NCBI GenBank assembly: GCA_024403415.1
Contig: JAKSRY010000007.1
Location: 1-64,000, forward strand
Source of the DNA: Lachnospiraceae bacterium
GTDB taxonomy: Bacteria; Bacillota; Clostridia; Lachnospirales; Lachnospiraceae
Direction: 5' to 3'
DNA length: 64,000 nucleotides
The notes below the pieces were generated by a model. That model was not told where the DNA came from. It saw only the letters and a program-made list of their open reading frames with translations, and did no database searches. Of this stretch, positions 1 to 64,000 are shown one piece after another; the stretch's first letter is position 1, and each line of letters opens with the position of its first letter. A program made the translations under genes and the position numbers.

Positions 1-2
1 AT

Positions 3-3000
3 ACGTCAATTGCTGACAAAATATATATGGAGCCGTTGACGCTTGAATATATTGCAAAAATCATACGACATGAAAGGCCTGATGCGATACTTCCCGGTAT
101 CGGTGGCCAAACAGGACTTAATCTTGCTATGCAGCTTGAAAAGAAGGGAATCCTTAAGGAATGTAATGTTAAGCTGCTTGGAACTAAAAGTTCAAGTATA
201 GAGCAGGCTGAAGACAGAGAACTTTTCAAGGAACTTTGTATTTCAATTAATGAACCGGTTCTGCCTTCAATCGTTGTTAACAGTTATGAGGATGCTGTTG
301 CAGCTGCAGAAGAAATTGGTTATCCGGTTGTAATTCGTCCTGCATATACTCTTGGTGGAACCGGAGGTGGTTTTGCAAATGACAGAGCAGAATTTGATGA
401 AATAATCAAGAATGCTCTTGTGCTTTCTCCCGTTCATCAGGCTCTTATCGAAAAGAGTGTTAAGGGATATAAAGAAATAGAGTATGAAGTAATGCGTGAT
501 GCCAACGACACAGCAATTACCATATGTAATATGGAAAATCTTGATCCCGTTGGAATCCATACAGGTGACTCGATTGTTGTATGTCCATCACAGACTCTTG
601 CAAATAAAGAGTATCAGATGCTTAGAAACAGTGCGCTTAAAATAATACGTGCACTTAAAATTGAGGGTGGATGTAACGTACAGTTTGCTCTTGATCCTGT
701 ATCATTTGATTACTATGTTATCGAGGTTAATCCAAGAGTATCAAGATCTTCAGCACTTGCTTCAAAAGCCAGTGGATATCCTATTGCAAGAGTATCCGCA
801 AAAATAAGTGTCGGAATGAGACTTGATGAAATTAAGCTTGCAAATACACTTGCTTCTTTTGAACCGGCACTTGACTATGTTGTAACCAAAATGCCAAGAT
901 TCCCGTTTGATAAGTTTGCGGATGCAAATAACTCATTAGGAACTCAGATGAAGGCAACCGGTGAGGTCATGAGTGTCGGACGAACCTTTGAGGAGAGTCT
1001 TCTTAAGGCAATACGTTCTCTTGAAATAGGTGTTTATCATTTATACAGTGCTAAATTTAAGGGAATGGAAGAAACTGAACTCTTCACATATATAGAGAAG
1101 GGTACTGACGACAGAATCTATGCCATAGCACATATGTTGAGGCACGGAATAACTATAGATAGAATAGCAAAAACTACAGGGATTGATCTTTTCTTCCTAA
1201 AGAAGCTTGAAAAAATTATTGAAGCGGAAAAGCAAATTGCTGATAAGAAGATGGACGTTAAAGCACTTTATGATGCTAAAAAGATTGGATTTTCAGACAG
1301 AGAAATTGCAGTTTTATGGGGTACCGATGAGATTACGGTTTATAACATGCGAAAGCAGGAAAATATATTCCCTGTATATAAGATGATAGATACCTGCGCA
1401 TCCGAATTTGAAAGTTATATTCCATATTTTTATTCTACATATGAGGATGAAAACGAATCCATTATTTCTGATAAAAAGAAAATTGTAGTTCTTGGTTCCG
1501 GCCCTATCAGAATCGGTCAGGGTGTAGAGTTTGACTATTCAACAGTTCATGCTGTCAAGACAATTAAGGAAGCAGGTTTTGAAGCTATTATTATCAATAA
1601 TAATCCGGAAACTGTTTCTACAGACTATACTACTTCAGACAAATTATATTTTGAACCACTGTGTGTTGAAGATGTAATGAATATTATTGAGTTTGAGAAG
1701 CCGTTTGGAGTAATAGCATCTCTTGGCGGACAGACAGCAGTTAATCTTGCTGATCCACTGACTAAACGAGGCGTTAAGATTATCGGTACAGACTGTGAAG
1801 CGATAGAAAAGGCAGAGAACAGAGATTCATTTGAAAAGGTTCTTAAAGAACTTGAAATTCCACAGCCCAAGGGAGTAGCTGTCACAAGTATTGAAGCAGG
1901 TGTTCAGGCAGCTGCCCAGATTGGTTATCCGGTTCTTGTTCGTCCAAGTTTTGTACTCGGTGGAAGAGCAATGCAGATCGTTTCCAAGGAAAAGGATCTT
2001 ATTCATTATCTTAAAACAGCAGTTGAAATTGATGTGGATAAACCGGTTCTGGTTGATAAATATATCAAAGGAAAAGAGGTCGAGGTTGATGCAATCTGTG
2101 ACGGATTGGATGTGTTTGTTCCGGGAATAATGGAGCTTGTTGAAAGAACAGGCGTACATTCCGGAGATTCAATGAGTGTTTATCCGCCATATACAATTTC
2201 TGATAAGGTTAAAGGAACAATTTTAAGATATACCAAACAGCTTGGTCTTGGAATTGGAATCGTTGGTTTGTTTAACATACAGTTCATAGTTGATTCAGAT
2301 GATAATGTATATATTATCGAAGTTAATCCAAGATCATCGAGAACTGTTCCGTTCCTCTCAAAAGCAACAGGTTATCCACTTGCAGATATTGCAACACTTT
2401 GTATTCTGGGTCAGTCGCTTAAAGAACAGGGTATATTTAAGCTGTATCCTGATGAAAAAGAGAGATGGTATGTAAAAGCTCCTGCATTCTCATTTTCTAA
2501 ATTACGTGGAATGGATGCATATCTTTCTCCTGAAATGAAATCAACCGGTGAAGCTATCGGATATGATAAGGCACTTCACAGAGCAATGTACAAGGCTATT
2601 GTTGCCTCAGGTGTTAAGCTTCATAATTATGGTACTGTTCTGGTTACACTGGCCGATGAAGATAAGGAAGAAGCACTTCCGTTAATTAAGCGTTTTTATG
2701 ATTTAGGATTTAATATTGAAGCAACTACCGTTACTGCTGAATTCCTAAAAGAACATGGAATCAGAACAAGACTTCGTCATAAACTGAGTGAAGGAAGCCA
2801 GGAAGTACTTGATGTAATAAGGTCAGGGTATGTAAGCTATCTTATTAATACAAGAGCAATTTTATCAGGAGTTCATTACGGAGATGGTGCTGCAATAAGA
2901 CAGTGTGCTACGGAAAATAATGTAACAATGTTTACATCACTTGATACCGTAAGCGTATTGCTTGATGTGCTTGAGGAAATAACAATCAGTGTATCTACAA

Positions 3001-3011
3001 TAACAGACTGA
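3..3011 (+). CDS. carB: Carbamoyl-phosphate synthase large subunit (5' partial)
   Basis: CarB makes carbamoyl phosphate from bicarbonate, ammonia (passed from the glutaminase subunit CarA) and two ATP, feeding pyrimidine and arginine synthesis in the cytosol. The reading frame is open to the window edge: the codons before the ATG at 27 read TSIADKIY, which continues the family alignment, so about 60-70 N-terminal residues lie upstream and the ATG at 27 is internal. Both ATP-grasp halves are present, with GGTGGGFAN and EVNPRVSRSSALASKA in the first and VLGGRAM and EVNPRSSRTVPFLSKA in the second. The carboxy-terminal MGS-like allosteric domain follows. No frameshift or missing motif is seen. 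CarA is not in the window. A hairpin terminator follows. Confidence 0.97.
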   Translation, partial: TSIADKIYMEPLTLEYIAKIIRHERPDAILPGIGGQTGLNLAMQLEKKGILKECNVKLLGTKSSSIEQAEDRELFKELCISINEPVLPSIVVNSYEDAVAAAEEIGYPVVIRPAYTLGGTGGGFANDRAEFDEIIKNALVLSPVHQALIEKSVKGYKEIEYEVMRDANDTAITICNMENLDPVGIHTGDSIVVCPSQTLANKEYQMLRNSALKIIRALKIEGGCNVQFALDPVSFDYYVIEVNPRVSRSSALASKASGYPIARVSAKISVGMRLDEIKLANTLASFEPALDYVVTKMPRFPFDKFADANNSLGTQMKATGEVMSVGRTFEESLLKAIRSLEIGVYHLYSAKFKGMEETELFTYIEKGTDDRIYAIAHMLRHGITIDRIAKTTGIDLFFLKKLEKIIEAEKQIADKKMDVKALYDAKKIGFSDREIAVLWGTDEITVYNMRKQENIFPVYKMIDTCASEFESYIPYFYSTYEDENESIISDKKKIVVLGSGPIRIGQGVEFDYSTVHAVKTIKEAGFEAIIINNNPETVSTDYTTSDKLYFEPLCVEDVMNIIEFEKPFGVIASLGGQTAVNLADPLTKRGVKIIGTDCEAIEKAENRDSFEKVLKELEIPQPKGVAVTSIEAGVQAAAQIGYPVLVRPSFVLGGRAMQIVSKEKDLIHYLKTAVEIDVDKPVLVDKYIKGKEVEVDAICDGLDVFVPGIMELVERTGVHSGDSMSVYPPYTISDKVKGTILRYTKQLGLGIGIVGLFNIQFIVDSDDNVYIIEVNPRSSRTVPFLSKATGYPLADIATLCILGQSLKEQGIFKLYPDEKERWYVKAPAFSFSKLRGMDAYLSPEMKSTGEAIGYDKALHRAMYKAIVASGVKLHNYGTVLVTLADEDKEEALPLIKRFYDLGFNIEATTVTAEFLKEHGIRTRLRHKLSEGSQEVLDVIRSGYVSYLINTRAILSGVHYGDGAAIRQCATENNVTMFTSLDTVSVLLDVLEEITISVSTITD

Positions 3012-3067
3012 TGCTTTTGATACTTGCATCATTATGTTGTGGTATGTGTTATCATCTGGTGATATAA

Positions 3068-3099
3068 TTTACGGAAAGGCTTAACTGCCTTTCCGTAAA
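3068..3099 (+). terminator. Hairpin downstream of carB
   Basis: A perfect 13-bp inverted repeat (3068-3080 with 3087-3099) with a 6-nt loop lies 57 nt after the carB stop. Only a short T-poor tract follows, so termination efficiency is uncertain, but position and stability fit an intrinsic terminator. The rest of the gap to 3219 is AT-rich and holds no confident promoter. Confidence 0.7.
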
Positions 3100-3219
3100 T
3101 TGCTTTAAGCATTAAATATAAGCCAAAGCGAGAGACATACGGGTATGATGTCGAAAAATATTTACATATTTAATGTATTTTCGCCACATCAATAAAATAA
3201 CAGGAAGGAATATATTTTT

Positions 3220-5064
3220 ATGTTTAAGAAAAAATGTGCGGTGGCTGCACTTTCAGCCATTATGATTATTAGCACAATGATGACAGGCTGTTCCAAGGAA
3301 AGTCCTGCTGAGATAGTAAGAAAAGATAATGTTGATCAACAGGTGGTTGAGGATGTTGCTCCTCCGGTTGCCACACCTTCACCTTCTGAAATTACGGAAG
3401 AAGCACCGACACCGGAAAGTGAGGTTGAAGAAGAGCCACCGGTTGAATCGGAAACTATGGATGCAGTGTCAGCATATTATTCGTTCCTTGGAATTGGCGA
3501 TAATCCTACTGAAATTAAGGCTGTAGTTGATGAGGGAGTCGAAATTGGATATTTCGATTATGAGCATGAAAATGTTGGAAAAGAATTATCTTTATCAGAT
3601 ATAGGAAACATACTGGGAGGTGTACGTTCTGTCGGTGGAGAGAGCAATCAGTTTAATGCTGCATTCTCTTTTGTGAACAGAGATGATGTCTGTATGCTGG
3701 TAGTTAAATTCAAAGGTGTCGGTATAGATGGCGTCGGAGATGACAGCGAGACAACATTTATAGTTGTACAGAAAGAGGATGGACTTCATATTACATATTC
3801 CTTCAGCAAATGGAGCAGAAATAATTCTTATATTAGCAGTTCCGGATATATCTGGTCATCAGGTTCAGCCGGAGCAGGAGAACAGATAACAACCGGCGGA
3901 ATACTGGATAAAAACGGAAATTATATAGAAGTTTTCTTTGATGACTGGCTGATAGGTGACTGGCTAAAGGCAAGCAATGACGAAAAAATGTCTGCATGTT
4001 ATTCTGCGGCTTTTGGAAATGAAACACAGGATAATAATGTTGGTGTAGATATTGTTACAGTTGATGGTAAACAATATTATATGCATAGTTCGATAGCAGA
4101 TGAATATACTAAAGAGGATAACGAATTCGTAAATGCACTTGAAGAAGAAGGAATTGAATGGACAACTGCAGAACAGTTAAGAACTATAGTCAATGAGAGG
4201 GCAGAAGAACTTACGGGTGTATATATGATTACTTCGGATGGTCCGCTTATGCTTTCATCCTTTAATAAAGGTGACGGAAAGATTATTCCTATAAGAACAT
4301 CCGGTGAAACTGCGGAACTGGCACATCGTGTTATTATTGCCGGGGAATTCAAACCGGATAAGTCTTTAAGCAATATGATTAAGAAGTCAGGTAATTCTGT
4401 TGTTGAAGATGCCGGAGATATTGTCGATAAGATGGATTTCTCGAGAGAATCCAAAACAGAAGAAGTAATTCATATTGATACAGTTAAGAATGGTAAAGAA
4501 ACCTTCAAATACTATACCACTACCTGGGACAGAGGATTGTTTGAGACTCCTGATGGTAAGTATGTGATTATAGAAGACAGTTCTCTGATGGATTTTATAT
4601 ATGGTACAGTTCCTACGTTAACGATTGACGACTATGATGAAGATGGAGAGAATGAACTCCTGGTAGAATATTATATTTATCATGGAACAGGCTTTATACA
4701 GCAGTCGGTTGCCATTCTTGACAAGACAACCAATTGGGACGGTGAAAAGTCTTGGAAACTGTTTAATCTCACACCTGAAAATTATGTAGAAGCTTCGATG
4801 AAGCACCTTAAGGTAACAGATATGGGAAGTGAACTTAAGGTAAATATTGATGGAAAAGAAATGATGGTTTCAAAAGAAGGTGACGAGAGTGAGATGACGC
4901 TTTACCTCGATTACAGAGTTAAGGAATCTCATGATGGAAAAGATATTGTTATCGAAACTACTCCTGTTTTGTTCAGTGAAAATAACTTTATTGGTCTTGA
5001 ACTTGAGACTCTCTATCTTAAAATGAGATTTGATAGTGATGGATATTGGAAAGAAAAGGATTGA
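3220..5064 (+). CDS. Large predicted lipoprotein, function unknown
   Basis: The 614-residue product starts with a lipoprotein signal peptide: Lys-rich n-region, hydrophobic core (AALSAIMIIST) and lipobox MTGC, so Cys24 should be lipid-modified and the protein anchored outside the membrane. Residues about 35-85 are a Pro/Glu/Thr-rich linker; the rest is a soluble acidic domain with no motif I recognise. A segment near residue 470, DDYDEDGENELLVEY, resembles an acidic calcium-binding-like loop. The start has a fair ribosome binding site (AGGAAGG). It stands between carB and pyrG but nothing ties it to nucleotide metabolism. Its stop codon overlaps the -35 box of the next promoter. Confidence 0.85.
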   Translation: MFKKKCAVAALSAIMIISTMMTGCSKESPAEIVRKDNVDQQVVEDVAPPVATPSPSEITEEAPTPESEVEEEPPVESETMDAVSAYYSFLGIGDNPTEIKAVVDEGVEIGYFDYEHENVGKELSLSDIGNILGGVRSVGGESNQFNAAFSFVNRDDVCMLVVKFKGVGIDGVGDDSETTFIVVQKEDGLHITYSFSKWSRNNSYISSSGYIWSSGSAGAGEQITTGGILDKNGNYIEVFFDDWLIGDWLKASNDEKMSACYSAAFGNETQDNNVGVDIVTVDGKQYYMHSSIADEYTKEDNEFVNALEEEGIEWTTAEQLRTIVNERAEELTGVYMITSDGPLMLSSFNKGDGKIIPIRTSGETAELAHRVIIAGEFKPDKSLSNMIKKSGNSVVEDAGDIVDKMDFSRESKTEEVIHIDTVKNGKETFKYYTTTWDRGLFETPDGKYVIIEDSSLMDFIYGTVPTLTIDDYDEDGENELLVEYYIYHGTGFIQQSVAILDKTTNWDGEKSWKLFNLTPENYVEASMKHLKVTDMGSELKVNIDGKEMMVSKEGDESEMTLYLDYRVKESHDGKDIVIETTPVLFSENNFIGLELETLYLKMRFDSDGYWKEKD

Positions 5065-5089
5065 CATTAGTTTAATCTGGAGTTATGAT
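5061..5089 (+). promoter_or_regulatory. Promoter for pyrG
   Basis: TTGACA at 5061-5066, a 17-nt spacer and TATGAT at 5084-5089 make the best vegetative promoter in the window. The -35 box overlaps the TGA stop of the lipoprotein gene. The predicted transcription start, about 5095-5097, falls at the foot of the hairpin at 5096-5131. Confidence 0.8.
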
Positions 5090-5095
5090 TTTTCA

Positions 5096-5135
5096 AACGG
5101 CAACGTGGTCGGTGTAGACCATGTTGCCGTTTTTT
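5096..5135 (+). terminator. Intrinsic terminator / probable pyrG attenuator
   Basis: A 15-bp stem (5096-5110 with 5117-5131, one G-U pair) with loop GGTGTA is followed by a run of T. It can end lipoprotein transcripts, but the promoter immediately before it would place this hairpin at the extreme 5' end of the pyrG mRNA, 24 nt before the pyrG start. That layout suggests transcription attenuation of pyrG, as known for pyrG leaders in Bacillus and Lactococcus (inference). Confidence 0.75.
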
Positions 5136-5159
5136 ATTGGTTTTAAAAGGGGAAAAACA

Positions 5160-6764
5160 ATGGTTAAGTATGTTTTTGTAACAGGAGGAGTTGTTTCAGG
5201 ACTTGGAAAAGGTATAACCGCAGCATCGCTCGGAAGATTGCTTAAGGCAAGAGGATATCATGTCACAATTCAAAAGTTTGATCCATATATAAATATGGAT
5301 CCGGGGACTATGAATCCTATACAGCATGGTGAGGTTTTTGTTACCGATGATGGAACCGAAACAGATCTTGACCTGGGACATTATGAAAGATTTATTAATG
5401 AAAATCTAGATTACAATTCTAATGTTACCACCGGAAAAATATACTGGTCAGTCCTTAATAAGGAAAGGCATGGAGATTATGGCGGTGGAACAGTTCAGGT
5501 AATCCCACATATAACAAATGAAATAAAAGACAGATTCTATAAGGCCAAGAGTCAGGACGAGGAAACGATTTCGATAATTGAAATCGGGGGAACCGTTGGC
5601 GATATTGAAAGTCAGCCATTCCTTGAAGCAATAAGACAGTTCCAGGCTGAAATAGGAAGAGAAAATGCAATTATCATACAGGTTACACTGATTCCGTACA
5701 TTAAGGCTTCCGGAGAGATGAAAACAAAGCCTACCCAGATGAGTGTTAAGAGCTTGCAGAGTATGGGAATATGGCCTGACATCCTGGTTTGTCGTTCAGA
5801 TTATCCTGTAGATGAGGAAATGAAGTCGAAGATAGCATTGTTCTGTAATGTTAAGAAAGACCATGTGCTTCAGAACCTTGATGCAAAATCTTTATATGAA
5901 GTACCGCTTATGCTTGAAAAAGAAAATCTTGCAGGTGCCGTATGTGAATGTCTGAACATACCATGCCCGGAACCCAATCTTACTGAGTGGAAGCAGATGG
6001 TGGATGATTTTCATAATCCAAAGCACAAGGTAAGTATTGCACTTGTTGGAAAATACGTTGCGCTGCATGATGCCTATCTTAGTGTTGTTGAGGCACTTAA
6101 GCATGGCGGAATTGCTAATAAATCTGAAGTTGATATAAGGTGGATAGATTCAGAAGAACTAACACCGGAAAACATAAATGAGTATTTGCATGATGTGGAT
6201 GGAATTCTTGTTCCGGGTGGTTTTGGATCAAGAGGTATTGAAGGTAAGGTTCTTGCAATCAATTATGCAAGACGAAAGAAAATACCGTTCCTTGGCTTAT
6301 GTCTTGGAATGCAGCTTGCAATAACTGAGTTCACAAGAAATGTCTTAGGCCTTGAAGATGCGGCAAGCATAGAGTTTAATCCTGACACAACAAATCCTGT
6401 TATAACACTTCTTCCGGATCAGGAGAATGTGGAGAATCTTGGAGGAACCTTACGACTTGGTTCTTACCCTTGTGTTCTTGAAGAAGGAAGTAAGGCATAC
6501 GAGTTGTATGGTAAAAAAGAAATAACAGAGCGTCACAGACACAGATATGAAGTAAATAATGATTATCGTGAGGCACTGACAGATGCCGGAATGAGACTTT
6601 CGGGAATATCTCCGGATGGACGAATTGTCGAAATGATAGAGTTAAAAGATCATCCGTTCTTTGTTGCAACACAGGCACATCCGGAATTTAAGTCGAGACC
6701 TGATGCAGCTCATCCTTTATTTAAGGGACTGATTGAGGCGGCACTTAAAAATATAAGGGAATGA
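5160..6764 (+). CDS. pyrG: CTP synthase
   Basis: PyrG aminates UTP to CTP using ATP and glutamine. The N-terminal synthetase domain opens with [12 protein letters not shown] (P-loop). The C-terminal class I glutamine amidotransferase domain carries the nucleophile elbow GLCLGMQ (Cys381) and the His507/Glu509 pair in the HPEF motif. At 534 residues the length is normal. I place the start at the ATG at 5160, preceded by AAAAGGGG: the in-frame ATG at 5121 lies inside the terminator hairpin, and [10 protein letters not shown] is the conserved N terminus. Transcription probably starts near 5096 and must pass the hairpin. gltB follows after 29 nt with no terminator, so the genes may be co-transcribed. 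Confidence 0.97.
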
Positions 6765-6793
6765 AAACATTAGTATAAAAAGGAGAGTCAACC

Positions 6794-9700
6794 ATGGAAC
6801 AACAGCAGTATAAATCAGCATTGTATGACAGCAGTTTTGAACATGATAACTGTGGTATAGGTGCAGTTATAAATATAAATGGCATTAAGAGCCATGAAAT
6901 CGTAGCAGATGCATTAAGCATTGTTGAAAACCTTGAGCACAGAGCAGGTAAGGATGCAGAAGGAAAAACAGGAGATGGTGTAGGTATTCTTACACAGATT
7001 TCGCATAAATTTTTTTCTAAGATATGTAAGGCCGAAGGCATTGAGATTGGCGGAGAACGTGAATATGGTGTAGGAATGTTTTTCTTCCCTGCAAACGAAC
7101 TTAAAATGAGTCAGGCTAAGAAAATGTTCGAGGTCATTGTTGAAAAGGAAGGACTTAAGTTCCTTGGATGGAGAACTGTAAGTGTTGTTCCCGAGGTGCT
7201 CGGACATAAAGCAAGAGAATGTATGCCGGTTATCTGTCAGGCCTTTGTTAAGAGACCTTCTTCAGCGAAGACAGATCTTGATTTTGACAGAAAACTGTAT
7301 GTAATAAGACGAGTTTTTGAACAGAGTAATGATAATACATATGTACCATCACTTTCATGTCGTACTATTGTCTACAAAGGAATGTTTCTTGTAGGCCAGC
7401 TTCGTACTTTCTTTAAGGATTTGCAGGACAAAGATTTTCAGTCTGCAATTGCAATGGTACACTCAAGATTCTCTACCAATACAAATCCAAGCTGGAACAG
7501 AGCACATCCTAACAGATTTCTTGTACATAACGGAGAAATTAATACCATTAAAGGTAATGTGGATAAGATGCTTGCAAGAGAAGAAACTATGTTTACAAAC
7601 AGCTTCTCTGCAGATGATATGACAAGAATTCTTCCGGTTATCCCTTCTGAAGGTTCTGACTCTTCGATGCTTGATAACACTCTTGAATTCCTTGTGATGA
7701 GCGGAATGGATCTTCCACTTGCCGCTATGATAATGATTCCTGAACCCTGGGCACATAATGATACCATTTCTCAGGAGGAAAGAGATTTTTACCAGTATTA
7801 TGCAACTATGATGGAGCCATGGGATGGCCCTGCATCAATTCTGTTCTCAGATGGTGATGTTATGGGGGCAATTCTTGATAGAAACGGACTTCGTCCTTCA
7901 AGATATTACGTCATGGATGACGGAAGACTTATTCTTTCTTCAGAAGTAGGTGTTCTTTCACTTGATGAGGCACATATCCTTAAGAAAGAAAGACTTCACC
8001 CCGGAAAGATGCTTCTTGTTGATACTGTTAACAAGAAAATAATGCTTGATGAGGAAATTAAAGAAAAATACGCAAAGAAAGATCCATACGGCGAATGGCT
8101 TGACAGCAATCTTCTCACATTGAGGGAATTAAAGATTCCTAATGCAAAAATTCCTTCATATGATGATGAACAGCTTGCAAGACTTCAGAAAGCCTTTGGA
8201 TATACTTATGAAGACTATCGTGAGGGAATCAGAAATATGGCCCTTAACGGTTCAGAACATATTGGAGCGATGGGTATTGATACTCCGATAGCTGCTTTGT
8301 CAAAGGAATATCAGCCATTATTCTATTACTTCAAGCAGCTGTTTGCACAGGTTACAAATCCGCCCATTGATGCTGTAAGAGAAAAGACAGTAACATCAAC
8401 AACAGTATATGTTGGTAAAAATGGTAATCTCCTTGAAGAACAGCCGGAAAATTGTCATGTTATTAAAATTGACAACCCTATTATTTCAGACCTTGATCTT
8501 CTCAAGCTTGAGCATATGAACAAGCACGGATTTAAGGTTGAGAAGGTGTCTATTCTTTATTATAAGAGTACTCCTATCGAAAGAGTGCTTGATCAGTTGT
8601 TTGTACAGGTTGATAAGGCATACAGAGACGGTGCGAATATAATCATTCTTTCAGATCGTGGAGTTGATGAGAATCATGTAGCTCTTCCTTCACTTCTTGC
8701 AGTAGCTGCGGTTCATAAATACCTGGTTTCAACCAAAAAATGTACAGCTATGTCATTAATTCTTGAGTCAGGAGAGCCAAGAGAGGTTCATCATTTTGCA
8801 ACACTTCTTGGTTTTGGTGCAAGTGCAGTTAACCCTTATCTTGCTCATGCCTGTATTGAGGAATTATGTAAGACTGATTTACTTGACAAGGATTATTATG
8901 CAGCGGTTGAAGATTATGACAAGGCAATTCTTTCAGGTATTGTAAAGATTGCTTCCAAGATGGGCATTTCGACCATTCAGTCTTATCAGGGAAGTAAGAT
9001 ATTCGAAGCAATCGGTATATCAGAAGAAGTTATAGATAAATATTTTACAGGAGTTGTAAGCCGTGTTGGCGGTATTAATCTCCAGGATATTGCTGAACAT
9101 ACAGATGCACAGCATTCAAAGGCTTTTGATCCGTTGGGACTTGAAACCGATCTTACAATCAGTTCACTGGGACGTCATAAAATGCGTGCTCAGGGTGAAC
9201 AGCATAGATACAATCCTCAGACAATTCATATGCTTCAGATGGCTACCCGTGAAGGTGACTATGAGAAGTTTAAGCAGTATACAGCAATGATTGATACTGA
9301 AGAAACAGGATATTTAAGAAGTCTTATGGACTTCAATTATCCGGAGACAGGAGTGCCTATTTCAGAAGTAGAAAGTGCTGAAGAGATTGTTAAGAGATTT
9401 AAGACAGGAGCTATGTCTTATGGTTCCATCTCAGAAGAAGCACACGAAGCACTCGCAGTTGCTATGAATCATCTTCATGGTAAATCAAATTCCGGTGAAG
9501 GTGGTGAAAGTGATGAAAGACTTGAATCTGCAGGTACAAATCATGACAGAAGCTCAGCAATCAAGCAGGTTGCAAGTGGTCGTTTTGGTGTAACAAGCAG
9601 ATATCTTGTAAGTGCTAAAGAGATACAGATTAAGATGGCACAGGGTGCAAAACCCGGTGAAGGAGGACATCTTCCTGCCAAGAAGGTTTACCCATGGATT

Positions 9701-11335
9701 GCAAAAACAAGACATTCCACACCCGGTGTAAGTCTTATTTCACCGCCACCTCATCATGATATTTATTCGATTGAGGATTTGGCACAGCTTATATATGATC
9801 TTAAGAATGCAAACAAAGATGCAAGAATATCAGTTAAACTCGTATCAGAGGCCGGAGTAGGAACCGTTGCTGCCGGTGTTGCAAAAGCCGGAGCTCAGGT
9901 AGTACTTATTTCAGGATATGATGGAGGAACAGGAGCTGCTCCGCTTTCATCAATCCATAACGCAGGACTTCCATGGGAACTGGGTCTTGCTGAGGCACAT
10001 CAGACACTTATTCAGAATGGCCTGAGAACCAAGGTTGTTATTGAAACAGATGGTAAGCTTATGTCAGGTCGTGATGTTGCAATAGCTGCCATGCTTGGTG
10101 CAGAAGAATTCGGATTTGCTACAGCGCCACTTGTTACACTTGGTTGTGTGATGATGAGAGTATGTAACCTTGATACATGTCCTATGGGTGTTGCTACACA
10201 GAATCCTGAATTAAGAAAGAGATTTATCGGTAAGCCTGAATATGTAGAAAACTTCATGATGTTTATAGCAAATGAACTTCGTGAATATATGGCAAAACTT
10301 GGTGTCAGAACAATCGATGAGCTTGTAGGAAGAACTGATCTTCTTAAGAAAAAGGATAATCTTGAAGGAGCGGCAGCTAAGATTGATCTTTCAAGAATAA
10401 TTGCTGCAACTCCTATTGAGTCATGCACATTCAATCCAAATGATATTTATGATTTTGGACTCGAAAAGACAAAGGATGAGTCAGTTCTTTTAAGCAATAA
10501 GGATGTTAAGGCAGCCATTTCAAAAGGAACTAAGAAGACAGTTAAGGTCGATCTTTCAAATATTGACAGAACATTTGGAACACTTCTTGGCGCAGAAATA
10601 ACAAGACAGCATCATGAAGGACTTGAAGACGATACACTTACGGTGGAATGTACCGGTGCAGGTGGACAGAGCTTTGGAGCTTTCATACCAAAAGGACTTA
10701 CCCTTTCACTCACAGGTGACAGTAACGACTACTTCGGTAAGGGGCTATCAGGTGGTAAGCTTATTGTAAAAGCACCTAAGAATGCAGCTTATGAAGCAGA
10801 AGAAAATATTATTATCGGTAATGTTGCTTTATACGGAGCTACATCCGGCGAGGCATATATTGCAGGTATGGCAGGAGAACGTTTCTGCGTAAGAAACTCA
10901 GGAGCTTATGCTGTTGTAGAAGGTGTCGGCGAACACGGCTGCGAATATATGACAGGAGGTCGTGCAGTAATACTTGGACCTACAGGAAAGAACTTTGCTG
11001 CAGGTATGAGCGGTGGCGTTGCATATGTTCTTGATGAAAACAGCTGCCTGTATCGTAACCTCAATAAAGAACTGGTTCTTATGGAAAAGATAGAATCTAA
11101 GGTTGATCAGGTAGAATTAAAGGAAATGCTTTCAAAACATGTTAAATATACAGGTTCTAAGAAAGCTAAGAAGGTTCTTGATAACTTTGATGAATATCTT
11201 CCTAAATTCAAGAAGATTATTCCTGCAGATTATAAAAAGCTGATGCATCTTACAAGTCAGTTTGAGGAGCAGGGAATGAGCAGAGAACAGGCTAGCATAG
11301 AAGCTTTCTATGTAAGTACAGGAACAAAGAATTAA
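6794..11335 (+). CDS. gltB: Glutamate synthase large subunit
   Basis: The large subunit of NAD(P)H-dependent GOGAT transfers the glutamine amide to 2-oxoglutarate. A short propeptide of 19 residues precedes Cys20 in DNCGIGAV; in this family the propeptide is removed so that Cys becomes the N-terminal nucleophile. The amidotransferase domain is followed by the central domain, the FMN-binding synthase domain (LVSEAGVGTVAAGVAKAGA) with the [3Fe-4S] cysteines in CVMMRVCNLDTC, and the C-terminal beta-helix of GXGXG repeats. The length of 1513 residues is typical. The start has a good AGGAGAG site. It is followed 15 nt later by gltD, its partner, certainly in one operon. Confidence 0.97.
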   Translation: MEQQQYKSALYDSSFEHDNCGIGAVININGIKSHEIVADALSIVENLEHRAGKDAEGKTGDGVGILTQISHKFFSKICKAEGIEIGGEREYGVGMFFFPANELKMSQAKKMFEVIVEKEGLKFLGWRTVSVVPEVLGHKARECMPVICQAFVKRPSSAKTDLDFDRKLYVIRRVFEQSNDNTYVPSLSCRTIVYKGMFLVGQLRTFFKDLQDKDFQSAIAMVHSRFSTNTNPSWNRAHPNRFLVHNGEINTIKGNVDKMLAREETMFTNSFSADDMTRILPVIPSEGSDSSMLDNTLEFLVMSGMDLPLAAMIMIPEPWAHNDTISQEERDFYQYYATMMEPWDGPASILFSDGDVMGAILDRNGLRPSRYYVMDDGRLILSSEVGVLSLDEAHILKKERLHPGKMLLVDTVNKKIMLDEEIKEKYAKKDPYGEWLDSNLLTLRELKIPNAKIPSYDDEQLARLQKAFGYTYEDYREGIRNMALNGSEHIGAMGIDTPIAALSKEYQPLFYYFKQLFAQVTNPPIDAVREKTVTSTTVYVGKNGNLLEEQPENCHVIKIDNPIISDLDLLKLEHMNKHGFKVEKVSILYYKSTPIERVLDQLFVQVDKAYRDGANIIILSDRGVDENHVALPSLLAVAAVHKYLVSTKKCTAMSLILESGEPREVHHFATLLGFGASAVNPYLAHACIEELCKTDLLDKDYYAAVEDYDKAILSGIVKIASKMGISTIQSYQGSKIFEAIGISEEVIDKYFTGVVSRVGGINLQDIAEHTDAQHSKAFDPLGLETDLTISSLGRHKMRAQGEQHRYNPQTIHMLQMATREGDYEKFKQYTAMIDTEETGYLRSLMDFNYPETGVPISEVESAEEIVKRFKTGAMSYGSISEEAHEALAVAMNHLHGKSNSGEGGESDERLESAGTNHDRSSAIKQVASGRFGVTSRYLVSAKEIQIKMAQGAKPGEGGHLPAKKVYPWIAKTRHSTPGVSLISPPPHHDIYSIEDLAQLIYDLKNANKDARISVKLVSEAGVGTVAAGVAKAGAQVVLISGYDGGTGAAPLSSIHNAGLPWELGLAEAHQTLIQNGLRTKVVIETDGKLMSGRDVAIAAMLGAEEFGFATAPLVTLGCVMMRVCNLDTCPMGVATQNPELRKRFIGKPEYVENFMMFIANELREYMAKLGVRTIDELVGRTDLLKKKDNLEGAAAKIDLSRIIAATPIESCTFNPNDIYDFGLEKTKDESVLLSNKDVKAAISKGTKKTVKVDLSNIDRTFGTLLGAEITRQHHEGLEDDTLTVECTGAGGQSFGAFIPKGLTLSLTGDSNDYFGKGLSGGKLIVKAPKNAAYEAEENIIIGNVALYGATSGEAYIAGMAGERFCVRNSGAYAVVEGVGEHGCEYMTGGRAVILGPTGKNFAAGMSGGVAYVLDENSCLYRNLNKELVLMEKIESKVDQVELKEMLSKHVKYTGSKKAKKVLDNFDEYLPKFKKIIPADYKKLMHLTSQFEEQGMSREQASIEAFYVSTGTKN

Positions 11336-11350
11336 GGGAGGAGATTAAAA

Positions 11351-12859
11351 ATGGGAAAAGCAACCGGTTTCTTGGAATTTGAAAGAAAAGATGGCAAGGT
11401 AGTACCACCTGCTGAGAGAATTAAAAATTTTGATGAATTCCATGGTCTCCTTGACCTGGATGAACAGAAACTTCAGGGTGGAAGATGTATGGAATGTGGA
11501 GTGCCCTTCTGCCAGGCAGGCACAATGATTGCAGGTATGGCATCAGGATGTCCGCTTCATAATCTTGTGCCGGAAATAAATGATCTTGTATATCATGAGA
11601 ATTATGAACAGGCTTACGAGAGATTAAGCACAACACACAGTTTTCCTGAATTTACTTCAAGAGTATGTCCTGCCCTTTGTGAGAATGCATGTACCTGTGG
11701 TCTTCACAGCGCACCTGTATCTACTAAGGAAAACGAAAAGACAATCATAGAGTATGCTTATGAAAAAGGACTTGTAAAAGAGGTAGTATCAAAAATCAGA
11801 ACAGGAAAGAAGGTCGCAGTTATCGGAAGTGGACCTTCAGGACTTGCAACTGCACAGCTCTTAAACAGAAGAGGTCACAGTGTAACTGTTTATGAAAGAA
11901 GCGACAGGGCCGGTGGTCTGTTAAGATATGGTATCCCCAATATGAAGCTTGATAAGCGAGTAATCGACAGAAGAATCAAGCTTATGGAAGAGGCTGGAAT
12001 AGAATTTGTTTATAACGTTAATGTTGGTAAGGATATCACAGGAAAAGAACTTCTTAAGAAGTATGACAGAGTAGTACTTTGCTGCGGAGCTTCTAACCCA
12101 AGAGATATTACAGCACCCGGAAGAGATGCAAAAGGTATATATTTTGCAGTTGATTTCCTCAAGGAAGTCAGCAAAAAACTGATGGATTCAGATTATAATG
12201 CAAATGCTATCATGGAAGCTAAAGATTATAGCTTTGGCTCGCTAAAAGATAAGAATGTTATTGTTATCGGTGGTGGAGATACCGGTAATGACTGTGTCGG
12301 AACAAGCATACGACTTGGGGCAGGAAGCGTAATTCAGCTTGAAATGATGCCTTGTCCTCCAACAGAAAGATTAGACAGTAATCCATGGCCGGAGTGGCCT
12401 AAGATACTCAAGACTGATTATGGTCAGGAGGAAGCTATTTATAAGTTTGGTTCTGATCCGAGAGTTTATAAGACCACAGTTACCGAGTTTATAAAAGATA
12501 AGGCCGGTAATCTTACAGGGGTTAAGACTACAGAACTGGAGTCAAAGAAAGATGAAAAGACAGGTCGTATGATGATGGTTCCTGTAGCCGGTACTGAGAA
12601 AGAACTCAAAGCAGACCTGGTTCTTATCGCGGCAGGATTCCTTGGCAGTGAAAAATATGTTGCAGACAGCTTTGGTGCAGAATTGAATGCAAGAACCAAT
12701 GTAAGCACAAAAGATGGTGAATACGAATCAAGTGCCAAGGGTGTATTTGCAGCCGGTGATATGAGAAGAGGACAGTCTCTTGTTGTATGGGCAATTTCAG
12801 AAGGAAGAAATGCTGCACGAGCAGTAGATATCTCTCTTATGGGATACAGTAACCTGTAA
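11351..12859 (+). CDS. gltD: Glutamate synthase small subunit
   Basis: The small subunit carries FAD and passes electrons from NAD(P)H to the FMN and iron-sulfur centre of GltB. Cys clusters CMECGVPFC and CPALCENACTCG in the first 120 residues bind two [4Fe-4S] clusters. The FAD site GSGPSGLATAQLL and the NAD(P)H site IGGGDTGNDC follow, with the C-terminal FAD contact near AAGDMRRGQSL. The ribosome binding site is GGGAGG. Length (502 residues) and order gltB-gltD are standard for bacterial GOGAT. A strong terminator closes the unit. Confidence 0.96.
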   Translation: MGKATGFLEFERKDGKVVPPAERIKNFDEFHGLLDLDEQKLQGGRCMECGVPFCQAGTMIAGMASGCPLHNLVPEINDLVYHENYEQAYERLSTTHSFPEFTSRVCPALCENACTCGLHSAPVSTKENEKTIIEYAYEKGLVKEVVSKIRTGKKVAVIGSGPSGLATAQLLNRRGHSVTVYERSDRAGGLLRYGIPNMKLDKRVIDRRIKLMEEAGIEFVYNVNVGKDITGKELLKKYDRVVLCCGASNPRDITAPGRDAKGIYFAVDFLKEVSKKLMDSDYNANAIMEAKDYSFGSLKDKNVIVIGGGDTGNDCVGTSIRLGAGSVIQLEMMPCPPTERLDSNPWPEWPKILKTDYGQEEAIYKFGSDPRVYKTTVTEFIKDKAGNLTGVKTTELESKKDEKTGRMMMVPVAGTEKELKADLVLIAAGFLGSEKYVADSFGAELNARTNVSTKDGEYESSAKGVFAAGDMRRGQSLVVWAISEGRNAARAVDISLMGYSNL

Positions 12860-12893
12860 TTTCATGTATATAAATCATTATATAAGTATTATT

Positions 12894-12933
12894 AAGGCCT
12901 TCGATGTAAGAGCATTACATTGAGGGCCTTTTT
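12894..12933 (+). terminator. Terminator after gltD
   Basis: A 16-bp stem (12894-12909 with 12915-12930, containing G-U pairs) with a 5-nt loop is followed by a T tract. It ends the gltBD transcript. Confidence 0.85.
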
Positions 12934-12991
12934 AGGTGTGACCGCATGGATATGTATTCAGTGGTTTGGTGTTCTTTCTATGAAATCCCTT

Positions 12992-13020
12992 TTGACACTT
13001 ATATCATTAAGTTTTATTAT
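12992..13020 (+). promoter_or_regulatory. Promoter for the hybrid histidine kinase gene
   Basis: TTGACA at 12992-12997, a 17-nt spacer and TATTAT at 13015-13020. The predicted start near 13027 gives a leader of about 50 nt before the ATG at 13079. The surrounding 12934-13078 gap holds nothing else that I recognise. Confidence 0.7.
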
Positions 13021-13078
13021 TAAATGGTACTGAAGTATCAAAAATTAGTATTATTATTTGATAACAAGGAAAAGATAT

Positions 13079-14806
13079 ATGCACATTAGACGTATTAATC
13101 CGATAGAAAGAATTAAAAAGGAAACATCATCACTTGAAAATAAATTATTAAGGTTTTTTATATATTGTGAACTGCTCTGGGCTTTTGTGAATGGTGTGGC
13201 AAGTTTTGGGTTAAAAATGCCAAAAGAAACAACCATGATTTTTGCCGGAGTTTTTGGCCTTCTTCTTTTATATATTTTTGCAGACTTTATTTTTAAGAGC
13301 AGAAAATTTTTACCCTATGTTTACTTCGTTGGTGTTTTATTAACAAGACCTGTTATATGGTATTTTTCCGGTGGACCAAGATCATCAGCCAATATTTTAT
13401 TTGTCAGTGAACTTGTTCTTTTCGTTATGTGTATGAGAGGAACGAAACAAAAAATCTTCATCTTGATTTCACTCTTTACTACGAGTATGACACAGAACCT
13501 CTCAAGAAATCTGCCGGACCCTGTATTTATTATGGATGAGAAGCAGTATCAGCAAGGTGGAGCAGTTCTTGGACTTACTACGAGTTTATTAATAGCAGCT
13601 TTATTAATTCTTCAGAAGAAGGAATATATGAAGGAAAGAGATGCTGCCATTGAAACTAAGAAGGATCTTGAGAAAAGCAATTCCCTCCAGAAAAATTTCC
13701 TTGCAAACATGTCTCACGAAATAAGAAGTCCTCTTGGAATCGTTATGGGATTTAATAATCTTATAAAAGATAGTGATAACGTTGAACAGATACATGAATA
13801 TTCGAAAGACATAACTGAAGCCGGAAGTACTTTGCTTACAGTCATTAATGATATTCTTGATTATTCAAAGATTGAAAGTGGAAAACTAGACATAATAGAA
13901 GATGATTACTATTTTCATGATCTCATAGAAGAAATAAGACGTGATATTGCTCTGAAATGTGAGGAGAAAGGACTTAAGTTTGCCACCCGCATGGATGAGA
14001 GTATTCCTAATGGACTTCATGGTGACAATATAAGGATTAAGCAGTGTCTTATTAATATTCTTTCAAATGCCGTGAAATACACAGAAAAAGGCGGAATTCT
14101 GTTTCAAATTCAGTGTGTTGATGTTAAAGATGATGAATACAGAATTAAGTTTATTGTAAGAGATACTGGAAAGGGAATAAGTGAGGAAGCACTTCCAAAT
14201 ATTTTTTCTGCATTCCAGAGACTAGATGAAGGAATGAACAGAGGAATCGAAGGTACCGGACTCGGTATGGCTATCACTAAGAATCTGCTTGATGAAATGG
14301 GCGGAACGATTGAAGTCGAAAGTCAGCTTGGAGTAGGATCAACATTTACAATGGAGCTTACCCAGAGAAAGGGTGCTGAAACCAAGAAAGAAGAAAAAAT
14401 TGATGATACCTGTAATCTGGAAGGTGTCAAGGTTCTTGTAGTTGATGATACGGAGTTAAACCTGATTCTTGTTAATAAACTGTTACAGAAGGAAATGGCG
14501 GAAGTAACAACGATTAACAACGGTAAAGATGGTCTTGCGGATATGGAGATGAATAAGTATGATATCATTTTCCTTGATCATATGATGCCAGAGATGAATG
14601 GGGTGGAAGTCTTTGAAAGAATGAAGGCAAGTGGCGGAATAAACCATGATACTCCGGTTGTAATGCTTACTGCCAATGCTATGGCAGGGGCTATGAAAGA
14701 ATATATGGATATGGGCTTCAATGGATATCTGAGTAAACCTATTCGACCTAATGAATTAAAAGAGATAATTTTAAGACTTACAGGAAGAAATAGTGAAGGA
14801 GAGTAA
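13079..14806 (+). CDS. Membrane hybrid sensor histidine kinase
   Basis: A 575-residue hybrid kinase. Residues about 20-190 form some six transmembrane segments without an obvious extracellular sensor domain, so the membrane part itself is probably the sensor. A short coiled linker leads to the HisKA domain with NMSHEIRSP (phosphoacceptor His213), then HATPase_c with NILSNAVKY, DTGKGI and GTGLGM, then a receiver domain with the acidic pair in VVDDTE, phosphoacceptor Asp500 in FLDHMMPEMNG and Lys in YLSKPI. I chose the ATG at 13079 (AAGGA site 8 nt upstream) over an in-frame TTG at 13058. No separate output regulator lies nearby, so the phosphorelay partner is unknown. An amidohydrolase gene follows after 12 nt. 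Confidence 0.9.
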   Translation: MHIRRINPIERIKKETSSLENKLLRFFIYCELLWAFVNGVASFGLKMPKETTMIFAGVFGLLLLYIFADFIFKSRKFLPYVYFVGVLLTRPVIWYFSGGPRSSANILFVSELVLFVMCMRGTKQKIFILISLFTTSMTQNLSRNLPDPVFIMDEKQYQQGGAVLGLTTSLLIAALLILQKKEYMKERDAAIETKKDLEKSNSLQKNFLANMSHEIRSPLGIVMGFNNLIKDSDNVEQIHEYSKDITEAGSTLLTVINDILDYSKIESGKLDIIEDDYYFHDLIEEIRRDIALKCEEKGLKFATRMDESIPNGLHGDNIRIKQCLINILSNAVKYTEKGGILFQIQCVDVKDDEYRIKFIVRDTGKGISEEALPNIFSAFQRLDEGMNRGIEGTGLGMAITKNLLDEMGGTIEVESQLGVGSTFTMELTQRKGAETKKEEKIDDTCNLEGVKVLVVDDTELNLILVNKLLQKEMAEVTTINNGKDGLADMEMNKYDIIFLDHMMPEMNGVEVFERMKASGGINHDTPVVMLTANAMAGAMKEYMDMGFNGYLSKPIRPNELKEIILRLTGRNSEGE

Positions 14807-14818
14807 CAATCTGCAAAA

Positions 14819-15688
14819 ATGAAACAGCTTAATTCAAAACCGATAATAGATTTTCATACACATACCTTTCCCAGGAACATATCTTTGAAGGCGTTGGAAT
14901 CGCTTAGTAATACAGGTCATGTGAGATATTTTACGGAGGGCTCGGTAGAGGCTCTTGCCGAATCCATGGAGAAAAATAATATAGACTGTTCAGTTAATCT
15001 TCCGGTTATGACCAGATTAGATCAGGTAGTTCAGATTAACGACAATATGATTAAAAACAATGAACAGATGCTTGATAATGGTATAGTTACTTTTGGCGGG
15101 CTGCATCCCAAATATGATGATTACAAAGCTGAGATTAAGAGATTAAAGAATGCAGGAATAAAAGGGATCAAGCTTCATCCGGCATTTCAGGGAGTTCATA
15201 TTAATAATGTTTTGTACAAAAATATTCTTGATGCAATATCTAATGAAGGTATGATATCAATTATCCATTGTGGAATAGATATAAGCTTTCTTGATGAAAA
15301 TTATGCATCTGTTCCGGAACTTATTGAGGTTATAGATGAGGTCGGACCCGAAAAAATGGTATTGGCGCATCTTGGAGGATGGCAGGCCTGGCAGGAGGTT
15401 GAGAGGGACCTTGCAGGTGCTCCTGTATTTCTTGATACAGCATATGCATTTGGCCCTGTATATCCAAGAGAAGGTCAGGAAAATATAATGCAGTTTAAGA
15501 TGAATCTTGATAATGATTCTTTCACTAAACTTGCCAGGAAACATGGTACAGATAAGGTCTTATTTGCAACAGACAGCCCATGGGCAGATCAGGGCGAATA
15601 CGTAAAGTTCCTTAAGAACTGTGACCTGAATGATAAAGAGAAAGACAATATACTTGGGCTTAATGCGAAAAAGTTACTGGGGCTTTAG
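14819..15688 (+). CDS. Amidohydrolase family metal-dependent hydrolase
   Basis: A 289-residue amidohydrolase_2 type TIM barrel. Visible metal-site elements are DFHTH (His13, His15) near the N terminus, the Lys/His in GIKLHPAF, His in IIHCG and VLAHLGG, and the Asp in ATDSPW. The substrate cannot be read from the sequence; relatives include decarboxylases and amide or lactone hydrolases. The start is the first possible in-frame ATG after the kinase stop; the AAGGAG site is 16 nt upstream, longer than usual. It is very likely co-transcribed with the histidine kinase. Confidence 0.85.
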   Translation: MKQLNSKPIIDFHTHTFPRNISLKALESLSNTGHVRYFTEGSVEALAESMEKNNIDCSVNLPVMTRLDQVVQINDNMIKNNEQMLDNGIVTFGGLHPKYDDYKAEIKRLKNAGIKGIKLHPAFQGVHINNVLYKNILDAISNEGMISIIHCGIDISFLDENYASVPELIEVIDEVGPEKMVLAHLGGWQAWQEVERDLAGAPVFLDTAYAFGPVYPREGQENIMQFKMNLDNDSFTKLARKHGTDKVLFATDSPWADQGEYVKFLKNCDLNDKEKDNILGLNAKKLLGL

Positions 15689-15699
15689 TACATCTTAAT

Positions 15700-15873
15700 A
15701 TGCTGGAATTTATTAAAAACAATATTGCCAATATAATAGTTGTCATCATTCTTTTGGTCGTGACGGGTCTTGTTATTCGTAAGCTTGTCATTGACAAAAG
15801 GAACGGTAAAAGTTCTTGTGGATCTTCCTGCGGTAACTGCCCAATGAATGGGTCCTGCCATAAGCAAAGATAA
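15700..15873 (+). CDS. FeoB-associated type Cys-rich small membrane protein
   Basis: A 57-residue peptide beginning MLEFIKNNIANIIVVIILL: one N-terminal transmembrane helix (about residues 8-26), a basic stretch, then a Cys-rich tail CGSSCGNCPMNGSC ending HKQR. This is the layout of the small FeoB-associated Cys-rich membrane proteins (PF12669) that accompany ferrous iron transporters. Here there is no feoA or feoB beside it, so the link to iron is by family only. It starts 11 nt after the amidohydrolase stop without a clear ribosome binding site, which lowers confidence in its expression. Confidence 0.75.
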   Translation: MLEFIKNNIANIIVVIILLVVTGLVIRKLVIDKRNGKSSCGSSCGNCPMNGSCHKQR

Positions 15874-15905
15874 AAAGATTATTATTTAAATAAAAGAAAA
15901 TAAAC

Positions 15906-15957
15906 TAATACCTCCTAAAATATGATATAATTCGAGTATCTGTTTTAGGAGGTATTA
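15906..15957 (+). repeat. 15-bp perfect inverted repeat bracketing the DHH promoter
   Basis: TAATACCTCCTAAAA at 15906-15920 is exactly complementary to 15943-15957, with a 22-nt spacer. The right arm contains the AGGAGG ribosome binding site of the downstream gene; the spacer contains its -10 box. RNA reading through from upstream would fold and hide the ribosome binding site, while RNA started at the internal promoter would lack the left arm. Confidence 0.85.
15921..15931 (+). promoter_or_regulatory. Extended -10 promoter for the DHH phosphoesterase gene
   Basis: TATGATATAAT matches the Gram-positive extended -10 (TRTGN plus TATAAT); no good -35 is seen at 17 nt. The predicted start is near 15938, 25 nt before the ATG. 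Confidence 0.75.
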
Positions 15958-15962
15958 TTTTT

Positions 15963-16889
15963 ATGGCAATGAGGTTGGTTACACGATCTGATTTTGATGG
16001 ACTTGCTTGTGGTGCCCTTCTTTTGGCAGCAGGAGTAGTTGATACATGGCAGTTTGCACATCCAAAGGATTTGCAGGACGGACTTGTACCTGTTGATGAA
16101 AATGACTGTTTGGCAAATGTTCCCTATGTTCCGGGATGTGGACTTTGGTTTGATCACCATTCAAGTGAGCATGAAAGACTTGAATTACAGGGTAAATATA
16201 AAGGAGAGAGCAGAATTACTCCTTCCTGTGCAAGAATTATTTATGAATATTATGGTGGAAAAGAAACATTCCCCAATTTTGACGATATGATGGTTGCGGT
16301 TGATAAGGTTGACTCCGGCAATCTTACAATTGATGAAGTCATGAATCCTACCGGTTGGATTCTTGTTGGTTTCCTTATGGATCCAAGAACCGGTCTTGGA
16401 AGATGGCGTCAGTTCACTATTTCCAACTATCAGCTGATGGAAAAGTTAATGTTTGCCTGCAGAGATTGCTCAACAGAAGAAATTCTTGCAATGAGCGATG
16501 TTCAGGAAAGAATAGAAGTTTATAACGAGCAGACAGAGAAATTCAAGGAAATGGTTAAGGCTCATACCAAGACAGTAGGTAATGTTATCATTACCGATTT
16601 AAGAGGTGTTGATCCAATTTATACCGGAAACAGATTTATGATTTACAGCATGTATCCTGAACAGAATATTTCTGCTTGGATAGTAAGCGGACGTGGTGGC
16701 AAAGGCTGTTCGGCAGCAGTTGGATACAGCATCATGAACAGAACAAGTAATGTCAACGTTGGCAGACTTATGCTTAAGTACAATGGTGGTGGTCATGAGA
16801 AGGTTGGTACCTGTCAGTTCACAGACGAGAATATGGAAACAGATCTTCCAAAGATGCTTGATGAACTTGTAGCAATGGCAAACGCATAA
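15963..16889 (+). CDS. DHH family phosphoesterase
   Basis: A 308-residue protein with the DHH-family signatures: RSDFDGLACG near the N terminus (Asp10, Asp12), FDHHSS (Asp64-His65-His66), a third metal-ligand region DKVDSGN, and the DHHA1-type substrate motif GGGHEKVG near the C terminus. Family members hydrolyse phosphodiester or phosphoanhydride bonds (nanoRNA, pAp, c-di-AMP intermediates, polyphosphate); the exact substrate is not readable here. The protein is soluble with no extra sensor domains. AGGAGG lies 10 nt upstream of the ATG inside an inverted repeat. It forms its own transcription unit. Confidence 0.88.
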   Translation: MAMRLVTRSDFDGLACGALLLAAGVVDTWQFAHPKDLQDGLVPVDENDCLANVPYVPGCGLWFDHHSSEHERLELQGKYKGESRITPSCARIIYEYYGGKETFPNFDDMMVAVDKVDSGNLTIDEVMNPTGWILVGFLMDPRTGLGRWRQFTISNYQLMEKLMFACRDCSTEEILAMSDVQERIEVYNEQTEKFKEMVKAHTKTVGNVIITDLRGVDPIYTGNRFMIYSMYPEQNISAWIVSGRGGKGCSAAVGYSIMNRTSNVNVGRLMLKYNGGGHEKVGTCQFTDENMETDLPKMLDELVAMANA

Positions 16890-16910
16890 ATATTTATAAA
16901 TATGAATAAT

Positions 16911-16966
16911 AAAACCGGATGGTGAGAGTTAATCGTTTTGATTATTAACGCACTGTCCGGTTTTTA
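16911..16966. terminator. Bidirectional terminator between DHH gene and mntP
   Basis: An imperfect stem with outer arms AAAACCGGA and TCCGGTTTT, with T runs on both strands, lies between two convergent genes. It can serve both. The rest of the 16890-17020 gap shows nothing else. Confidence 0.75.
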
Positions 16967-17020
16967 TAATATTTATACAAATATGGTACTTAATGTATCT
17001 TCGCCAGGAGGATTGAAAAA

Positions 17021-17614
17021 TTAGCCTAATATACCCGTTATAAATATTTCAAGTCCTATGGCAATTAAAATGACTCCACCAAGGATTGTGGCTTTCGAGG
17101 AAAGCTTTGTTCCGAATTTTTTGCCGAGGATAAGTCCACCAATACATATAAAGAAGGTGACAATTCCTATTATTACTGCTTCCAGTATAGCTTCTTTATA
17201 ATTCAGGTCAGCAATCGTAAAGCCTACTGACAAGGCATCAATACTTGTTGCGATTCCCTGAAGAATCAATGCTCCGACCCCTACAATTGCAGGTTCGGGT
17301 TCTTCTTCTGATTTGATGCTCTTAATACCTTCAATTAACATTTTTCCACCGATGAAAAGAAGCAGAATTAATGCAATCCATGGAATAAACGGCTGGAATT
17401 TTTGAAATGCAGAAGCGATGTAGTGAACGCAGCTCCAGCCAATGAGCGGCATTGCAATCTGGAATAGTGCAAATGTTCCGGCAATAAGGCACATACGCTT
17501 CTTTTTCATATTAGGCTCATTTAGTCCATTTGCCAAAGAAACTGAAAATGCATCCATGGCCAGGCCTATACCAAAACCTATGGCATTAACAAAAAATAAA
17601 AAAGATATATTCAT
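17021..17614 (-). CDS. mntP: Manganese efflux pump MntP
   Basis: A 197-residue membrane protein of the MntP (DUF204/YebN) family that exports Mn2+. It has six predicted helices in two related halves. The conserved acidic motif in the first helix, LAMDAFSVSLANGL, and its counterpart IATSIDALSVGFTI in the second half are both present; the Asp residues are known to matter for transport in the family. The start has GAGAGGA 5 nt upstream. A possible minus-strand promoter is TTGACT (17670-17675) with TATACT (17649-17654), but the spacer is only 15 nt. No Mn riboswitch (yybP-ykoY) is recognisable in the short leader. Confidence 0.93.
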   Translation of the reverse strand: MNISFLFFVNAIGFGIGLAMDAFSVSLANGLNEPNMKKKRMCLIAGTFALFQIAMPLIGWSCVHYIASAFQKFQPFIPWIALILLLFIGGKMLIEGIKSIKSEEEPEPAIVGVGALILQGIATSIDALSVGFTIADLNYKEAILEAVIIGIVTFFICIGGLILGKKFGTKLSSKATILGGVILIAIGLEIFITGILG

Positions 17615-17792
17615 AAGAATCCTCTCATATTATGCAGTATTTCTGAATAGTATAATAATTAGCGTAATTAGTCAATAAATGATATAGTATGAGTGTTGCG
17701 ACAATGATGATATGTTTGCAGCGCTCTTAAAATAAATACTATGTAATACTATATGACAGTTTTCTGCAGAATAATTTGAAACGGGTATAATT

Positions 17793-18275
17793 ATGGGCAA
17801 AAAAGACGAAAAGACAAATGTAATGCGAGTGCTTGAACAAAAGAAAATCAGGTATAACAGCTATACATATGAACCGGATGCCACATTAACGGGTGAGGAC
17901 ATTGCCAATATTCTTAATGAGGATCCAAAGAAAGTGTTTAAGACATTGCTTACCACTAATGGGAAAAATGAGTATTTTGTTTTTATGATTCCTGTTACGG
18001 GAGAACTGGATCTTAAAAAAGCAGCTAAAGCAGTTGGAGCAAAGAGTATCGAAATGCTTAAGGCAAAAGATTTGCTTCCGCTCACCGGCTATGTGCATGG
18101 TGGTTGCTCTCCCATTGGAATGAAGAAACTCTTTAAGACTACCGTTCATGAGACAGCAGCAGGATTTGATACAATTATGTACAGTGGTGGAAAGGTAGGA
18201 TTTCAGGTAGAAACAACTCCAAAGGATTTGGAGAGTGTTATTCCTCTACAGTATGCTGATGTAATTAAAGAATGA
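17793..18275 (+). CDS. ybaK: Cys-tRNA(Pro)/aminoacyl-tRNA deacylase YbaK/EbsC family
   Basis: A 160-residue YbaK/EbsC protein, a free-standing editing domain that clears Cys mischarged onto tRNA-Pro. The family pattern is complete: KVFKTLL near residue 48 with the catalytic-type Lys, FMIPVTGELDLKKAAKA, and the GYVHGGCSPIGMKK loop. The ribosome binding site before 17793 is weak; an alternative ATG lies 10 codons in. The gene is divergent from mntP, and an extended -10-like TGATATAGT at 17680-17688 could drive it. It is followed 13 nt later by the DUF1295 gene. Confidence 0.9.
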   Translation: MGKKDEKTNVMRVLEQKKIRYNSYTYEPDATLTGEDIANILNEDPKKVFKTLLTTNGKNEYFVFMIPVTGELDLKKAAKAVGAKSIEMLKAKDLLPLTGYVHGGCSPIGMKKLFKTTVHETAAGFDTIMYSGGKVGFQVETTPKDLESVIPLQYADVIKE

Positions 18276-18288
18276 TGGAGAATATCTA

Positions 18289-19149
18289 ATGAATAAAAAG
18301 ACAAAAGATTTACTTATAGTATTATTGTTTTACATCATAAGCTTTGGCCTTGCGGTTATTCCATGTTTTTTTATTGAAGGATTAATGCTTAAGGTTTTTG
18401 TTTTTGATATTCTGGCAACGGTTTTGGTTTTTGTATTCTCTGCTATTATGAAGAACTCGAGCGTATATGATCCGTATTGGTCAGTTCTTCCGATGATTGT
18501 ATCAGTATGGCTTTTAGTTGATAGTGGAGTTTATTCTTTATGGACTATTCTTTTCACAGTTGTATTCAATATATGGTCTATACGTCTGACAGTTAACTGG
18601 ATGACAGTATTTACCGATTTTTCATATGAGGATTGGAGATATCGAAAGTTTAGAAGTGAGAACAAAGGATTAATGTGGTTTATTATTAATTTTTTTGGAA
18701 TTCACATGGTTCCGACGCTTGTTGTTTTTGCAGGAATGCTTCCTATGTTTGTACTTTATAATAAAGATATAAATCTGATGTCAGTCCTTGGAATTGCAGT
18801 GATGCTATTTGGTGTAGCGCTGGAATTCTTTGCAGACAGGCAGATGCATGCGCACTTGTCGGATGAGAAATCTAAAGGTGTATGCCAGAATGGGTTGTGG
18901 AAATATTCAAGACATCCAAATTATCTTGGAGAAATGTCTTTTTGGGTCGGCGTATATATTTGTCAGCTGATATCTAAATCTGAATACTGGTATTATGGTT
19001 GCGGTGCCCTGTCTGTAATAATCTTGTTTAATGTGGTGTCAGTTCCTTTGATGGAAAAAAGACAGCTTAGCAGAAGAAGCGATTATGCAGAATATAAAAA
19101 GCATACGTCGAGAGTTCTTCTTATGCCGAGGAGAAAAATGTGTGATTAA
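18289..19149 (+). CDS. DUF1295 / steroid 5-alpha-reductase-like membrane protein
   Basis: A 286-residue integral membrane protein with about seven helices. The C-terminal part has the family hallmark GLWKYSRHPNYLGEMSFW followed by a helix and PLMEKR near the end, as in DUF1295 (PF06966) and the isoprenylcysteine methyltransferase/steroid 5-alpha-reductase superfamily. Bacterial members have no settled substrate. The VYDPYWSVLPM segment in the first third is also typical. It starts 13 nt after ybaK and is probably co-transcribed; I see no functional tie between them. Confidence 0.85.
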   Translation: MNKKTKDLLIVLLFYIISFGLAVIPCFFIEGLMLKVFVFDILATVLVFVFSAIMKNSSVYDPYWSVLPMIVSVWLLVDSGVYSLWTILFTVVFNIWSIRLTVNWMTVFTDFSYEDWRYRKFRSENKGLMWFIINFFGIHMVPTLVVFAGMLPMFVLYNKDINLMSVLGIAVMLFGVALEFFADRQMHAHLSDEKSKGVCQNGLWKYSRHPNYLGEMSFWVGVYICQLISKSEYWYYGCGALSVIILFNVVSVPLMEKRQLSRRSDYAEYKKHTSRVLLMPRRKMCD

Positions 19150-19202
19150 TGCATTGGTGGTTGAGAGTATGATATATTGCCATAGATATTTGAAATTGGT
19201 AA

Positions 19203-19211
19203 TGTTATACT
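19203..19211 (+). promoter_or_regulatory. Extended -10 promoter for the toxin-antitoxin-like pair
   Basis: TGTTATACT gives an extended -10 with no good -35 at normal distance. The predicted start near 19218 leaves a 16-nt leader before the ATG at 19234, which carries GGAGG. Confidence 0.55.
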
Positions 19212-19233
19212 TGATTTAGATGGAGGAACATAA

Positions 19234-19407
19234 ATGTCAGAGAAAGAATTAATCGAAATAGAAGAAAATAATGGGTCAGTTTTAACTGATGATAAACTTG
19301 ATTTCTTGGTTAAAGAAGCTGTTAGATTAGAACTCGAAAAGCAAAAAGCTCTCGGTATAGAACTGTATAAGGTAGATCCGAGTAAGATGGTAAATGTATA
19401 TGCATAA
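19234..19407 (+). CDS. Small antitoxin-like protein upstream of zeta-like kinase
   Basis: A 57-residue acidic protein starting MSEKELIEIEENNG, with a good TGGAGGA ribosome binding site 8 nt upstream. The central part (LDFLVKEAVRLELEKQKALG) looks like an amphipathic helix, followed by a short tail DPSKMVNVYA. Its end overlaps the next gene by 14 nt, the coupling seen in toxin-antitoxin pairs. I do not recognise the family by sequence; the antitoxin role is inferred from position, size and overlap. Confidence 0.65.
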   Translation: MSEKELIEIEENNGSVLTDDKLDFLVKEAVRLELEKQKALGIELYKVDPSKMVNVYA

Positions 19408-19966
19408 ACCAGAAATAATGTGTTTTGCTGGACCTAATGGCTCAGGGAAGAGTACTATTACAAATGTTATTCGTCCTTTAACCCATGGTAAATATATTAA
19501 TGCAGATGATATTATGCGTGTTACCTTCTGCGATGCCATGACAGCGGCAAAAGAGGCGGAGTCTCTGCGCGAACAATGTATACAAAATCAAGAAGAATTT
19601 TCTTTTGAAACCGTACTATCTACAGAACGTAACCTAAATTTACTAAAAAGAGCAAAGGAACAAGGTTATTTTATTAGGTGTGTGTTTGTATTGACCTGTT
19701 CTCCTGAAATTAATAAAGTCAGAGTAAAGAACAGGGTATTAAATGGCGGACATGATGTTCCAGAGGATAAAATTGTATCTAGGTATTATAAATCACTTGA
19801 GATGATTTCCAGATTAATTCCACTATGTGACAGAATTAGCATCTATGACAATTCTGGGGATTCCCCAACAAGAATATACAAGAAAAGAGATTCTGAGGAG
19901 TTTTTTTGGGAGAATGATTTTTGGAAGAAACATCAGATAGACAGACTTATATGTAGAAATAGTTAA
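19394..19966 (+). CDS. Zeta-toxin-like / COG4185 ATPase
   Basis: A 190-residue P-loop protein: MCFAGPNGSGKSTITNVI is the Walker A motif, followed by YINADDIMR, where the Asp matches the substrate-binding acidic residue of zeta-type kinases, and RVKNRVLNGGHDVPEDKI, a lid/basic motif typical of the COG4185 'predicted ABC-type ATPase' group. Zeta toxins phosphorylate UDP-N-acetylglucosamine; whether this subgroup does so is not known to me. Translation may start at 19394 or at the second ATG (19400); either overlaps the preceding small gene. The two genes look like one toxin-antitoxin operon closed by a terminator. Confidence 0.82.
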   Translation: MYMHKPEIMCFAGPNGSGKSTITNVIRPLTHGKYINADDIMRVTFCDAMTAAKEAESLREQCIQNQEEFSFETVLSTERNLNLLKRAKEQGYFIRCVFVLTCSPEINKVRVKNRVLNGGHDVPEDKIVSRYYKSLEMISRLIPLCDRISIYDNSGDSPTRIYKKRDSEEFFWENDFWKKHQIDRLICRNS

Positions 19967-19985
19967 CCCTATTATTGTGAAGAAA

Positions 19986-20014
19986 GCCACTCTTAATAAC
20001 AAGAGTGGCCTTTT
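19986..20014. terminator. Bidirectional terminator between zeta-like gene and MFS gene
   Basis: GCCACTCTT (19986-19994) pairs with AAGAGTGGC (20001-20009) around a 6-nt loop, with T on the right and A on the left side. It lies between convergent genes. Confidence 0.8.
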
Positions 20015-20020
20015 AGTTGT

Positions 20021-21244
20021 TTAGTTCTCACTTTTTCCAACCATTGATAGCACTGTGATTACAACACCTACACCTGCAACAATAAGTCCTGTAAACAGCA
20101 TAGGACCTACCCCGGAAGTACCTTCATAACTGTCAAGAATCTTTCCGCCTACAAGGCTGCTGAACACAGCGCTTATTGTTATGAAGCAGGAAATAAGAGC
20201 CTGTCCTTTGACCATATCATATTTTTCCATTACTTTATCTGAATAGTAGGCAGCAGCAGGAATGAACAGTGCGTATGCAAAGAACTGGAAACTCTGGCTG
20301 ATATACAGGCCGCCAATGCCGACTGCAAAATACATAATCAGAGTCTTAACAAAAAAGGCAACAGATGTGAAAATCAAAGTTATTTTTATGTTGAACTTTT
20401 TGAGTAACAGTCCGGAAATGGCCATCATAGGAAGCTCAAGAATTGCCTGATAAAAGTTAGAGTAACCAAGGTGAGCCTCGTCTATATTAAGATTGTTGAT
20501 GATCTGAATCATGAAATCATTGATCAGATTGTGAGCAAAGAAACAGCAGGCACCACCAAGAAGAAACAGCATGTATTTGGGATATTTTTTGATGAAGGCA
20601 AAAATATTGTTTGTAGGCTGGCCTTCTGACTCGGAATTCTCATTTAGGTCATTAACAGAATACTCATCCGGCAACCTGAAGAAGAAAGTAATAACAATCA
20701 TAATAGCCAGAACTACAATCGAAACGTAGGGAATGTATTCGATTACTTTTGAACTATCGGCAGCATTATTTACCCACATTCCAAGAAATAATGCGGTGAA
20801 GGCAAATCCTGCAGATCCCATGCCTCTTGACAGACCAAAATTAATTTTGCATCCTGCAGCCTGGTATTCAAAACTCATAGCGATCATCATAGGCTGATAA
20901 ACAAACTGCAAAGCATAGATAAGTGCATATATTATGAAGATAATTGCTTTGGAATTGTCTATCACAAGAAGAAGGGCAGAACCAATAAGTAATATAAGAG
21001 ACGATATCATAATAACGCGTCTATTGGTTATGGTTCTGGACTTATCAATAATCCCGGCGACAACAGGCTGACCAATAACAGATACAATGTTAGCAATAGC
21101 AAGCATTATTCCAATCTGTGTGGTTGTAAAACCTTTGTTGGTCATAATGGCATTTGCGTATGCGTGTATTGTACAAAAGGCAGCAAAATACATCATATTT
21201 ATCAATGTATATCTTAGTGTCCAAAACTTTTTCTTTTCTTTCAT
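20021..21244 (-). CDS. MFS transporter (sugar/nucleoside:H+ symporter-like)
   Basis: A 407-residue protein with 12 predicted helices in two halves separated by a central charged loop (about residues 205-230, rich in Asn, Glu and Ser). The first helix LINMMYFAAFCTIHAYANAIM and the loop IIDKSRTITNRRVIM after helix 2 match the MFS_1-like/LacY-NupG branch. Substrate is not readable; oligosaccharides or nucleosides are usual for relatives. The ribosome binding site AGGAGA is 8 nt upstream of the ATG. It is a single-gene unit on the minus strand. Confidence 0.85.
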   Translation of the reverse strand: MKEKKKFWTLRYTLINMMYFAAFCTIHAYANAIMTNKGFTTTQIGIMLAIANIVSVIGQPVVAGIIDKSRTITNRRVIMISSLILLIGSALLLVIDNSKAIIFIIYALIYALQFVYQPMMIAMSFEYQAAGCKINFGLSRGMGSAGFAFTALFLGMWVNNAADSSKVIEYIPYVSIVVLAIMIVITFFFRLPDEYSVNDLNENSESEGQPTNNIFAFIKKYPKYMLFLLGGACCFFAHNLINDFMIQIINNLNIDEAHLGYSNFYQAILELPMMAISGLLLKKFNIKITLIFTSVAFFVKTLIMYFAVGIGGLYISQSFQFFAYALFIPAAAYYSDKVMEKYDMVKGQALISCFITISAVFSSLVGGKILDSYEGTSGVGPMLFTGLIVAGVGVVITVLSMVGKSEN

Positions 21245-21418
21245 GTGATTTATCTCCTGATAATCTTCATTTAGCTAATACCGATTTGTGAATAGTAGAC
21301 TGGTATGGAATCAATTTATTAAACATGTGATATTCTAACATGGATTGTATTTGTGGAAAATAATTTTTTCGTTTGCACGACATTCTCTGTTTTTGTCGCA
21401 GAAGACAAAAATATAGGG

Positions 21419-21429
21419 TATACTATAAT
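21419..21429 (+). promoter_or_regulatory. Possible promoter for the lone GT2 gene
   Basis: Overlapping -10 boxes TATACT (21419-21424) and TATAAT (21424-21429) lie about 65 nt before the GT2 start; no -35 at the right spacing. A small 8-bp dyad (21390-21397 with 21404-21411) sits just upstream. The rest of 21245-21418 shows nothing else clear. Confidence 0.45.
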
Positions 21430-21493
21430 GGTATGCTTGGTGGACGTTTGGAAGCAACCAGGTGAATATGAAAATAGCAAGTGGAGATTGCTA

Positions 21494-22264
21494 ATGAATC
21501 AGTCAGTAAAAATTAGTGTTATAACAGTATGCTATAACAGTGAAAAGACAATAGAGAAGACTCTTGAAAGCATGTTGGCTCAAACCTATGCCAATTATGA
21601 ATACATCATAGTTGATGGAGCTTCAACAGACAGAACTCTTGATATTGTTAACAAATATAGAGAAAAATTTGGCGAAAGGCTTAAAATCATATCTGAACCT
21701 GATGATGGTATATATGATGCCATGAATAAGGGAATACGCAATGCAACAGGGGAGATAGTGGGTATTATCAATAGTGATGATTACTATGAAAGTTGTGCAT
21801 TGGAAGAAATTGTTAAAGCAAGATTTAATACTCGTGATGTAGATTATGCAATTTATCATGGGAAAATGAACTCGTGGGCAGGAGACAATGTTGTTGATGT
21901 AAGTGTGATGGTGCCGGAGGAACTGGATGATCATATGGGGCCTCATCCATCGTGTTTTGTCACACGAAAGACATATGAGGATTTAGGAATGTTTGATACT
22001 AAGTTCAAATATGTTGCAGACTATGACTTTATGCTGAAGATGTACAAATCAGGTAAGGTTAAGTTCATACCTGTAGACGCCATTGTAGCTAATTTTACAC
22101 TTGGTGGAGCATGCAGTACGCATGGGGCTTATTTGGATTTGCTGAAGCTTCGGAAAAAATACGGACATATGTCAGGAAAAGAAGTGTTTGTAGCAAGGTT
22201 TAAGGCTAAATTGGCTAAGATGTTTGAAAATATGGGACTTAAACCAATCAGACTAAAGAAGTGA
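21494..22264 (+). CDS. GT2 family glycosyltransferase
   Basis: A 256-residue GT-A glycosyltransferase: ISVITVCYNSEKTIEKTL opens the fold, IIVDGASTD and EPDDGIYDAMNKG follow, with the INSDDYY metal motif (DXD-like) and the later HPSCFVTRKTY and VADYDFMLKM motifs. This pattern resembles the WcaE/colanic-acid type GT2 group. I use the ATG at 21494; an in-frame ATG at 21353 lies upstream of the probable promoter and adds 47 non-conserved residues. It stands alone, 18 kb from the main glycan clusters, so its acceptor is unknown. There is no membrane helix. Confidence 0.88.
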   Translation: MNQSVKISVITVCYNSEKTIEKTLESMLAQTYANYEYIIVDGASTDRTLDIVNKYREKFGERLKIISEPDDGIYDAMNKGIRNATGEIVGIINSDDYYESCALEEIVKARFNTRDVDYAIYHGKMNSWAGDNVVDVSVMVPEELDDHMGPHPSCFVTRKTYEDLGMFDTKFKYVADYDFMLKMYKSGKVKFIPVDAIVANFTLGGACSTHGAYLDLLKLRKKYGHMSGKEVFVARFKAKLAKMFENMGLKPIRLKK

Positions 22265-22297
22265 TTTTATTGGAAGAGCAAAAAAGAGAGGTAGCTT

Positions 22298-23512
22298 ATG
22301 AAATGTATTTACTGTGGTAGAGACAATGCTGATGGAATAATGTATTGCGGAAACTGTGGTCAAAAGATTATAAGTAGCAATGCGCCAGGTTATGATCCAA
22401 AAAAAGTAGTTGATGTTATTGAAAGGGTTGCATACTCCTTCATATATCTTCTTATATTTATCGTGTCCTTCCTTGATTGGCATGCATTTACTGATTATGG
22501 TGAATTTCGTTATAATCCATATTATACACATCCAATAGTTACTGACTATTATGTAAAAGATGCCAGAGGGTGGACAATATTTCTTTTGATAATAGTCCAG
22601 CTCTTTATATTACTTGCCCTGTTAAATGCTGCATTAGGAAAGAAAACTGTAATGAGAGGCTGGTGCGGTGGATCTCTAGCAGTTTCGATTTTACTCGAAA
22701 TAGTTATCTGGGGTGCTATTGAGAAGGGGCATCCAACAGTAGGCTTCTGGCTGGTTTTAATATTTAGCATTATAGGACTTTGCAATTTCACGGATATATT
22801 TACTGCTTCCTTAAAAAAGAAAGATGTTCCAATCAAACCTATTTATGATAGACCGGTTCAGGAAAGTCAGTACAGTGTTGAAGCCTGCTATGGAGAGAAT
22901 ATTACTATCGAGGGTGCACCTTTTGATTGTATAAAAACGAATTTGATAATAGACAAAAATGGTAGCAGATATGTAGAAAATATTTTTAAGAACAAAGGTC
23001 GAAAGGTTATTTCAGGAATTCAGGTTGATATTTATGGAATGGATTCTTTTGGAACTACTACAGAAAATATATGGAAATACCCTTATCAGGACATAAAACT
23101 GCTTTGTGGAAATATGTATGGACAAGGAATATATATTCCATTAACTAATCCAAATACAAGACAGTATGCTATGTATGTGAACATAGTTCTGTTTAACGAT
23201 GGAACAAGATGGGAATCGGAGGGAAAGGATTGGATTATATGCCAGGAAAATGATATTTCAAAACAAGCCGAAGCAGGTTCAGAAAATATTTATGAAGGCT
23301 TTAATTTTTATCAGCATAGTGAAGCTATGTCTAATATGAATAATAGTGCCATCGAGATGCGCAATTATCTTAAACAGTTTCAGTTTTATGATAACAAATT
23401 CCTGGCAGTAATGAAGGAACTGGAAGGGATGGCAGAATTTGAAAGATTATATGGTAAACCACATAAGAATTGTTTACTGATACTGGAAAGAATATACAAT
23501 GAAACACGTTAA
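22298..23512 (+). CDS. Zinc-ribbon membrane protein, function unknown
   Basis: A 404-residue protein. The N terminus is a zinc ribbon, CIYCGRDNADGIMYCGNCG, followed by about four transmembrane helices (residues 45-175). The soluble C-terminal part (about 190-330) is beta-rich and resembles domains of the DUF5780 type with a conserved-looking pattern of alternating hydrophobics around VDIYGMDSFG; the last 60 residues look helical. Zinc-ribbon plus TM proteins of this sort are common in Lachnospiraceae and lack known roles. AGAGAGG precedes the start. It follows the GT2 gene by 33 nt. Confidence 0.8.
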   Translation: MKCIYCGRDNADGIMYCGNCGQKIISSNAPGYDPKKVVDVIERVAYSFIYLLIFIVSFLDWHAFTDYGEFRYNPYYTHPIVTDYYVKDARGWTIFLLIIVQLFILLALLNAALGKKTVMRGWCGGSLAVSILLEIVIWGAIEKGHPTVGFWLVLIFSIIGLCNFTDIFTASLKKKDVPIKPIYDRPVQESQYSVEACYGENITIEGAPFDCIKTNLIIDKNGSRYVENIFKNKGRKVISGIQVDIYGMDSFGTTTENIWKYPYQDIKLLCGNMYGQGIYIPLTNPNTRQYAMYVNIVLFNDGTRWESEGKDWIICQENDISKQAEAGSENIYEGFNFYQHSEAMSNMNNSAIEMRNYLKQFQFYDNKFLAVMKELEGMAEFERLYGKPHKNCLLILERIYNETR

Positions 23513-23579
23513 CTTTCATAAAAGTTAGTTATTATGTATTGGATGGAGTTTAGGTATTTAAAATCAAAGGGAGGTTAAA

Positions 23580-25586
23580 ATGAAGTATTACGTTAATGTG
23601 AATGCAGCAAGAGGTGGAAATGGTTCCAAAGAATCTCCATTTAAGGCAATCGATGATGCAGCAAGAATTGCTGTTGCCGGAGATGAAGTTATTGTAGCTC
23701 CCGGAATATACAGGGAGTATGTTGATCCAAGACATCCCGGAAGAGAAGATGCAAGAATTACATATCGTTCAGAGGTGCCTCTTGGAGCGATTATTACAGG
23801 TGCTGAAATAGTTAAGGACTGGACAAAATATGAAGGTACTACATACGTAACAAGAGTAGATAATACTGTGTTTGGAAATTATAATCCTTACATTCAGGAA
23901 GTTGAAGGAGACTGGTATTTTGCTGATAATCATATGCACACAGGCTCTGTATATGTGAACGACAGAATGTTCTATGAGACAGGAACTCTGGAAGAGTGTA
24001 TTAAAGGTGAAGTGTATGAAAACAGCTGGGAGCCTGAATTTTCGATATATAAGTGGTTCTGTGAACAGGATAAGGAAAAGAACGAAACTGTTATTTATGC
24101 TAATTTCCAGGACTTTGATCCTTTGAAAGAGAAGGTAGAAATAGCAGTAAGAAGGAACTGTTTTATGCCTACCGAAAAATATATAGGCTATATTACCCTT
24201 TCAGGCTTTAATGTTAATAAAGCAGCTACAACCTGGGCTCCTCCTGCAGCATATCAGGATGGAATGATAGGTGCACACTGGTCAAAGGGCTGGATAATAG
24301 AGGATTGTGATATTTCAGGTTCAAAATGCTGCGGTATTTCGTTCGGAAATTATTCTCAGGAAAACAATGATAATTATTTCTTCTATAAGCATGTTAAGAG
24401 CCCTACACAGATGGAAAGAGATGCAGTATGCCGTGCGCAGTATGACGGATGGACCAAGGAAACGGTAGGTTCTCACATTGTAAGACGCTGTAATATTCAT
24501 CATTGCGAGCAGACGGGTATTGTTGGACGTATGGGATGTGTATTCTCAATTATAGAGGATAATCACATTCATCATATCAATAACATGCATCAGTTGGGCG
24601 GTGCAGAAATCGCCGGCATTAAGTTCCATGCAGCAATAGATGTTATCTTCAGACGTAATCATATTCATCATTGTTCGATGGGCATATGGACTGACTGGGA
24701 GGCTCAGGGTACAAGAATTACTCATAACTTCCTGCATGATAATAACCCTCCTAAGGGAATGAGAGTAAAGCCGGACAACTTTGATCAGGATTTATTTGTT
24801 GAGGTTGGACATGGGCCTACACTTATAGACAATAATGTTCTTCTGTCAGCATGTTCACTGAGAATCGCAACAGAAGGAGTGGCAATGGTTCATAATCTTA
24901 TCTGCGGTTCATTCAGTATGGTAGGCGGAGGTGTTGACAGTATTGTCAATGGCCAGCGTGAGCCAAGATATACACCATATCATATTCCGCACAGAACAGA
25001 AGTACTTGGTTTCATGACAATCCTTCATGGAGATGACAGATTCTATAATAATATCTTTGTACAGAACTTCGAGATTCCTAAGGATTATCTTGAGGGATGG
25101 GATACTGAAAGAGTACCTAATAACTTTGAGGTTGGTACACATGTATGGAACGGATATCCCGTATATGAAGACTGGATTAAACTTTTTGATTTAGAGAAGA
25201 AGAGACCGGATATGGGCAAGCTTGCAGCTGCTCACTTTGGACATCTGCCGGTATGGATTGATGGTAATGCATACTTTAACGGGGCAGGTGCCTTTGATAA
25301 AGAAAAGAACAATCTGATTTCGGATGAGAAGGTTACCATTGAACTTGTTGAAAAGGACGGAAAGTACTCACTTAAAACAAACGTATTTGACCTGGTTAAG
25401 GATTTCAATGTTCATATGATTGATACCGAAACACTTGGAATGGCCTTTGAGCCTGAAGAAAAGTATGAAAACCCGGATGGTACACCGATAACCTTCGATG
25501 AGGATTACTTCTTCAACAAGAGAGGACTCAAGGTTATTCCCGGACCATTTGCAAATGAAACACTTGCAGGTGAAATTCTCTTTTAG
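23580..25586 (+). CDS. GH120 beta-xylosidase
   Basis: A 668-residue right-handed beta-helix glycosidase of family GH120, which removes xylose from xylo-oligosaccharides. It matches the Thermoanaerobacterium XylC pattern along its length: VGVYRE-like APGIYREYV, GDWYFADN, ATTWAPPAAYQ, GSHIVRRCNIHHCEQTGI, AGIKFHAAIDV and DWEAQGTR. The nucleophile equivalent is Asp372 (in TDWEAQG) and the acid/base equivalent Glu408 (in FVEVGHGP). Between them lies an insertion of about 13 residues compared with XylC as I recall it. No signal peptide is present, so it acts in the cytosol on imported oligosaccharides. The ribosome binding site is GGGAGG. No xylanase or sugar transporter gene is adjacent. Confidence 0.92.
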   Translation: MKYYVNVNAARGGNGSKESPFKAIDDAARIAVAGDEVIVAPGIYREYVDPRHPGREDARITYRSEVPLGAIITGAEIVKDWTKYEGTTYVTRVDNTVFGNYNPYIQEVEGDWYFADNHMHTGSVYVNDRMFYETGTLEECIKGEVYENSWEPEFSIYKWFCEQDKEKNETVIYANFQDFDPLKEKVEIAVRRNCFMPTEKYIGYITLSGFNVNKAATTWAPPAAYQDGMIGAHWSKGWIIEDCDISGSKCCGISFGNYSQENNDNYFFYKHVKSPTQMERDAVCRAQYDGWTKETVGSHIVRRCNIHHCEQTGIVGRMGCVFSIIEDNHIHHINNMHQLGGAEIAGIKFHAAIDVIFRRNHIHHCSMGIWTDWEAQGTRITHNFLHDNNPPKGMRVKPDNFDQDLFVEVGHGPTLIDNNVLLSACSLRIATEGVAMVHNLICGSFSMVGGGVDSIVNGQREPRYTPYHIPHRTEVLGFMTILHGDDRFYNNIFVQNFEIPKDYLEGWDTERVPNNFEVGTHVWNGYPVYEDWIKLFDLEKKRPDMGKLAAAHFGHLPVWIDGNAYFNGAGAFDKEKNNLISDEKVTIELVEKDGKYSLKTNVFDLVKDFNVHMIDTETLGMAFEPEEKYENPDGTPITFDEDYFFNKRGLKVIPGPFANETLAGEILF

Positions 25587-25632
25587 TCAGTAGTACAAAT
25601 ATGTAATAAATTATTTTCTCAGGGGGCTTTGT

Positions 25633-27681
25633 ATGAGCGGAAGACGAGATAAAAAACTGAATAAATTCAGGAGACAACGCATTTGGCCATCCATCGTCGG
25701 AATGGTTATATCCACCATATTGTTTGGTACAGCCTGTGTGATTTTATTTTCATTATATGTTGGCAGTTCATTGAATAATAAACTCTATAATGCACATCAG
25801 ACTGTCGATAAAGTTGCAAAGCTCGTTGAGGATAATATTGATGAACCATTAGAGGTAATTAATTCAAAACTCAATGCTGCAAGGGGACTGTTGAATCGTG
25901 TCGAAGCAGTATGTGTTGTAGATAGTGAAAAGAATGTATTGAAACAGTTTGGAGATGGGGAACCGAACTTCGACTATCGTCTTATCAGTGTCACTGATGA
26001 AGATGGTTTTGAAATGCTTGCGGATGAAAACAGTGAAGTCTTTGCAATTGAAGATTCAGAACTTACCATAAACCATACGAAATTGTTTAAGAAGGGCGAC
26101 TTTGCTTCACTTTTTGTTAAAGACATGTTTACTCCGGAATGGGGAGAGCAGGACTGGCTGAGTGAAAAGGTTTGGTTTGTAAGCCATTCTTCTGACAAGA
26201 CTTACAGTATATGTGTCGAAACGGAATTTGCTATCACAAGGTATGAGATTCTTATTACCATGATTTTTGCTGCTTTTTCCGGAATACTGGTTCTTTTCTT
26301 CCTGATTTACCATTTGAGTTCGGTTATTAAACTGATTATTGCAAAACGCAGAGTGTATGGTCTTTTACACACAGACCTTGTTACAGGGGGCAAAAACCGT
26401 TACTACTTCAGGCGTGTAGGTCAAAGATTTATTGATCGTCCCGGAAAAAGACAATATGCAGTAGTTTTGCTGAGAGTCGAAAAATACAGAAACTACTGTA
26501 CTGTATACGGAGTTGATGCCGGCGAGGAACTTCTGGAAAGACTTAATATGATAATTGGAAGTAAGCTGGCAAGAAGAGAGATTGTTGCAAGAATGGATAA
26601 GTCTGATTTTGCACTGCTCCTCAACTATGATTGTGATTATTCGTTAACTGAACGTATTATAAGTATTATAAATGAACTGAATTATTCGTTGGTTGGACGG
26701 AAAGCAGTTTTTGTTGCCGGAATATGTACACGGAACGAAAAGAAAGCAGATATTATGACACTGTTTAATGAAGCAGGTCTTGCTGCAAGAACATATGACC
26801 CTAATTCCAATGAGAATATCATCTGGTTTACAGATGAGATGGAAGCAGAACAGATTTGGGAGCGTAAGGTCGAAGATGAAATGGAACGAGCCGTTGCAAA
26901 TCGCGAATTTGCAGTATATTTGCAGCCCAAGTATAAGACGAAAGAAGAACGCATTGGAGGCGCAGAGGCACTTGTCCGCTGGATTCATCCTGTTGATGGG
27001 CTTATTCCGCCGTATAAGTTTATTCCCATATTTGAGAGAAACGGATTTATTCTGACGCTTGATGATTATATGATCACTGAAGTATCCAGAATACAGGCAA
27101 GATGGCTCCAGGAAGGAAGGGAACTGTTCCCTATTTCCGTTAATGTTTCCAGAGCACATTTTACAACAGACAACCTTGCTGAGCATATCTGTCAGATAGT
27201 TGACAGTTTTGGCGTGCCTCATGAATTTATAGAACTTGAACTTACCGAGAGTGCTTTCTTTGATGATAAAGATATTCTGCTTCGTACGGTAGCACGTATG
27301 AAAGAATTGGGATTCAAGGTATCAATGGATGACTTTGGATCGGGGTACTCTTCACTTAATTCGCTTAAAGAACTTCCTCTTGATGTTCTCAAGCTTGATG
27401 CCGAATTCTTTAGAGGAGAGGGTCATCTTGATAAAGCCAATCTTATTGTTGGGGAGACAATAACACTTGCTAAGAAGCTTGGAATGACAATAGTTGCGGA
27501 AGGAATTGAAACCCGTGAGCAGGTAGATTTCCTTGCCGAACTCGACTGTGATCTTATTCAGGGATATTATTTTGCAAAACCCATGCCCATAAATGAATTT
27601 GAAAAATCCACATATGGCAGCAGTGAAGACTCTGAATCTTCCGCAGAAGACGTGAATACGAATTCTTCAGAAAGTTTATAG
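25633..27681 (+). CDS. Membrane c-di-GMP phosphodiesterase (degenerate GGDEF + EAL)
   Basis: A 682-residue protein with a TM helix near residue 20-42, an extracytoplasmic region of about 160 residues, a second TM (about 205-225), a GGDEF-like domain and an EAL domain. In the GGDEF domain the signature is replaced by RMDKSDFALL, so cyclase activity is not expected. The EAL domain is complete: GGAEALVRW (Glu445), SVNVSRAHF, ELELTES, MDDFGSGYSS, LKLD, VAEGIET and IQGYYFAKP. It should hydrolyse c-di-GMP in response to a signal sensed outside. The C-terminal tail is Ser/Glu-rich. GGGGG precedes the start; it stands 46 nt after the xylosidase gene. Confidence 0.9.
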   Translation: MSGRRDKKLNKFRRQRIWPSIVGMVISTILFGTACVILFSLYVGSSLNNKLYNAHQTVDKVAKLVEDNIDEPLEVINSKLNAARGLLNRVEAVCVVDSEKNVLKQFGDGEPNFDYRLISVTDEDGFEMLADENSEVFAIEDSELTINHTKLFKKGDFASLFVKDMFTPEWGEQDWLSEKVWFVSHSSDKTYSICVETEFAITRYEILITMIFAAFSGILVLFFLIYHLSSVIKLIIAKRRVYGLLHTDLVTGGKNRYYFRRVGQRFIDRPGKRQYAVVLLRVEKYRNYCTVYGVDAGEELLERLNMIIGSKLARREIVARMDKSDFALLLNYDCDYSLTERIISIINELNYSLVGRKAVFVAGICTRNEKKADIMTLFNEAGLAARTYDPNSNENIIWFTDEMEAEQIWERKVEDEMERAVANREFAVYLQPKYKTKEERIGGAEALVRWIHPVDGLIPPYKFIPIFERNGFILTLDDYMITEVSRIQARWLQEGRELFPISVNVSRAHFTTDNLAEHICQIVDSFGVPHEFIELELTESAFFDDKDILLRTVARMKELGFKVSMDDFGSGYSSLNSLKELPLDVLKLDAEFFRGEGHLDKANLIVGETITLAKKLGMTIVAEGIETREQVDFLAELDCDLIQGYYFAKPMPINEFEKSTYGSSEDSESSAEDVNTNSSESL

Positions 27682-27712
27682 TTTTTTAAGTAGTATATTC
27701 ACATATTATGTG

Positions 27713-27718
27713 TATAAT
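27713..27718 (+). promoter_or_regulatory. Possible -10 box for the SPFH gene
   Basis: TATAAT 43 nt before the SPFH start codon in an AT-rich gap, next to a small dyad CACAT/ATGTG. No convincing -35. Confidence 0.4.
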
Positions 27719-27760
27719 AAAGATTAGTTTTATGATTGTAAATTTTAGGAGGACAACCAT

Positions 27761-28645
27761 ATGAGTATGGCCGGAAAAATAAAGGCAGTAGTTATTGGAG
27801 TAATAGTAGTATTACTTCTTGTGGTCGGATTTAATTCAGTGACAGTTATTCCCACGGGTTATACAGGTGTAAGAGTTACATTTGGACAGGTAAGTGATGC
27901 GGTAGTACCTAACGGATTTAACGTTAAAATTCCTTTTATTCAGGAAATTATAAAGGTTAATAACAAGCAGCAGGATATCACATTTGAAAATACAATCAGT
28001 TCTGAAACTCTTGAAAGAAATGAAGTATATTTCAGTGGCATTACAGTTACATATCAGATTAGTTCGGCAAAGAGTTCGTGGATATATGCAAATGTAAGTA
28101 ACTATCAGGATAATCTTGTAAGCGAAAGCCTTGTTGCAAGTGCATTGAAGACTGCATCAAAGACATTGACTCCTACGGATGTTACCAGCAGAAATATTCT
28201 TGAGCCTCTTGTAAAAACAAACATCCAGAAATCTCTTGATGAAAAATTTGGACAAGGCGTTGTGCTGATAAATAAGGTTATTGTTAACAATGCAACATTT
28301 GATGATGAATATAACAACAAACTTGCGCAGAAACAGCAGGCACAGATGGCATATGAAACCCAGCAGATTGAGAACAAAACCTCTGTAGAAAAGGCAGAGG
28401 CAGATGCGAAGGTTAAAATAACACAGGCACAGGCCAAGGCTGATGCAATGAAGATTGAAGCAGAAGCAGAGGCAGAGGCTAACCGACTTATCGATGCTTC
28501 ATTAACAGAAAGCGTTATCAAAAATAAAACAATTGAAAAGTGGGATGGTAAACTTCCGGCAGTTACAGGATCAGATAATATGATGATTGATATCTCAAGT
28601 GCTGTTCCGCAGAACGAGAAGTCTGCAGATGCCGCAGAAGAATAA
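27761..28645 (+). CDS. SPFH/prohibitin-family membrane protein
   Basis: A 294-residue protein with one N-terminal TM helix (residues 7-27), then the SPFH/band 7 domain (VIPTGYTGVRVTFGQV, FNVKIPFIQEI), and a long charged Ala/Glu/Lys/Gln-rich coiled coil (about 190-255) that contains EKAEADAKVKITQAQA. It should form ring-shaped membrane microdomain scaffolds as other prohibitin and stomatin proteins do; clients are unknown. AGGAGG lies 8 nt before the ATG. There is no NfeD-like partner gene next to it. It is a single-gene unit with its own terminator. Confidence 0.9.
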   Translation: MSMAGKIKAVVIGVIVVLLLVVGFNSVTVIPTGYTGVRVTFGQVSDAVVPNGFNVKIPFIQEIIKVNNKQQDITFENTISSETLERNEVYFSGITVTYQISSAKSSWIYANVSNYQDNLVSESLVASALKTASKTLTPTDVTSRNILEPLVKTNIQKSLDEKFGQGVVLINKVIVNNATFDDEYNNKLAQKQQAQMAYETQQIENKTSVEKAEADAKVKITQAQAKADAMKIEAEAEAEANRLIDASLTESVIKNKTIEKWDGKLPAVTGSDNMMIDISSAVPQNEKSADAAEE

Positions 28646-28686
28646 TCAGGCAAGTATATAGCTGATGTGAGTTGCTTTGAATGTGG

Positions 28687-28718
28687 AAGGCTCTTCGCTG
28701 ACAGGTGAAGGGCCTTTT
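28687..28718 (+). terminator. Terminator after the SPFH gene
   Basis: AAGGCTCTTC (28687-28696) pairs with GAAGGGCCTT (28707-28716), followed by T residues. Confidence 0.8.
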
Positions 28719-28745
28719 ATTTTGACTATATCCCGGTTGTTTTTA

Positions 28746-28774
28746 TTGCAAAGAAGACACAAATAAAGTAAAAT
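28746..28774 (+). promoter_or_regulatory. Promoter for the phospholipid operon
   Basis: TTGCAA at 28746-28751, a 17-nt spacer and TAAAAT at 28769-28774, 47 nt before the GTG start of the first gene. Confidence 0.7.
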
Positions 28775-28820
28775 GGCATAGGTTGGGTAATGTTGTTGTT
28801 CCCCAAATTGGAGAGAGTAA

Positions 28821-29903
28821 GTGTTAAAAAAGAAGAACAGAATTATCTGGACTCTTGTGGCGATTCTTATTGCTGCAATAAGTATATATTTTGTTATTGC
28901 ACAGTCGAAGAATTTTTCCATTGAGAGTTTTGTGAATTTCATAACAGGTTCCAATCCGATGTGGTGGATACTTGCATTGCTTTGCATGCTGGCCTTTATC
29001 ATATTTGAAGGGTTGGCAATTAAAGTTATTATCAAGGCTTTTGGTTATCCTAAAAGTGCATCAAAATGCTTGCTCTATTCGGCATCAGATATATATTTTT
29101 CTGCAATTACGCCCTCTGCGACAGGAGGACAGCCCGTATGTGGGCTGTTTATGGCAAGAGATGGAATTCCCGGAGGAATAGTAACAGTATCTTTAATACT
29201 TAATCTTGTGATGTATACCGTATCGATTATGATAACAGGTATTGCAGCTCTTATATTCAAACCGGAAATTTTTAATGAATTTGATGGAACTTCAAAAACA
29301 CTTATCATTATTGGTTATGTGATGATGACGGGACTGAACCTGTTTTTCATTATATTACTCAAAAGTTCTAAAATTGTTCATAAACTAAGCAGTGGTTTTC
29401 TTAAATTTTTAAGAAAAATTCGTATCATTAAAGATATAAGCAAGCTTGAGACAAAACTTCAAAAGTCGATGGACGATTATGAAGAATGTGCACGAATGAT
29501 TCGTGGGCAAAAGACCATGCTTTTAAAAGTGTTTATATTTAATTTTTTGCAGAGAACACTTCAGATATGTATTACAGCCATAGTCTTTTTGGCAACCGGT
29601 GGCGCTGCTTCCAAGGCCTTCGATGTGTGGATGACGCAGGTTTATGTCGTAATGGGCTCAAATTGTCTTCCTGTTCCGGGAGCAATGGGTGTAAGTGACT
29701 ACCTTCTTATGGATGGAATGAAAAACTTTATGGATGAGGCGTCTGTTACAGACCTTGATCTTTTAAGCAGAGGAGTATCCTTTTATATTTGTGTTATATT
29801 AACAGGTATTATTGTTGCTATAGGTTTCTTTACTCACAGAGGACAGAAATCTGAGCAGGAAATCGAAGCTGAAAAAAGTGATGTGAGGGAAGAAAAATGT
29901 TAG
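28821..29903 (+). CDS. LPG-synthase transmembrane-domain / flippase-like membrane protein
   Basis: A 360-residue polytopic membrane protein of the lysylphosphatidylglycerol-synthase TM family (UPF0104/PF03706, YbhN-like), with about eight helices. Family motifs visible are SASDIYFSAITPSATGGQP and, later, GSNCLPVPGAMGVSDYLLMDG. There is no soluble aminoacyl-transferase domain, so it is not a full MprF; a lipid flippase or translocase role is plausible. Translation starts at GTG with GGAGAGAG upstream. It overlaps pssA by 7 nt, and the arrangement with pssA and psd points to a part in phosphatidylethanolamine handling (inference). Confidence 0.85.
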   Translation: MLKKKNRIIWTLVAILIAAISIYFVIAQSKNFSIESFVNFITGSNPMWWILALLCMLAFIIFEGLAIKVIIKAFGYPKSASKCLLYSASDIYFSAITPSATGGQPVCGLFMARDGIPGGIVTVSLILNLVMYTVSIMITGIAALIFKPEIFNEFDGTSKTLIIIGYVMMTGLNLFFIILLKSSKIVHKLSSGFLKFLRKIRIIKDISKLETKLQKSMDDYEECARMIRGQKTMLLKVFIFNFLQRTLQICITAIVFLATGGAASKAFDVWMTQVYVVMGSNCLPVPGAMGVSDYLLMDGMKNFMDEASVTDLDLLSRGVSFYICVILTGIIVAIGFFTHRGQKSEQEIEAEKSDVREEKC

Positions 29904-30604
29904 GATTTTATAATTATACCGTTATATTGACATATTTGTCATTGTTATCAGCAGGAGCAGGAATTGTTATTTCACTTGCAGGAGAAGGACATCCTTATAT
30001 AGGAACATTTTTCCTCCTGATTTGCGGACTTTGTGACGCATTTGACGGAAAAGTCGCCAGAATGAAAAAGGACAGAAGTGAGGATGAATGTAAATTTGGT
30101 ATCCAGATAGATTCTCTTTCGGATCTTGTTGCATTTGGAGTTCTTCCGGCGTGTATCGGTGCTGCTACATTGTGGAGATCGACAAAACTTTCTGCCGTTC
30201 CTAAAATGCATACAGGTGCTTTCTTTAAGGATGCATTTGTTCCTTCAATTCTGTTCCTCATATTGATTCTTTATATACTTGCAGCAATGATAAGGCTTGC
30301 ATATTTCAATGTTATGGAAGAAAAGAGGCAGAAGGAAGAAAGCGGTGTAAGGAAGAAGTACGAAGGGCTTCCTGTTACTACTGCTTCGCTTATATTCCCT
30401 GTTGTTCAGTTCCTGCAGTTCTTAACTCCATGGGACTTAACAATTGTATATTTCCTTGTCATGATAATTGTAGGTTTTCTTTTCCTTTCGAAAATCAGTG
30501 TTAAAAAGCCTGGCTTCAAGGGAATCATGCTTATGGTTGGACTTGGAGTTTTGGAGACGGTTATTCTGATTCTTGTACTGGTATTTTATGGGGTTAGTAA
30601 ATAA
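29897..30604 (+). CDS. pssA: CDP-diacylglycerol-serine O-phosphatidyltransferase
   Basis: A 235-residue CDP-alcohol phosphatidyltransferase that makes phosphatidylserine from CDP-diacylglycerol and serine. The signature DG-x2-AR-xn-G-x3-D-x3-D is present as DAFDGKVAR then FGIQIDSLSD, with the 12-residue spacing between AR and G found in this PssA subgroup. Six helices are predicted. It begins inside the last codons of the preceding gene, so translation is coupled, and psd follows 31 nt later. Confidence 0.93.
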   Translation: MLGFYNYTVILTYLSLLSAGAGIVISLAGEGHPYIGTFFLLICGLCDAFDGKVARMKKDRSEDECKFGIQIDSLSDLVAFGVLPACIGAATLWRSTKLSAVPKMHTGAFFKDAFVPSILFLILILYILAAMIRLAYFNVMEEKRQKEESGVRKKYEGLPVTTASLIFPVVQFLQFLTPWDLTIVYFLVMIIVGFLFLSKISVKKPGFKGIMLMVGLGVLETVILILVLVFYGVSK

Positions 30605-30635
30605 TATCGGTATAAGTTAGAGGTTTGATTTTAGT

Positions 30636-31445
30636 ATGCTTGAGTTTTTATACGGGACTCCTGCAGGAAGATTGATACTTAAATTGTTGACCAATCCTAA
30701 ATTGTCAGTTTTGTGTGGCAAATTTCTGGATTCAAAGTATTCACGTTTCCTTATTAAGGGGTTTATAAAAAAGAATAATATTGATATGTCTGAATATGAA
30801 ACTAGTGATTTTGGCTGCTTTAATGACTGTTTTTACAGACAGATTAAAAAAGAGTGCAGACCAATTAATATGGATGCGGATGCACTGATAGCGCCTTGCG
30901 ACGGACTTTTGTCTGCCTACAGGATTAAGCAGGATACAGTTTTTCCTGTTAAACAGAGTCATTACACTGTTGAATCGCTGCTTAGAGATACAGCTCTGGC
31001 AAGAGAATTTGAAGATGGCATATGTCTCGTGTACAGATTATGTGTTGATAATTATCACAGATATTCATATTTCGATTCCGGTTCAAAGGGTGAAAATATA
31101 CATATTGATGGTATTTTACATACTGTGCGCCCGGTTGCATTGCGAAAGGTTCCTGTGTTTATTGAAAATTCGAGAGAATACACGGTTATGAATACAGATA
31201 ATTTCGGTAAGGCAATTCAGATGGAAGTTGGAGCTATGATGGTCGGAAAGATTGTCAATCTTCATGAAGAATGTGAGTTTGAACGAGGAGAAGAAAAGGG
31301 CCATTTTGAGTATGGTGGTTCTACGATAATTGTGCTTCTTAAAAAGAATGCTGCTACAATTAATCCTAAGATATTCCGTGCAACTAAAAATGGAAAAGAG
31401 GTTCGCATTAAATTAGGACAAAAGATTGGAATTGCAAATAGGTAA
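30636..31445 (+). CDS. psd: Phosphatidylserine decarboxylase
   Basis: A 269-residue proenzyme that converts phosphatidylserine to phosphatidylethanolamine. The self-cleavage motif is GGST (cleavage before Ser229, giving the pyruvoyl group), where many homologues have LGST. Other motifs are APCDGLL, DNYHRYSYFDSG and VGAMMVGKI. Together with pssA it gives the cell a complete route from CDP-diacylglycerol to phosphatidylethanolamine. A terminator follows. Confidence 0.94.
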   Translation: MLEFLYGTPAGRLILKLLTNPKLSVLCGKFLDSKYSRFLIKGFIKKNNIDMSEYETSDFGCFNDCFYRQIKKECRPINMDADALIAPCDGLLSAYRIKQDTVFPVKQSHYTVESLLRDTALAREFEDGICLVYRLCVDNYHRYSYFDSGSKGENIHIDGILHTVRPVALRKVPVFIENSREYTVMNTDNFGKAIQMEVGAMMVGKIVNLHEECEFERGEEKGHFEYGGSTIIVLLKKNAATINPKIFRATKNGKEVRIKLGQKIGIANR

Positions 31446-31467
31446 TTTGATTGTTTATGAGAGTATA

Positions 31468-31492
31468 GAGGTCGCCACTTGGCGGCCTTTTA
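31468..31492 (+). terminator. Terminator after psd
   Basis: AGGTCGCC pairs with GGCGGCCT around ACTT and is followed by TTTTATT. The gap from here to 31592 is AT-rich with nothing else recognised. Confidence 0.8.
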
Positions 31493-31592
31493 TTATTGTA
31501 TAAGAAGAACGCAATGATTGTTATTTTCAAATTGATGAATTCAAAATAATATGTTTATGCAAAGAAAAATGAATGTTAAAATTATGTTCTGT

Positions 31593-31603
31593 TATGATAT
31601 AAT
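31593..31603 (+). promoter_or_regulatory. Extended -10 promoter for glmM
   Basis: TATGATATAAT, identical to the one before the DHH gene. The predicted start near 31610 lies after an in-frame ATG at 31607, so that codon cannot be the start of this transcript's protein; the ATG at 31637 with GAGGAGG is used. Confidence 0.75.
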
Positions 31604-31636
31604 TAAATGAATAATGCCTTTGAGGAGGATAATTTA

Positions 31637-33001
31637 ATGGGCAAATATTTTGGTACTGATGGATTTAGAGGAAAAGCAGGTGTTGATCTCACGGCAGAGC
31701 ATGCCTTTAAGATAGGAAGATTTCTTGGAGATTATTATTCAAAGAAGCATACAGGAGATGATAAGGCTCGTATTGTTATAGGAAAAGACACGAGAAAATC
31801 TTCGTATATGTATGAAGCCGCATTGACAGCAGGACTTACTGCTTCAGGGGCTGATGCATATCTTTTACATGTTACAACTACTCCCTGTGTAAGCTATATC
31901 ACACGTACTGAAGGATTTGACTGCGGAGTTATGATTTCAGCAAGTCATAATCCATATTATGACAATGGAATCAAACTGATGAATGGTGTCGGCGAGAAGA
32001 TGGACGATGCACTTCAGAACGAGATTGAAAAATATATAGATGGTGAACTGGGAGAACTTGAATATAAATCAGAGAACCATATCGGTGACAGAATCGATTA
32101 TTATGACGGAAGAGATAAATATATAGAATATCTTAAGAGCGTTATCGAAGATGGATTTAAGGGTAGAAAGGTTGCCCTTGACTGTTCCAACGGAAGTGCT
32201 TTTATGATAGGTAAAGCCGTTTTTGATGCGCTTGGAGCAGAAACCTCTGTTATGAGTAATACTCCCAACGGAACGAATATTAATATGGGTTGTGGCTCTA
32301 CTCATATCGAAGGCTTACAGGAATATGTTAAAAGCAATAAGGTTGACGGCGGATTTGCATTTGATGGAGATGCCGACAGATGTCTTGCTGTTGATGAACT
32401 TGGTAATCTTCTTAACGGTGATACAATAATGTATATCATTGCCAGATATCTTAAGGATAAGGGAGAATTGCCAACCAACACCGTTGTTACCACGGTTATG
32501 AGTAATTTTGGATTATATAAGGCTTTTGATGAGGCCGGAATTGCTTATGAAAAAACCGCAGTCGGTGACAGATATGTATATGAGAATATGAAAGCCAACG
32601 ACCATCTTATCGGTGGAGAACAGTCAGGACATGTTATTTATCGTAAATATGCTCATACCGGAGACGGACTGATAACTGCTCTTATGCTTATGAAAGTTAT
32701 GATTGAAACCGGTAAGCCACTTAGTGAACTTGCATCCGGAGTGAAAGCATTTCCCCAGGTTCTTAAGAATGTTAAGGTTGATGATAAAGATGCAACTCTT
32801 GACGATGCTGCTGTTAAGGAATCTGTTAAGAAAGCAGAGGAAGAACTTGGAGATAACGGAAGAGTTCTTTTGAGAAAAAGTGGAACAGAGCCGGTACTCA
32901 GAGTTATGGCAGAAGCTGCCACATATGAAGATTGTGAAAAATATGTAGATTCAATTATAGAAGCTATGAAGGTATCAGGTCATTTTATAGAACAAAAGTA
33001 G
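31637..33001 (+). CDS. glmM: Phosphoglucosamine mutase
   Basis: GlmM turns glucosamine-6-phosphate into glucosamine-1-phosphate for UDP-GlcNAc and peptidoglycan synthesis. The N terminus KYFGTDGFRGKAG, the phosphoserine loop SASHNPYYDNGIK (Ser103), the metal loop FDGDADRC, the sugar loop GGEQSGH and the phosphate loop RKSGTEPVLRVM are all present. At 454 residues it is normal. The start at 31637 has a GAGGAGG site. Two membrane EAL genes follow from 19 nt on without a terminator. Confidence 0.96.
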   Translation: MGKYFGTDGFRGKAGVDLTAEHAFKIGRFLGDYYSKKHTGDDKARIVIGKDTRKSSYMYEAALTAGLTASGADAYLLHVTTTPCVSYITRTEGFDCGVMISASHNPYYDNGIKLMNGVGEKMDDALQNEIEKYIDGELGELEYKSENHIGDRIDYYDGRDKYIEYLKSVIEDGFKGRKVALDCSNGSAFMIGKAVFDALGAETSVMSNTPNGTNINMGCGSTHIEGLQEYVKSNKVDGGFAFDGDADRCLAVDELGNLLNGDTIMYIIARYLKDKGELPTNTVVTTVMSNFGLYKAFDEAGIAYEKTAVGDRYVYENMKANDHLIGGEQSGHVIYRKYAHTGDGLITALMLMKVMIETGKPLSELASGVKAFPQVLKNVKVDDKDATLDDAAVKESVKKAEEELGDNGRVLLRKSGTEPVLRVMAEAATYEDCEKYVDSIIEAMKVSGHFIEQK

Positions 33002-33020
33002 TTTGAGGCAATAGCAGTTA

Positions 33021-34976
33021 ATGATTAATCTGATTCTTTTTGACGTTTGTGCCGTCATTATAATCATTACATTAATTTTTGCACTGATGGCAAGAAAACT
33101 TACCCGTGGAAGGACGAATGTTCTGTTTATGGGGCTTGTTTTGACAGTTCTTGTGTCATCTGTCCTGGATATTTTTAATGTGATGTACAATAATGGTATT
33201 CTTGAATGCAATGAGTTCAATACCGGACTCAGGGCTTTCCTTTCTTATGCGTATTTTATAATACGTAATCTTGGAATGCCGATGCTGATTCTGTATATTG
33301 GTTCATTTTATGGAGTGTGGCACAGAATATTTATACCCAAATTTCTGTGGTTTCACTGGGCAATGCCATTCCTGATTGAATTAGCTATATTACTATCAAA
33401 TCCATTTCATCAAAAGGTCTTTTTCTATGACCAAAATCTAAAATACTGCAGAGGTCCTCTGTTTGTCGTTCTTTATGTCATAGCAGCATATTATGTTGCA
33501 GTGGCAGCTGTGATGATATTTATGTACAGAAGACTTTTGCCTAAAAGAAGCGCAAGGTTTTTTGCATTATATCTTTCCCTTCATGCATTTACAATCGCAC
33601 TTCCCTTAATGCTTCCGTTCCTTAGAATAGAAATGGTGGCGTCGGCGCTGCTTGTGCTGTCGCTTGCGATAGAACTTCACAGACCGGAGGACATGATTGA
33701 TTATGTTGTGGGATGTGGCAGCCATAATGCCTTTTTCGTAGACTGTAAGAAGAAGTTTGAGGCTGAGAGTCCTCAGAATATATTGCTTATCAAGTTTGTT
33801 AATCATAGTGTTTTGAGAAGTTCATTAGGACATTCTCTGTATAATATCATGCTTGCCAAGCTATCAGACAAAATGTATCAGATAAGTAAAATTATGAAGG
33901 TTGGCTGTGATATTTATCATCTGGACAATGGTATTTTTGTAATCGATGCTCCAATGGGAAGGTATGAGCAGCTTTTGGATATGGGACGTATAGTTGCTGC
34001 TTATCTTTTAGAACCGATGAAGCTTCGTCAAATGGAAGTAATGCTTGATGCCAGTATATGTCTTGTAAGATGCCCGGAAGATATATCAAACTGGACGTCG
34101 CTGATTAACTTCGTTCATTCTTTCCATAAAAGGCTTCCGAAATCCAACAGAGTAATTTCATTATCTTCCATATCTGATTCAAAAGATTTTAAGATGCGAA
34201 GCGATATTGATGCAATAATCAATCGTGGTATTACGAACTATAATTTCCAAATGTATTATCAGCCAATTTATTCTGTTGAAAAAAAGAAGTTTGTTTCAGC
34301 GGAAGCTCTTATAAGATTGCAGGATGAAGTATATGGCTTTGTTTCTCCGGGATTGTTTATTCCAGCAGCTGAAGAAAGCGGTGCGATACATCAGATAGGT
34401 GATTTTGTTCTTGAAGATGTATTTAGATTTATAGGTGATAACGATTTTGATTCCTTAGGGCTTGAATATATTGAATTAAACCTGTCGGTTGCACAGTGTA
34501 TTGAAGAAAACCTGTTTGAAAAGGTTGTTGGATTTATGAATCAATATAAAGTACAACCAAGTCAGGTTAATCTTGAAATAACTGAAACAAGTGTAGATTA
34601 CGATCCGGTTACGACCGACAGAAACATAAGCAAGCTGGCTCAGAAGGGAATATCGTTCTCGCTTGATGATTATGGTACCGGATACTCTAATATTAAACGT
34701 GTAGTTTCACTTCCGCTTAATATTGTTAAACTGGATAAATCTCTTGTTGATGACATGGATTCCGGACTGATGTGGATTGTTATTAAGAATACCGTAGCCA
34801 TGTTGAAGAGAATGAATAAAAAGATACTCGTTGAAGGCGTTGAAGATAAGAGAACTTTGGACAAGTTTGTTGAACTTGGAGTTGATTATATTCAGGGATA
34901 TTATTTTTCAAAGCCACTGCCGGAATCGCAGTTTCTTAAGTTTATTTTGAAGGAAAACTTTGGATTGGATGTATGA
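33021..34976 (+). CDS. Membrane EAL-domain c-di-GMP phosphodiesterase (paralog 1)
   Basis: A 651-residue protein. The first 225 residues form six or seven TM helices with short loops, a membrane-embedded sensor of unknown ligand. Residues about 230-400 look like a degenerate GGDEF domain: DYVVGCGS stands where DxxTG is usual and YHLDNGIFVI where the GGDEF turn is expected. The EAL domain has the catalytic set: SAEALIRL (Glu428), ELNLSVAQ, LEITETS, LDDYGTGYSN, VKLDKS, LVEGVED and IQGYYFSKP. It is closely related to the next gene and overlaps it by 4 nt (ATGA), so the two are translationally coupled. Confidence 0.9.
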   Translation: MINLILFDVCAVIIIITLIFALMARKLTRGRTNVLFMGLVLTVLVSSVLDIFNVMYNNGILECNEFNTGLRAFLSYAYFIIRNLGMPMLILYIGSFYGVWHRIFIPKFLWFHWAMPFLIELAILLSNPFHQKVFFYDQNLKYCRGPLFVVLYVIAAYYVAVAAVMIFMYRRLLPKRSARFFALYLSLHAFTIALPLMLPFLRIEMVASALLVLSLAIELHRPEDMIDYVVGCGSHNAFFVDCKKKFEAESPQNILLIKFVNHSVLRSSLGHSLYNIMLAKLSDKMYQISKIMKVGCDIYHLDNGIFVIDAPMGRYEQLLDMGRIVAAYLLEPMKLRQMEVMLDASICLVRCPEDISNWTSLINFVHSFHKRLPKSNRVISLSSISDSKDFKMRSDIDAIINRGITNYNFQMYYQPIYSVEKKKFVSAEALIRLQDEVYGFVSPGLFIPAAEESGAIHQIGDFVLEDVFRFIGDNDFDSLGLEYIELNLSVAQCIEENLFEKVVGFMNQYKVQPSQVNLEITETSVDYDPVTTDRNISKLAQKGISFSLDDYGTGYSNIKRVVSLPLNIVKLDKSLVDDMDSGLMWIVIKNTVAMLKRMNKKILVEGVEDKRTLDKFVELGVDYIQGYYFSKPLPESQFLKFILKENFGLDV

Positions 34977-36943
34977 TGAAATACATATTAACTTTTGACA
35001 CCTGTGCCATCATCATTATGATGATTTTCCTTATCTCGTTCATAATAAGAAAGCAGGTTAAAGGACGTAACAATTTCATAATTTTTATTATTGTTGTAGA
35101 TATCCTTATAGCAAGTATAGCAGATGCTACAAACGGGGCGATATCTAATTATGCAGATGCAACTTCAACGTCGTTCATGGCTATGTATATCTCAAATTAT
35201 GTGTATTTCATTACTCATAATCTGATTATGCCATTATATATTCTTTATATATATGCAAGTGTAGATATTTGGCATCTGTTCTACCCAAATAAGATATTAA
35301 GACGGTCCTGGGCAGTGTTTGTGGCGATAACAATATTACCATTGCTTGTTAACGTTATTTTCCCGGGATTTGTATTCAGTATAGGCGATGGTAATGAATA
35401 TATAAGAGGACCATTTCTGGCTGCATTTTATGTAATGGCACTTGTATTTACAACATGGGCTATGATCATAGTTATTAAGTATAGAAGATTTATGAATAAG
35501 GACAGACTGTTTATAAGCATAGCAATGTTACCTATTGCAGCATTAGGACTTGTTCTTCAGCTGTTTTTCCCTGAAATTTTGCTTGAAATGTTTTCGCTGT
35601 CCCTATCGTTTATGCTATATATGGTTATAGTAAGACGAGAAGAGAATCAGATAGATCCAATAACCGGTGCGATTAAGTATAATGAAGGAATATTAAAGTT
35701 ATCCCGTAATTTTCTTACTTCAAAACCCGTTAACGTTGTTCTTATTAAGATTATGAACCAGAGCAATACAAGAATGTATCTTGGTCAGGAAAGCTTTGAT
35801 GAATACTTAAGGATGAATACAAATAAGTATCATAATCTTATAAAGAAAAACATGATGGAGGGAGAAGTCTATTACTTTGAAAATGGACTCTTTATGTGCC
35901 TGTGTGAAGAAGCAGATCAGGATGCAATACGATATCTTGCGATAGAAAGTATGCAGTTTGCAAATGAAGAGATTGAAGTTGGAGAATTTATTGTTAGATC
36001 TGAAGGAAGAGTTTGCGTGGTCAAATGCCCGCAGGATATTCAGGATCTCACAACACTAATGACAGTTGGTAATACATTTCATGAGACTATGCCTGGCATC
36101 GGTCAGTATAATATGTTTTGTGATTATAAAGAAAATCGTGACTTTAAGATTAGAAGTGAAATTGATGATATTATCAGCAGAGCCGTTAAAGATAAGTCTT
36201 TCGAGATGTACTATCAGCCGATATATTCAATTAGTCAAAAACGATATATTGCGGCGGAAGCACTGATAAGACTTAAGGATCCCATATATGGTAATGTTTC
36301 CCCGGGATTATTTATTCCGGCTTCTGAGATAAACGGAATGATTCACGATATTGGAGATTTTGTTCTTGAAGAAGTTATCAGATTTGTTTCTGACAAAAAG
36401 ATTGGCTCCTTGGGCCTGGAATACATTGAAATGAATCTGTCTGCTTCTCAATGTATCGAAATCGATCTTGTGGATAAAGTACGAAATCTAATGGAAAAAT
36501 ACGATGTTCAGTCCGGACAGATTAGTCTTGAACTGACAGAAACTGCAGCAGATATTAATCCGGTAATTGTTGATCATAATATTAAGACTCTGCATGGATT
36601 AGGTATCAGAATAGCGCTTGATGACTATGGAACAGGTTATTCAAATATTAAGAGAGTTACATCGCTTCCTATTGATCAGGTTAAGCTTGATAAGAGCTTT
36701 GTAGACATGATAGATGATAAGCAGATGTGGATTGTTATTCAGGATACTGTCAATATGCTTAAGGAAATGGGTAAGGAGATACTTGTAGAGGGCGTAGAAG
36801 ACGAAGATGTAGCCAAAAAATTTACGGATATCGAAGCAGATCTTATTCAGGGATGTGAGCTGATGCAGGGCTTCTATTTCTGTAAACCTTTGCCGGCAGA
36901 AGACTTTGTTGAATTCATTAAAAGTCATAGGACTAGGAGATAA
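34973..36943 (+). CDS. Membrane EAL-domain c-di-GMP phosphodiesterase (paralog 2)
   Basis: A 656-residue paralog of the gene before it, with the same layout: six or seven N-terminal TM helices, a degenerate GGDEF-like region (DPITGAIKYN kept, but YYFENGLFMC at the signature) and a full EAL domain (AAEALIRL with Glu429, EMNLSASQ, LELTETA, LDDYGTGYSN, VKLDKS, LVEGVED). Near the end there is a small insertion, IQGCELMQGFYFCKP, where the first copy has a single IQGYYFSKP; it looks like a local duplication. Translation starts at ATG within the stop of the first copy. The pair probably arose by tandem duplication and then diverged strongly in the sensor half. Confidence 0.9.
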   Translation: MMKYILTFDTCAIIIMMIFLISFIIRKQVKGRNNFIIFIIVVDILIASIADATNGAISNYADATSTSFMAMYISNYVYFITHNLIMPLYILYIYASVDIWHLFYPNKILRRSWAVFVAITILPLLVNVIFPGFVFSIGDGNEYIRGPFLAAFYVMALVFTTWAMIIVIKYRRFMNKDRLFISIAMLPIAALGLVLQLFFPEILLEMFSLSLSFMLYMVIVRREENQIDPITGAIKYNEGILKLSRNFLTSKPVNVVLIKIMNQSNTRMYLGQESFDEYLRMNTNKYHNLIKKNMMEGEVYYFENGLFMCLCEEADQDAIRYLAIESMQFANEEIEVGEFIVRSEGRVCVVKCPQDIQDLTTLMTVGNTFHETMPGIGQYNMFCDYKENRDFKIRSEIDDIISRAVKDKSFEMYYQPIYSISQKRYIAAEALIRLKDPIYGNVSPGLFIPASEINGMIHDIGDFVLEEVIRFVSDKKIGSLGLEYIEMNLSASQCIEIDLVDKVRNLMEKYDVQSGQISLELTETAADINPVIVDHNIKTLHGLGIRIALDDYGTGYSNIKRVTSLPIDQVKLDKSFVDMIDDKQMWIVIQDTVNMLKEMGKEILVEGVEDEDVAKKFTDIEADLIQGCELMQGFYFCKPLPAEDFVEFIKSHRTRR

Positions 36944-36951
36944 TACTTCTT

Positions 36952-37329
36952 ATGATTTGGGTAGAAGCTTTTATAAATATTATAAAAGATATAGTGACGT
37001 CGCGATACTATTGGGTTGTTCATAGGTTTGAAGATAGATTTGAATGCAAAATGCAACCTCTTCGTGATGAGATAAAAAGAAATAATTTGTTTATAGAGAT
37101 TAACAGGAATAATAATATCAGTGACACTGAATTAAAGACGATACATGAAGAAAATACGCAGATTTGGAAAGAAATAGATAAAAATACTGAGATTCATAGA
37201 AGAAGAATGTTTTTTTTAAGAATATTGTTTGGTATTGTGGCGTTGGCAGCAGGTTTACTTATGTTTCTGATTCTTCTCGTGATAATTGCAGGACTGTTTT
37301 CGATAGCAAGCTGCATTAAGTCTTCATAA
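36952..37329 (+). CDS. Small coiled/TM protein, function unknown
   Basis: A 125-residue protein: a basic/aromatic N terminus, a charged helical middle (about 35-80) likely to form a coiled coil, and one or two TM helices near the C terminus (about 85-118, FLRILFGIVALAAGLLMFLIL onward). No family recognised. AGGAGA lies about 12 nt before the ATG, overlapping the end of the second EAL gene, so it belongs to the same operon. A partner for the EAL membrane proteins is possible but unproven. Confidence 0.65.
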   Translation: MIWVEAFINIIKDIVTSRYYWVVHRFEDRFECKMQPLRDEIKRNNLFIEINRNNNISDTELKTIHEENTQIWKEIDKNTEIHRRRMFFLRILFGIVALAAGLLMFLILLVIIAGLFSIASCIKSS

Positions 37330-37360
37330 AAATATAGGCACTGGAATAAAGATATTTGGT

Positions 37361-37404
37361 AAAAGAGGGATATTTTCAAGATGTTGAAGATTTCCCTCTT
37401 TTAT
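37361..37404 (+). terminator. Terminator of the glmM-EAL operon
   Basis: AAAAGAGGGA (37361-37370) pairs with TCCCTCTTTT (37393-37402), with an inner TCAA/TTGA pairing. Confidence 0.75.
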
Positions 37405-37414
37405 TATTCAAAAA

Positions 37415-37443
37415 ATGGCCTTAAACAATATGCTTAAGGCCAT
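37415..37443 (-). terminator. Terminator of the DUF5722-like gene
   Basis: ATGGCCTTAA (37415-37424) pairs with TTAAGGCCAT (37434-37443); on the minus strand it is followed by a run of T. Confidence 0.8.
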
Positions 37444-37478
37444 AAGTATATCATGTTACTGATTATATTATTATATAA

Positions 37479-38906
37479 TTAATAGTTTAGTACCTGATGC
37501 CAGTCGGCGATTCCTATAAAGTTCTTTGCCCACTGGTCATATTTGCCGGGGTTGCCATGAAGAACTGCCTGATATACTTCTTCAGATATTCCGACTGTTC
37601 CGAAATTGAGCTGACCCCCCTCGTTCATTCTGTGATAGTAAATTCTCTTAATTGCAGGGTTGTTTCTGCAGGCCTGATATACTGCCATGATTGCTGCAGC
37701 CTGAACCTCATATCCCTGAGCAGATGTAATACCCATTTCAGGAAGAATGATATCTCTTATCTTTCCGGTAGGACTTAACATTCCCGGCATTGACATGAAG
37801 CTTGTCATTACAGGAAGATTCTGGAAGGTAACAATCTTTCCTGAGTTAACCTGATTTACATAGTATGAACCGCTTGGACATCCTGAATAATCCCAGAACT
37901 TAGCATAGGTAAGTGGTGTGGGATAAGGATGCATTGCAAGTCCCCAATCAATATTTCCCTCGGCTACCATCATCTGATTAAACAGAAGCATGAAGTCTGC
38001 ACCATCTATATACTCCGGATCGTTACGATTACGATCCCAGTTCTGATCTAATGAAATGAATACCTTGGCATTTGCATTGGTGCTCTTGATTGCATTATAA
38101 GATACTCTGAATGCCTGGTAATATTCTCTTACAAATGTTTCTGCATTAACATATGCAGTGTAGTTCCAGGTACGGGTATTAACCTCGTTACCGATAATGA
38201 ACTCATCAACTGTTGAGTTAGCTGCAAAGTTACTCATTGTTGACTGAAGTTTTGCAACACCATTAACAGTAGCGGCATTAAACATATAGTACATTTTCTT
38301 CTGGGGATGGCTATCTCCCTTTAAGGCAAGAGGATTAATTAAATCCGGATCTGCTTTGTTTACAATAACTGCAGTTGCAGGTGCATTGTAGTTCCACATA
38401 ACGGGAGCTACTTCGCCTACTCTGTAAAGAAGCATTTTTTCATAAGGCTCTACAAATCCGATATTCTGGGGAGCTCTTGTACGTGTTGCGGCTACCTCAG
38501 GATTTGTAATGTACTGGCAGGAATTGGCAATTGTGACAAGTTGTCCATTAACCTTTACTGCCATAGCAAATTTATAACATATCATTGAAACTCCGGCAGA
38601 ACTTTTAAGATTAAAAGAAAATGCCGGTGCCGCTGAAGCAGCGCATACACCTACCTGAAAATCTGTAGGTGATACTACATATTCAAATGGCTGAAGTGCA
38701 TATAAATATATCATGCCATCATCAGACTGAGGAACACCTGTAAGTGTTGCATTATATACAACTGTTGAAGCGTTGCTGAGTCTGGCAGAAGCAAAGGTTG
38801 CATAGGTTGCACTATAACCGGCAGCTTCTGCATTAGTGCTGAAAAGTACTGCTATTGAAATAAAGAAACCAAGCAGTACGGGTAATAATTTTTTAATAGT
38901 TTTCAC
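37479..38906 (-). CDS. Secreted DUF5722-like putative glycoside hydrolase
   Basis: A 475-residue exported protein with a Sec signal peptide (LLPVLLGFFISIAVLF, cleavage after AEA near residue 28). An N-terminal beta-rich part (about 30-150) precedes a TIM-barrel-like region. The motifs FIIGNEVN (Glu241) and ILPEMGIT (Glu390), with MHPYPTP between, look like the acid/base and nucleophile strands of clan GH-A enzymes, as in DUF5722 (PF18989). Substrate unknown. Translation starts at GTG 38906 with GGAGG 7 nt upstream. The gene is a lone minus-strand unit between the EAL and glycan blocks. Confidence 0.8.
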   Translation of the reverse strand: MKTIKKLLPVLLGFFISIAVLFSTNAEAAGYSATYATFASARLSNASTVVYNATLTGVPQSDDGMIYLYALQPFEYVVSPTDFQVGVCAASAAPAFSFNLKSSAGVSMICYKFAMAVKVNGQLVTIANSCQYITNPEVAATRTRAPQNIGFVEPYEKMLLYRVGEVAPVMWNYNAPATAVIVNKADPDLINPLALKGDSHPQKKMYYMFNAATVNGVAKLQSTMSNFAANSTVDEFIIGNEVNTRTWNYTAYVNAETFVREYYQAFRVSYNAIKSTNANAKVFISLDQNWDRNRNDPEYIDGADFMLLFNQMMVAEGNIDWGLAMHPYPTPLTYAKFWDYSGCPSGSYYVNQVNSGKIVTFQNLPVMTSFMSMPGMLSPTGKIRDIILPEMGITSAQGYEVQAAAIMAVYQACRNNPAIKRIYYHRMNEGGQLNFGTVGISEEVYQAVLHGNPGKYDQWAKNFIGIADWHQVLNY

Positions 38907-39036
38907 AATTATCCTCCGACACTCATATTAATCTTCGGCCATACTTTTAAGGCACAAAAAATGCACAAAAAGACGGCACGGTATCAAATAAAAGGTTAAC
39001 ATAAGAGATGCGAAAAGTAAAGGTACGACATATTGT

Positions 39037-39058
39037 GTCATATGGGCGCCAATATGAC
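39037..39058. promoter_or_regulatory. 22-bp palindrome, candidate operator
   Basis: Arms GTCATAT (39037-39043) and ATATGAC (39052-39058) flank a GGCGCC core with one mismatched pair. It lies 6 nt before the -35 box at 39065 in the divergent gap between the DUF5722 and DUF6020 genes, where a repressor or activator would sit. Confidence 0.6.
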
Positions 39059-39064
39059 ATTATG

Positions 39065-39094
39065 TTGAGAATTGTAGTATGATTGTAGTATAGT
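39065..39094 (+). promoter_or_regulatory. Promoter for the membrane glycan block
   Basis: TTGAGA (39065-39070), 18-nt spacer, TATAGT (39089-39094). Inside it the 10-mer ATTGTAGTAT occurs twice, at 39071-39080 and 39082-39091, 11 bp apart. Confidence 0.55.
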
Positions 39095-39133
39095 GATGTA
39101 TAGGCAGAGGTATGTCTTGAGGTGGAATGCGGA

Positions 39134-40930
39134 GTGAATAAATATATAAATAAGAAATTATTCATAATGTGTGCTTTTTTTGGGCTGTTTGTCGCAGTGT
39201 GTGAAGTACTGGGACTTTATCTTGATGACAAAATGGCAAAACTGTCAAACAGTGCCGCATACTATCTTGTTAGCGTGATACTATGGCTTTTGGGTACTGC
39301 GCTGGTTTTATACTGTGGATGTATTTTTGGAAAGAAATTAGTTTCAAATGAAAAGCAGATCAAAGGCCTGTTCTCCAAGTTCTGGATATACTGGATTATC
39401 ATAGCAATAGCCTGGATGCCATGCTTCATAGCATATTTTCCGGGGATATATTCATATGATGGGGAACCACAGCTTATTCAGTATCTGAGTGGCAGCTTTG
39501 ATAATCATCATCCCGTTTTACACACACTGATTCTTGGCTGGTGTTATGATTTTGGTCTGTTTCTACAAAGAAACGGAATTAATATTGAAGGGCTATGCTT
39601 CTATAGTATATTGCAGCTGCTGTTTCTGTCTTTTTCCTATGCTAAAATTATAGAATTTCTTATTAAGAGAAAGACGGGACGGACAACTGTAACTATTGTC
39701 GCGTTATTTTTTGCGTTATTCCCGGTGCATCCGATTATGGCTATAAGCACCACGAAGGATACGGTCTTTGCAGCTTTCTTCATTTTGTTTCTTTTAGAGC
39801 TAATAAATATGCTGGAGCCCCCCCCAGGTCTTTATGAAGAAGTTGACACTAAAGAAAAAGGTATTTTGATAAGAGGAAAAAGAATCAGAATCACAGCACC
39901 GGATTTGAAGTTATTTTTCTTTGGAGCAGGAACAATGCTCTTTAGAAGAAATGGATATTATGTAATACTGTTGACACTCATTCTGTTTTTGGCGGTGCTT
40001 GTTATAAGAAGTGTTAAGCAGAGAAAGAATGCGAAAGCATCCGACCTTCAGAATGAAAAGAGTGAATCAAAAGAACTGCCGCCGCAAAAACAGGTTTATG
40101 GAAATTCCGGACTGGTAAGAGCGATTGTTGTTATTTTAATTTCAGTTATATTTTTCCTTACAAGTGAAAAGGTACTGATTTTAACCACCGGAGCTTTGGG
40201 TGGAGAATCTGCGGAGGCTTTGAATCTGCCTCTTGAACAGATAGGGCGAGCTTATAAAAATAATGAGCAGCAGATGCGTGAAGAATTCGGTGAACGTCTG
40301 GATAAGTTTATTCCGCAGGAAGGTCTTGCCAACTACAGACCTTTTATATCGGATGGAATTAAGATGTGGTTTAATAACGAATACTTTAATGAACATAAAG
40401 GTGAATTCGTTGGATTATATTTTGATATAGGGAAAAAGTATTTTTCAGATTATGTAATGGCAGCACTTTATCTCACAAGGGGCGACTGGTATATGACGGA
40501 TACCTCGCATTGTGAAGTGTATAAAGACTGGTGGCGTGACAGAGTGGGATATATGATTACTGATGCAACGCCGGTATTTGCTTTGGAATATGTTAAAAAA
40601 TCTAATCCATTACCTGCAGTAAGGGATTTATATGAGTCGATTGTGACAGATATGTCATATCGAAACAATCCTGTAACGACTATTCTTTTTTCACCGGCAT
40701 TGTACGTGTTCCTTACAATATTGTCGGGAATGGCTTTTATTGTAAAAAAAAGAAAAGACCTCCTGCTTTCGTGGTTTCCGGTATTTGTATATTTGTTAAC
40801 TGTTATAGCAGGTCCGTGTGTTCTTGTCAGATATATTTTTCCGTTTATGATAACGGTACCGGTGTTTGCTGTTTTGGCACTGAAAGGCGATAATGATATT
40901 ACTATTAACGAATCTTCGGAAGGAGCTTAA
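39134..40930 (+). CDS. DUF6020-like polytopic membrane protein
   Basis: About 598 residues with some eleven TM helices. The region WMPCFIAYFPGIYSYDGEPQ, with HHPVLHTLILG following, is the hallmark of the DUF6020 (PF19484) family of Gram-positive glycan-cluster membrane proteins, whose fold resembles GT-C transferases with a first extracellular loop. A charged cytoplasmic loop lies at about 215-260 and 300-325. I favour the GTG at 39134 (GAGGTGG 8 nt upstream); an in-frame GTG at 39122 is possible. A GT-C or polymerase-like role in cell-surface glycan assembly is inference. The next gene starts 1 nt after its stop. Confidence 0.82.
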   Translation: MNKYINKKLFIMCAFFGLFVAVCEVLGLYLDDKMAKLSNSAAYYLVSVILWLLGTALVLYCGCIFGKKLVSNEKQIKGLFSKFWIYWIIIAIAWMPCFIAYFPGIYSYDGEPQLIQYLSGSFDNHHPVLHTLILGWCYDFGLFLQRNGINIEGLCFYSILQLLFLSFSYAKIIEFLIKRKTGRTTVTIVALFFALFPVHPIMAISTTKDTVFAAFFILFLLELINMLEPPPGLYEEVDTKEKGILIRGKRIRITAPDLKLFFFGAGTMLFRRNGYYVILLTLILFLAVLVIRSVKQRKNAKASDLQNEKSESKELPPQKQVYGNSGLVRAIVVILISVIFFLTSEKVLILTTGALGGESAEALNLPLEQIGRAYKNNEQQMREEFGERLDKFIPQEGLANYRPFISDGIKMWFNNEYFNEHKGEFVGLYFDIGKKYFSDYVMAALYLTRGDWYMTDTSHCEVYKDWWRDRVGYMITDATPVFALEYVKKSNPLPAVRDLYESIVTDMSYRNNPVTTILFSPALYVFLTILSGMAFIVKKRKDLLLSWFPVFVYLLTVIAGPCVLVRYIFPFMITVPVFAVLALKGDNDITINESSEGA

Positions 40931-40931
40931 A

Positions 40932-42017
40932 TTGCCAGCTAATAATGAAAGGTTATCAAGAATTAAATATCTCGATATTGCCAAAGCAATAGGTATCATA
41001 CTGGTTGTTATTGGACATATCGAAAAGAATCATCTGGCTGAAAGTGTTTCTAAATTCATTTTTTCTTTTCATATGCCATTGTTTTTCATTCTCTCCGGAA
41101 TTGTTATTAATATGAAGCGGGAGGAAAAAGAAGATTTTAAGCTGTTGAGTCGCAAAAAGATAAAGGCTCTTATGGTTCCTTATTTATGGTTCAGCCTGAT
41201 TTTTATAGTTGTTGATGTGGTGCAGCTTCTGCTGGGATATGCTTCATGGGATGAGGTTACAGATGTCCTGGTTGCTACAATAACACTTTATGCCGATTCA
41301 ACATTGTGGTTTCTTCCGGCATTATTAATTGCCGAACTGTTGTTTATTTTTATAAAGAAGAAACTGAATAAATACACTTATCCGATTATTATTCTGCTCG
41401 CTGCTGCAGCTTATGGTATTGAACAGCTTCTTCCGATTACGGAAAAATCAGATGGAATTGTACCATCTGTTTTACTTCTTATTATTTGCAATCTGCTTAG
41501 AGTAATATTACGGGGTATGATTAGCTCGTTATTTGTTTTGGCAGGCTTTGCTTTGTGGACAATACTCCCAAAAAGCGAAGTAAAAATGATAAACAGATGC
41601 CTTTTGATGATTGTCGGAATTGTGCTTCTTGGTTTGACTTATTTCATATCGGAAATGAATACGCTTGTTGATCTTAGAAGGATAGAGTTTGGCAACGTTT
41701 CGCTCTTTCTGGTTACAGCAACAGCAGGAAGTATTGGAGTCATTCTGATAGCCATATCTATATGGGCGCTGAAACCGTTAGAATTTATTGGAAGAAACAC
41801 ACTGATAATAATGGCTTCGCATCTTAATTTCTACATATTATTTGCGGGAATGCAATTTGGATTATGGGTTAACAATTATATAAATCATATGAAAAGCTAT
41901 ATTTTTATAGTTAATGTACTTATTGTAGTATTTGCAATCGAATGCATTTTGATTTTTATAATAAGAAAATTTGCTCCGTTTATAATAGGACAAAAATATG
42001 AGGACAAAAAAGTGTGA
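40932..42017 (+). CDS. Acyltransferase 3 family membrane protein
   Basis: A 361-residue acyltransferase 3 (fucose 4-O-acetylase-like) protein with about ten helices. The first helix bears RIKYLDIAKAIGIILVVIGH, with the catalytic-type His, and SFHMPLFFILSG follows, both diagnostic. It likely O-acetylates a surface sugar from the outside or across the membrane. I place the start at TTG 40932, 6 nt after GGAAGGAG; an upstream in-frame ATG at 40893 would overlap the previous gene by 38 nt. It is co-transcribed with the DUF6020-like gene. Confidence 0.86.
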   Translation: MPANNERLSRIKYLDIAKAIGIILVVIGHIEKNHLAESVSKFIFSFHMPLFFILSGIVINMKREEKEDFKLLSRKKIKALMVPYLWFSLIFIVVDVVQLLLGYASWDEVTDVLVATITLYADSTLWFLPALLIAELLFIFIKKKLNKYTYPIIILLAAAAYGIEQLLPITEKSDGIVPSVLLLIICNLLRVILRGMISSLFVLAGFALWTILPKSEVKMINRCLLMIVGIVLLGLTYFISEMNTLVDLRRIEFGNVSLFLVTATAGSIGVILIAISIWALKPLEFIGRNTLIIMASHLNFYILFAGMQFGLWVNNYINHMKSYIFIVNVLIVVFAIECILIFIIRKFAPFIIGQKYEDKKV

Positions 42018-42048
42018 AAATGTGAATTTAATGCATAGATACACCACT

Positions 42049-42059
42049 TATGATAGAAT
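42049..42059 (+). promoter_or_regulatory. Extended -10-like box just before the DUF6077-like gene
   Basis: TATGATAGAAT ends 6 nt before the ATG at 42066, so a transcript from it would start at or next to the start codon. Confidence 0.5.
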
Positions 42060-42065
42060 AGGACC

Positions 42066-43211
42066 ATGATTATATTAAATGCACTCGGAATTCTTTTCTG
42101 GATGATATTAATTCCTTTTTGTATCGGTTTTCTGCCGATAAGAATTATTCCAACCGGATTGAGAAAACCAATATTTATTTATATTACAGGATTTATTATT
42201 ACCCTTGCTGCGTTGGAACTGACAGGAATTCCGACAGAGCTTATTTTTGTGTACAATGCATACAGGAAATTTGTTATTGTATTCGGTGCAGTTTTAATTC
42301 TGCTTGCTGTATTTGGGGTAATTTCATTAAGAGCATTTCTGACAGCTTCTTCTCAAAAACTTAATTGTACCAGTGTTAAGTCTTTGTTACGCCCTGAAAA
42401 AACATCGCTTAAGTCGCAAATATCTTCAATGTCTTTGGAATCTAAAATATACATGCTGATTTCATTACTTTTGATTGCATCACAGATAGTGATGCTGTTT
42501 TTGGTGTATTCTAGAGATGCGGATGACAGCTTTTATAATGCGCAGGCTACTTCTGCACAGGTGTTTGGAACGATGTACCGCATAGATGCCGGTACAGGAT
42601 ACACGACTAATCTTGATTATCGTCATTGCTTTGCTTTATTTCCTATGTATCAGGCATTTATAAGTTCAGCCTCAGGTGTGCATCTTCTGATAGTGGCGCA
42701 TAAAATAGTTCCCATTGTTCTTATTCCAATAACCTATTATCTTTTATACAATTTTGGCAGTGTTTTGTTTCCAAAGAAACAGGAAGCAGCATGGTTATTT
42801 GTAATTCTCATTAATGTATTCAAACTGTTTGGGGGAATATCACACTATACAGCAGAAACTTTTTTCCTTCTCAGAACCTGGCAGGGAAAATCATTTGCCG
42901 GTAATTTTATTCTTCCGGGGATTATTTTCATATTTTTATATATGAAAAATAAATCTGATGGCACTGTTGAAAATAATGCAAAGTCAAAAAGCGTAAATAA
43001 GTTTGAATTGCTTGCGCTTGCTTTTCTTGTTTTGGCTGCCGGCTCAGCAAGTTCGATAGCTGTTTTGATATCTGTTGGACTGGTAGGTCTGCTTTCACTG
43101 ATATTTCTTGTTATAAATCGGGATTGGAAAGCATTCTTCAGGGAGATTGCAACAATAATTCCGGGTATTTTATATATGCTTTTATATCTCATATGTACTG
43201 TTGTTGGATAA
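42066..43211 (+). CDS. DUF6077-like membrane protein, N-terminal part (in-frame stop)
   Basis: 381 residues with about nine TM helices and the family-type extracellular motif SRDADDSFYNAQATS, followed by RHCFALFPMYQAFIS and LRTWQGKSFAGNFILPG; I assign it to the DUF6077-like group seen in Lachnospiraceae glycan clusters. The frame ends at TAA 43209-43211, but the same frame continues two codons later into the next entry, which completes the fold expected of the family. The start ATG has no usual ribosome binding site. Either the gene is broken by a nonsense change, or the two halves are made separately, or the stop is a base error. Confidence 0.75.
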   Translation: MIILNALGILFWMILIPFCIGFLPIRIIPTGLRKPIFIYITGFIITLAALELTGIPTELIFVYNAYRKFVIVFGAVLILLAVFGVISLRAFLTASSQKLNCTSVKSLLRPEKTSLKSQISSMSLESKIYMLISLLLIASQIVMLFLVYSRDADDSFYNAQATSAQVFGTMYRIDAGTGYTTNLDYRHCFALFPMYQAFISSASGVHLLIVAHKIVPIVLIPITYYLLYNFGSVLFPKKQEAAWLFVILINVFKLFGGISHYTAETFFLLRTWQGKSFAGNFILPGIIFIFLYMKNKSDGTVENNAKSKSVNKFELLALAFLVLAAGSASSIAVLISVGLVGLLSLIFLVINRDWKAFFREIATIIPGILYMLLYLICTVVG

Positions 43212-43217
43212 ATAAAT

Positions 43218-44030
43218 ATGGCTGAATCATTTTCTGAATGCCTTAAGGCACTTAAAAATTTCACAGGGTTGAAGCTACTGCTTGGAATAACTCTAATAAG
43301 CTGGATTTATCTTTTTATTAAAGAAAAAAGAAAGGCTGTAAGGGCAGTACTTGTCTTTTTACCATTGGTGGTAATGCTTATATTTTTATGCCCTTTCTCA
43401 AAGACACTGTTTGATGCCTTGGGACAGGAAGGGGATATCTATTACAGATTTTTGTGGATGATTCCTTTTGGAATTATTACCTCTTTTGGAATAGTAAGGT
43501 TTGCCGGCAACTCAAGAGTTAAAAGAATAATAGCCTTGCTGGTATCGTCTCTGATTATTATATTCAGTGGTTCGCTCGTGTATTCGAATGCTGCTTTTTT
43601 TAAGTCTCAGAATTTGTATGGAATTCCAAAGGAGACGATAGATATTGTTGATTATATAAAATCTGTTGATGACCACGAGCGAATGACAATTCTTCCGTCC
43701 AGTGATATTATTGCATCAGTCAGACAATATGATGCAAATATGATGATGCCGTATGGAAGAGATTTTTTTGATGCTCCTTATGGATATGTTAATGCAGTTT
43801 TTGATGCTTATGAGAATCCGCAAAGAGAGATGAAACCGATCGTTTTTGGGAATCTGGTTGAAGCAACACGCAATGCGGATGTTGAGTATATTGTTATGCA
43901 TATTGCGGTCCTTAATGATGGTAAATTTGAGGAGGCGGGACTGGAACTGCTGGCCAATATAGATGATCACCTGATTTTCAGGGATCCGGTTATTTCTGAA
44001 AAAGTAGCTGATTATGTTATGCATGATTAG
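43218..44030 (+). CDS. DUF6077-like membrane protein, C-terminal part
   Basis: 270 residues in the same frame as the preceding entry, with only TAA-ATA-AAT between them. It has two to four TM helices (LLGITLISWIYLF, AVLVFLPLVVMLIFL, IIALLVSSLIIIF) and a soluble C-terminal domain (about 135-270, from IVDYIKSVDDHERMTILPSS) that looks extracytoplasmic. No ribosome binding site precedes the ATG at 43218, which argues that this was the 3' half of one gene of about 650 codons. Confidence 0.7.
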   Translation: MAESFSECLKALKNFTGLKLLLGITLISWIYLFIKEKRKAVRAVLVFLPLVVMLIFLCPFSKTLFDALGQEGDIYYRFLWMIPFGIITSFGIVRFAGNSRVKRIIALLVSSLIIIFSGSLVYSNAAFFKSQNLYGIPKETIDIVDYIKSVDDHERMTILPSSDIIASVRQYDANMMMPYGRDFFDAPYGYVNAVFDAYENPQREMKPIVFGNLVEATRNADVEYIVMHIAVLNDGKFEEAGLELLANIDDHLIFRDPVISEKVADYVMHD

Positions 44031-44042
44031 TACATTGTCCTG

Positions 44043-44675
44043 ATGGAATGTCGGATAGATCAAAAAGATGTTAAAACGAAAGACAACGAAATGAAAGACA
44101 AAGAAATAAAAGACAACGAAATGAAAGATATTAATCCGATTGACGTACCGGGGGAAAATGAGAATCCGGAAACGGAATCCCATACTCAAAAACTGAATAT
44201 AGAAGAAAGATTTAGGGACTTTCTTGCAAGATGGCCTAAAATACATGCTTTCTACCTGAAATATGAGGAAATACTGGTTTATCTTGTAGTCGGTGGTATT
44301 AATACAGTTGTTTCTCTGGGAGCAAAATTTCTTTGGAATATTTTTGTGTTTGATGCACCGCTTAATCCTACTGTTTTACAGCACGTGGTGTTGAGCTCTG
44401 TTGCATGGATAGTTGGTGTTGTTGCTGGATTTTGGCTAAACAGAAAATATGTATTTAAGAGTCATGGTCCTGCAGGAGTGGAATTCGTGAAATTTTCATT
44501 ATCAAGAGTTTCAACATATTTCCTGGATGTCTTTATAATGGAAATACTCGGTCCTGTCCTTTCACTTAATGTTTATGTTGCCACCATTATTTCGGCAGTT
44601 GTTGTAACAATATTGAATTACGTATTCAGTAAAGTGTTTGTTTTCTCAAAGAAAAAAGGTACTAAACCTGAATAA
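44043..44675 (+). CDS. GtrA-like flippase-type membrane protein
   Basis: A 210-residue protein. Residues 1-65 are a charged, low-complexity N-terminal tail; residues about 77-205 are the GtrA domain with four TM helices (VYLVVGGINTVVSLG, GVVAGFWLNRKYVF, FSLSRVSTYFLDV, ILNYVFSKVFVFS). GtrA proteins are thought to move polyprenyl-linked sugars across the membrane. The tail holds three 5-residue repeats. No strong ribosome binding site precedes 44043, and other in-frame ATG codons lie in the repeats. A terminator follows. Confidence 0.85.
   Translation: MECRIDQKDVKTKDNEMKDKEIKDNEMKDINPIDVPGENENPETESHTQKLNIEERFRDFLARWPKIHAFYLKYEEILVYLVVGGINTVVSLGAKFLWNIFVFDAPLNPTVLQHVVLSSVAWIVGVVAGFWLNRKYVFKSHGPAGVEFVKFSLSRVSTYFLDVFIMEILGPVLSLNVYVATIISAVVVTILNYVFSKVFVFSKKKGTKPE
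44079..44123 (+). repeat. Three 15-bp tandem repeats in the GtrA N-terminal tail
   Basis: Units 44079-44093, 44094-44108 and 44109-44123 encode KDNEM, KDKEI and KDNEM; the first and third DNA units are identical. In-frame ATG codons in units 1 and 3 are possible internal starts. Confidence 0.85.
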
Positions 44676-44701
44676 AAGTGAATAATATATATTTATATAT
44701 G

Positions 44702-44745
44702 AAAAACCATTTTTGGCATGTAATCTGTCCAAAGGTGGTTTTTTG
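44702..44745 (+). terminator. Terminator after the GtrA gene
   Basis: AAAACCATTTTTGG pairs with CCAAAGGTGGTTTT (G-U included), followed by a T run. It separates the membrane block from the GH25/rfb block. Confidence 0.8.
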
Positions 44746-44758
44746 TGTTTGTTTGTGT

Positions 44759-44769
44759 TATGATAAAGT
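44759..44769 (+). promoter_or_regulatory. Possible extended -10 for the GH25-rfb block
   Basis: TATGATAAAGT, a near match to the other extended -10 boxes of the window, 58 nt before the GH25 start. Confidence 0.45.
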
Positions 44770-44827
44770 AGTATGTCTGTGTGACTTTGTAACATAAAAC
44801 TGACAGAAAATAAGGCGAGGATACCTG

Positions 44828-47461
44828 ATGAAATCAAAGTCAAAGAGAAAAATATCCGGAAGACCCGTAAGACGTGGATCTGCAGGGAATTATCTCAATG
44901 ATAATAATAGATATAATGCCCAACAATATACAGATGAGTATTATTATGATGCTCCGGAGAACCCAGAGTACTATGACGAAGGATACGACGGAAATTACTA
45001 TGATGATCCTGAAAATCCTGAGTATTATGACGAAGAATACGACGGGAATTACTATGATGACCCTGAAAATCCTGAGTATTATGACGAAGAATACGACGGG
45101 AATTACTATGATGACCCTGAAAATTCCGAATATTATGATGAGGAATACAACGGAGATTACTATGACGAAAACACGGACAGTAATTCCGGAAATTTTGATA
45201 ACGGTTATGATACTGCCGAAGAAGACGATGACGATGAGTATGCAATAGGTGAAAACCCGAATCGTTATCTCAATGATATGCATCCGTTGGAGGATGAGTA
45301 CAATAATTCATATGCTGATTCAGAATATGACGGAAATTACCGGGATGATTACGATGATACATATCAGAATGGTTATTCTGCTCAATACGGAAATGACTAT
45401 CAGGATGATTATTACGACGACTATGATGATGTTGCCTCTGACAGCAAAATTAAAGCATGGTTCAAGTCCAGAACAGTAACAGACTATATGCTTATGGGTG
45501 GAGGCCTGATAGCAGCGATTCTGTTTATAATTATTGGATTTACTTTTTTCTCATCAGAAATGAGTGGCAACAAGCTTGCGGCAAGATTTTCTGAAGTCGG
45601 TGCCGAGGTGAAAGATATCGGTATTATCGGTTACGATGGAATAATGGCCGCTGCTGATGCCAAGGCTGCTAAGGCTCAGGCAGATGCGGCGATAGAAGAG
45701 GCTTTACTTGAAGAAGAAATCAGCGAAGAAGGAAGTCTTGAAGAGACTGCAGCTGAGATAGAGAAGAACAGAACGGTTGTAATAATGACGCTTACGTCAA
45801 TACAACGTGACTTAAAGATAAAGTTTGTGAATAATGAAACAAAGAAACTGGTTAAGGGTGTGCCTTTTGAAATCAGTATCATAGATCCGTCAGGAAAGAC
45901 CATATCGAAGACGAATACAGATCTTGACGGAATAATCTACATGAAAAATATTACACCCGGAAGATACCAGGTAGCTCTTGTTGGTGCAGATGAGGGATAT
46001 CTGTTTTCAAAGGATGCAGTTGGAATTAATGTAAGAGATACTATCGAATATAAGAAGGTCGATGTGGCTGCGGAAATAAAATCCGAAAATGAGATTGATG
46101 TTGCAAAGGAAGACACGGCCAAGAATAATACCGAAGTAGAGTCGACACTTACGGATACTGTTGAATGGGTAGAGTCAACAAAGACACTGGTATCAGATTC
46201 TGATCAGGGAGATATTGTATACGAGGCGGTTAGCAGTGAAAATGTTGCAGATCCCGGTAAGAGCGCAAATCTTGACATGGTTTTGCTTGGTAAAAAGCAT
46301 GAACCAAATGATGGTGAAGGAACTCCGGAACCGGAACCGACTCCTGAAAATGACCCTGTTGAAGAATCTACGCCAACTCCGGAGGAAGAACCTACACCGA
46401 CACCTACTCCAACACCGTTAGAATCTCCGACACCGGAGCCTACCCCGATAGAGAGTCCGTCTCCTTCAGCTGAAGAATCGCCGAGCGTGAGTCCTTCACC
46501 GAGCGTAAGCCCTTCGGTTTCGCCCAGCGTAAGTCCTTCAGCGTCACCATCTCCGAGCCCTACGGCAGAGGAAAAAGCAAAGAAGGATACGACAAGTACC
46601 TTGAAGACTTTGGATGGTGAAGTGCTTTACGTAAAGGATGGAGATACATATAGAGAAGCAAAGTTTGCGGATTACTATATTTTCAAAACCTTCTATAGAA
46701 AGACAACCGTCAATAAAGAAGGCAGCTACAAATATACCGGTTGGCAAAACATTGACGGAAATACATATTTCTTTGATAAAAACGGTAATTTCGTAACAGG
46801 CGAGCAGGTAATTCAGGGGGCTAAATATGTTTTTGGATCCGATGGCCGACTAAGTTCGGGTTCGGGGACTGTGGGAATAGACGTTTCCAAATTTAATGGA
46901 AATATAAACTGGACCGAGGTTAAGAATTCGGGTATCGGATTTGTAATAATAAGATGTGGTTTCAGAGGTTCTTCTGTTGGGGCTTTGGTAGAAGATGTGA
47001 ATTTTAAGGCAAACATCAAAGGAGCAACAGACGCGGGACTTAAAGTTGGAGTTTACTTCTTTACACAGGCTGTGGATGAAGTTGAGGCTGTTGAAGAGGC
47101 CTCGATGGTGCTGAGCCTGATAAGAGGTTATAACATATCATATCCTATCTTTCTTGATGTTGAGCCAAGTGGTGGTCGAGGAGATAAGATAGATGCAGGA
47201 ACAAGAACGAGAGTGTGTCAGGCGTTCTGTAAGACTATTAATAATTCCGGATACAGAGCGGGTGTGTATGCGAATAAGACATGGTTTAATTCCATGATCA
47301 ATACTCCTGATATTGCAGGAAATAAAATATGGCTTGCACAGTATGCTGCCGCTCCTTCTTACTCTAGGACAAGATATGATTTGTGGCAGTACACATCAAA
47401 AGGCAAGGTTAACGGAATATCCGGAAATGTAGATATGAATATTAGCTATTTGGGCTATTAA
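44828..47461 (+). CDS. Membrane-anchored GH25 lysozyme with acidic Tyr-rich repeat tail
   Basis: An 877-residue modular protein. Residues 1-210: basic start (KSKSKRKISGRPVRR), then a long cytoplasmic tail extremely rich in Tyr, Asp, Glu and Asn, with four 18-residue repeats (YDDPENPEYYDEEYDGNY type). Residues 220-242: single TM helix. Then an Ala/Glu coiled region, a carboxypeptidase-regulatory-like beta domain (about 330-400), a Pro/Thr/Ser linker (about 495-585), a cell-wall-binding type repeat region (YTGWQNIDGNTYFFDKNGNF) and a GH25 muramidase domain with Asp685 in GIDVSKFNG and Glu779 in FLDVEPSG. It should cut peptidoglycan at the site of surface polymer assembly. AGGCGAGG precedes the start. 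rfbB follows after 15 nt. Confidence 0.9.
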   Translation: MKSKSKRKISGRPVRRGSAGNYLNDNNRYNAQQYTDEYYYDAPENPEYYDEGYDGNYYDDPENPEYYDEEYDGNYYDDPENPEYYDEEYDGNYYDDPENSEYYDEEYNGDYYDENTDSNSGNFDNGYDTAEEDDDDEYAIGENPNRYLNDMHPLEDEYNNSYADSEYDGNYRDDYDDTYQNGYSAQYGNDYQDDYYDDYDDVASDSKIKAWFKSRTVTDYMLMGGGLIAAILFIIIGFTFFSSEMSGNKLAARFSEVGAEVKDIGIIGYDGIMAAADAKAAKAQADAAIEEALLEEEISEEGSLEETAAEIEKNRTVVIMTLTSIQRDLKIKFVNNETKKLVKGVPFEISIIDPSGKTISKTNTDLDGIIYMKNITPGRYQVALVGADEGYLFSKDAVGINVRDTIEYKKVDVAAEIKSENEIDVAKEDTAKNNTEVESTLTDTVEWVESTKTLVSDSDQGDIVYEAVSSENVADPGKSANLDMVLLGKKHEPNDGEGTPEPEPTPENDPVEESTPTPEEEPTPTPTPTPLESPTPEPTPIESPSPSAEESPSVSPSPSVSPSVSPSVSPSASPSPSPTAEEKAKKDTTSTLKTLDGEVLYVKDGDTYREAKFADYYIFKTFYRKTTVNKEGSYKYTGWQNIDGNTYFFDKNGNFVTGEQVIQGAKYVFGSDGRLSSGSGTVGIDVSKFNGNINWTEVKNSGIGFVIIRCGFRGSSVGALVEDVNFKANIKGATDAGLKVGVYFFTQAVDEVEAVEEASMVLSLIRGYNISYPIFLDVEPSGGRGDKIDAGTRTRVCQAFCKTINNSGYRAGVYANKTWFNSMINTPDIAGNKIWLAQYAAAPSYSRTRYDLWQYTSKGKVNGISGNVDMNISYLGY
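44945..45160 (+). repeat. Four 54-bp tandem repeats in the GH25 gene
   Basis: Units begin at 44945, 44999, 45053 and 45107. Units 2 and 3 differ by one base; units 1 and 4 are more diverged. All keep the reading frame, so copy number can change without a frameshift. Confidence 0.92.
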
Positions 47462-47476
47462 CATAAGGAGGTTTGT

Positions 47477-48559
47477 ATGAAAACATACTTGGTTACAGGT
47501 GGAGCAGGATTTATTGGATCTAATTTTATTCATTATATGTTCAATAAGTATGATAATGAGATCAGAATCATCAATGTGGATGTACTGACTTATGCAGGTA
47601 ATCTGGAAAATCTTAAGGATATAGAAAACAGGGATAATTACACCTTTGTCAAAGCTGATATATGTGACAAAGATGCAATTTACAAGATATTTAATGAAAA
47701 TGAGATTGATTATGTTGTTCATTTTGCAGCAGAATCTCATGTAGACAGATCAATCAAAAATCCTGAAGTATTTGTACAGACAAATGTACTTGGAACAGCA
47801 GTGATGTTAAACTCTGCAAAGGCATCGTGGGAACTTCCGGATGGTTCATTTAAAGAGGGAAAGAAGTTTCTTCATGTATCGACCGATGAAGTATATGGAT
47901 CTTTGGATGAGGATGGTGGATATTTTTATGAGACCACTCCATATTCACCACACAGCCCATATTCTGCTTCGAAAGCATCGTCAGACATGCTTGTAAAGAG
48001 TTATATGGATACTTATAAGTTCCCTGCTAACATTACAAACTGTTCAAACAATTATGGACCGTATCAGTTCCCTGAAAAACTTATTCCACTTATCATAAAC
48101 AATGCATTGCAGGGAAAGAAACTTCCTGTATATGGGGATGGTAAGAATGTACGTGACTGGCTTTACGTTATGGACCATGCAAAAGCAATTGACATGGTTA
48201 TTAATAAAGGAAAACTTTTTGAAACCTATAATGTCGGAGGACATAATGAGAAACAGAATATAGAGATTATTAATATTATTCTGGATACTCTTCAGGAGAT
48301 GCTTGATGATTCTGATCCGAGAAAGGCTTTGGCAACAAAAGAACTTATTACTTATGTTGAAGACCGTAAGGGACATGACAGAAGATATGCAATTGCACCT
48401 GATAAGATTAAAGCAGAAATAGGCTGGGAGCCTGAAACCATGTTTAAGGAAGGTATAAAGCTTACTATTAAGTGGTTCTTTGAACATGAAGACTGGATGA
48501 AGAATGTTACATCCGGTGATTATCAGAAATATTATGATGATATGTATTCTAACAAATAA
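47477..48559 (+). CDS. rfbB: dTDP-glucose 4,6-dehydratase
   Basis: A 360-residue extended SDR enzyme that converts dTDP-glucose to dTDP-4-keto-6-deoxyglucose, step two of dTDP-rhamnose synthesis. The NAD site GGAGFIGSNF, the STDEVYG segment with Thr/Asp/Glu catalytic residues, and the YSASKAS active-site Tyr/Lys are present. AAGGAGG lies 8 nt upstream. First of the rfbB-rfbA-rfbC set. Confidence 0.96.
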   Translation: MKTYLVTGGAGFIGSNFIHYMFNKYDNEIRIINVDVLTYAGNLENLKDIENRDNYTFVKADICDKDAIYKIFNENEIDYVVHFAAESHVDRSIKNPEVFVQTNVLGTAVMLNSAKASWELPDGSFKEGKKFLHVSTDEVYGSLDEDGGYFYETTPYSPHSPYSASKASSDMLVKSYMDTYKFPANITNCSNNYGPYQFPEKLIPLIINNALQGKKLPVYGDGKNVRDWLYVMDHAKAIDMVINKGKLFETYNVGGHNEKQNIEIINIILDTLQEMLDDSDPRKALATKELITYVEDRKGHDRRYAIAPDKIKAEIGWEPETMFKEGIKLTIKWFFEHEDWMKNVTSGDYQKYYDDMYSNK

Positions 48560-48582
48560 TATACACCTGAAAGGGGAAAAAG

Positions 48583-49452
48583 ATGAAAGGGATTATCCTT
48601 GCCGGTGGATCCGGTACCAGATTATATCCATTAACCAAAGCAATCAGCAAACAGATTATGCCGGTATATGATAAGCCAATGATATACTATCCGTTGTCAA
48701 TTCTTATGCTTGCCGGAATAAGAGAAGTTCTGATTATTTCAACACCCAGGGATTTGCCTGTTTTTAAGGAACTTCTTGGAGATGGTAAGAATCTCGGAAT
48801 GAAATTTGAATATGCTGTTCAGGAAACTCCACGAGGTTTGGCAGATGCTTTCATTATAGGTGAAAAGTTTATAGGTAATGACAGCGTTGCTCTTATTCTT
48901 GGTGACAATATTTTTTATGGTCAGAGTTTTTCGAAGATACTGAAGGAGGTCGCTTCAAGAGAAAGCGGCGCAACTATTTTCGGTTATTATGTCAGAGATC
49001 CCAGGGAATATGGAGTGGTTGAATTTGACGAGAATGGAATGGCTATATCAATAGAGGAAAAGCCCGAAAATCCAAAGAGTAATTATGCGGTTCCGGGATT
49101 ATATTTTTATGACAATGATGTAGTAGAAATTGCAAAGAATGTTAAACCGTCTGCCAGAGGTGAAATAGAGATTACCAGTATCAACAATGAGTATTTGAGA
49201 AGAGGAACTCTTCGTGTAGAAACTTTAGGTAGAGGGTTTGCATGGCTTGATACAGGAAATCATGATTCACTTCTTGATGCTGCGGATTTTGTGTCTGCTT
49301 TTCAGAAGAGACAGGGCCTGTACATATCATGTATAGAAGAAATAGCATATAAGCGTGGATTTATTTCCAAGGAACAGTTGCTTGAGCTGGCAGCTCCGCT
49401 TATGAAGACTGCATATGGACAATACCTGGTTGAGGTTGCCGAAGGCCTGTAG
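48583..49452 (+). CDS. rfbA: Glucose-1-phosphate thymidylyltransferase
   Basis: A 289-residue nucleotidyltransferase that forms dTDP-glucose from dTTP and glucose-1-phosphate, step one of dTDP-rhamnose synthesis. N-terminal motif [22 protein letters not shown] (metal Asp), [15 protein letters not shown] and [11 protein letters not shown] are typical of the short RmlA type. It lies 23 nt after rfbB with an AGGGG site. Its substrate can come from the phosphohexomutase encoded at 58763. Confidence 0.96.
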
Positions 49453-49505
49453 GCTGATTTTAATATATTAATAAATTATCCGATTATAGGAAGAGGTAAT
49501 ATTTT

Positions 49506-50069
49506 ATGGGAAAGATAACAGTTGAAACATGTGAAATAGAGGGACTTAAGGTTATTACGCCACAGGTATTTGGAGACGCAAGAGGGTATTTCGTCGAAAC
49601 TTATAACATGAATGACTTTGTGGCAGCCGGAATTGATACAGTATTTGTACAGGATAATCAGTCTGCATCAAAGAAGGAAGTATTGAGAGGTCTTCATTTT
49701 CAGATTAATTATCCGCAGGATAAGCTTGTAAGGGTTATAAGAGGCGCTGTTTTTGATGTTGCCGTTGACTTGAGAGAAGGTTCGGCGACATTTGGAAAAT
49801 GGTTCGGTGTAGAACTTACAGAAGAAAATAAGAAGCAGTTCTTTATTCCCAAAGGTTTTGCACATGGATTTTATGTATTGAGCGATTATGCAGAGTTTGC
49901 ATATAAATGTTCTGACTTCTATCATCCTAATGATGAGGGAGGACTTAAGTTCGATGATCCTGATATAGGCATTGAATGGCCTTTTGAAGACAAGGATAAA
50001 TTAATTCTTTCCGACAAAGATACAAAATGGGGTGGAATTAAGGAATACATGAAGGAAAAAGGAATTTAA
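49506..50069 (+). CDS. rfbC: dTDP-4-dehydrorhamnose 3,5-epimerase
   Basis: A 187-residue cupin-fold RmlC epimerase: DARGYFVETYN, FVQDNQSASKKEVLRGLHFQ (catalytic His), FDVAVDLREGSATFGKW and the PKGFAHGFYVLSD motif. It makes dTDP-4-keto-L-rhamnose. The final reductase RfbD is not encoded between here and the window end, so it must be elsewhere. AGAGG lies 8 nt before the ATG. Confidence 0.95.
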   Translation: MGKITVETCEIEGLKVITPQVFGDARGYFVETYNMNDFVAAGIDTVFVQDNQSASKKEVLRGLHFQINYPQDKLVRVIRGAVFDVAVDLREGSATFGKWFGVELTEENKKQFFIPKGFAHGFYVLSDYAEFAYKCSDFYHPNDEGGLKFDDPDIGIEWPFEDKDKLILSDKDTKWGGIKEYMKEKGI

Positions 50070-50078
50070 TTTAGAAAT

Positions 50079-51107
50079 ATGAATAAAGATTCTAAGTTAA
50101 AAACAATTGGAAAAACAATTACAAGGAAGCCGGTGGCAATCGGACTGTTCTATACAGTTTGTATTGTGCTGGCTACTCTTATTGTGCTGCATGACAATCC
50201 GCTTGCACCCGATCCGCACAGTGAATTCCTTAAAAAAGTCTGTGCCTGTCTGTTGCTTGGGGTAGGATGCATTATATTTGGATTTTTCTATGATAAAATA
50301 TTTGTGCTGCCAAAAGAGTTGTTTCAGTCAAGAGAACTGATATGGAAACTTTCCAAGAATGACTTTAAGAAAAGATATGCAGGATCATATCTCGGATTTG
50401 TCTGGGCACTTATTCAACCGGTGGTAACGGTTGTTATGTATTGGATTGTCTTTGATGTTGTATTCAATACAAGGTCGCAGATGGTAGCATCCGGAGTTGA
50501 AGTTCCGTATGTTTTATATCTTACCGCAGGTCTGGTCCCGTGGTTTTATTTTTCGGAAGCATTAACTAATGGAACCAATGCATTGCTGGAATACAGCTAT
50601 CTGGTAAAGAAGGTAGTGTTTAAGATATCAATATTGCCAATCATTAAACTGATTGCTGCTACATTTATTCACTTATTTTTCATATGTATTCTGATTATTG
50701 TTTCAATGTGCTATGGATATTATCCAAGTATATATACCATTCAAATTCTTTATTACAGCCTGTGTACATTTGTTCTTGTGCTCGCACTCAGTTATTGTAC
50801 CTGTGCAATTGTGGTATTTTTTAGGGATTTAGGCCAGATAATAGCAATCATCCTGCAGGTGGGAATGTGGGCTACACCTATTCTATGGGATATCAATATG
50901 ATTAAGGACGAAAACTTATTGTTTATTCTAAAACTGAACCCGGTTGTTTACCTGGTTAATGGTTATAGAAACTCAATATATGGTCAGGAATGGTTTTTCA
51001 CACATTTCTATTCTTCGACCTATTTCTGGATGTTTACGGTTACCCTGTTTTGTATAGGGGCATTAATTTTTAAGAGGCTAAAAGTACATTTTGCAGATGT
51101 ATTGTAA
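50079..51107 (+). CDS. ABC-2 type polysaccharide export permease (Wzm/TagG-like)
   Basis: A 342-residue membrane protein. The ABC-2 permease core has six helices, with the family stretch LSKNDFKKRYAGSYLGFVWALIQP just before the first core helix and a hydrophobic YVLYLTAGLVPWFYFSE segment. An extra N-terminal part (about 20-90) adds two helices before the core. The partner ATPase follows 26 nt later. Together they export a lipid-linked polysaccharide such as O-antigen or teichoic acid. The ribosome binding site is weak, so translation may depend on rfbC, which ends 9 nt upstream. Confidence 0.9.
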   Translation: MNKDSKLKTIGKTITRKPVAIGLFYTVCIVLATLIVLHDNPLAPDPHSEFLKKVCACLLLGVGCIIFGFFYDKIFVLPKELFQSRELIWKLSKNDFKKRYAGSYLGFVWALIQPVVTVVMYWIVFDVVFNTRSQMVASGVEVPYVLYLTAGLVPWFYFSEALTNGTNALLEYSYLVKKVVFKISILPIIKLIAATFIHLFFICILIIVSMCYGYYPSIYTIQILYYSLCTFVLVLALSYCTCAIVVFFRDLGQIIAIILQVGMWATPILWDINMIKDENLLFILKLNPVVYLVNGYRNSIYGQEWFFTHFYSSTYFWMFTVTLFCIGALIFKRLKVHFADVL

Positions 51108-51133
51108 GATAAAAAGGTCTTTGGAGCTTTTGT

Positions 51134-52414
51134 ATGGAAAAAGATATAGCTATTCAAGTTAATAATCTCGTAAAGACTTATAAGCTTTATGACAGACCCA
51201 AGGACAGATTAAAGGATGCGCTTGGCTTTGGAAGACGTAAGAAGCTCTATAAAGAGCATGATGCGTTGAAAGGTGTAGATCTGACCATATACAAAGGAGA
51301 GACTGTCGGTATTATTGGAACAAATGGTTCCGGAAAATCTACCATACTGAAAATAATAACAGGCGTTCTTAATCCTACTTCGGGGACAGTAAACGTTGAG
51401 GGAAGAATTTCGGCACTTCTTGAACTGGGTGCAGGATTTAATATGGAATACAACGGTATTGAAAACGTGTATCTTAATGGTACAATGATGGGCTTTTCAA
51501 AGAAAGAAATCGATGAAAAGCTTCCTGCTATTCTTGAATTCGCGGATATCGGAGAGTATGTGAATCAACCGGTTAAAACATATTCATCAGGTATGTTTGT
51601 AAGACTTGCATTTGCTGTTTCGATAAATATAGATCCTGAGATTCTGATTGTTGATGAAGCATTGTCTGTAGGAGATGTTTTCTTCCAGGCCAAATGTTAT
51701 CACAAATTCGAAGAATTTAAGGAAATGGGCAAGACTATTGTTTTTGTAAGCCATGATTTGAGTTCTATAAGTAAGTATTGTGACAGGGTAATTTTATTAA
51801 ATCAGGGTGTTAAATTGGGAGAAGGTACTCCTAAAAAGATGATAGACGCATATAAGCAGGTACTTGTAGGTCAATATCCTCTTCCTGACATAAAGAATAG
51901 CTTTGATGATGATAAAGAAGAAAAAAATATCCTTCCGGAAGAAGGAAATGCTACCTCAGTTAATCCTGAGCTACTGGAATATGGAACGAAAGCGGCTGTT
52001 ATTGAAAGCTATTATCTTGAAGATGAGTCAGGGATTAAAACTTCAGCAATTATCAAGGGCGCAAAATGTACGATGCATATGACAGTTGCAATTAATGAGG
52101 ATATAGCATCGCCTATATTTGCTTTTTCGATTAAGAATATTAAAGGTGTTGAAATAACAGGGACTAATTCTATGTTTGAAAAAGCCTTTTTGGAATCTGT
52201 TAAAAAGGGTGAGAAGAAACATATAACTTTTTCGCAGCCTATAGATCTGAATGGCGGAGAGTATCTTATTTCTCTTGGCGTTACAGGATATGAAAATGAG
52301 ACTTTTGTTGTTTATCACAGATTATATGATGTAATGAATATTACTGTTATTTCGGATAAGAATTCAGTAGGATATTACGATATGAATTCTGAAATTACTG
52401 TGGAGGATGCATAG
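51134..52414 (+). CDS. Polysaccharide export ABC ATPase with Wzt-type C-terminal domain
   Basis: A 426-residue protein. The nucleotide-binding domain (about 1-245) has Walker A GTNGSGKST (residues 62-70), the signature YSSGMFVRLAF (about 150-160), Walker B ILIVDEALSVGD and the switch His in FVSHD. The C-terminal part (about 285-420) is a beta-sandwich of the Wzt_C type, which in E. coli O8/O9a Wzt binds the capped non-reducing end of the polysaccharide and is required for export. Its presence implies recognition of a chain-end mark here too. The next gene, a methyltransferase-kinase fusion, starts at the base after the stop codon. Confidence 0.92.
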   Translation: MEKDIAIQVNNLVKTYKLYDRPKDRLKDALGFGRRKKLYKEHDALKGVDLTIYKGETVGIIGTNGSGKSTILKIITGVLNPTSGTVNVEGRISALLELGAGFNMEYNGIENVYLNGTMMGFSKKEIDEKLPAILEFADIGEYVNQPVKTYSSGMFVRLAFAVSINIDPEILIVDEALSVGDVFFQAKCYHKFEEFKEMGKTIVFVSHDLSSISKYCDRVILLNQGVKLGEGTPKKMIDAYKQVLVGQYPLPDIKNSFDDDKEEKNILPEEGNATSVNPELLEYGTKAAVIESYYLEDESGIKTSAIIKGAKCTMHMTVAINEDIASPIFAFSIKNIKGVEITGTNSMFEKAFLESVKKGEKKHITFSQPIDLNGGEYLISLGVTGYENETFVVYHRLYDVMNITVISDKNSVGYYDMNSEITVEDA

Positions 52415-54493
52415 ATGGGTTATACACCTATTACATTAACTGAAGAAGACATTATTCACCACCTGCCTGAGACTATTGGGCAGGTTTCATTAAATTATGA
52501 TTTTTATCCGGGTGAGGATAAATATTCAGATGGAGCTATTGAAGATGAACTGCTTGAAATTGCGAGCAGTTGTTCCAGAATGGAATATCCGCAGATAATC
52601 GAGGAAAAGAAAAAATGGCCAATCCTTTACCATTTATCTCCGGTACGTGGAAATATTGTGGATTTTCTACCCATCACATCAAAGGATAAGGTTTTGGAGA
52701 TTGGTTCAGGTTGCGGTGCAATTACTGATACCTTGTCTAAAAAGGCTCATAGCGTGACCTGCGTTGATCTTTCCAAAAAAAGAAGCTTTGTTAATGCAAA
52801 CAGAAACCATGATCGTAACAATATTACAATTCATGTTGGTAATTTTAAGGATATTGAGCCTACCTTAGATACTGACTTTGATTATGTATGTCTGATAGGT
52901 GTATTTGAATATGGAGCTTCGTATATTCCTACTGAAACACCATATGAAGATTTTTTGAATATTATTCTTAAACACGTAAAGAAGAATGGTCGAGTAATTA
53001 TAGCCATTGAAAATAAGTTTGGACTTAAATACTGGGCAGGGTGTGCAGAAGATCATAACGGTGAATACTATTCTTCAATCGAAGGATATCCGAATGGCGG
53101 CAGTGCGCGAACCTTTACCCGTCAGGGCTTGGAAAAAATATTTAAGAAATGTGGTGTAGATGAATATTCATTCTATTATCCGTATCCGGACTATAAGCTT
53201 ATGCATACGTTATATTCGGATAAAAGGCTTCCGCAGAAGGGAGAATTGACAGATAACACCTGTAATTATGATAGGAACAGGCTTAAAACCTTCAATGAGA
53301 GCTTTACTTTTGACTCAATTATAGAGGATGATGAGTTTCCTATGTTTAGTAATTCGTATCTGGCGATTATTGGACCTGATATTGATACTAAATATGTTAA
53401 GTTCTCTAATGACAGAAAAGAAGAGTATGCCATAAGAACTGAAATAACAGTTGATGAAGTGATTAAAGTTCCTATGGATATGAAAGCCAGAAATCATCTA
53501 AAGAGGATGGCTGAAGCGTATACCAAATTGAAAGCCAGATATGAGGGTTCAGGACTTAAAATCAATAAATGTGTATTTGATGACGATACAGGAATTGCCC
53601 ATTTCGAATTTGAAAAAGGAATCTCTCTTGAAGTTTTGATGGATGAAGCCCTGTTTAATAAAGATTTTAAGAAATTTGAAGAATTATTTGATAAATATTA
53701 TGAATATGTTTCCTACAATACAGCTGCCGGAATTACAAATTATGACATGATATTTGCAAACATACTTGTATCTGATGAATGTTGGACAGTTATAGACTAC
53801 GAGTGGACTTTTGATGCGAATAAAACGTCAGAAGAGGTAGCTTATAGGGCACTTTACTGCTATTTGTTGGAAAATCAGCGTCGAAACTGTTTTGATTTTA
53901 GTAAACTGACCGGCAAAATTGGAATTACAGAGGAAATGGCCGAATTATTCAGAGAAAGGGAAAAGACCTTCCAAAAGAGTGTGACGGGCAATCGTGAATC
54001 ACTTGGTGAAATCAGAGCTACAATTGGAACCTATGTGATTGATACAGTAGAACTGGCAGAAAAAGAACTAAAACGTATAGTAAATGAACGTATCCAGGTA
54101 TATTTTGATAATGGAGAAGGCTATTCAGAACAGAATTCAAAATATATACCTGATGTATATAAGGATAAAAACCATATTGAAGCAGATATTGAATTTGATG
54201 GAAACGTAAAAATGTTAAGAATTGATCCTGCAGATTTCAGGGCCGTGGTGAAGATAAACGAACTTGTCATCAATGGAATTAACGTTTTGGACAATAAAAA
54301 ATTCATACAGACTAATGGAAAAACCATAAAATATGGCACATATGTCTTTAATACAGAGGATCCGAACATAAATTTAAGGTTAAATGAAGTTTTAATCAAG
54401 GGTGAAAACGTATTACATATAGATATGGAAGTGATTCCTGTGTCTGCGGAGATTGCGTTGGATATTTCGAATTCGATTAAGAAATTGTTTTAA
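52415..54493 (+). CDS. Methyltransferase-kinase fusion, WbdD-like chain-terminator candidate
   Basis: A 692-residue protein. Residues about 60-270: class I SAM methyltransferase with motif I VLEIGSGCGAITDTL (from residue 93) and the acidic VTCVDLS strand. Residues about 335-510: a kinase-like domain with N-lobe-like KFSNDRKEEYAIRTE, a catalytic loop NYDMIFANIL (Asp444, Asn449) and a metal-binding VIDYEW (Asp461). Residues about 515-550 are helical; 570-690 form a beta-rich domain (FDGNVKMLRIDPADFRAVV). Length and order match WbdD, which ends O-antigen chains by phosphorylation and methylation. No gap separates it from the Wzt-like gene. The methyltransferase call is firm; the kinase call rests on motif reading. 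Confidence 0.8.
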   Translation: MGYTPITLTEEDIIHHLPETIGQVSLNYDFYPGEDKYSDGAIEDELLEIASSCSRMEYPQIIEEKKKWPILYHLSPVRGNIVDFLPITSKDKVLEIGSGCGAITDTLSKKAHSVTCVDLSKKRSFVNANRNHDRNNITIHVGNFKDIEPTLDTDFDYVCLIGVFEYGASYIPTETPYEDFLNIILKHVKKNGRVIIAIENKFGLKYWAGCAEDHNGEYYSSIEGYPNGGSARTFTRQGLEKIFKKCGVDEYSFYYPYPDYKLMHTLYSDKRLPQKGELTDNTCNYDRNRLKTFNESFTFDSIIEDDEFPMFSNSYLAIIGPDIDTKYVKFSNDRKEEYAIRTEITVDEVIKVPMDMKARNHLKRMAEAYTKLKARYEGSGLKINKCVFDDDTGIAHFEFEKGISLEVLMDEALFNKDFKKFEELFDKYYEYVSYNTAAGITNYDMIFANILVSDECWTVIDYEWTFDANKTSEEVAYRALYCYLLENQRRNCFDFSKLTGKIGITEEMAELFREREKTFQKSVTGNRESLGEIRATIGTYVIDTVELAEKELKRIVNERIQVYFDNGEGYSEQNSKYIPDVYKDKNHIEADIEFDGNVKMLRIDPADFRAVVKINELVINGINVLDNKKFIQTNGKTIKYGTYVFNTEDPNINLRLNEVLIKGENVLHIDMEVIPVSAEIALDISNSIKKLF

Positions 54494-54535
54494 AAATGGT
54501 AAAAAAGTGGTTTAAATACAGGAGTTGTTAAACTG

Positions 54536-56755
54536 ATGAACCCTAAACGTCTTGTAAAAGAACTGTTGATTGCAAAATGCGAAAATAGCTATAAAAAGCA
54601 AGTAAAGTCCAAAAAAACGGATTATTCTAAATGGATTAAAGAGCAGGAAGAAGCACTTTTAAAGAATAGTCAGTCAAAATTATCCAAAATAAATTGTCAG
54701 ACAATTGATTTACAAACGAATGAAACTGACGGAGAAAATTCAAAAAATGAAAGCGGACTTGCAGAATATGGTAAATTATGTAAACTAATCGCGATTTCAG
54801 ACAGGGATAAGTCAGAAAATTGTGTGACAAATTGCATTCTTTATGCAGGAAGGAATCCCTCCGATTTACAAAAATCGTTAAAAAATGTGAAAGAACCGAT
54901 TGAGATAGTGATTTTTCAAAAAAATGAAGGTTTATTCACAGATTTCGCATTTGAATTAGTTTACGATACATTTAACAAAAACAAAAATCAAATCATGATT
55001 TACTCAGATGAGGATGTGATTGATTCTGAGGGGGAAAGGTCTCAACCCTGGTTTAAGCCTGACTGGGCCCCGGAAGACTTTACTTCCTTTGACTATTTTG
55101 GAAGTTTTGTAGCTATACGAGCAGAGATATTAAAAAATTACAATCTGGATAACTTTGGTTCTATATATGAATTGGAATTTAATGTTTTAAAAGACAATGG
55201 TGCATTTACAAAACATGTGACAGATTCGGTTGTAGGACATATAGCTCATGCTCTATATCATACGAGAAATGTTTCCGGTTATGAAAGCATTGAAAAGAAC
55301 CTGTTAAAATATGAAGCTGCAAGTGAATTCTTTAACCAAATTCGTGAAAATATACCATCCCATGTATCAATTATAATACCATCCAAGGATCATCCCGAGG
55401 TTTTGCGCCGGTGTCTTGAGTCACTGACGAATAAAACAGTTCTTCATAATAACAGAGATTACGAGATAATAGTTGTAGATAATGGAAGCAATGACGAAAA
55501 TCGTAAAGAATATGAGAAATTAGTTAATGAAATAAAAATAACATGCGGTATTAAAAGCGAATACCACCATGATTCATACGCATTCAACTTCTCAAAGATG
55601 TGCAATTATGGAGCTTCAAAGGCTTCAGGCAACTATTACCTCTTTCTTAATGACGATATGGAAATCGTTGATGAAAAATGGCTTAACAGAATGCTTGATA
55701 TGGCAACATTGTCATACGCAGGTGCCGTCGGAGCTAAACTTTTATATCCACCTTCAAGGAACGTGGAAACCAAAGTTTATGATTACGATGATGTAATTCA
55801 GCATGCAGGAATAACTAATTTAAGAATTGGTCCGGCGCATAAATTGCAGTTTATGTCCGATTCTACAGATCATTACTATGGAAGAAACCGTTTTTGTCAT
55901 GATATGATGGGGGTAACAGGAGCATGTCTTCTGGTAAAGAAATCCATTTTTGATGAAGTTGATGGTTTTGACGAGAATCTTGCAGTAGCTTTTAATGATG
56001 TTGATCTTTGCTACAAAATATATGAAGCCGGTTTTTATAATATAGAATGTAATGACATTATTCTGTATCACCATGAATCTTTGAGCAGAGGAAATGATGC
56101 TGAATCAAAGGAGAAACAATTAAGACTGAATCGCGAAAAGGACTATCTGTATGAGAAGCATCAGAATCTATATGGAAAAGATCCTTATTACAATGTAAAT
56201 TTAACCACAGACATGCTAGAGAATGAGTATGGTCCTAAATATCATTATGAGGTTAATTTACAAGGAGATTTCAGCATCCCTTCGGAAATAACCGATGTTA
56301 TTAAGGATGTAAATGAAGATAAGTGTGTAAGAATTGGCATGGAATGTGCCATGGATATATATAAATGGAAATATGGGGTATCCAGACAGAAGTGTCCGAT
56401 TGAACCGACAGAGAATGATTTGGGCTTCTATTTCAGAGGTTATTCCTTTGTTATAGGCGCGAATAACGCATGCTATAATAAGACGCTTTTAATGAAAAAT
56501 CTCAGTACTGGCGCGGTTTTTGGCGTGGATGTGGAATTGGAGTACAGACCTGATATCAAAAAGAACCTTAGGGATCAGCTAAATGTAGATTTAACAGGAT
56601 ATTCCGCTAAAATTGCGCTGGATTCGATTCCGCAGGGTGAATACTTATTTGGAATGTATGTTAAGGATAAGACATCCAAACAGCAGTTGCTTAACTGGAG
56701 TTCATGGACTATAGATACTAAATCTTCAAGTGTAGGAGAAACATATGGATTATAA
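54536..56755 (+). CDS. Large GT2 glycosyltransferase with incomplete first domain
   Basis: 739 residues. The N-terminal 130 residues are charged and helical. Residues about 125-250 hold only the second half of a GT2 domain (MIYSDEDVIDSEGERSQPWF, FGSFVAIRAEIL) with no nucleotide-binding opening, so this domain seems inactive. A complete GT2 domain follows (about 275-520): SIIIPSKDHPEVLRRCL, VVDNGSND, FLNDDMEI, VTGACLLVKK, FNDVDLCYKI. The C-terminal 140 residues form a beta-rich domain similar in pattern to Wzt_C-type modules. Rhamnosyltransferases of rhamnan clusters have this double-domain plan. It overlaps the next gene by 11 nt. Confidence 0.87.
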   Translation: MNPKRLVKELLIAKCENSYKKQVKSKKTDYSKWIKEQEEALLKNSQSKLSKINCQTIDLQTNETDGENSKNESGLAEYGKLCKLIAISDRDKSENCVTNCILYAGRNPSDLQKSLKNVKEPIEIVIFQKNEGLFTDFAFELVYDTFNKNKNQIMIYSDEDVIDSEGERSQPWFKPDWAPEDFTSFDYFGSFVAIRAEILKNYNLDNFGSIYELEFNVLKDNGAFTKHVTDSVVGHIAHALYHTRNVSGYESIEKNLLKYEAASEFFNQIRENIPSHVSIIIPSKDHPEVLRRCLESLTNKTVLHNNRDYEIIVVDNGSNDENRKEYEKLVNEIKITCGIKSEYHHDSYAFNFSKMCNYGASKASGNYYLFLNDDMEIVDEKWLNRMLDMATLSYAGAVGAKLLYPPSRNVETKVYDYDDVIQHAGITNLRIGPAHKLQFMSDSTDHYYGRNRFCHDMMGVTGACLLVKKSIFDEVDGFDENLAVAFNDVDLCYKIYEAGFYNIECNDIILYHHESLSRGNDAESKEKQLRLNREKDYLYEKHQNLYGKDPYYNVNLTTDMLENEYGPKYHYEVNLQGDFSIPSEITDVIKDVNEDKCVRIGMECAMDIYKWKYGVSRQKCPIEPTENDLGFYFRGYSFVIGANNACYNKTLLMKNLSTGAVFGVDVELEYRPDIKKNLRDQLNVDLTGYSAKIALDSIPQGEYLFGMYVKDKTSKQQLLNWSSWTIDTKSSSVGETYGL

Positions 56756-58721
56756 GGAACAATATGAAGCAGAACATTTAAGGAATGCTGACCTTGCAGG
56801 AAGGGTTGCTGAACTTGAAGCCAAAGTGGATGATTTGGAATTCAAGCTTAACCGTATTAAGACTAATCCTATTTGGAAAGCATCGGGACCGTTTCGTAAA
56901 GCCATGCATTTTAGCGCAAGACAATTGAGACGAATTAAGAATTGCGGATCAATAAGCGGTATTCGGGCCAAGATTAAATATAAAAAGAATGAAAAGATTG
57001 CCATGCAGCAGTTTGGAACTAAAAGCTTTCCGGATGAAGCAAGAAGGAAAATTGAAGAGGAAACGGTATTTGACAATGCAGTAAAGATAAGTATTCTGGT
57101 ACCTCTTTATAATACGCCGGAAGAGTTTTTACGTGAAATGATTGATTCAGTTAAGAATCAGACATATTCAAACTGGGAGCTTTGCCTTGCCGACGGATCC
57201 GACGATAAGCATGACTATGTTGAAAAGGTTGTTGCCGAATACATAGAAAAAGACACTGCTGATAACAAAAATAACACGCGTATTGTTTATAAAAAGCTTG
57301 AAAAGAACGAAGGAATTTCAGGAAATACCAACCAGTGTCTGAAACTTGCAACTGGAGAGTATATCGGACTTTTTGATCATGATGATATTCTTCATCCGTC
57401 TGTTCTGTTTGAATACGTAAAGGCTATTAATGAGAAGAATGCAGACTATCTTTACTGTGACGAAACAACATTTAAGTCCGGAAGTATAGACAAAATGCTT
57501 ACAATGCATTTCAAACCGGATTATGCAATAGATAATCTGAGAGCCAACAATTATATCTGCCATTTCAGTGTATTTAAGAGAACTCTGCTTGATGGTGATG
57601 AACTGTTCAGGTCTCAGTTTGACGGAAGTCAGGATCATGACATGATTTTGAGACTGACTGATAAGGCACAGAATATAGTCCATATTCCAAGACTTATGTA
57701 TTACTGGAGATGTCACGAGGGGTCTGTTGCTTCCAATATAGAAGCAAAGCCATATGCAATTGAAGCAGCAAGAGGTGCCGTGGCAGATCATTTGAGAAGA
57801 CATGGATACGATCACTTTAAGATTACTTCAACGAGAGCTTTTGAAACAATTTTTAAGATCCGTTATGAAATAATCGGAACACCGCTTATTTCCATAGTTA
57901 TTCCGAATAAAGACCATATTGATGATCTTTCCAGATGTATCAATTCAATTCTTGAAAAATCCACATATGACAATTATGAAATTATCGTAGTGGAGAATAA
58001 CAGTCAGGAAGACAAAACCTTTGAATACTACAAGCAAATTCAGGAAAATGCAAAAATAACAGTTGTTACATATGAGAATAAAGGCGCTAAATTCAATTAT
58101 TCTAAGGTAGTAAACTATGGTGAGTCTTTCGCGAAGGGTGAATATGTTCTACTTCTTAATAATGATATAGAAGTAATAACTGTTAACTGGCTGGAAGAAC
58201 TGCTTATGTATGCCCAGCGTGAAGACGTAGCCTGTGTTGGGGCCAAACTGTATTATCCTAACAAGACTATTCAGCATGCAGGAGTTGTTCTTGGGCTTGG
58301 GGCTCACAGAACGGCAGGACACAGTCATTATATGCAGCACAGGGAAAATCTTGGATATATGGGAAGACTGTGTTACACACAGGATGTATCAGCAGTGACA
58401 GGTGCATGCCTTCTTGTGAAAAAGTCGTTATATGATCTCGTTGACGGACTTTCGGAAGACTTTGAAATATCGCTTAACGACGTTGACTTTTGTCTTAAGT
58501 TAAGGGAAAAGGGTTATCTTAATGTATTTACACCTTTTGCAGAATTATATCATTATGAGTCTGCTTCGAGAGGATCGGATCTTACGGGCGAAAATGCAGA
58601 CAGGTACAACAGGGAGTCTGAACAGTTTAGAAATAAATGGGCTTCGATTCTTGAAAAGGGAGACCCGTATTATAATCCAAATTTTTCATTAGATAAAAGT
58701 GATTTTTCACTTAAAATATGA
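56745..58721 (+). CDS. Bidomain GT2 glycosyltransferase (rhamnan/O-antigen type)
   Basis: 658 residues: an N-terminal coiled coil (about 8-45), a first GT2 domain (about 112-330) with ISILVPLYNTPEEFL, FDHDDIL and GSQDHDMILRL, and a second GT2 domain (about 380-615) with ISIVIPNKDHIDDLSRC, LLLNNDIEV, VSAVTGACLLVKKSLY and LNDVDFCLKLREKGY. Both DXD-like metal motifs are intact, unlike the gene before it. Such proteins add two successive linkages of a repeating unit. No TM helix. It starts inside the end of the previous gene, so translation is coupled. Confidence 0.92.
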   Translation: MDYKEQYEAEHLRNADLAGRVAELEAKVDDLEFKLNRIKTNPIWKASGPFRKAMHFSARQLRRIKNCGSISGIRAKIKYKKNEKIAMQQFGTKSFPDEARRKIEEETVFDNAVKISILVPLYNTPEEFLREMIDSVKNQTYSNWELCLADGSDDKHDYVEKVVAEYIEKDTADNKNNTRIVYKKLEKNEGISGNTNQCLKLATGEYIGLFDHDDILHPSVLFEYVKAINEKNADYLYCDETTFKSGSIDKMLTMHFKPDYAIDNLRANNYICHFSVFKRTLLDGDELFRSQFDGSQDHDMILRLTDKAQNIVHIPRLMYYWRCHEGSVASNIEAKPYAIEAARGAVADHLRRHGYDHFKITSTRAFETIFKIRYEIIGTPLISIVIPNKDHIDDLSRCINSILEKSTYDNYEIIVVENNSQEDKTFEYYKQIQENAKITVVTYENKGAKFNYSKVVNYGESFAKGEYVLLLNNDIEVITVNWLEELLMYAQREDVACVGAKLYYPNKTIQHAGVVLGLGAHRTAGHSHYMQHRENLGYMGRLCYTQDVSAVTGACLLVKKSLYDLVDGLSEDFEISLNDVDFCLKLREKGYLNVFTPFAELYHYESASRGSDLTGENADRYNRESEQFRNKWASILEKGDPYYNPNFSLDKSDFSLKI

Positions 58722-58727
58722 TAAAAT
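58717..58727 (+). promoter_or_regulatory. Extended -10 promoter for the phosphohexomutase gene
   Basis: TATGATAAAAT overlaps the stop of the preceding glycosyltransferase gene; the start near 58734 leaves a leader of about 29 nt containing AAAGGAG. Confidence 0.65.
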
Positions 58728-58762
58728 TTAGGATAATGTGCATCTTGTAAAGGAGATATGAA

Positions 58763-60484
58763 ATGAATTACAAAGAACAGTATGATTTTTGGCTCAAGGA
58801 TTCGTATTTTGACGAAGAAACCCGTAATGAACTTAATGCAATTAAAGATGATGAAAAGGAAATCGAAGACAGATTCTATAAGGAACTTGAATTTGGAACA
58901 GGTGGTTTAAGAGGTGTTATCGGTGCCGGCTTAAACAGAATGAATGTTTATACCGTAAGAAAGGCAACCCAGGGTCTTGCCAACTTCATTAAGAAGAGTG
59001 GAGCGCAGGATAAGGGAGTTGCTATCGCATATGATTCAAGAAGAATGAGTCCCGAATTTGCTGATGTTGCTGCATTATGTCTTAATGCAAACGGAATCAA
59101 GGCTTATGTTTTTGATTCACTACGTCCGACTCCGGAACTTTCTTTTGCACTTAGATATCTTAAGTGTACCGCAGGTATTGTTGTAACTGCTTCTCATAAT
59201 CCTCCGGAGTACAATGGTTATAAGGTGTACTGGGAAGATGGTGCACAGGTTACACCACCATACGACACAGATATTATTAATGAAGTTAAAGCAATTACAG
59301 ATATTACAACACCACTTACCATGAGTCTTGAGGATGCTAAGGCTGCCGGACTCTATGTTGTAATTGGATCTGAAATTGATGACAAATATATGGAAGAGCT
59401 TAAAAAGCAGATTATTCATCCTGAAATCATCAAGGAAATGGCTAATGACATCAAGATTGTTTATTCTCCTTTCCATGGAACAGGTAACATCCCTGTAAGA
59501 AGAATTCTTAGTGAATTAGGTTTCAAGAATGTATATGTTGTTCCGGAACAGGAACTCCCGGATCCTGATTTTACAACTCTTGATTATCCTAATCCGGAGG
59601 ATCCAAAAGCTTTTGAACTTGCTCTTAAGCTTGCAAAAGAAAAGAATGCGGATGTAGTTCTCGCAACAGACCCTGATGCGGACAGACTTGGTATTTACGC
59701 TTTAGACAGTAAGACCGGTGAATATATGCCATTTACAGGAAATATGTCAGGTATGGTTATTGCAGAGTACATATTCAGAGAAAGAATGGCAACAGGTACA
59801 ATGCCTGAAAATCCTGCTCTTGTTACAACAATAGTAACAACAAATATGGCACGTGCAATTGCAAATAAATATAACCTCAAGTTTATCGAAGTACTGACAG
59901 GATTTAAGTACATCGGTGAACAGATTAAGATCTTTAAGCGCGATAATACATATAACTATGTATTTGGTCTTGAAGAATCATACGGATGCCTTGCAGGAAC
60001 TCATGCAAGAGATAAGGATGCTGTAGTTGCAGTTATGTGCCTTTGTGAAGTTGCAGCATGGTGTAAGAAGCAGGGAATTACTCTTTGGGATCAGATGATT
60101 AATCTCTATAAGGAGTATGGTTACTTCAAGGAAACTCAGTACACAATCACTCTTAAGGGACTTGATGGAGCTCAGAAGATTCGTGAGATTATGGATAAGT
60201 TAAGAAATAATCCTCCTAAGAAGCTTGCTGATTATGACGTAGTTGAATTTAGAGATTACGATCAGAATGTTTGCATCAACTATGCAAATGATACAAAGGG
60301 TGAGACAGGACTTCCAAAGTCAAATGTTCTTTATTTTGACCTTACAAAGGATGCATGGTGCTGTGCACGTCCGTCAGGAACTGAACCCAAGATTAAATTC
60401 TACATGGGTGTTAAGGGAGAATCTCTTGAAGATTCAAATAAGCTTGTTGAAGAGCTTACAGAAGCAGTTAAGGCATTAATCTAA
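58763..60484 (+). CDS. pgcA: Phosphoglucomutase/phosphomannomutase
   Basis: A 573-residue alpha-D-phosphohexomutase of the PgcA type that interconverts glucose-6-phosphate and glucose-1-phosphate. Motifs: GTGGLRGVIG, the phosphoserine loop TASHNPPEYNGYK (Ser144), metal loop ATDPDADRLG, sugar loop GLEESYGC and phosphate loop RPSGTEPKIKFY. It supplies glucose-1-phosphate to rfbA upstream. AAAGGAG lies 8 nt before the ATG. It has its own promoter and a terminator after it, so it can be expressed apart from the cluster. Confidence 0.93.
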   Translation: MNYKEQYDFWLKDSYFDEETRNELNAIKDDEKEIEDRFYKELEFGTGGLRGVIGAGLNRMNVYTVRKATQGLANFIKKSGAQDKGVAIAYDSRRMSPEFADVAALCLNANGIKAYVFDSLRPTPELSFALRYLKCTAGIVVTASHNPPEYNGYKVYWEDGAQVTPPYDTDIINEVKAITDITTPLTMSLEDAKAAGLYVVIGSEIDDKYMEELKKQIIHPEIIKEMANDIKIVYSPFHGTGNIPVRRILSELGFKNVYVVPEQELPDPDFTTLDYPNPEDPKAFELALKLAKEKNADVVLATDPDADRLGIYALDSKTGEYMPFTGNMSGMVIAEYIFRERMATGTMPENPALVTTIVTTNMARAIANKYNLKFIEVLTGFKYIGEQIKIFKRDNTYNYVFGLEESYGCLAGTHARDKDAVVAVMCLCEVAAWCKKQGITLWDQMINLYKEYGYFKETQYTITLKGLDGAQKIREIMDKLRNNPPKKLADYDVVEFRDYDQNVCINYANDTKGETGLPKSNVLYFDLTKDAWCCARPSGTEPKIKFYMGVKGESLEDSNKLVEELTEAVKALI

Positions 60485-60574
60485 TAGTGGATAAGTGTAA
60501 ACAGTCTTGCTATATATTTTGAAAAGCTGAAAAGACTTACTGCACGATTTGATAATATAATTGATTTCATAATG

Positions 60575-60606
60575 GGGCGGGTCACTAATGTTAGGCCTGC
60601 CCTTTA
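60575..60606 (+). terminator. Terminator after the phosphohexomutase gene
   Basis: GGGCGGGTC (60575-60583) pairs with GGCCTGCCC (60594-60602) with G-U pairs, followed by TTT. The next gene starts only 16 nt later, so its own promoter is unclear. The rest of the 60485-60574 gap shows nothing recognised. Confidence 0.7.
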
Positions 60607-60621
60607 TGCATAAAAGGAATA

Positions 60622-61974
60622 ATGAATTCAAATATTGTAAAAACGCTGAATTATCTTAAGAAGAACGGTCCGGTGAAGACTTTTTATGCCGTTAAAGAGC
60701 GAATGAGCGAAAACAGGCAGACAGAATATATTTATACACCGATAACCGAAGAGATTAAGAAAAAGCAGACAGATATTTCAAAAGAATATACAACAAAAGT
60801 GAGTATCCTGGTGCCGACATATGAGACTAAACCACAATTTATGGAGGCTCTTATCGATTCGGCCATATCACAGACCTACGCAAACTGGGAGCTTGTTCTT
60901 GCAGATGCTTCCAAGTCAGACATAGTTAAGGCGACTGTTGATAAATATACAGATGACAGGATCAAATATGTTCGACTGGAGGCTAATTTAGGTATATCCG
61001 GTAATTCGAATGCTGCAATTGCCCATTGCACAGGCGAATACACGGGGCTCCTTGATCATGATGACGTTCTGACAGAAGATGCGTTGTTTGAGATGGTAAG
61101 CTGCATTGAAAATTCAAAAAAGTCGGATTGCCTGCTGAAAATGATTTATTCAGATGAAGATAAGATGAATGCAGATGGAAATGAATTCTTTGATCCGAAT
61201 ATCAAGCCTGATTTTAACCTGCAGCTGCTTTTGTCCAATAATTATATATGTCATTTTCTTGTGCTTGAAACCGGGCTTCTTAAATTGCTTGGATTCAGAA
61301 AAGAATATGATGGAGCACAGGATCATGACCTTATTCTTCGAAGTGTTTCAAAACTGATGGAAGAATATGAGGAGTCATACCAAAATCGTATAGGTCACGT
61401 GGATAAAGTGCTCTATCACTGGAGAAGCCATGAAAATTCAACGGCCGGCAACCCCAAGAGTAAGCAGTATGCCTATGAAAGCGGAAAAAGAGCGGTTCAG
61501 GATTTTGTTGACAGACAAAATTGGAACGGCAAGGTGACAGATATCGAGCATATGGGCTTTTTCAGGGTTGAATATGCGCCGGATATCTTTGCAAACAGAA
61601 AAGATGTGGCGGCTGTCGGAAGACGTATTATCGGAAAAGGTGGCCTGGTTACGGATGGAATATATGATGAGCATCATTCCGTGATGTTTGAAGGCCTGAA
61701 CAGGCATCACAGTGGGGGAATTCTTCATCGTGCGGCATGCCAGATGGAAGTGCCTTATGTCAGCATCCGGAGTATGATTGTGTCAGAGACTGCAAAACCT
61801 GTTCTTGAGGATATTATTAATAAGCATTCAGCGGATGAGAATCCTGATTATAAAGCTATAAGTATTGAATTTTGTGATGTGATGAGGCAAAAAGGGTATA
61901 TATTTGTATATGACCCTAAAATGACGGTAAAGAAAAAGAATGTCCAGAACTACTTTGGTAATACCAAACATTAA
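60622..61974 (+). CDS. GT2 glycosyltransferase with decayed second domain
   Basis: 450 residues. A complete GT2 domain (about 58-300): VSILVPTYETKPQFM, GISGNSNAAIA, LLDHDDVL, YSDEDKMNADGNEFF, YDGAQDHDLILR, and the YHWRSHENSTAGN ending. Residues about 325-410 (VAAVGRRIIGKGGLVTDGIY onward) align by pattern with the middle of a second GT2 domain but lack its opening and its DXD motif, so only one active site is expected. It resembles the first half of the bidomain protein at 56745. AAAAGGA precedes the ATG. Its 3' end overlaps the next gene by 35 nt. Confidence 0.87.
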   Translation: MNSNIVKTLNYLKKNGPVKTFYAVKERMSENRQTEYIYTPITEEIKKKQTDISKEYTTKVSILVPTYETKPQFMEALIDSAISQTYANWELVLADASKSDIVKATVDKYTDDRIKYVRLEANLGISGNSNAAIAHCTGEYTGLLDHDDVLTEDALFEMVSCIENSKKSDCLLKMIYSDEDKMNADGNEFFDPNIKPDFNLQLLLSNNYICHFLVLETGLLKLLGFRKEYDGAQDHDLILRSVSKLMEEYEESYQNRIGHVDKVLYHWRSHENSTAGNPKSKQYAYESGKRAVQDFVDRQNWNGKVTDIEHMGFFRVEYAPDIFANRKDVAAVGRRIIGKGGLVTDGIYDEHHSVMFEGLNRHHSGGILHRAACQMEVPYVSIRSMIVSETAKPVLEDIINKHSADENPDYKAISIEFCDVMRQKGYIFVYDPKMTVKKKNVQNYFGNTKH

Positions 61975-62908
61975 CGGAACTGAATATATAGAAAACTGTT
62001 TGGACTCTGTGTTTGCTTCAGATGTTGAAGTAAGCGTTATTGTAGTGGATAATGGTTCTACTGATGGCTCGGTTGATATTATTAAAGAAAAATATCCACA
62101 GGTTGATCTTATTTGCCATGCAGAGAATACAGGATTTTGCAAGGCAACCAATGAAGGAGCTGTGAAAGCGAAAACAGAATTTGTCATGTTTCTTAATAAT
62201 GATACTGTTATTAAGGAAGATGCGGTGAGAATTCTTGAGGGGAGTATGGATGCTCATCCTGAAGCTTTTTCAATCCAGGCGCTGATGCTTTCGCTTAAGG
62301 AACCTGAAATTATAGATTCTGCGGGAGATGAGTACTGCGCTCTCGGATGGGCCTTTGCCCGAAAAAAAGGAAAAAATGTATCAAAGCTTGGTCAACGCGA
62401 TAAACTTTTCAATGTCTTCTCAGGATGCGGCGGAGCATGTCTTTACAGGAAATCAGTCCTTGATGAGATAGGTGTCCTTGATGAGAATCATTTTGCATAT
62501 CTTGAGGATGTGGATTTAGGATACAGGGCATTGATTTACGGATATAAAAACTTCTGCGCGAAAAATGCAGTGGTATATCATGCGGGCTCGGCATTTTCAG
62601 GATCTCGGCATAATTCATTTAAGGTAAATCTTTCATCCAGAAACAGTATTTATCTGATTTACAAGAATATGCCGATATTGCAGAAAATAATTAACTTGCC
62701 TTTTTTACTTATAGGTTATTTAATTAAGATAGCGTTTTTTACATTGAAAGGGCTCGGGGGAACCTATGTTAAAGGTGTTTTTACAGGCGTTAAAATGTCT
62801 TTTGGCAGGGAAACTACTCCGAACAGAGTGAAATTCAGATTCAAAAATCTTGGTAATTATTTTTTGATTCAGTTCAGATTGTGGATTAACATTTTTAAGA
62901 GATTCTGA
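61940..62908 (+). CDS. GT2 glycosyltransferase (rhamnosyltransferase-like)
   Basis: A 322-residue GT2 enzyme: TLVIPNINGTEYIENCL, VVDNGSTDGSVDII, FLNNDTVI (DXD-type), GCGGACLYRKSVLDEIG and YLEDVDLGYRALIYG, with a hydrophobic segment near residues 245-270 (LPFLLIGYLIKIAFFTL) that may bind the membrane. The pattern fits rhamnosyltransferases of WbbL type. It begins within the previous gene, 35 nt before that gene's stop, so expression of the two is linked. It may supply the second activity missing from the previous protein (inference). Confidence 0.88.
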   Translation: MSRTTLVIPNINGTEYIENCLDSVFASDVEVSVIVVDNGSTDGSVDIIKEKYPQVDLICHAENTGFCKATNEGAVKAKTEFVMFLNNDTVIKEDAVRILEGSMDAHPEAFSIQALMLSLKEPEIIDSAGDEYCALGWAFARKKGKNVSKLGQRDKLFNVFSGCGGACLYRKSVLDEIGVLDENHFAYLEDVDLGYRALIYGYKNFCAKNAVVYHAGSAFSGSRHNSFKVNLSSRNSIYLIYKNMPILQKIINLPFLLIGYLIKIAFFTLKGLGGTYVKGVFTGVKMSFGRETTPNRVKFRFKNLGNYFLIQFRLWINIFKRF

Positions 62909-62918
62909 TATTTGAGCC

Positions 62919-62955
62919 CGCCTATATATTTCTGAAATGACAAATATATTTGGCG
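62919..62955 (+). repeat. Inverted repeat before the sugar transferase gene
   Basis: CGCC plus ATATATTT pairs with AAATATAT plus GGCG, with a bulge and a loop of about 10 nt. There is no T run after it, so it is a weak terminator candidate or an operator-like dyad. Confidence 0.45.
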
Positions 62956-62994
62956 ATATAAATATGACAGTAACCGAAATGGGATAGGATATAT

Positions 62995-64000
62995 ATGATT
63001 AAAGATAATCAGAAATTATTTAACAGACTTCATCTTGTAGTAGATGCAATTGTTGTTGCAATTTCATATGTGCTGGCATGGTTTCTTAAGTTTGCAACAT
63101 GGTTTTCAAAAATAGACCCGGCAGCAGGCTCCATTGATAACAGAACTTATTTTGGCGTTATGTGGTTCCTGATACCGATGTATGTGGTTCTGTATTATAT
63201 GTTCAACATGTATGCACCCAAACGATCAACCATGCGAAGGTATGAGATTTTTGGAATCTTTAAGGCAAATACCGTGGGAATTGTTCTTTTCATGGTTATA
63301 TTGTTTATGGTAGAAAAATATGATGTTTCAAGAACGATGATCATATCTTTCTATATTATAAATGTTATACTGACAACACTCGTAAGAATGCTGGTCAGAC
63401 TTATCCTTCAGAGTTTCAGACGTAAGGGATATAACCTTAAATATGTACTTCTTGTAGGCTATTCAACGGCTGCGGAGGAATACATTAACAGAATTAACCA
63501 GAATCCTCAGTGGGGATATGTTATAAGAGGAATTTTGGATGATACGATTCCAAGGGGAACACTGTACAAGGGAGTTAAGGTTGTTGGAAGTATTGAAAAT
63601 CTTAAATATATTCTTCCTGAAAACAAGCTTGATGAGGTTGCGATTACAATTGCCTTAAAGGACTACGACAGACTTGCAAGTATTGTGGATTTGTGTGAAA
63701 AATCGGGTGTGCATACAAAATTCATTCCTGATTACACTTCCTTGGTTCCGTCAAATCCGTATACGGAAGATGTTATGGGACTTCCTGTTATAAATATAAG
63801 GTATGTTCCCTTAAATAATTCACTGAATCTGTTCGCGAAAAGAACCTTTGACATTGTCGGTTCACTGCTTGGAATAATAGTGTTTAGTCCTATTATGCTG
63901 TTCACTGCAATTGCGGTTAAGCTTTCTTCGAAGGGACCTATAATATTCAGACAGGAAAGAATCGGCCTTCACAACAAGCCGTTTATGATGTTCAAATTCA
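62995..64000 (+). CDS. Polyprenyl-phosphate sugar phosphotransferase (3' partial)
   Basis: The first 335 codons of a WcaJ/CpsE-like initiating transferase, which moves a sugar-1-phosphate from a nucleotide sugar to undecaprenyl phosphate. Four N-terminal TM helices (about 10-28, 50-72, 85-110, 120-140) are followed by a Rossmann-like CoA_binding_3 domain (YVLLVGYSTAAEEYI, then IRGILDD) and a fifth membrane helix at about 285-305. The catalytic domain has begun (KRTFDIVGSLLG, GPIIFRQERIGLHNKPFMMFKF) when the window ends. GGATAGGA lies 5 nt before the ATG. It probably starts the lipid-linked glycan made by the glycosyltransferases upstream. Confidence 0.9.
   Translation, partial: MIKDNQKLFNRLHLVVDAIVVAISYVLAWFLKFATWFSKIDPAAGSIDNRTYFGVMWFLIPMYVVLYYMFNMYAPKRSTMRRYEIFGIFKANTVGIVLFMVILFMVEKYDVSRTMIISFYIINVILTTLVRMLVRLILQSFRRKGYNLKYVLLVGYSTAAEEYINRINQNPQWGYVIRGILDDTIPRGTLYKGVKVVGSIENLKYILPENKLDEVAITIALKDYDRLASIVDLCEKSGVHTKFIPDYTSLVPSNPYTEDVMGLPVINIRYVPLNNSLNLFAKRTFDIVGSLLGIIVFSPIMLFTAIAVKLSSKGPIIFRQERIGLHNKPFMMFKF

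What the first reader, a model, noticed from the sequence alone, without database searches (positions are those of the whole stretch)
50079..54493. Wzm/Wzt-like exporter with carbohydrate-binding tail joined to a methyltransferase-kinase fusion in a Gram-positive-type genome
Seen: permease, ATPase with a C-terminal beta domain of Wzt_C type, then with no gap a 692-residue protein with SAM motif I (from residue 93) and kinase-like NYD...N (Asp444, Asn449) and IDYE (Asp461). Known: in E. coli O8/O9a, WbdD caps the chain by methylation or phosphorylation plus methylation, and the Wzt tail must bind that cap for export. Inference: this cluster makes a rhamnose-containing polymer whose length is set by a similar end cap, a mechanism I do not know to be described for Firmicutes surface glycans.
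Basis: partly seen in the sequence, partly recalled or inferred. Interest (0 to 1): 0.78.

Follow-up and report, generated by a model that had tools for sequence, protein, structure and literature searches.

The report
Phosphate-cap enzyme paired with glycan exporter
A gut bacterium carries an enzyme that probably caps the growing end of a rhamnose-containing wall polysaccharide with methyl-phosphate, next to an exporter whose binding pocket looks built to read that cap, and relatives whose methylating half has decayed show matching changes in the pocket.

Summary
In detail: permease, Wzt with a Wzt_C domain, then with no gap a 692-aa methyltransferase-kinase, inside a cluster conserved in Lachnospiraceae.

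The closest characterised relative is not WbdD but the Klebsiella O7 terminator ORF6-N: of its seven published active-site residues six are kept and one is Glu-to-Asp. No room is left for a long coiled-coil ruler, so 'length is set by the cap' is unsupported; 'the cap licenses export' fits.

New here: (1) of 58 strong Wzt_C domains in 295 genomes, 55 have this kinase nearby, against 0 of 33 weaker ones. (2) Where Aquifex Wzt stacks Trp362 on its methyl cap, kinase-linked Wzt has Arg (132 of 133, one gap) and kinase-less Wzt never does (0 of 19). (3) The methyltransferase's SAM loop decayed several times while the kinase stayed; one methyl-pocket position is Gly in 115 of 115 intact loci and Ser in 15 of 16 decayed ones.

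This predicts methyl-phosphate and phosphate-only caps read by the transporter. Few independent events (sign test p=0.25), no structure model, no biochemistry. Capped export in Firmicutes has precedents (Geobacillus, C. difficile); I found no printed MT-kinase terminator there.

The parts
47477..48559 (+). rmlB, dTDP-glucose 4,6-dehydratase
   Evidence: ORF; label from homology and synteny
48583..49452 (+). rmlA, glucose-1-phosphate thymidylyltransferase
   Evidence: NTP_transferase E=2e-76
49506..50069 (+). rmlC, dTDP-4-dehydrorhamnose 3,5-epimerase
   Evidence: dTDP_sugar_isom E=3e-72
50079..51107 (+). Wzm-type permease
   Evidence: ABC2_membrane E=4e-15
51134..52414 (+). Wzt ATPase with C-terminal carbohydrate-binding domain (residues 282-417)
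   Evidence: Wzt_C E=8e-39; Aquifex Wzt 8dku E=1e-82 over most of its length; C domain alone best matches 2r5o, E=3e-10
52079..52081 (+). Wzt Met316 codon, proposed methyl sub-pocket
   Evidence: third of 408 columns by co-variation with MT state
52121..52123 (+). Wzt Ala330 codon, proposed methyl sub-pocket
   Evidence: second of 408 columns, Ala to Thr
52277..52279 (+). Wzt Gly382 codon, equivalent of Aquifex Ala348
   Evidence: first of 408 columns, Gly to Ser
52319..52321 (+). Wzt Arg396 codon, equivalent of Aquifex Trp362
   Evidence: Arg in 132 of 133 kinase-set Wzt, 0 of 19 kinase-less
52415..54493 (+). Methyltransferase (about 19-320) - kinase (about 324-545) - beta-type C-terminal domain (about 560-680)
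54536..56755 (+). GT2-family glycosyltransferase, 739 aa
   Evidence: Glycos_transf_2 E=4e-18
56745..58721 (+). Glycosyltransferase with two GT2 domains, 658 aa
   Evidence: two Glycos_transf_2 stretches, E=1e-45
58763..60484 (+). Phosphoglucomutase/phosphomannomutase
   Evidence: PGM_PMM domains I-III
60622..62908 (+). Two further GT2 glycosyltransferases (450 and 322 aa; the ORFs overlap)
   Evidence: Glycos_transf_2 E=2e-23 and 6e-24
62995..64000 (+). Start of a sugar-phosphate initiating transferase that runs past the window end; an LCP-family gene follows outside the window (L221:2613-3971)
   Evidence: Bac_transf E=1e-74 and LytR_cpsA_psr E=1e-33 on L221 of the same contig

Best explanation
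The cluster builds a rhamnose-containing wall glycan on a lipid carrier in the cytoplasm. The 692-aa protein ends the chain: its APH-like kinase phosphorylates the non-reducing terminal sugar (probably O-3 of rhamnose, by analogy with Klebsiella O7) and its methyltransferase then methylates that phosphate. The Wzt C domain binds the capped end, Arg396 near the phosphate and the Met316/Ala330/Gly382 sub-pocket near the methyl ester, and so licenses export through Wzm; an LCP enzyme probably then ties the glycan to peptidoglycan. Shown by sequence: gene order, domain homology, conserved catalytic residues, pairing across genomes, co-variation of pocket residues with enzyme content. Inferred: the reaction, the sugar and position, the contacts, the order of steps, the licensing.
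For: Published O7 residues Y28, Y66, G91, G93, E112, Y158, D441 (PMC11231755) correspond to Y37, Y72, G97, G99, D118, Y166, D444; a Pseudomonas relative has the first six at exactly those numbers (the Klebsiella sequence itself was not in hand). Profile comparison with the two Gram-negative relatives: MT 100% E=9e-46, kinase 96.1% E=3e-9; unrelated controls at most 0.9%. Kinase against 12 APH proteins: 43-62%, at the catalytic loop only. Pairing: 55 of 58 strong Wzt_C with kinase within 10 kb, 0 of 33 weaker ones. L091 fuses Wzt and the enzyme in one ORF. Arg in 132 of 133 against 0 of 19. 2r5o, the Wzt C domain of E. coli O9a, whose cap is methyl-phosphate (PMC3482155), aligns Arg and Gly at these places; Aquifex, with an O-methyl cap, has Trp and Ala. 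Gly/Ser follows MT state in 130 of 131 loci. Columns explaining 85% or more of MT state: C domain 3 of 171, NBD 0 of 241, kinase 0 of 220, GTb 0 of 572, Wzm 1 of 260.
Against: No structure model and no biochemistry. Few independent events: sign test 3 to 0 with one tie, p=0.25, on both trees. The E<1e-35 cut that separates the Wzt_C classes was chosen after seeing the list, and the kinase profile was built partly from the same genomes. Most of the 115 intact loci are close relatives. L038 has an altered SAM loop but Gly. Of 76 kinase matches listed, 21 places have no Wzt_C within 10 kb (contig ends, weak matches to another family, and real exceptions). L217, L218 and L248 have MT and kinase beside a Wzt without C domain; L246 has a kinase with no Wzt in 19 kb. 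One Wzm column reaches 0.86 without clean separation. Against solved structures the kinase region reaches only E=0.002 (GCN2) and 0.08 (JAK1). A methyltransferase next to wzt is not confined to Trp-type loci (L259, L260).
Confidence: 0.78

Rival explanations
1. The enzyme caps the chain but the cap is only a decoration; Wzt_C binds some other part of the glycan and the two genes travel together because the whole cluster is inherited as a unit.
For: Gene order is conserved as a block in near relatives, so pairing alone could be linkage. L217, L218 and L248 manage with a Wzt lacking the C domain.
Against: Architecture and gene order differ widely (fused, split, fused to glycosyltransferases, MT before wzm, and so on) while the pairing with one Wzt_C class holds. 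The residues that change with MT state sit in the C domain, one of them a named methyl-pocket residue, and not in the NBD. MT-decayed rows do not form one clade on the Wzt NBD tree (p-AU 1e-7).
Confidence: 0.12
2. The kinase-like domain is catalytically silent or phosphorylates something else, and the methyltransferase O-methylates the terminal sugar directly, as in Geobacillus or Aquifex.
For: No solved-structure match above E=0.002 for the domain; direct methyl caps are known in Firmicutes (PMC2943079).
Against: Catalytic set complete in 134 of 143 matches and 10 of 10 outside the order. The O7 relative of this domain was shown in vitro to be a kinase killed by D441A (PMC11231755). Arg replaces the methyl-stacking Trp. 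Where one half decays it is the MT; I saw no locus with an intact MT and a clearly dead kinase, though one search lists 9 of 143 incomplete kinase sets, some of them fragments, that were not all examined.
Confidence: 0.07
3. In the MT-decayed lineages another methyltransferase elsewhere in the genome takes over, so all caps are methyl-phosphate and the Ser/Thr pocket merely drifted.
For: L250 shows a separate intact MT beside a decayed fused one.
Against: A strict SAM-motif scan found no other MT in the fetched stretch of 15 of 16 loci with decayed or altered MT, the exception L250 being the one with Gly. The scan is narrow and does not see the rest of the genomes.
Confidence: 0.2

Closest known systems
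Klebsiella pneumoniae O7 terminator ORF6-N (Kelly et al. 2024, PMC11231755; outline, section 11 part 1 and section 13 part 1 read)
   Same: Order methyltransferase, APH-like kinase, immunoglobulin-like domain; six of seven published active-site residues plus Asp for Glu112; neighbour of Wzm and Wzt with C domain; rhamnose-containing polymer.
   Different: The window protein has no fused glycosyltransferases and no visible coiled coil; it is in a Gram-positive-type cluster with an LCP ligase. The paper aligned orthologues from alpha- and gammaproteobacteria and cyanobacteria. Similarity of the third domain is weak here (13.7%, E=0.002).
WbdD of E. coli O9a (PMC3482155; section 4 read in full)
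   Same: Fused methyltransferase and kinase beside an ABC exporter with a cap-binding Wzt; likely the same cap, methyl-phosphate.
   Different: WbdD has a eukaryotic-type kinase with a DFG motif and a long C-terminal coiled coil; here the motif is IDYEW and the kinase matches another family.
WsaE with Wzm/Wzt of Geobacillus stearothermophilus (PMC2943079, passages)
   Same: Firmicute, polyrhamnan, terminal methylation predicted to be read by Wzt.
   Different: Direct 2-O-methylation, no kinase; target is an S-layer protein.
S-layer glycan of C. difficile SLCT-11 (PMC6254364, passages)
   Same: Firmicute, rhamnose-rich glycan, ABC exporter, phosphate at the terminal rhamnose.
   Different: Cap is 2,3-cyclic phosphate; enzyme not identified in the passages seen; the word methyltransferase does not occur in the text.
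Aquifex aeolicus WzmWzt (PMC9445017, passages)
   Same: Same transporter family and cap-pocket positions.
   Different: Cap is 3-O-methyl sugar, stacked by Trp362; here Arg.

Membership tests
O7-type methyltransferase-kinase terminator | SAM-binding methyltransferase with the published O7 residues | tested here: met
   Y37, Y72, G97, G99, D118 (for Glu), Y166; MT profile 100%, E=9e-46
O7-type methyltransferase-kinase terminator | APH-like kinase with catalytic Asp441 | tested here: met
   Asp444, Asn449, Asp461, Glu463, Lys351; profile 96.1%, E=3e-9 against two Gram-negative relatives. Sequence level only; no fold model
O7-type methyltransferase-kinase terminator | Immunoglobulin-like domain after the kinase | tested here: inconclusive
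   13.7%, E=0.002 over 112 collinear columns against the Pseudomonas relative; controls at most 0.5%
O7-type methyltransferase-kinase terminator | Coiled-coil ruler | tested here: inconclusive
   Crude heptad score not above shuffles, but the Pseudomonas positive control failed too and RmlB passed. By length there is room for only about 130 residues after the kinase, filled by the third domain
O7-type methyltransferase-kinase terminator | Adds 3-methyl-phosphate to terminal rhamnose | not testable with these tools
   needs enzyme assay and NMR
WbdD | Eukaryotic-type kinase with DFG and Gly-rich loop | tested here: inconclusive
   IDYEW in place of DFG; WbdD chains did not appear among the 60 of 123 PDB matches shown
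WbdD | C-terminal coiled coil of some 250 residues | tested here: not met
   Protein ends at residue 692, about 150 after the kinase
Wzt with cap-binding C domain | Wzt-type NBD plus Wzt_C domain | tested here: met
Wzt with cap-binding C domain | Binds the terminal cap | not testable with these tools
   pocket residues co-vary with enzyme content; binding not measured

The most novel reading that the evidence does not exclude
The exporter pocket spells the cap. Trp at the 396 position means O-methyl, Arg means phosphate; with Arg, small or hydrophobic residues at 316/330/382 (Met, Ala, Gly) mean methyl-phosphate, and polar ones (Ser or Glu, Thr, Ser) mean an unmethylated phosphate, perhaps cyclic as in C. 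difficile SLCT-11. In several Clostridia lineages the cap methyltransferase has become a conserved pseudo-enzyme beside a working sugar kinase, and the transporter has re-tuned its pocket each time, with one return where a separate methyltransferase and a SAM synthetase joined the cluster (L250).
Probability: 0.55. Interest if true: 0.86.

Novelty: new variant of a known kind. Interest (0 to 1): 0.72.

Why it matters
How ABC exporters tell a finished glycan from an unfinished one is known for a handful of Gram-negative or Aquifex systems. If right, the same licensing runs in the walls of common gut Clostridia, three pocket positions make cap chemistry predictable from Wzt sequence, and natural losses of the methyltransferase give ready-made pairs for testing which part of the cap the transporter reads. 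It also offers a candidate enzyme family for phosphate caps in Firmicutes.

Tried and rejected
P0001 against 295 genomes gave 113 with matches, but many of these are generic methyltransferases, so the kinase profile was used for counts instead (68 of 295). E. coli genomes: no DNA match to the Citrobacter gene. Three 'phage' records from faecal samples match and were set aside as probable bacterial contigs, not examined. Single kinase segments against Pfam: one of 20 touched Choline_kinase at E=0.0085, the rest noise. The coiled-coil score was too crude to use (positive control failed, RmlB passed). RmlB could not serve as a control in the column scan, as no MT-decayed locus had it. WbdD as nearest kin and 'length set by the cap' were rejected as above. 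Rows dropped before counts: L255 (Wzt cut at contig end), so 19 of 20 fetched loci and 20 of 33 weaker hits were read; in the column scans, columns with over 20% gaps.
Full report
What is there. The three ORFs are as described. The cluster reads rmlB, rmlA, rmlC, wzm, wzt, methyltransferase-kinase (MTK), GT, GT, phosphohexomutase, GT, GT, then on the same contig a Bac_transf initiator and an LCP-family gene. RmlD is elsewhere in the genome.

What the 692-aa protein is. The N-terminal part is a class I methyltransferase. The middle part has no family match alone. A profile of 47 homologues touches protein kinases weakly (GCN2 E=0.002; with a broader set JAK1 E=0.08). Two plasmid-borne Gram-negative relatives were found with tblastn: Citrobacter braakii (649 aa, beside rmlBACD, an ABC permease and ATPase) and Pseudomonas asturiensis (1457 aa, with two C-terminal GT2 domains). 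The Pseudomonas protein has Y28, Y66, G91, G93, E112 and Y158 at exactly the numbers that Kelly et al. give for Klebsiella O7 ORF6. Profile comparison gives MT 100% (E=9e-46), kinase 96.1% (E=3e-9), third domain 13.7% (E=0.002); APH proteins 43-62% at the catalytic loop; unrelated families at most 0.9%. I therefore place it with the O7-type terminators, which were shown in vitro to add methyl-phosphate to O-3 of terminal rhamnose (PMC11231755).

Pairing with Wzt. In the same 295 genomes of the order, Wzt_C rings in 81 and the kinase profile in 68. Of 58 Wzt_C matches with E<1e-35, 55 have the kinase within 10 kb on the same strand, median gap 963 bases; the other three lie in genomes with a kinase on another contig. 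Of 33 weaker matches, none has. Genome table 58/23/10/204. The cut was chosen after seeing the list, relatedness is not removed, and 21 kinase places have no Wzt_C near. In a sample of 341 genomes of the class, 22 have the kinase, 11 of them outside the order, one of these weakly; 10 of these 11 were fetched, 8 of the 10 have Wzt_C beside the kinase, L248 has a Wzt without C domain and L246 none.

The pocket. In Aquifex Wzt the 3-O-methyl cap sits in a pocket of Leu300, Thr346, Ala348 and Trp362 (PMC9445017). Aligned on that, the window has Ser332, Ser380, Gly382 and Arg396. Arg stands at the Trp362 position in 132 of 133 Wzt of the kinase set (one gap) and in 0 of 19 kinase-less Wzt, of which 17 are aromatic. 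In two of the 133 (L151, L220) the sequence model found no kinase in the locus: L151 carries the divergent Citrobacter enzyme, L220's genome has its kinase on another contig. The best structural match of the window's C domain is 2r5o, E=3e-10, against 2e-4 for Aquifex; 2r5o is E. coli O9a Wzt (PMC6286764 legend), whose cap is methyl-phosphate, and it aligns Arg and Gly at 396 and 382. Of ten kinase-less Trp-type loci, seven have a methyltransferase directly after wzt, as a methyl-only cap would need; but two of the Tyr/Phe-type loci have one too.

Decay of the methyltransferase. In 7 of 7 genomes of one genus (g10) the kinase follows a separate 162-199 aa ORF that aligns with the MT but reads VLIIDPDSEAL or similar where the SAM glycine loop should be. 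Nei-Gojobori ratios for it are 0.05-0.18 in the 17 of 21 pairs that could be computed; many dS values exceed 1, so these are rough, but they resemble the kinase's and speak for selection on the protein. L209, L211, L247, L249, L251 and the fused copy of L250 also lost the loop; L038, L067, L069, L212 and L252 keep the first Gly only. On a kinase tree of 51 rows the loss needs at least 5 changes, 6 with the altered ones. On a tree of Wzt NBDs the decayed rows again fall in separate places and one clade is rejected (p-AU 1e-7).

Co-variation. Among 131 loci with Wzt_C and kinase, the Ala348 position is Gly in 115 of 115 with an intact MT and Ser in 15 of 16 without; the exception is L038. L250 is counted intact: its fused MT is dead, but a separate MT with a good SAM loop and a SAM synthetase gene stand beside it, and its Wzt has Gly within a clade of Ser. 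A scan of 408 Wzt columns puts 382 (Gly to Ser), 330 (Ala to Thr) and 316 (Met to Ser, Glu or Tyr) first, all in the C domain. By the same measure no column of the NBD (241), kinase (220) or GTb (572) reaches 0.85, three of the C domain (171) do, and one of Wzm (260) does but without clean separation. Phylogenetically there are few events: three pairs agree, none disagrees, one ties, p=0.25.

Reading. I read this as a chain-end cap whose phosphate is read by Arg396 and whose methyl ester is read by the 316/330/382 sub-pocket. The kinase is the constant part; the methyl is optional. Length control is a different matter: the rulers of O9a and O7 are coiled coils, and this protein has no room for a long one. 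In some relatives the kinase continues into long proteins with glycosyltransferase domains, where a ruler could sit; that was not tested soundly.

Known or new. Terminal methylation with Wzm/Wzt in Geobacillus and a terminal cyclic phosphate in C. difficile SLCT-11 are in print. In searches of the open-licence library I saw no MT-kinase terminator reported for Firmicutes and no cap code in Wzt; subscription papers, among them the O9a Wzt papers I tried to open, are not held, so the claim is limited to that library.

Noticed in passing
L250:10658-11797 (-): A SAM synthetase gene (three S-AdoMet_synt domains) lies inside the glycan cluster between an intact methyltransferase and a kinase fusion with a dead methyltransferase.
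   Followed up: partly
L204:2673-3494; similar-sized ORFs of 273-275 aa in L070, L203, L205, L206, L208: A secreted-looking glycerophosphodiesterase (GDPD) gene between wzm and wzt in the genus with the decayed methyltransferase; only L204 was tested by Pfam.
   Followed up: partly
L247:6316-7209 and L252:10862-11539: Metallo-beta-lactamase-fold gene next to wzt in two clusters with lost or altered methyltransferase; role unknown.
   Followed up: no
L091:8411-12064: Wzt and the methyltransferase-kinase form one 1217-aa ORF with an acidic linker.
   Followed up: partly
L217, L218, L248: Methyltransferase and kinase beside a short Wzt (242-248 aa) without C domain, so these caps would have no C-domain reader.
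   Followed up: no
L210, L213, L214, L215: A distant family of about 750-800 aa proteins matching the MT and kinase weakly, often next to sugar genes, without Wzt_C nearby.
   Followed up: no
window 33021-36943: Two adjacent EAL-domain proteins of similar length (651 and 656 aa).
   Followed up: no
window 44828-47461: A GH25 lysozyme-like protein with choline-binding repeat, SpaA domain and acidic tyrosine-rich repeats near its N terminus, just upstream of rmlB.
   Followed up: no
MT839147.1, MT836085.1, MT836982.1 (phages collection): Three unannotated 'Bacteriophage sp.' faecal records match the methyltransferase-kinase; they may be bacterial contigs.
   Followed up: no
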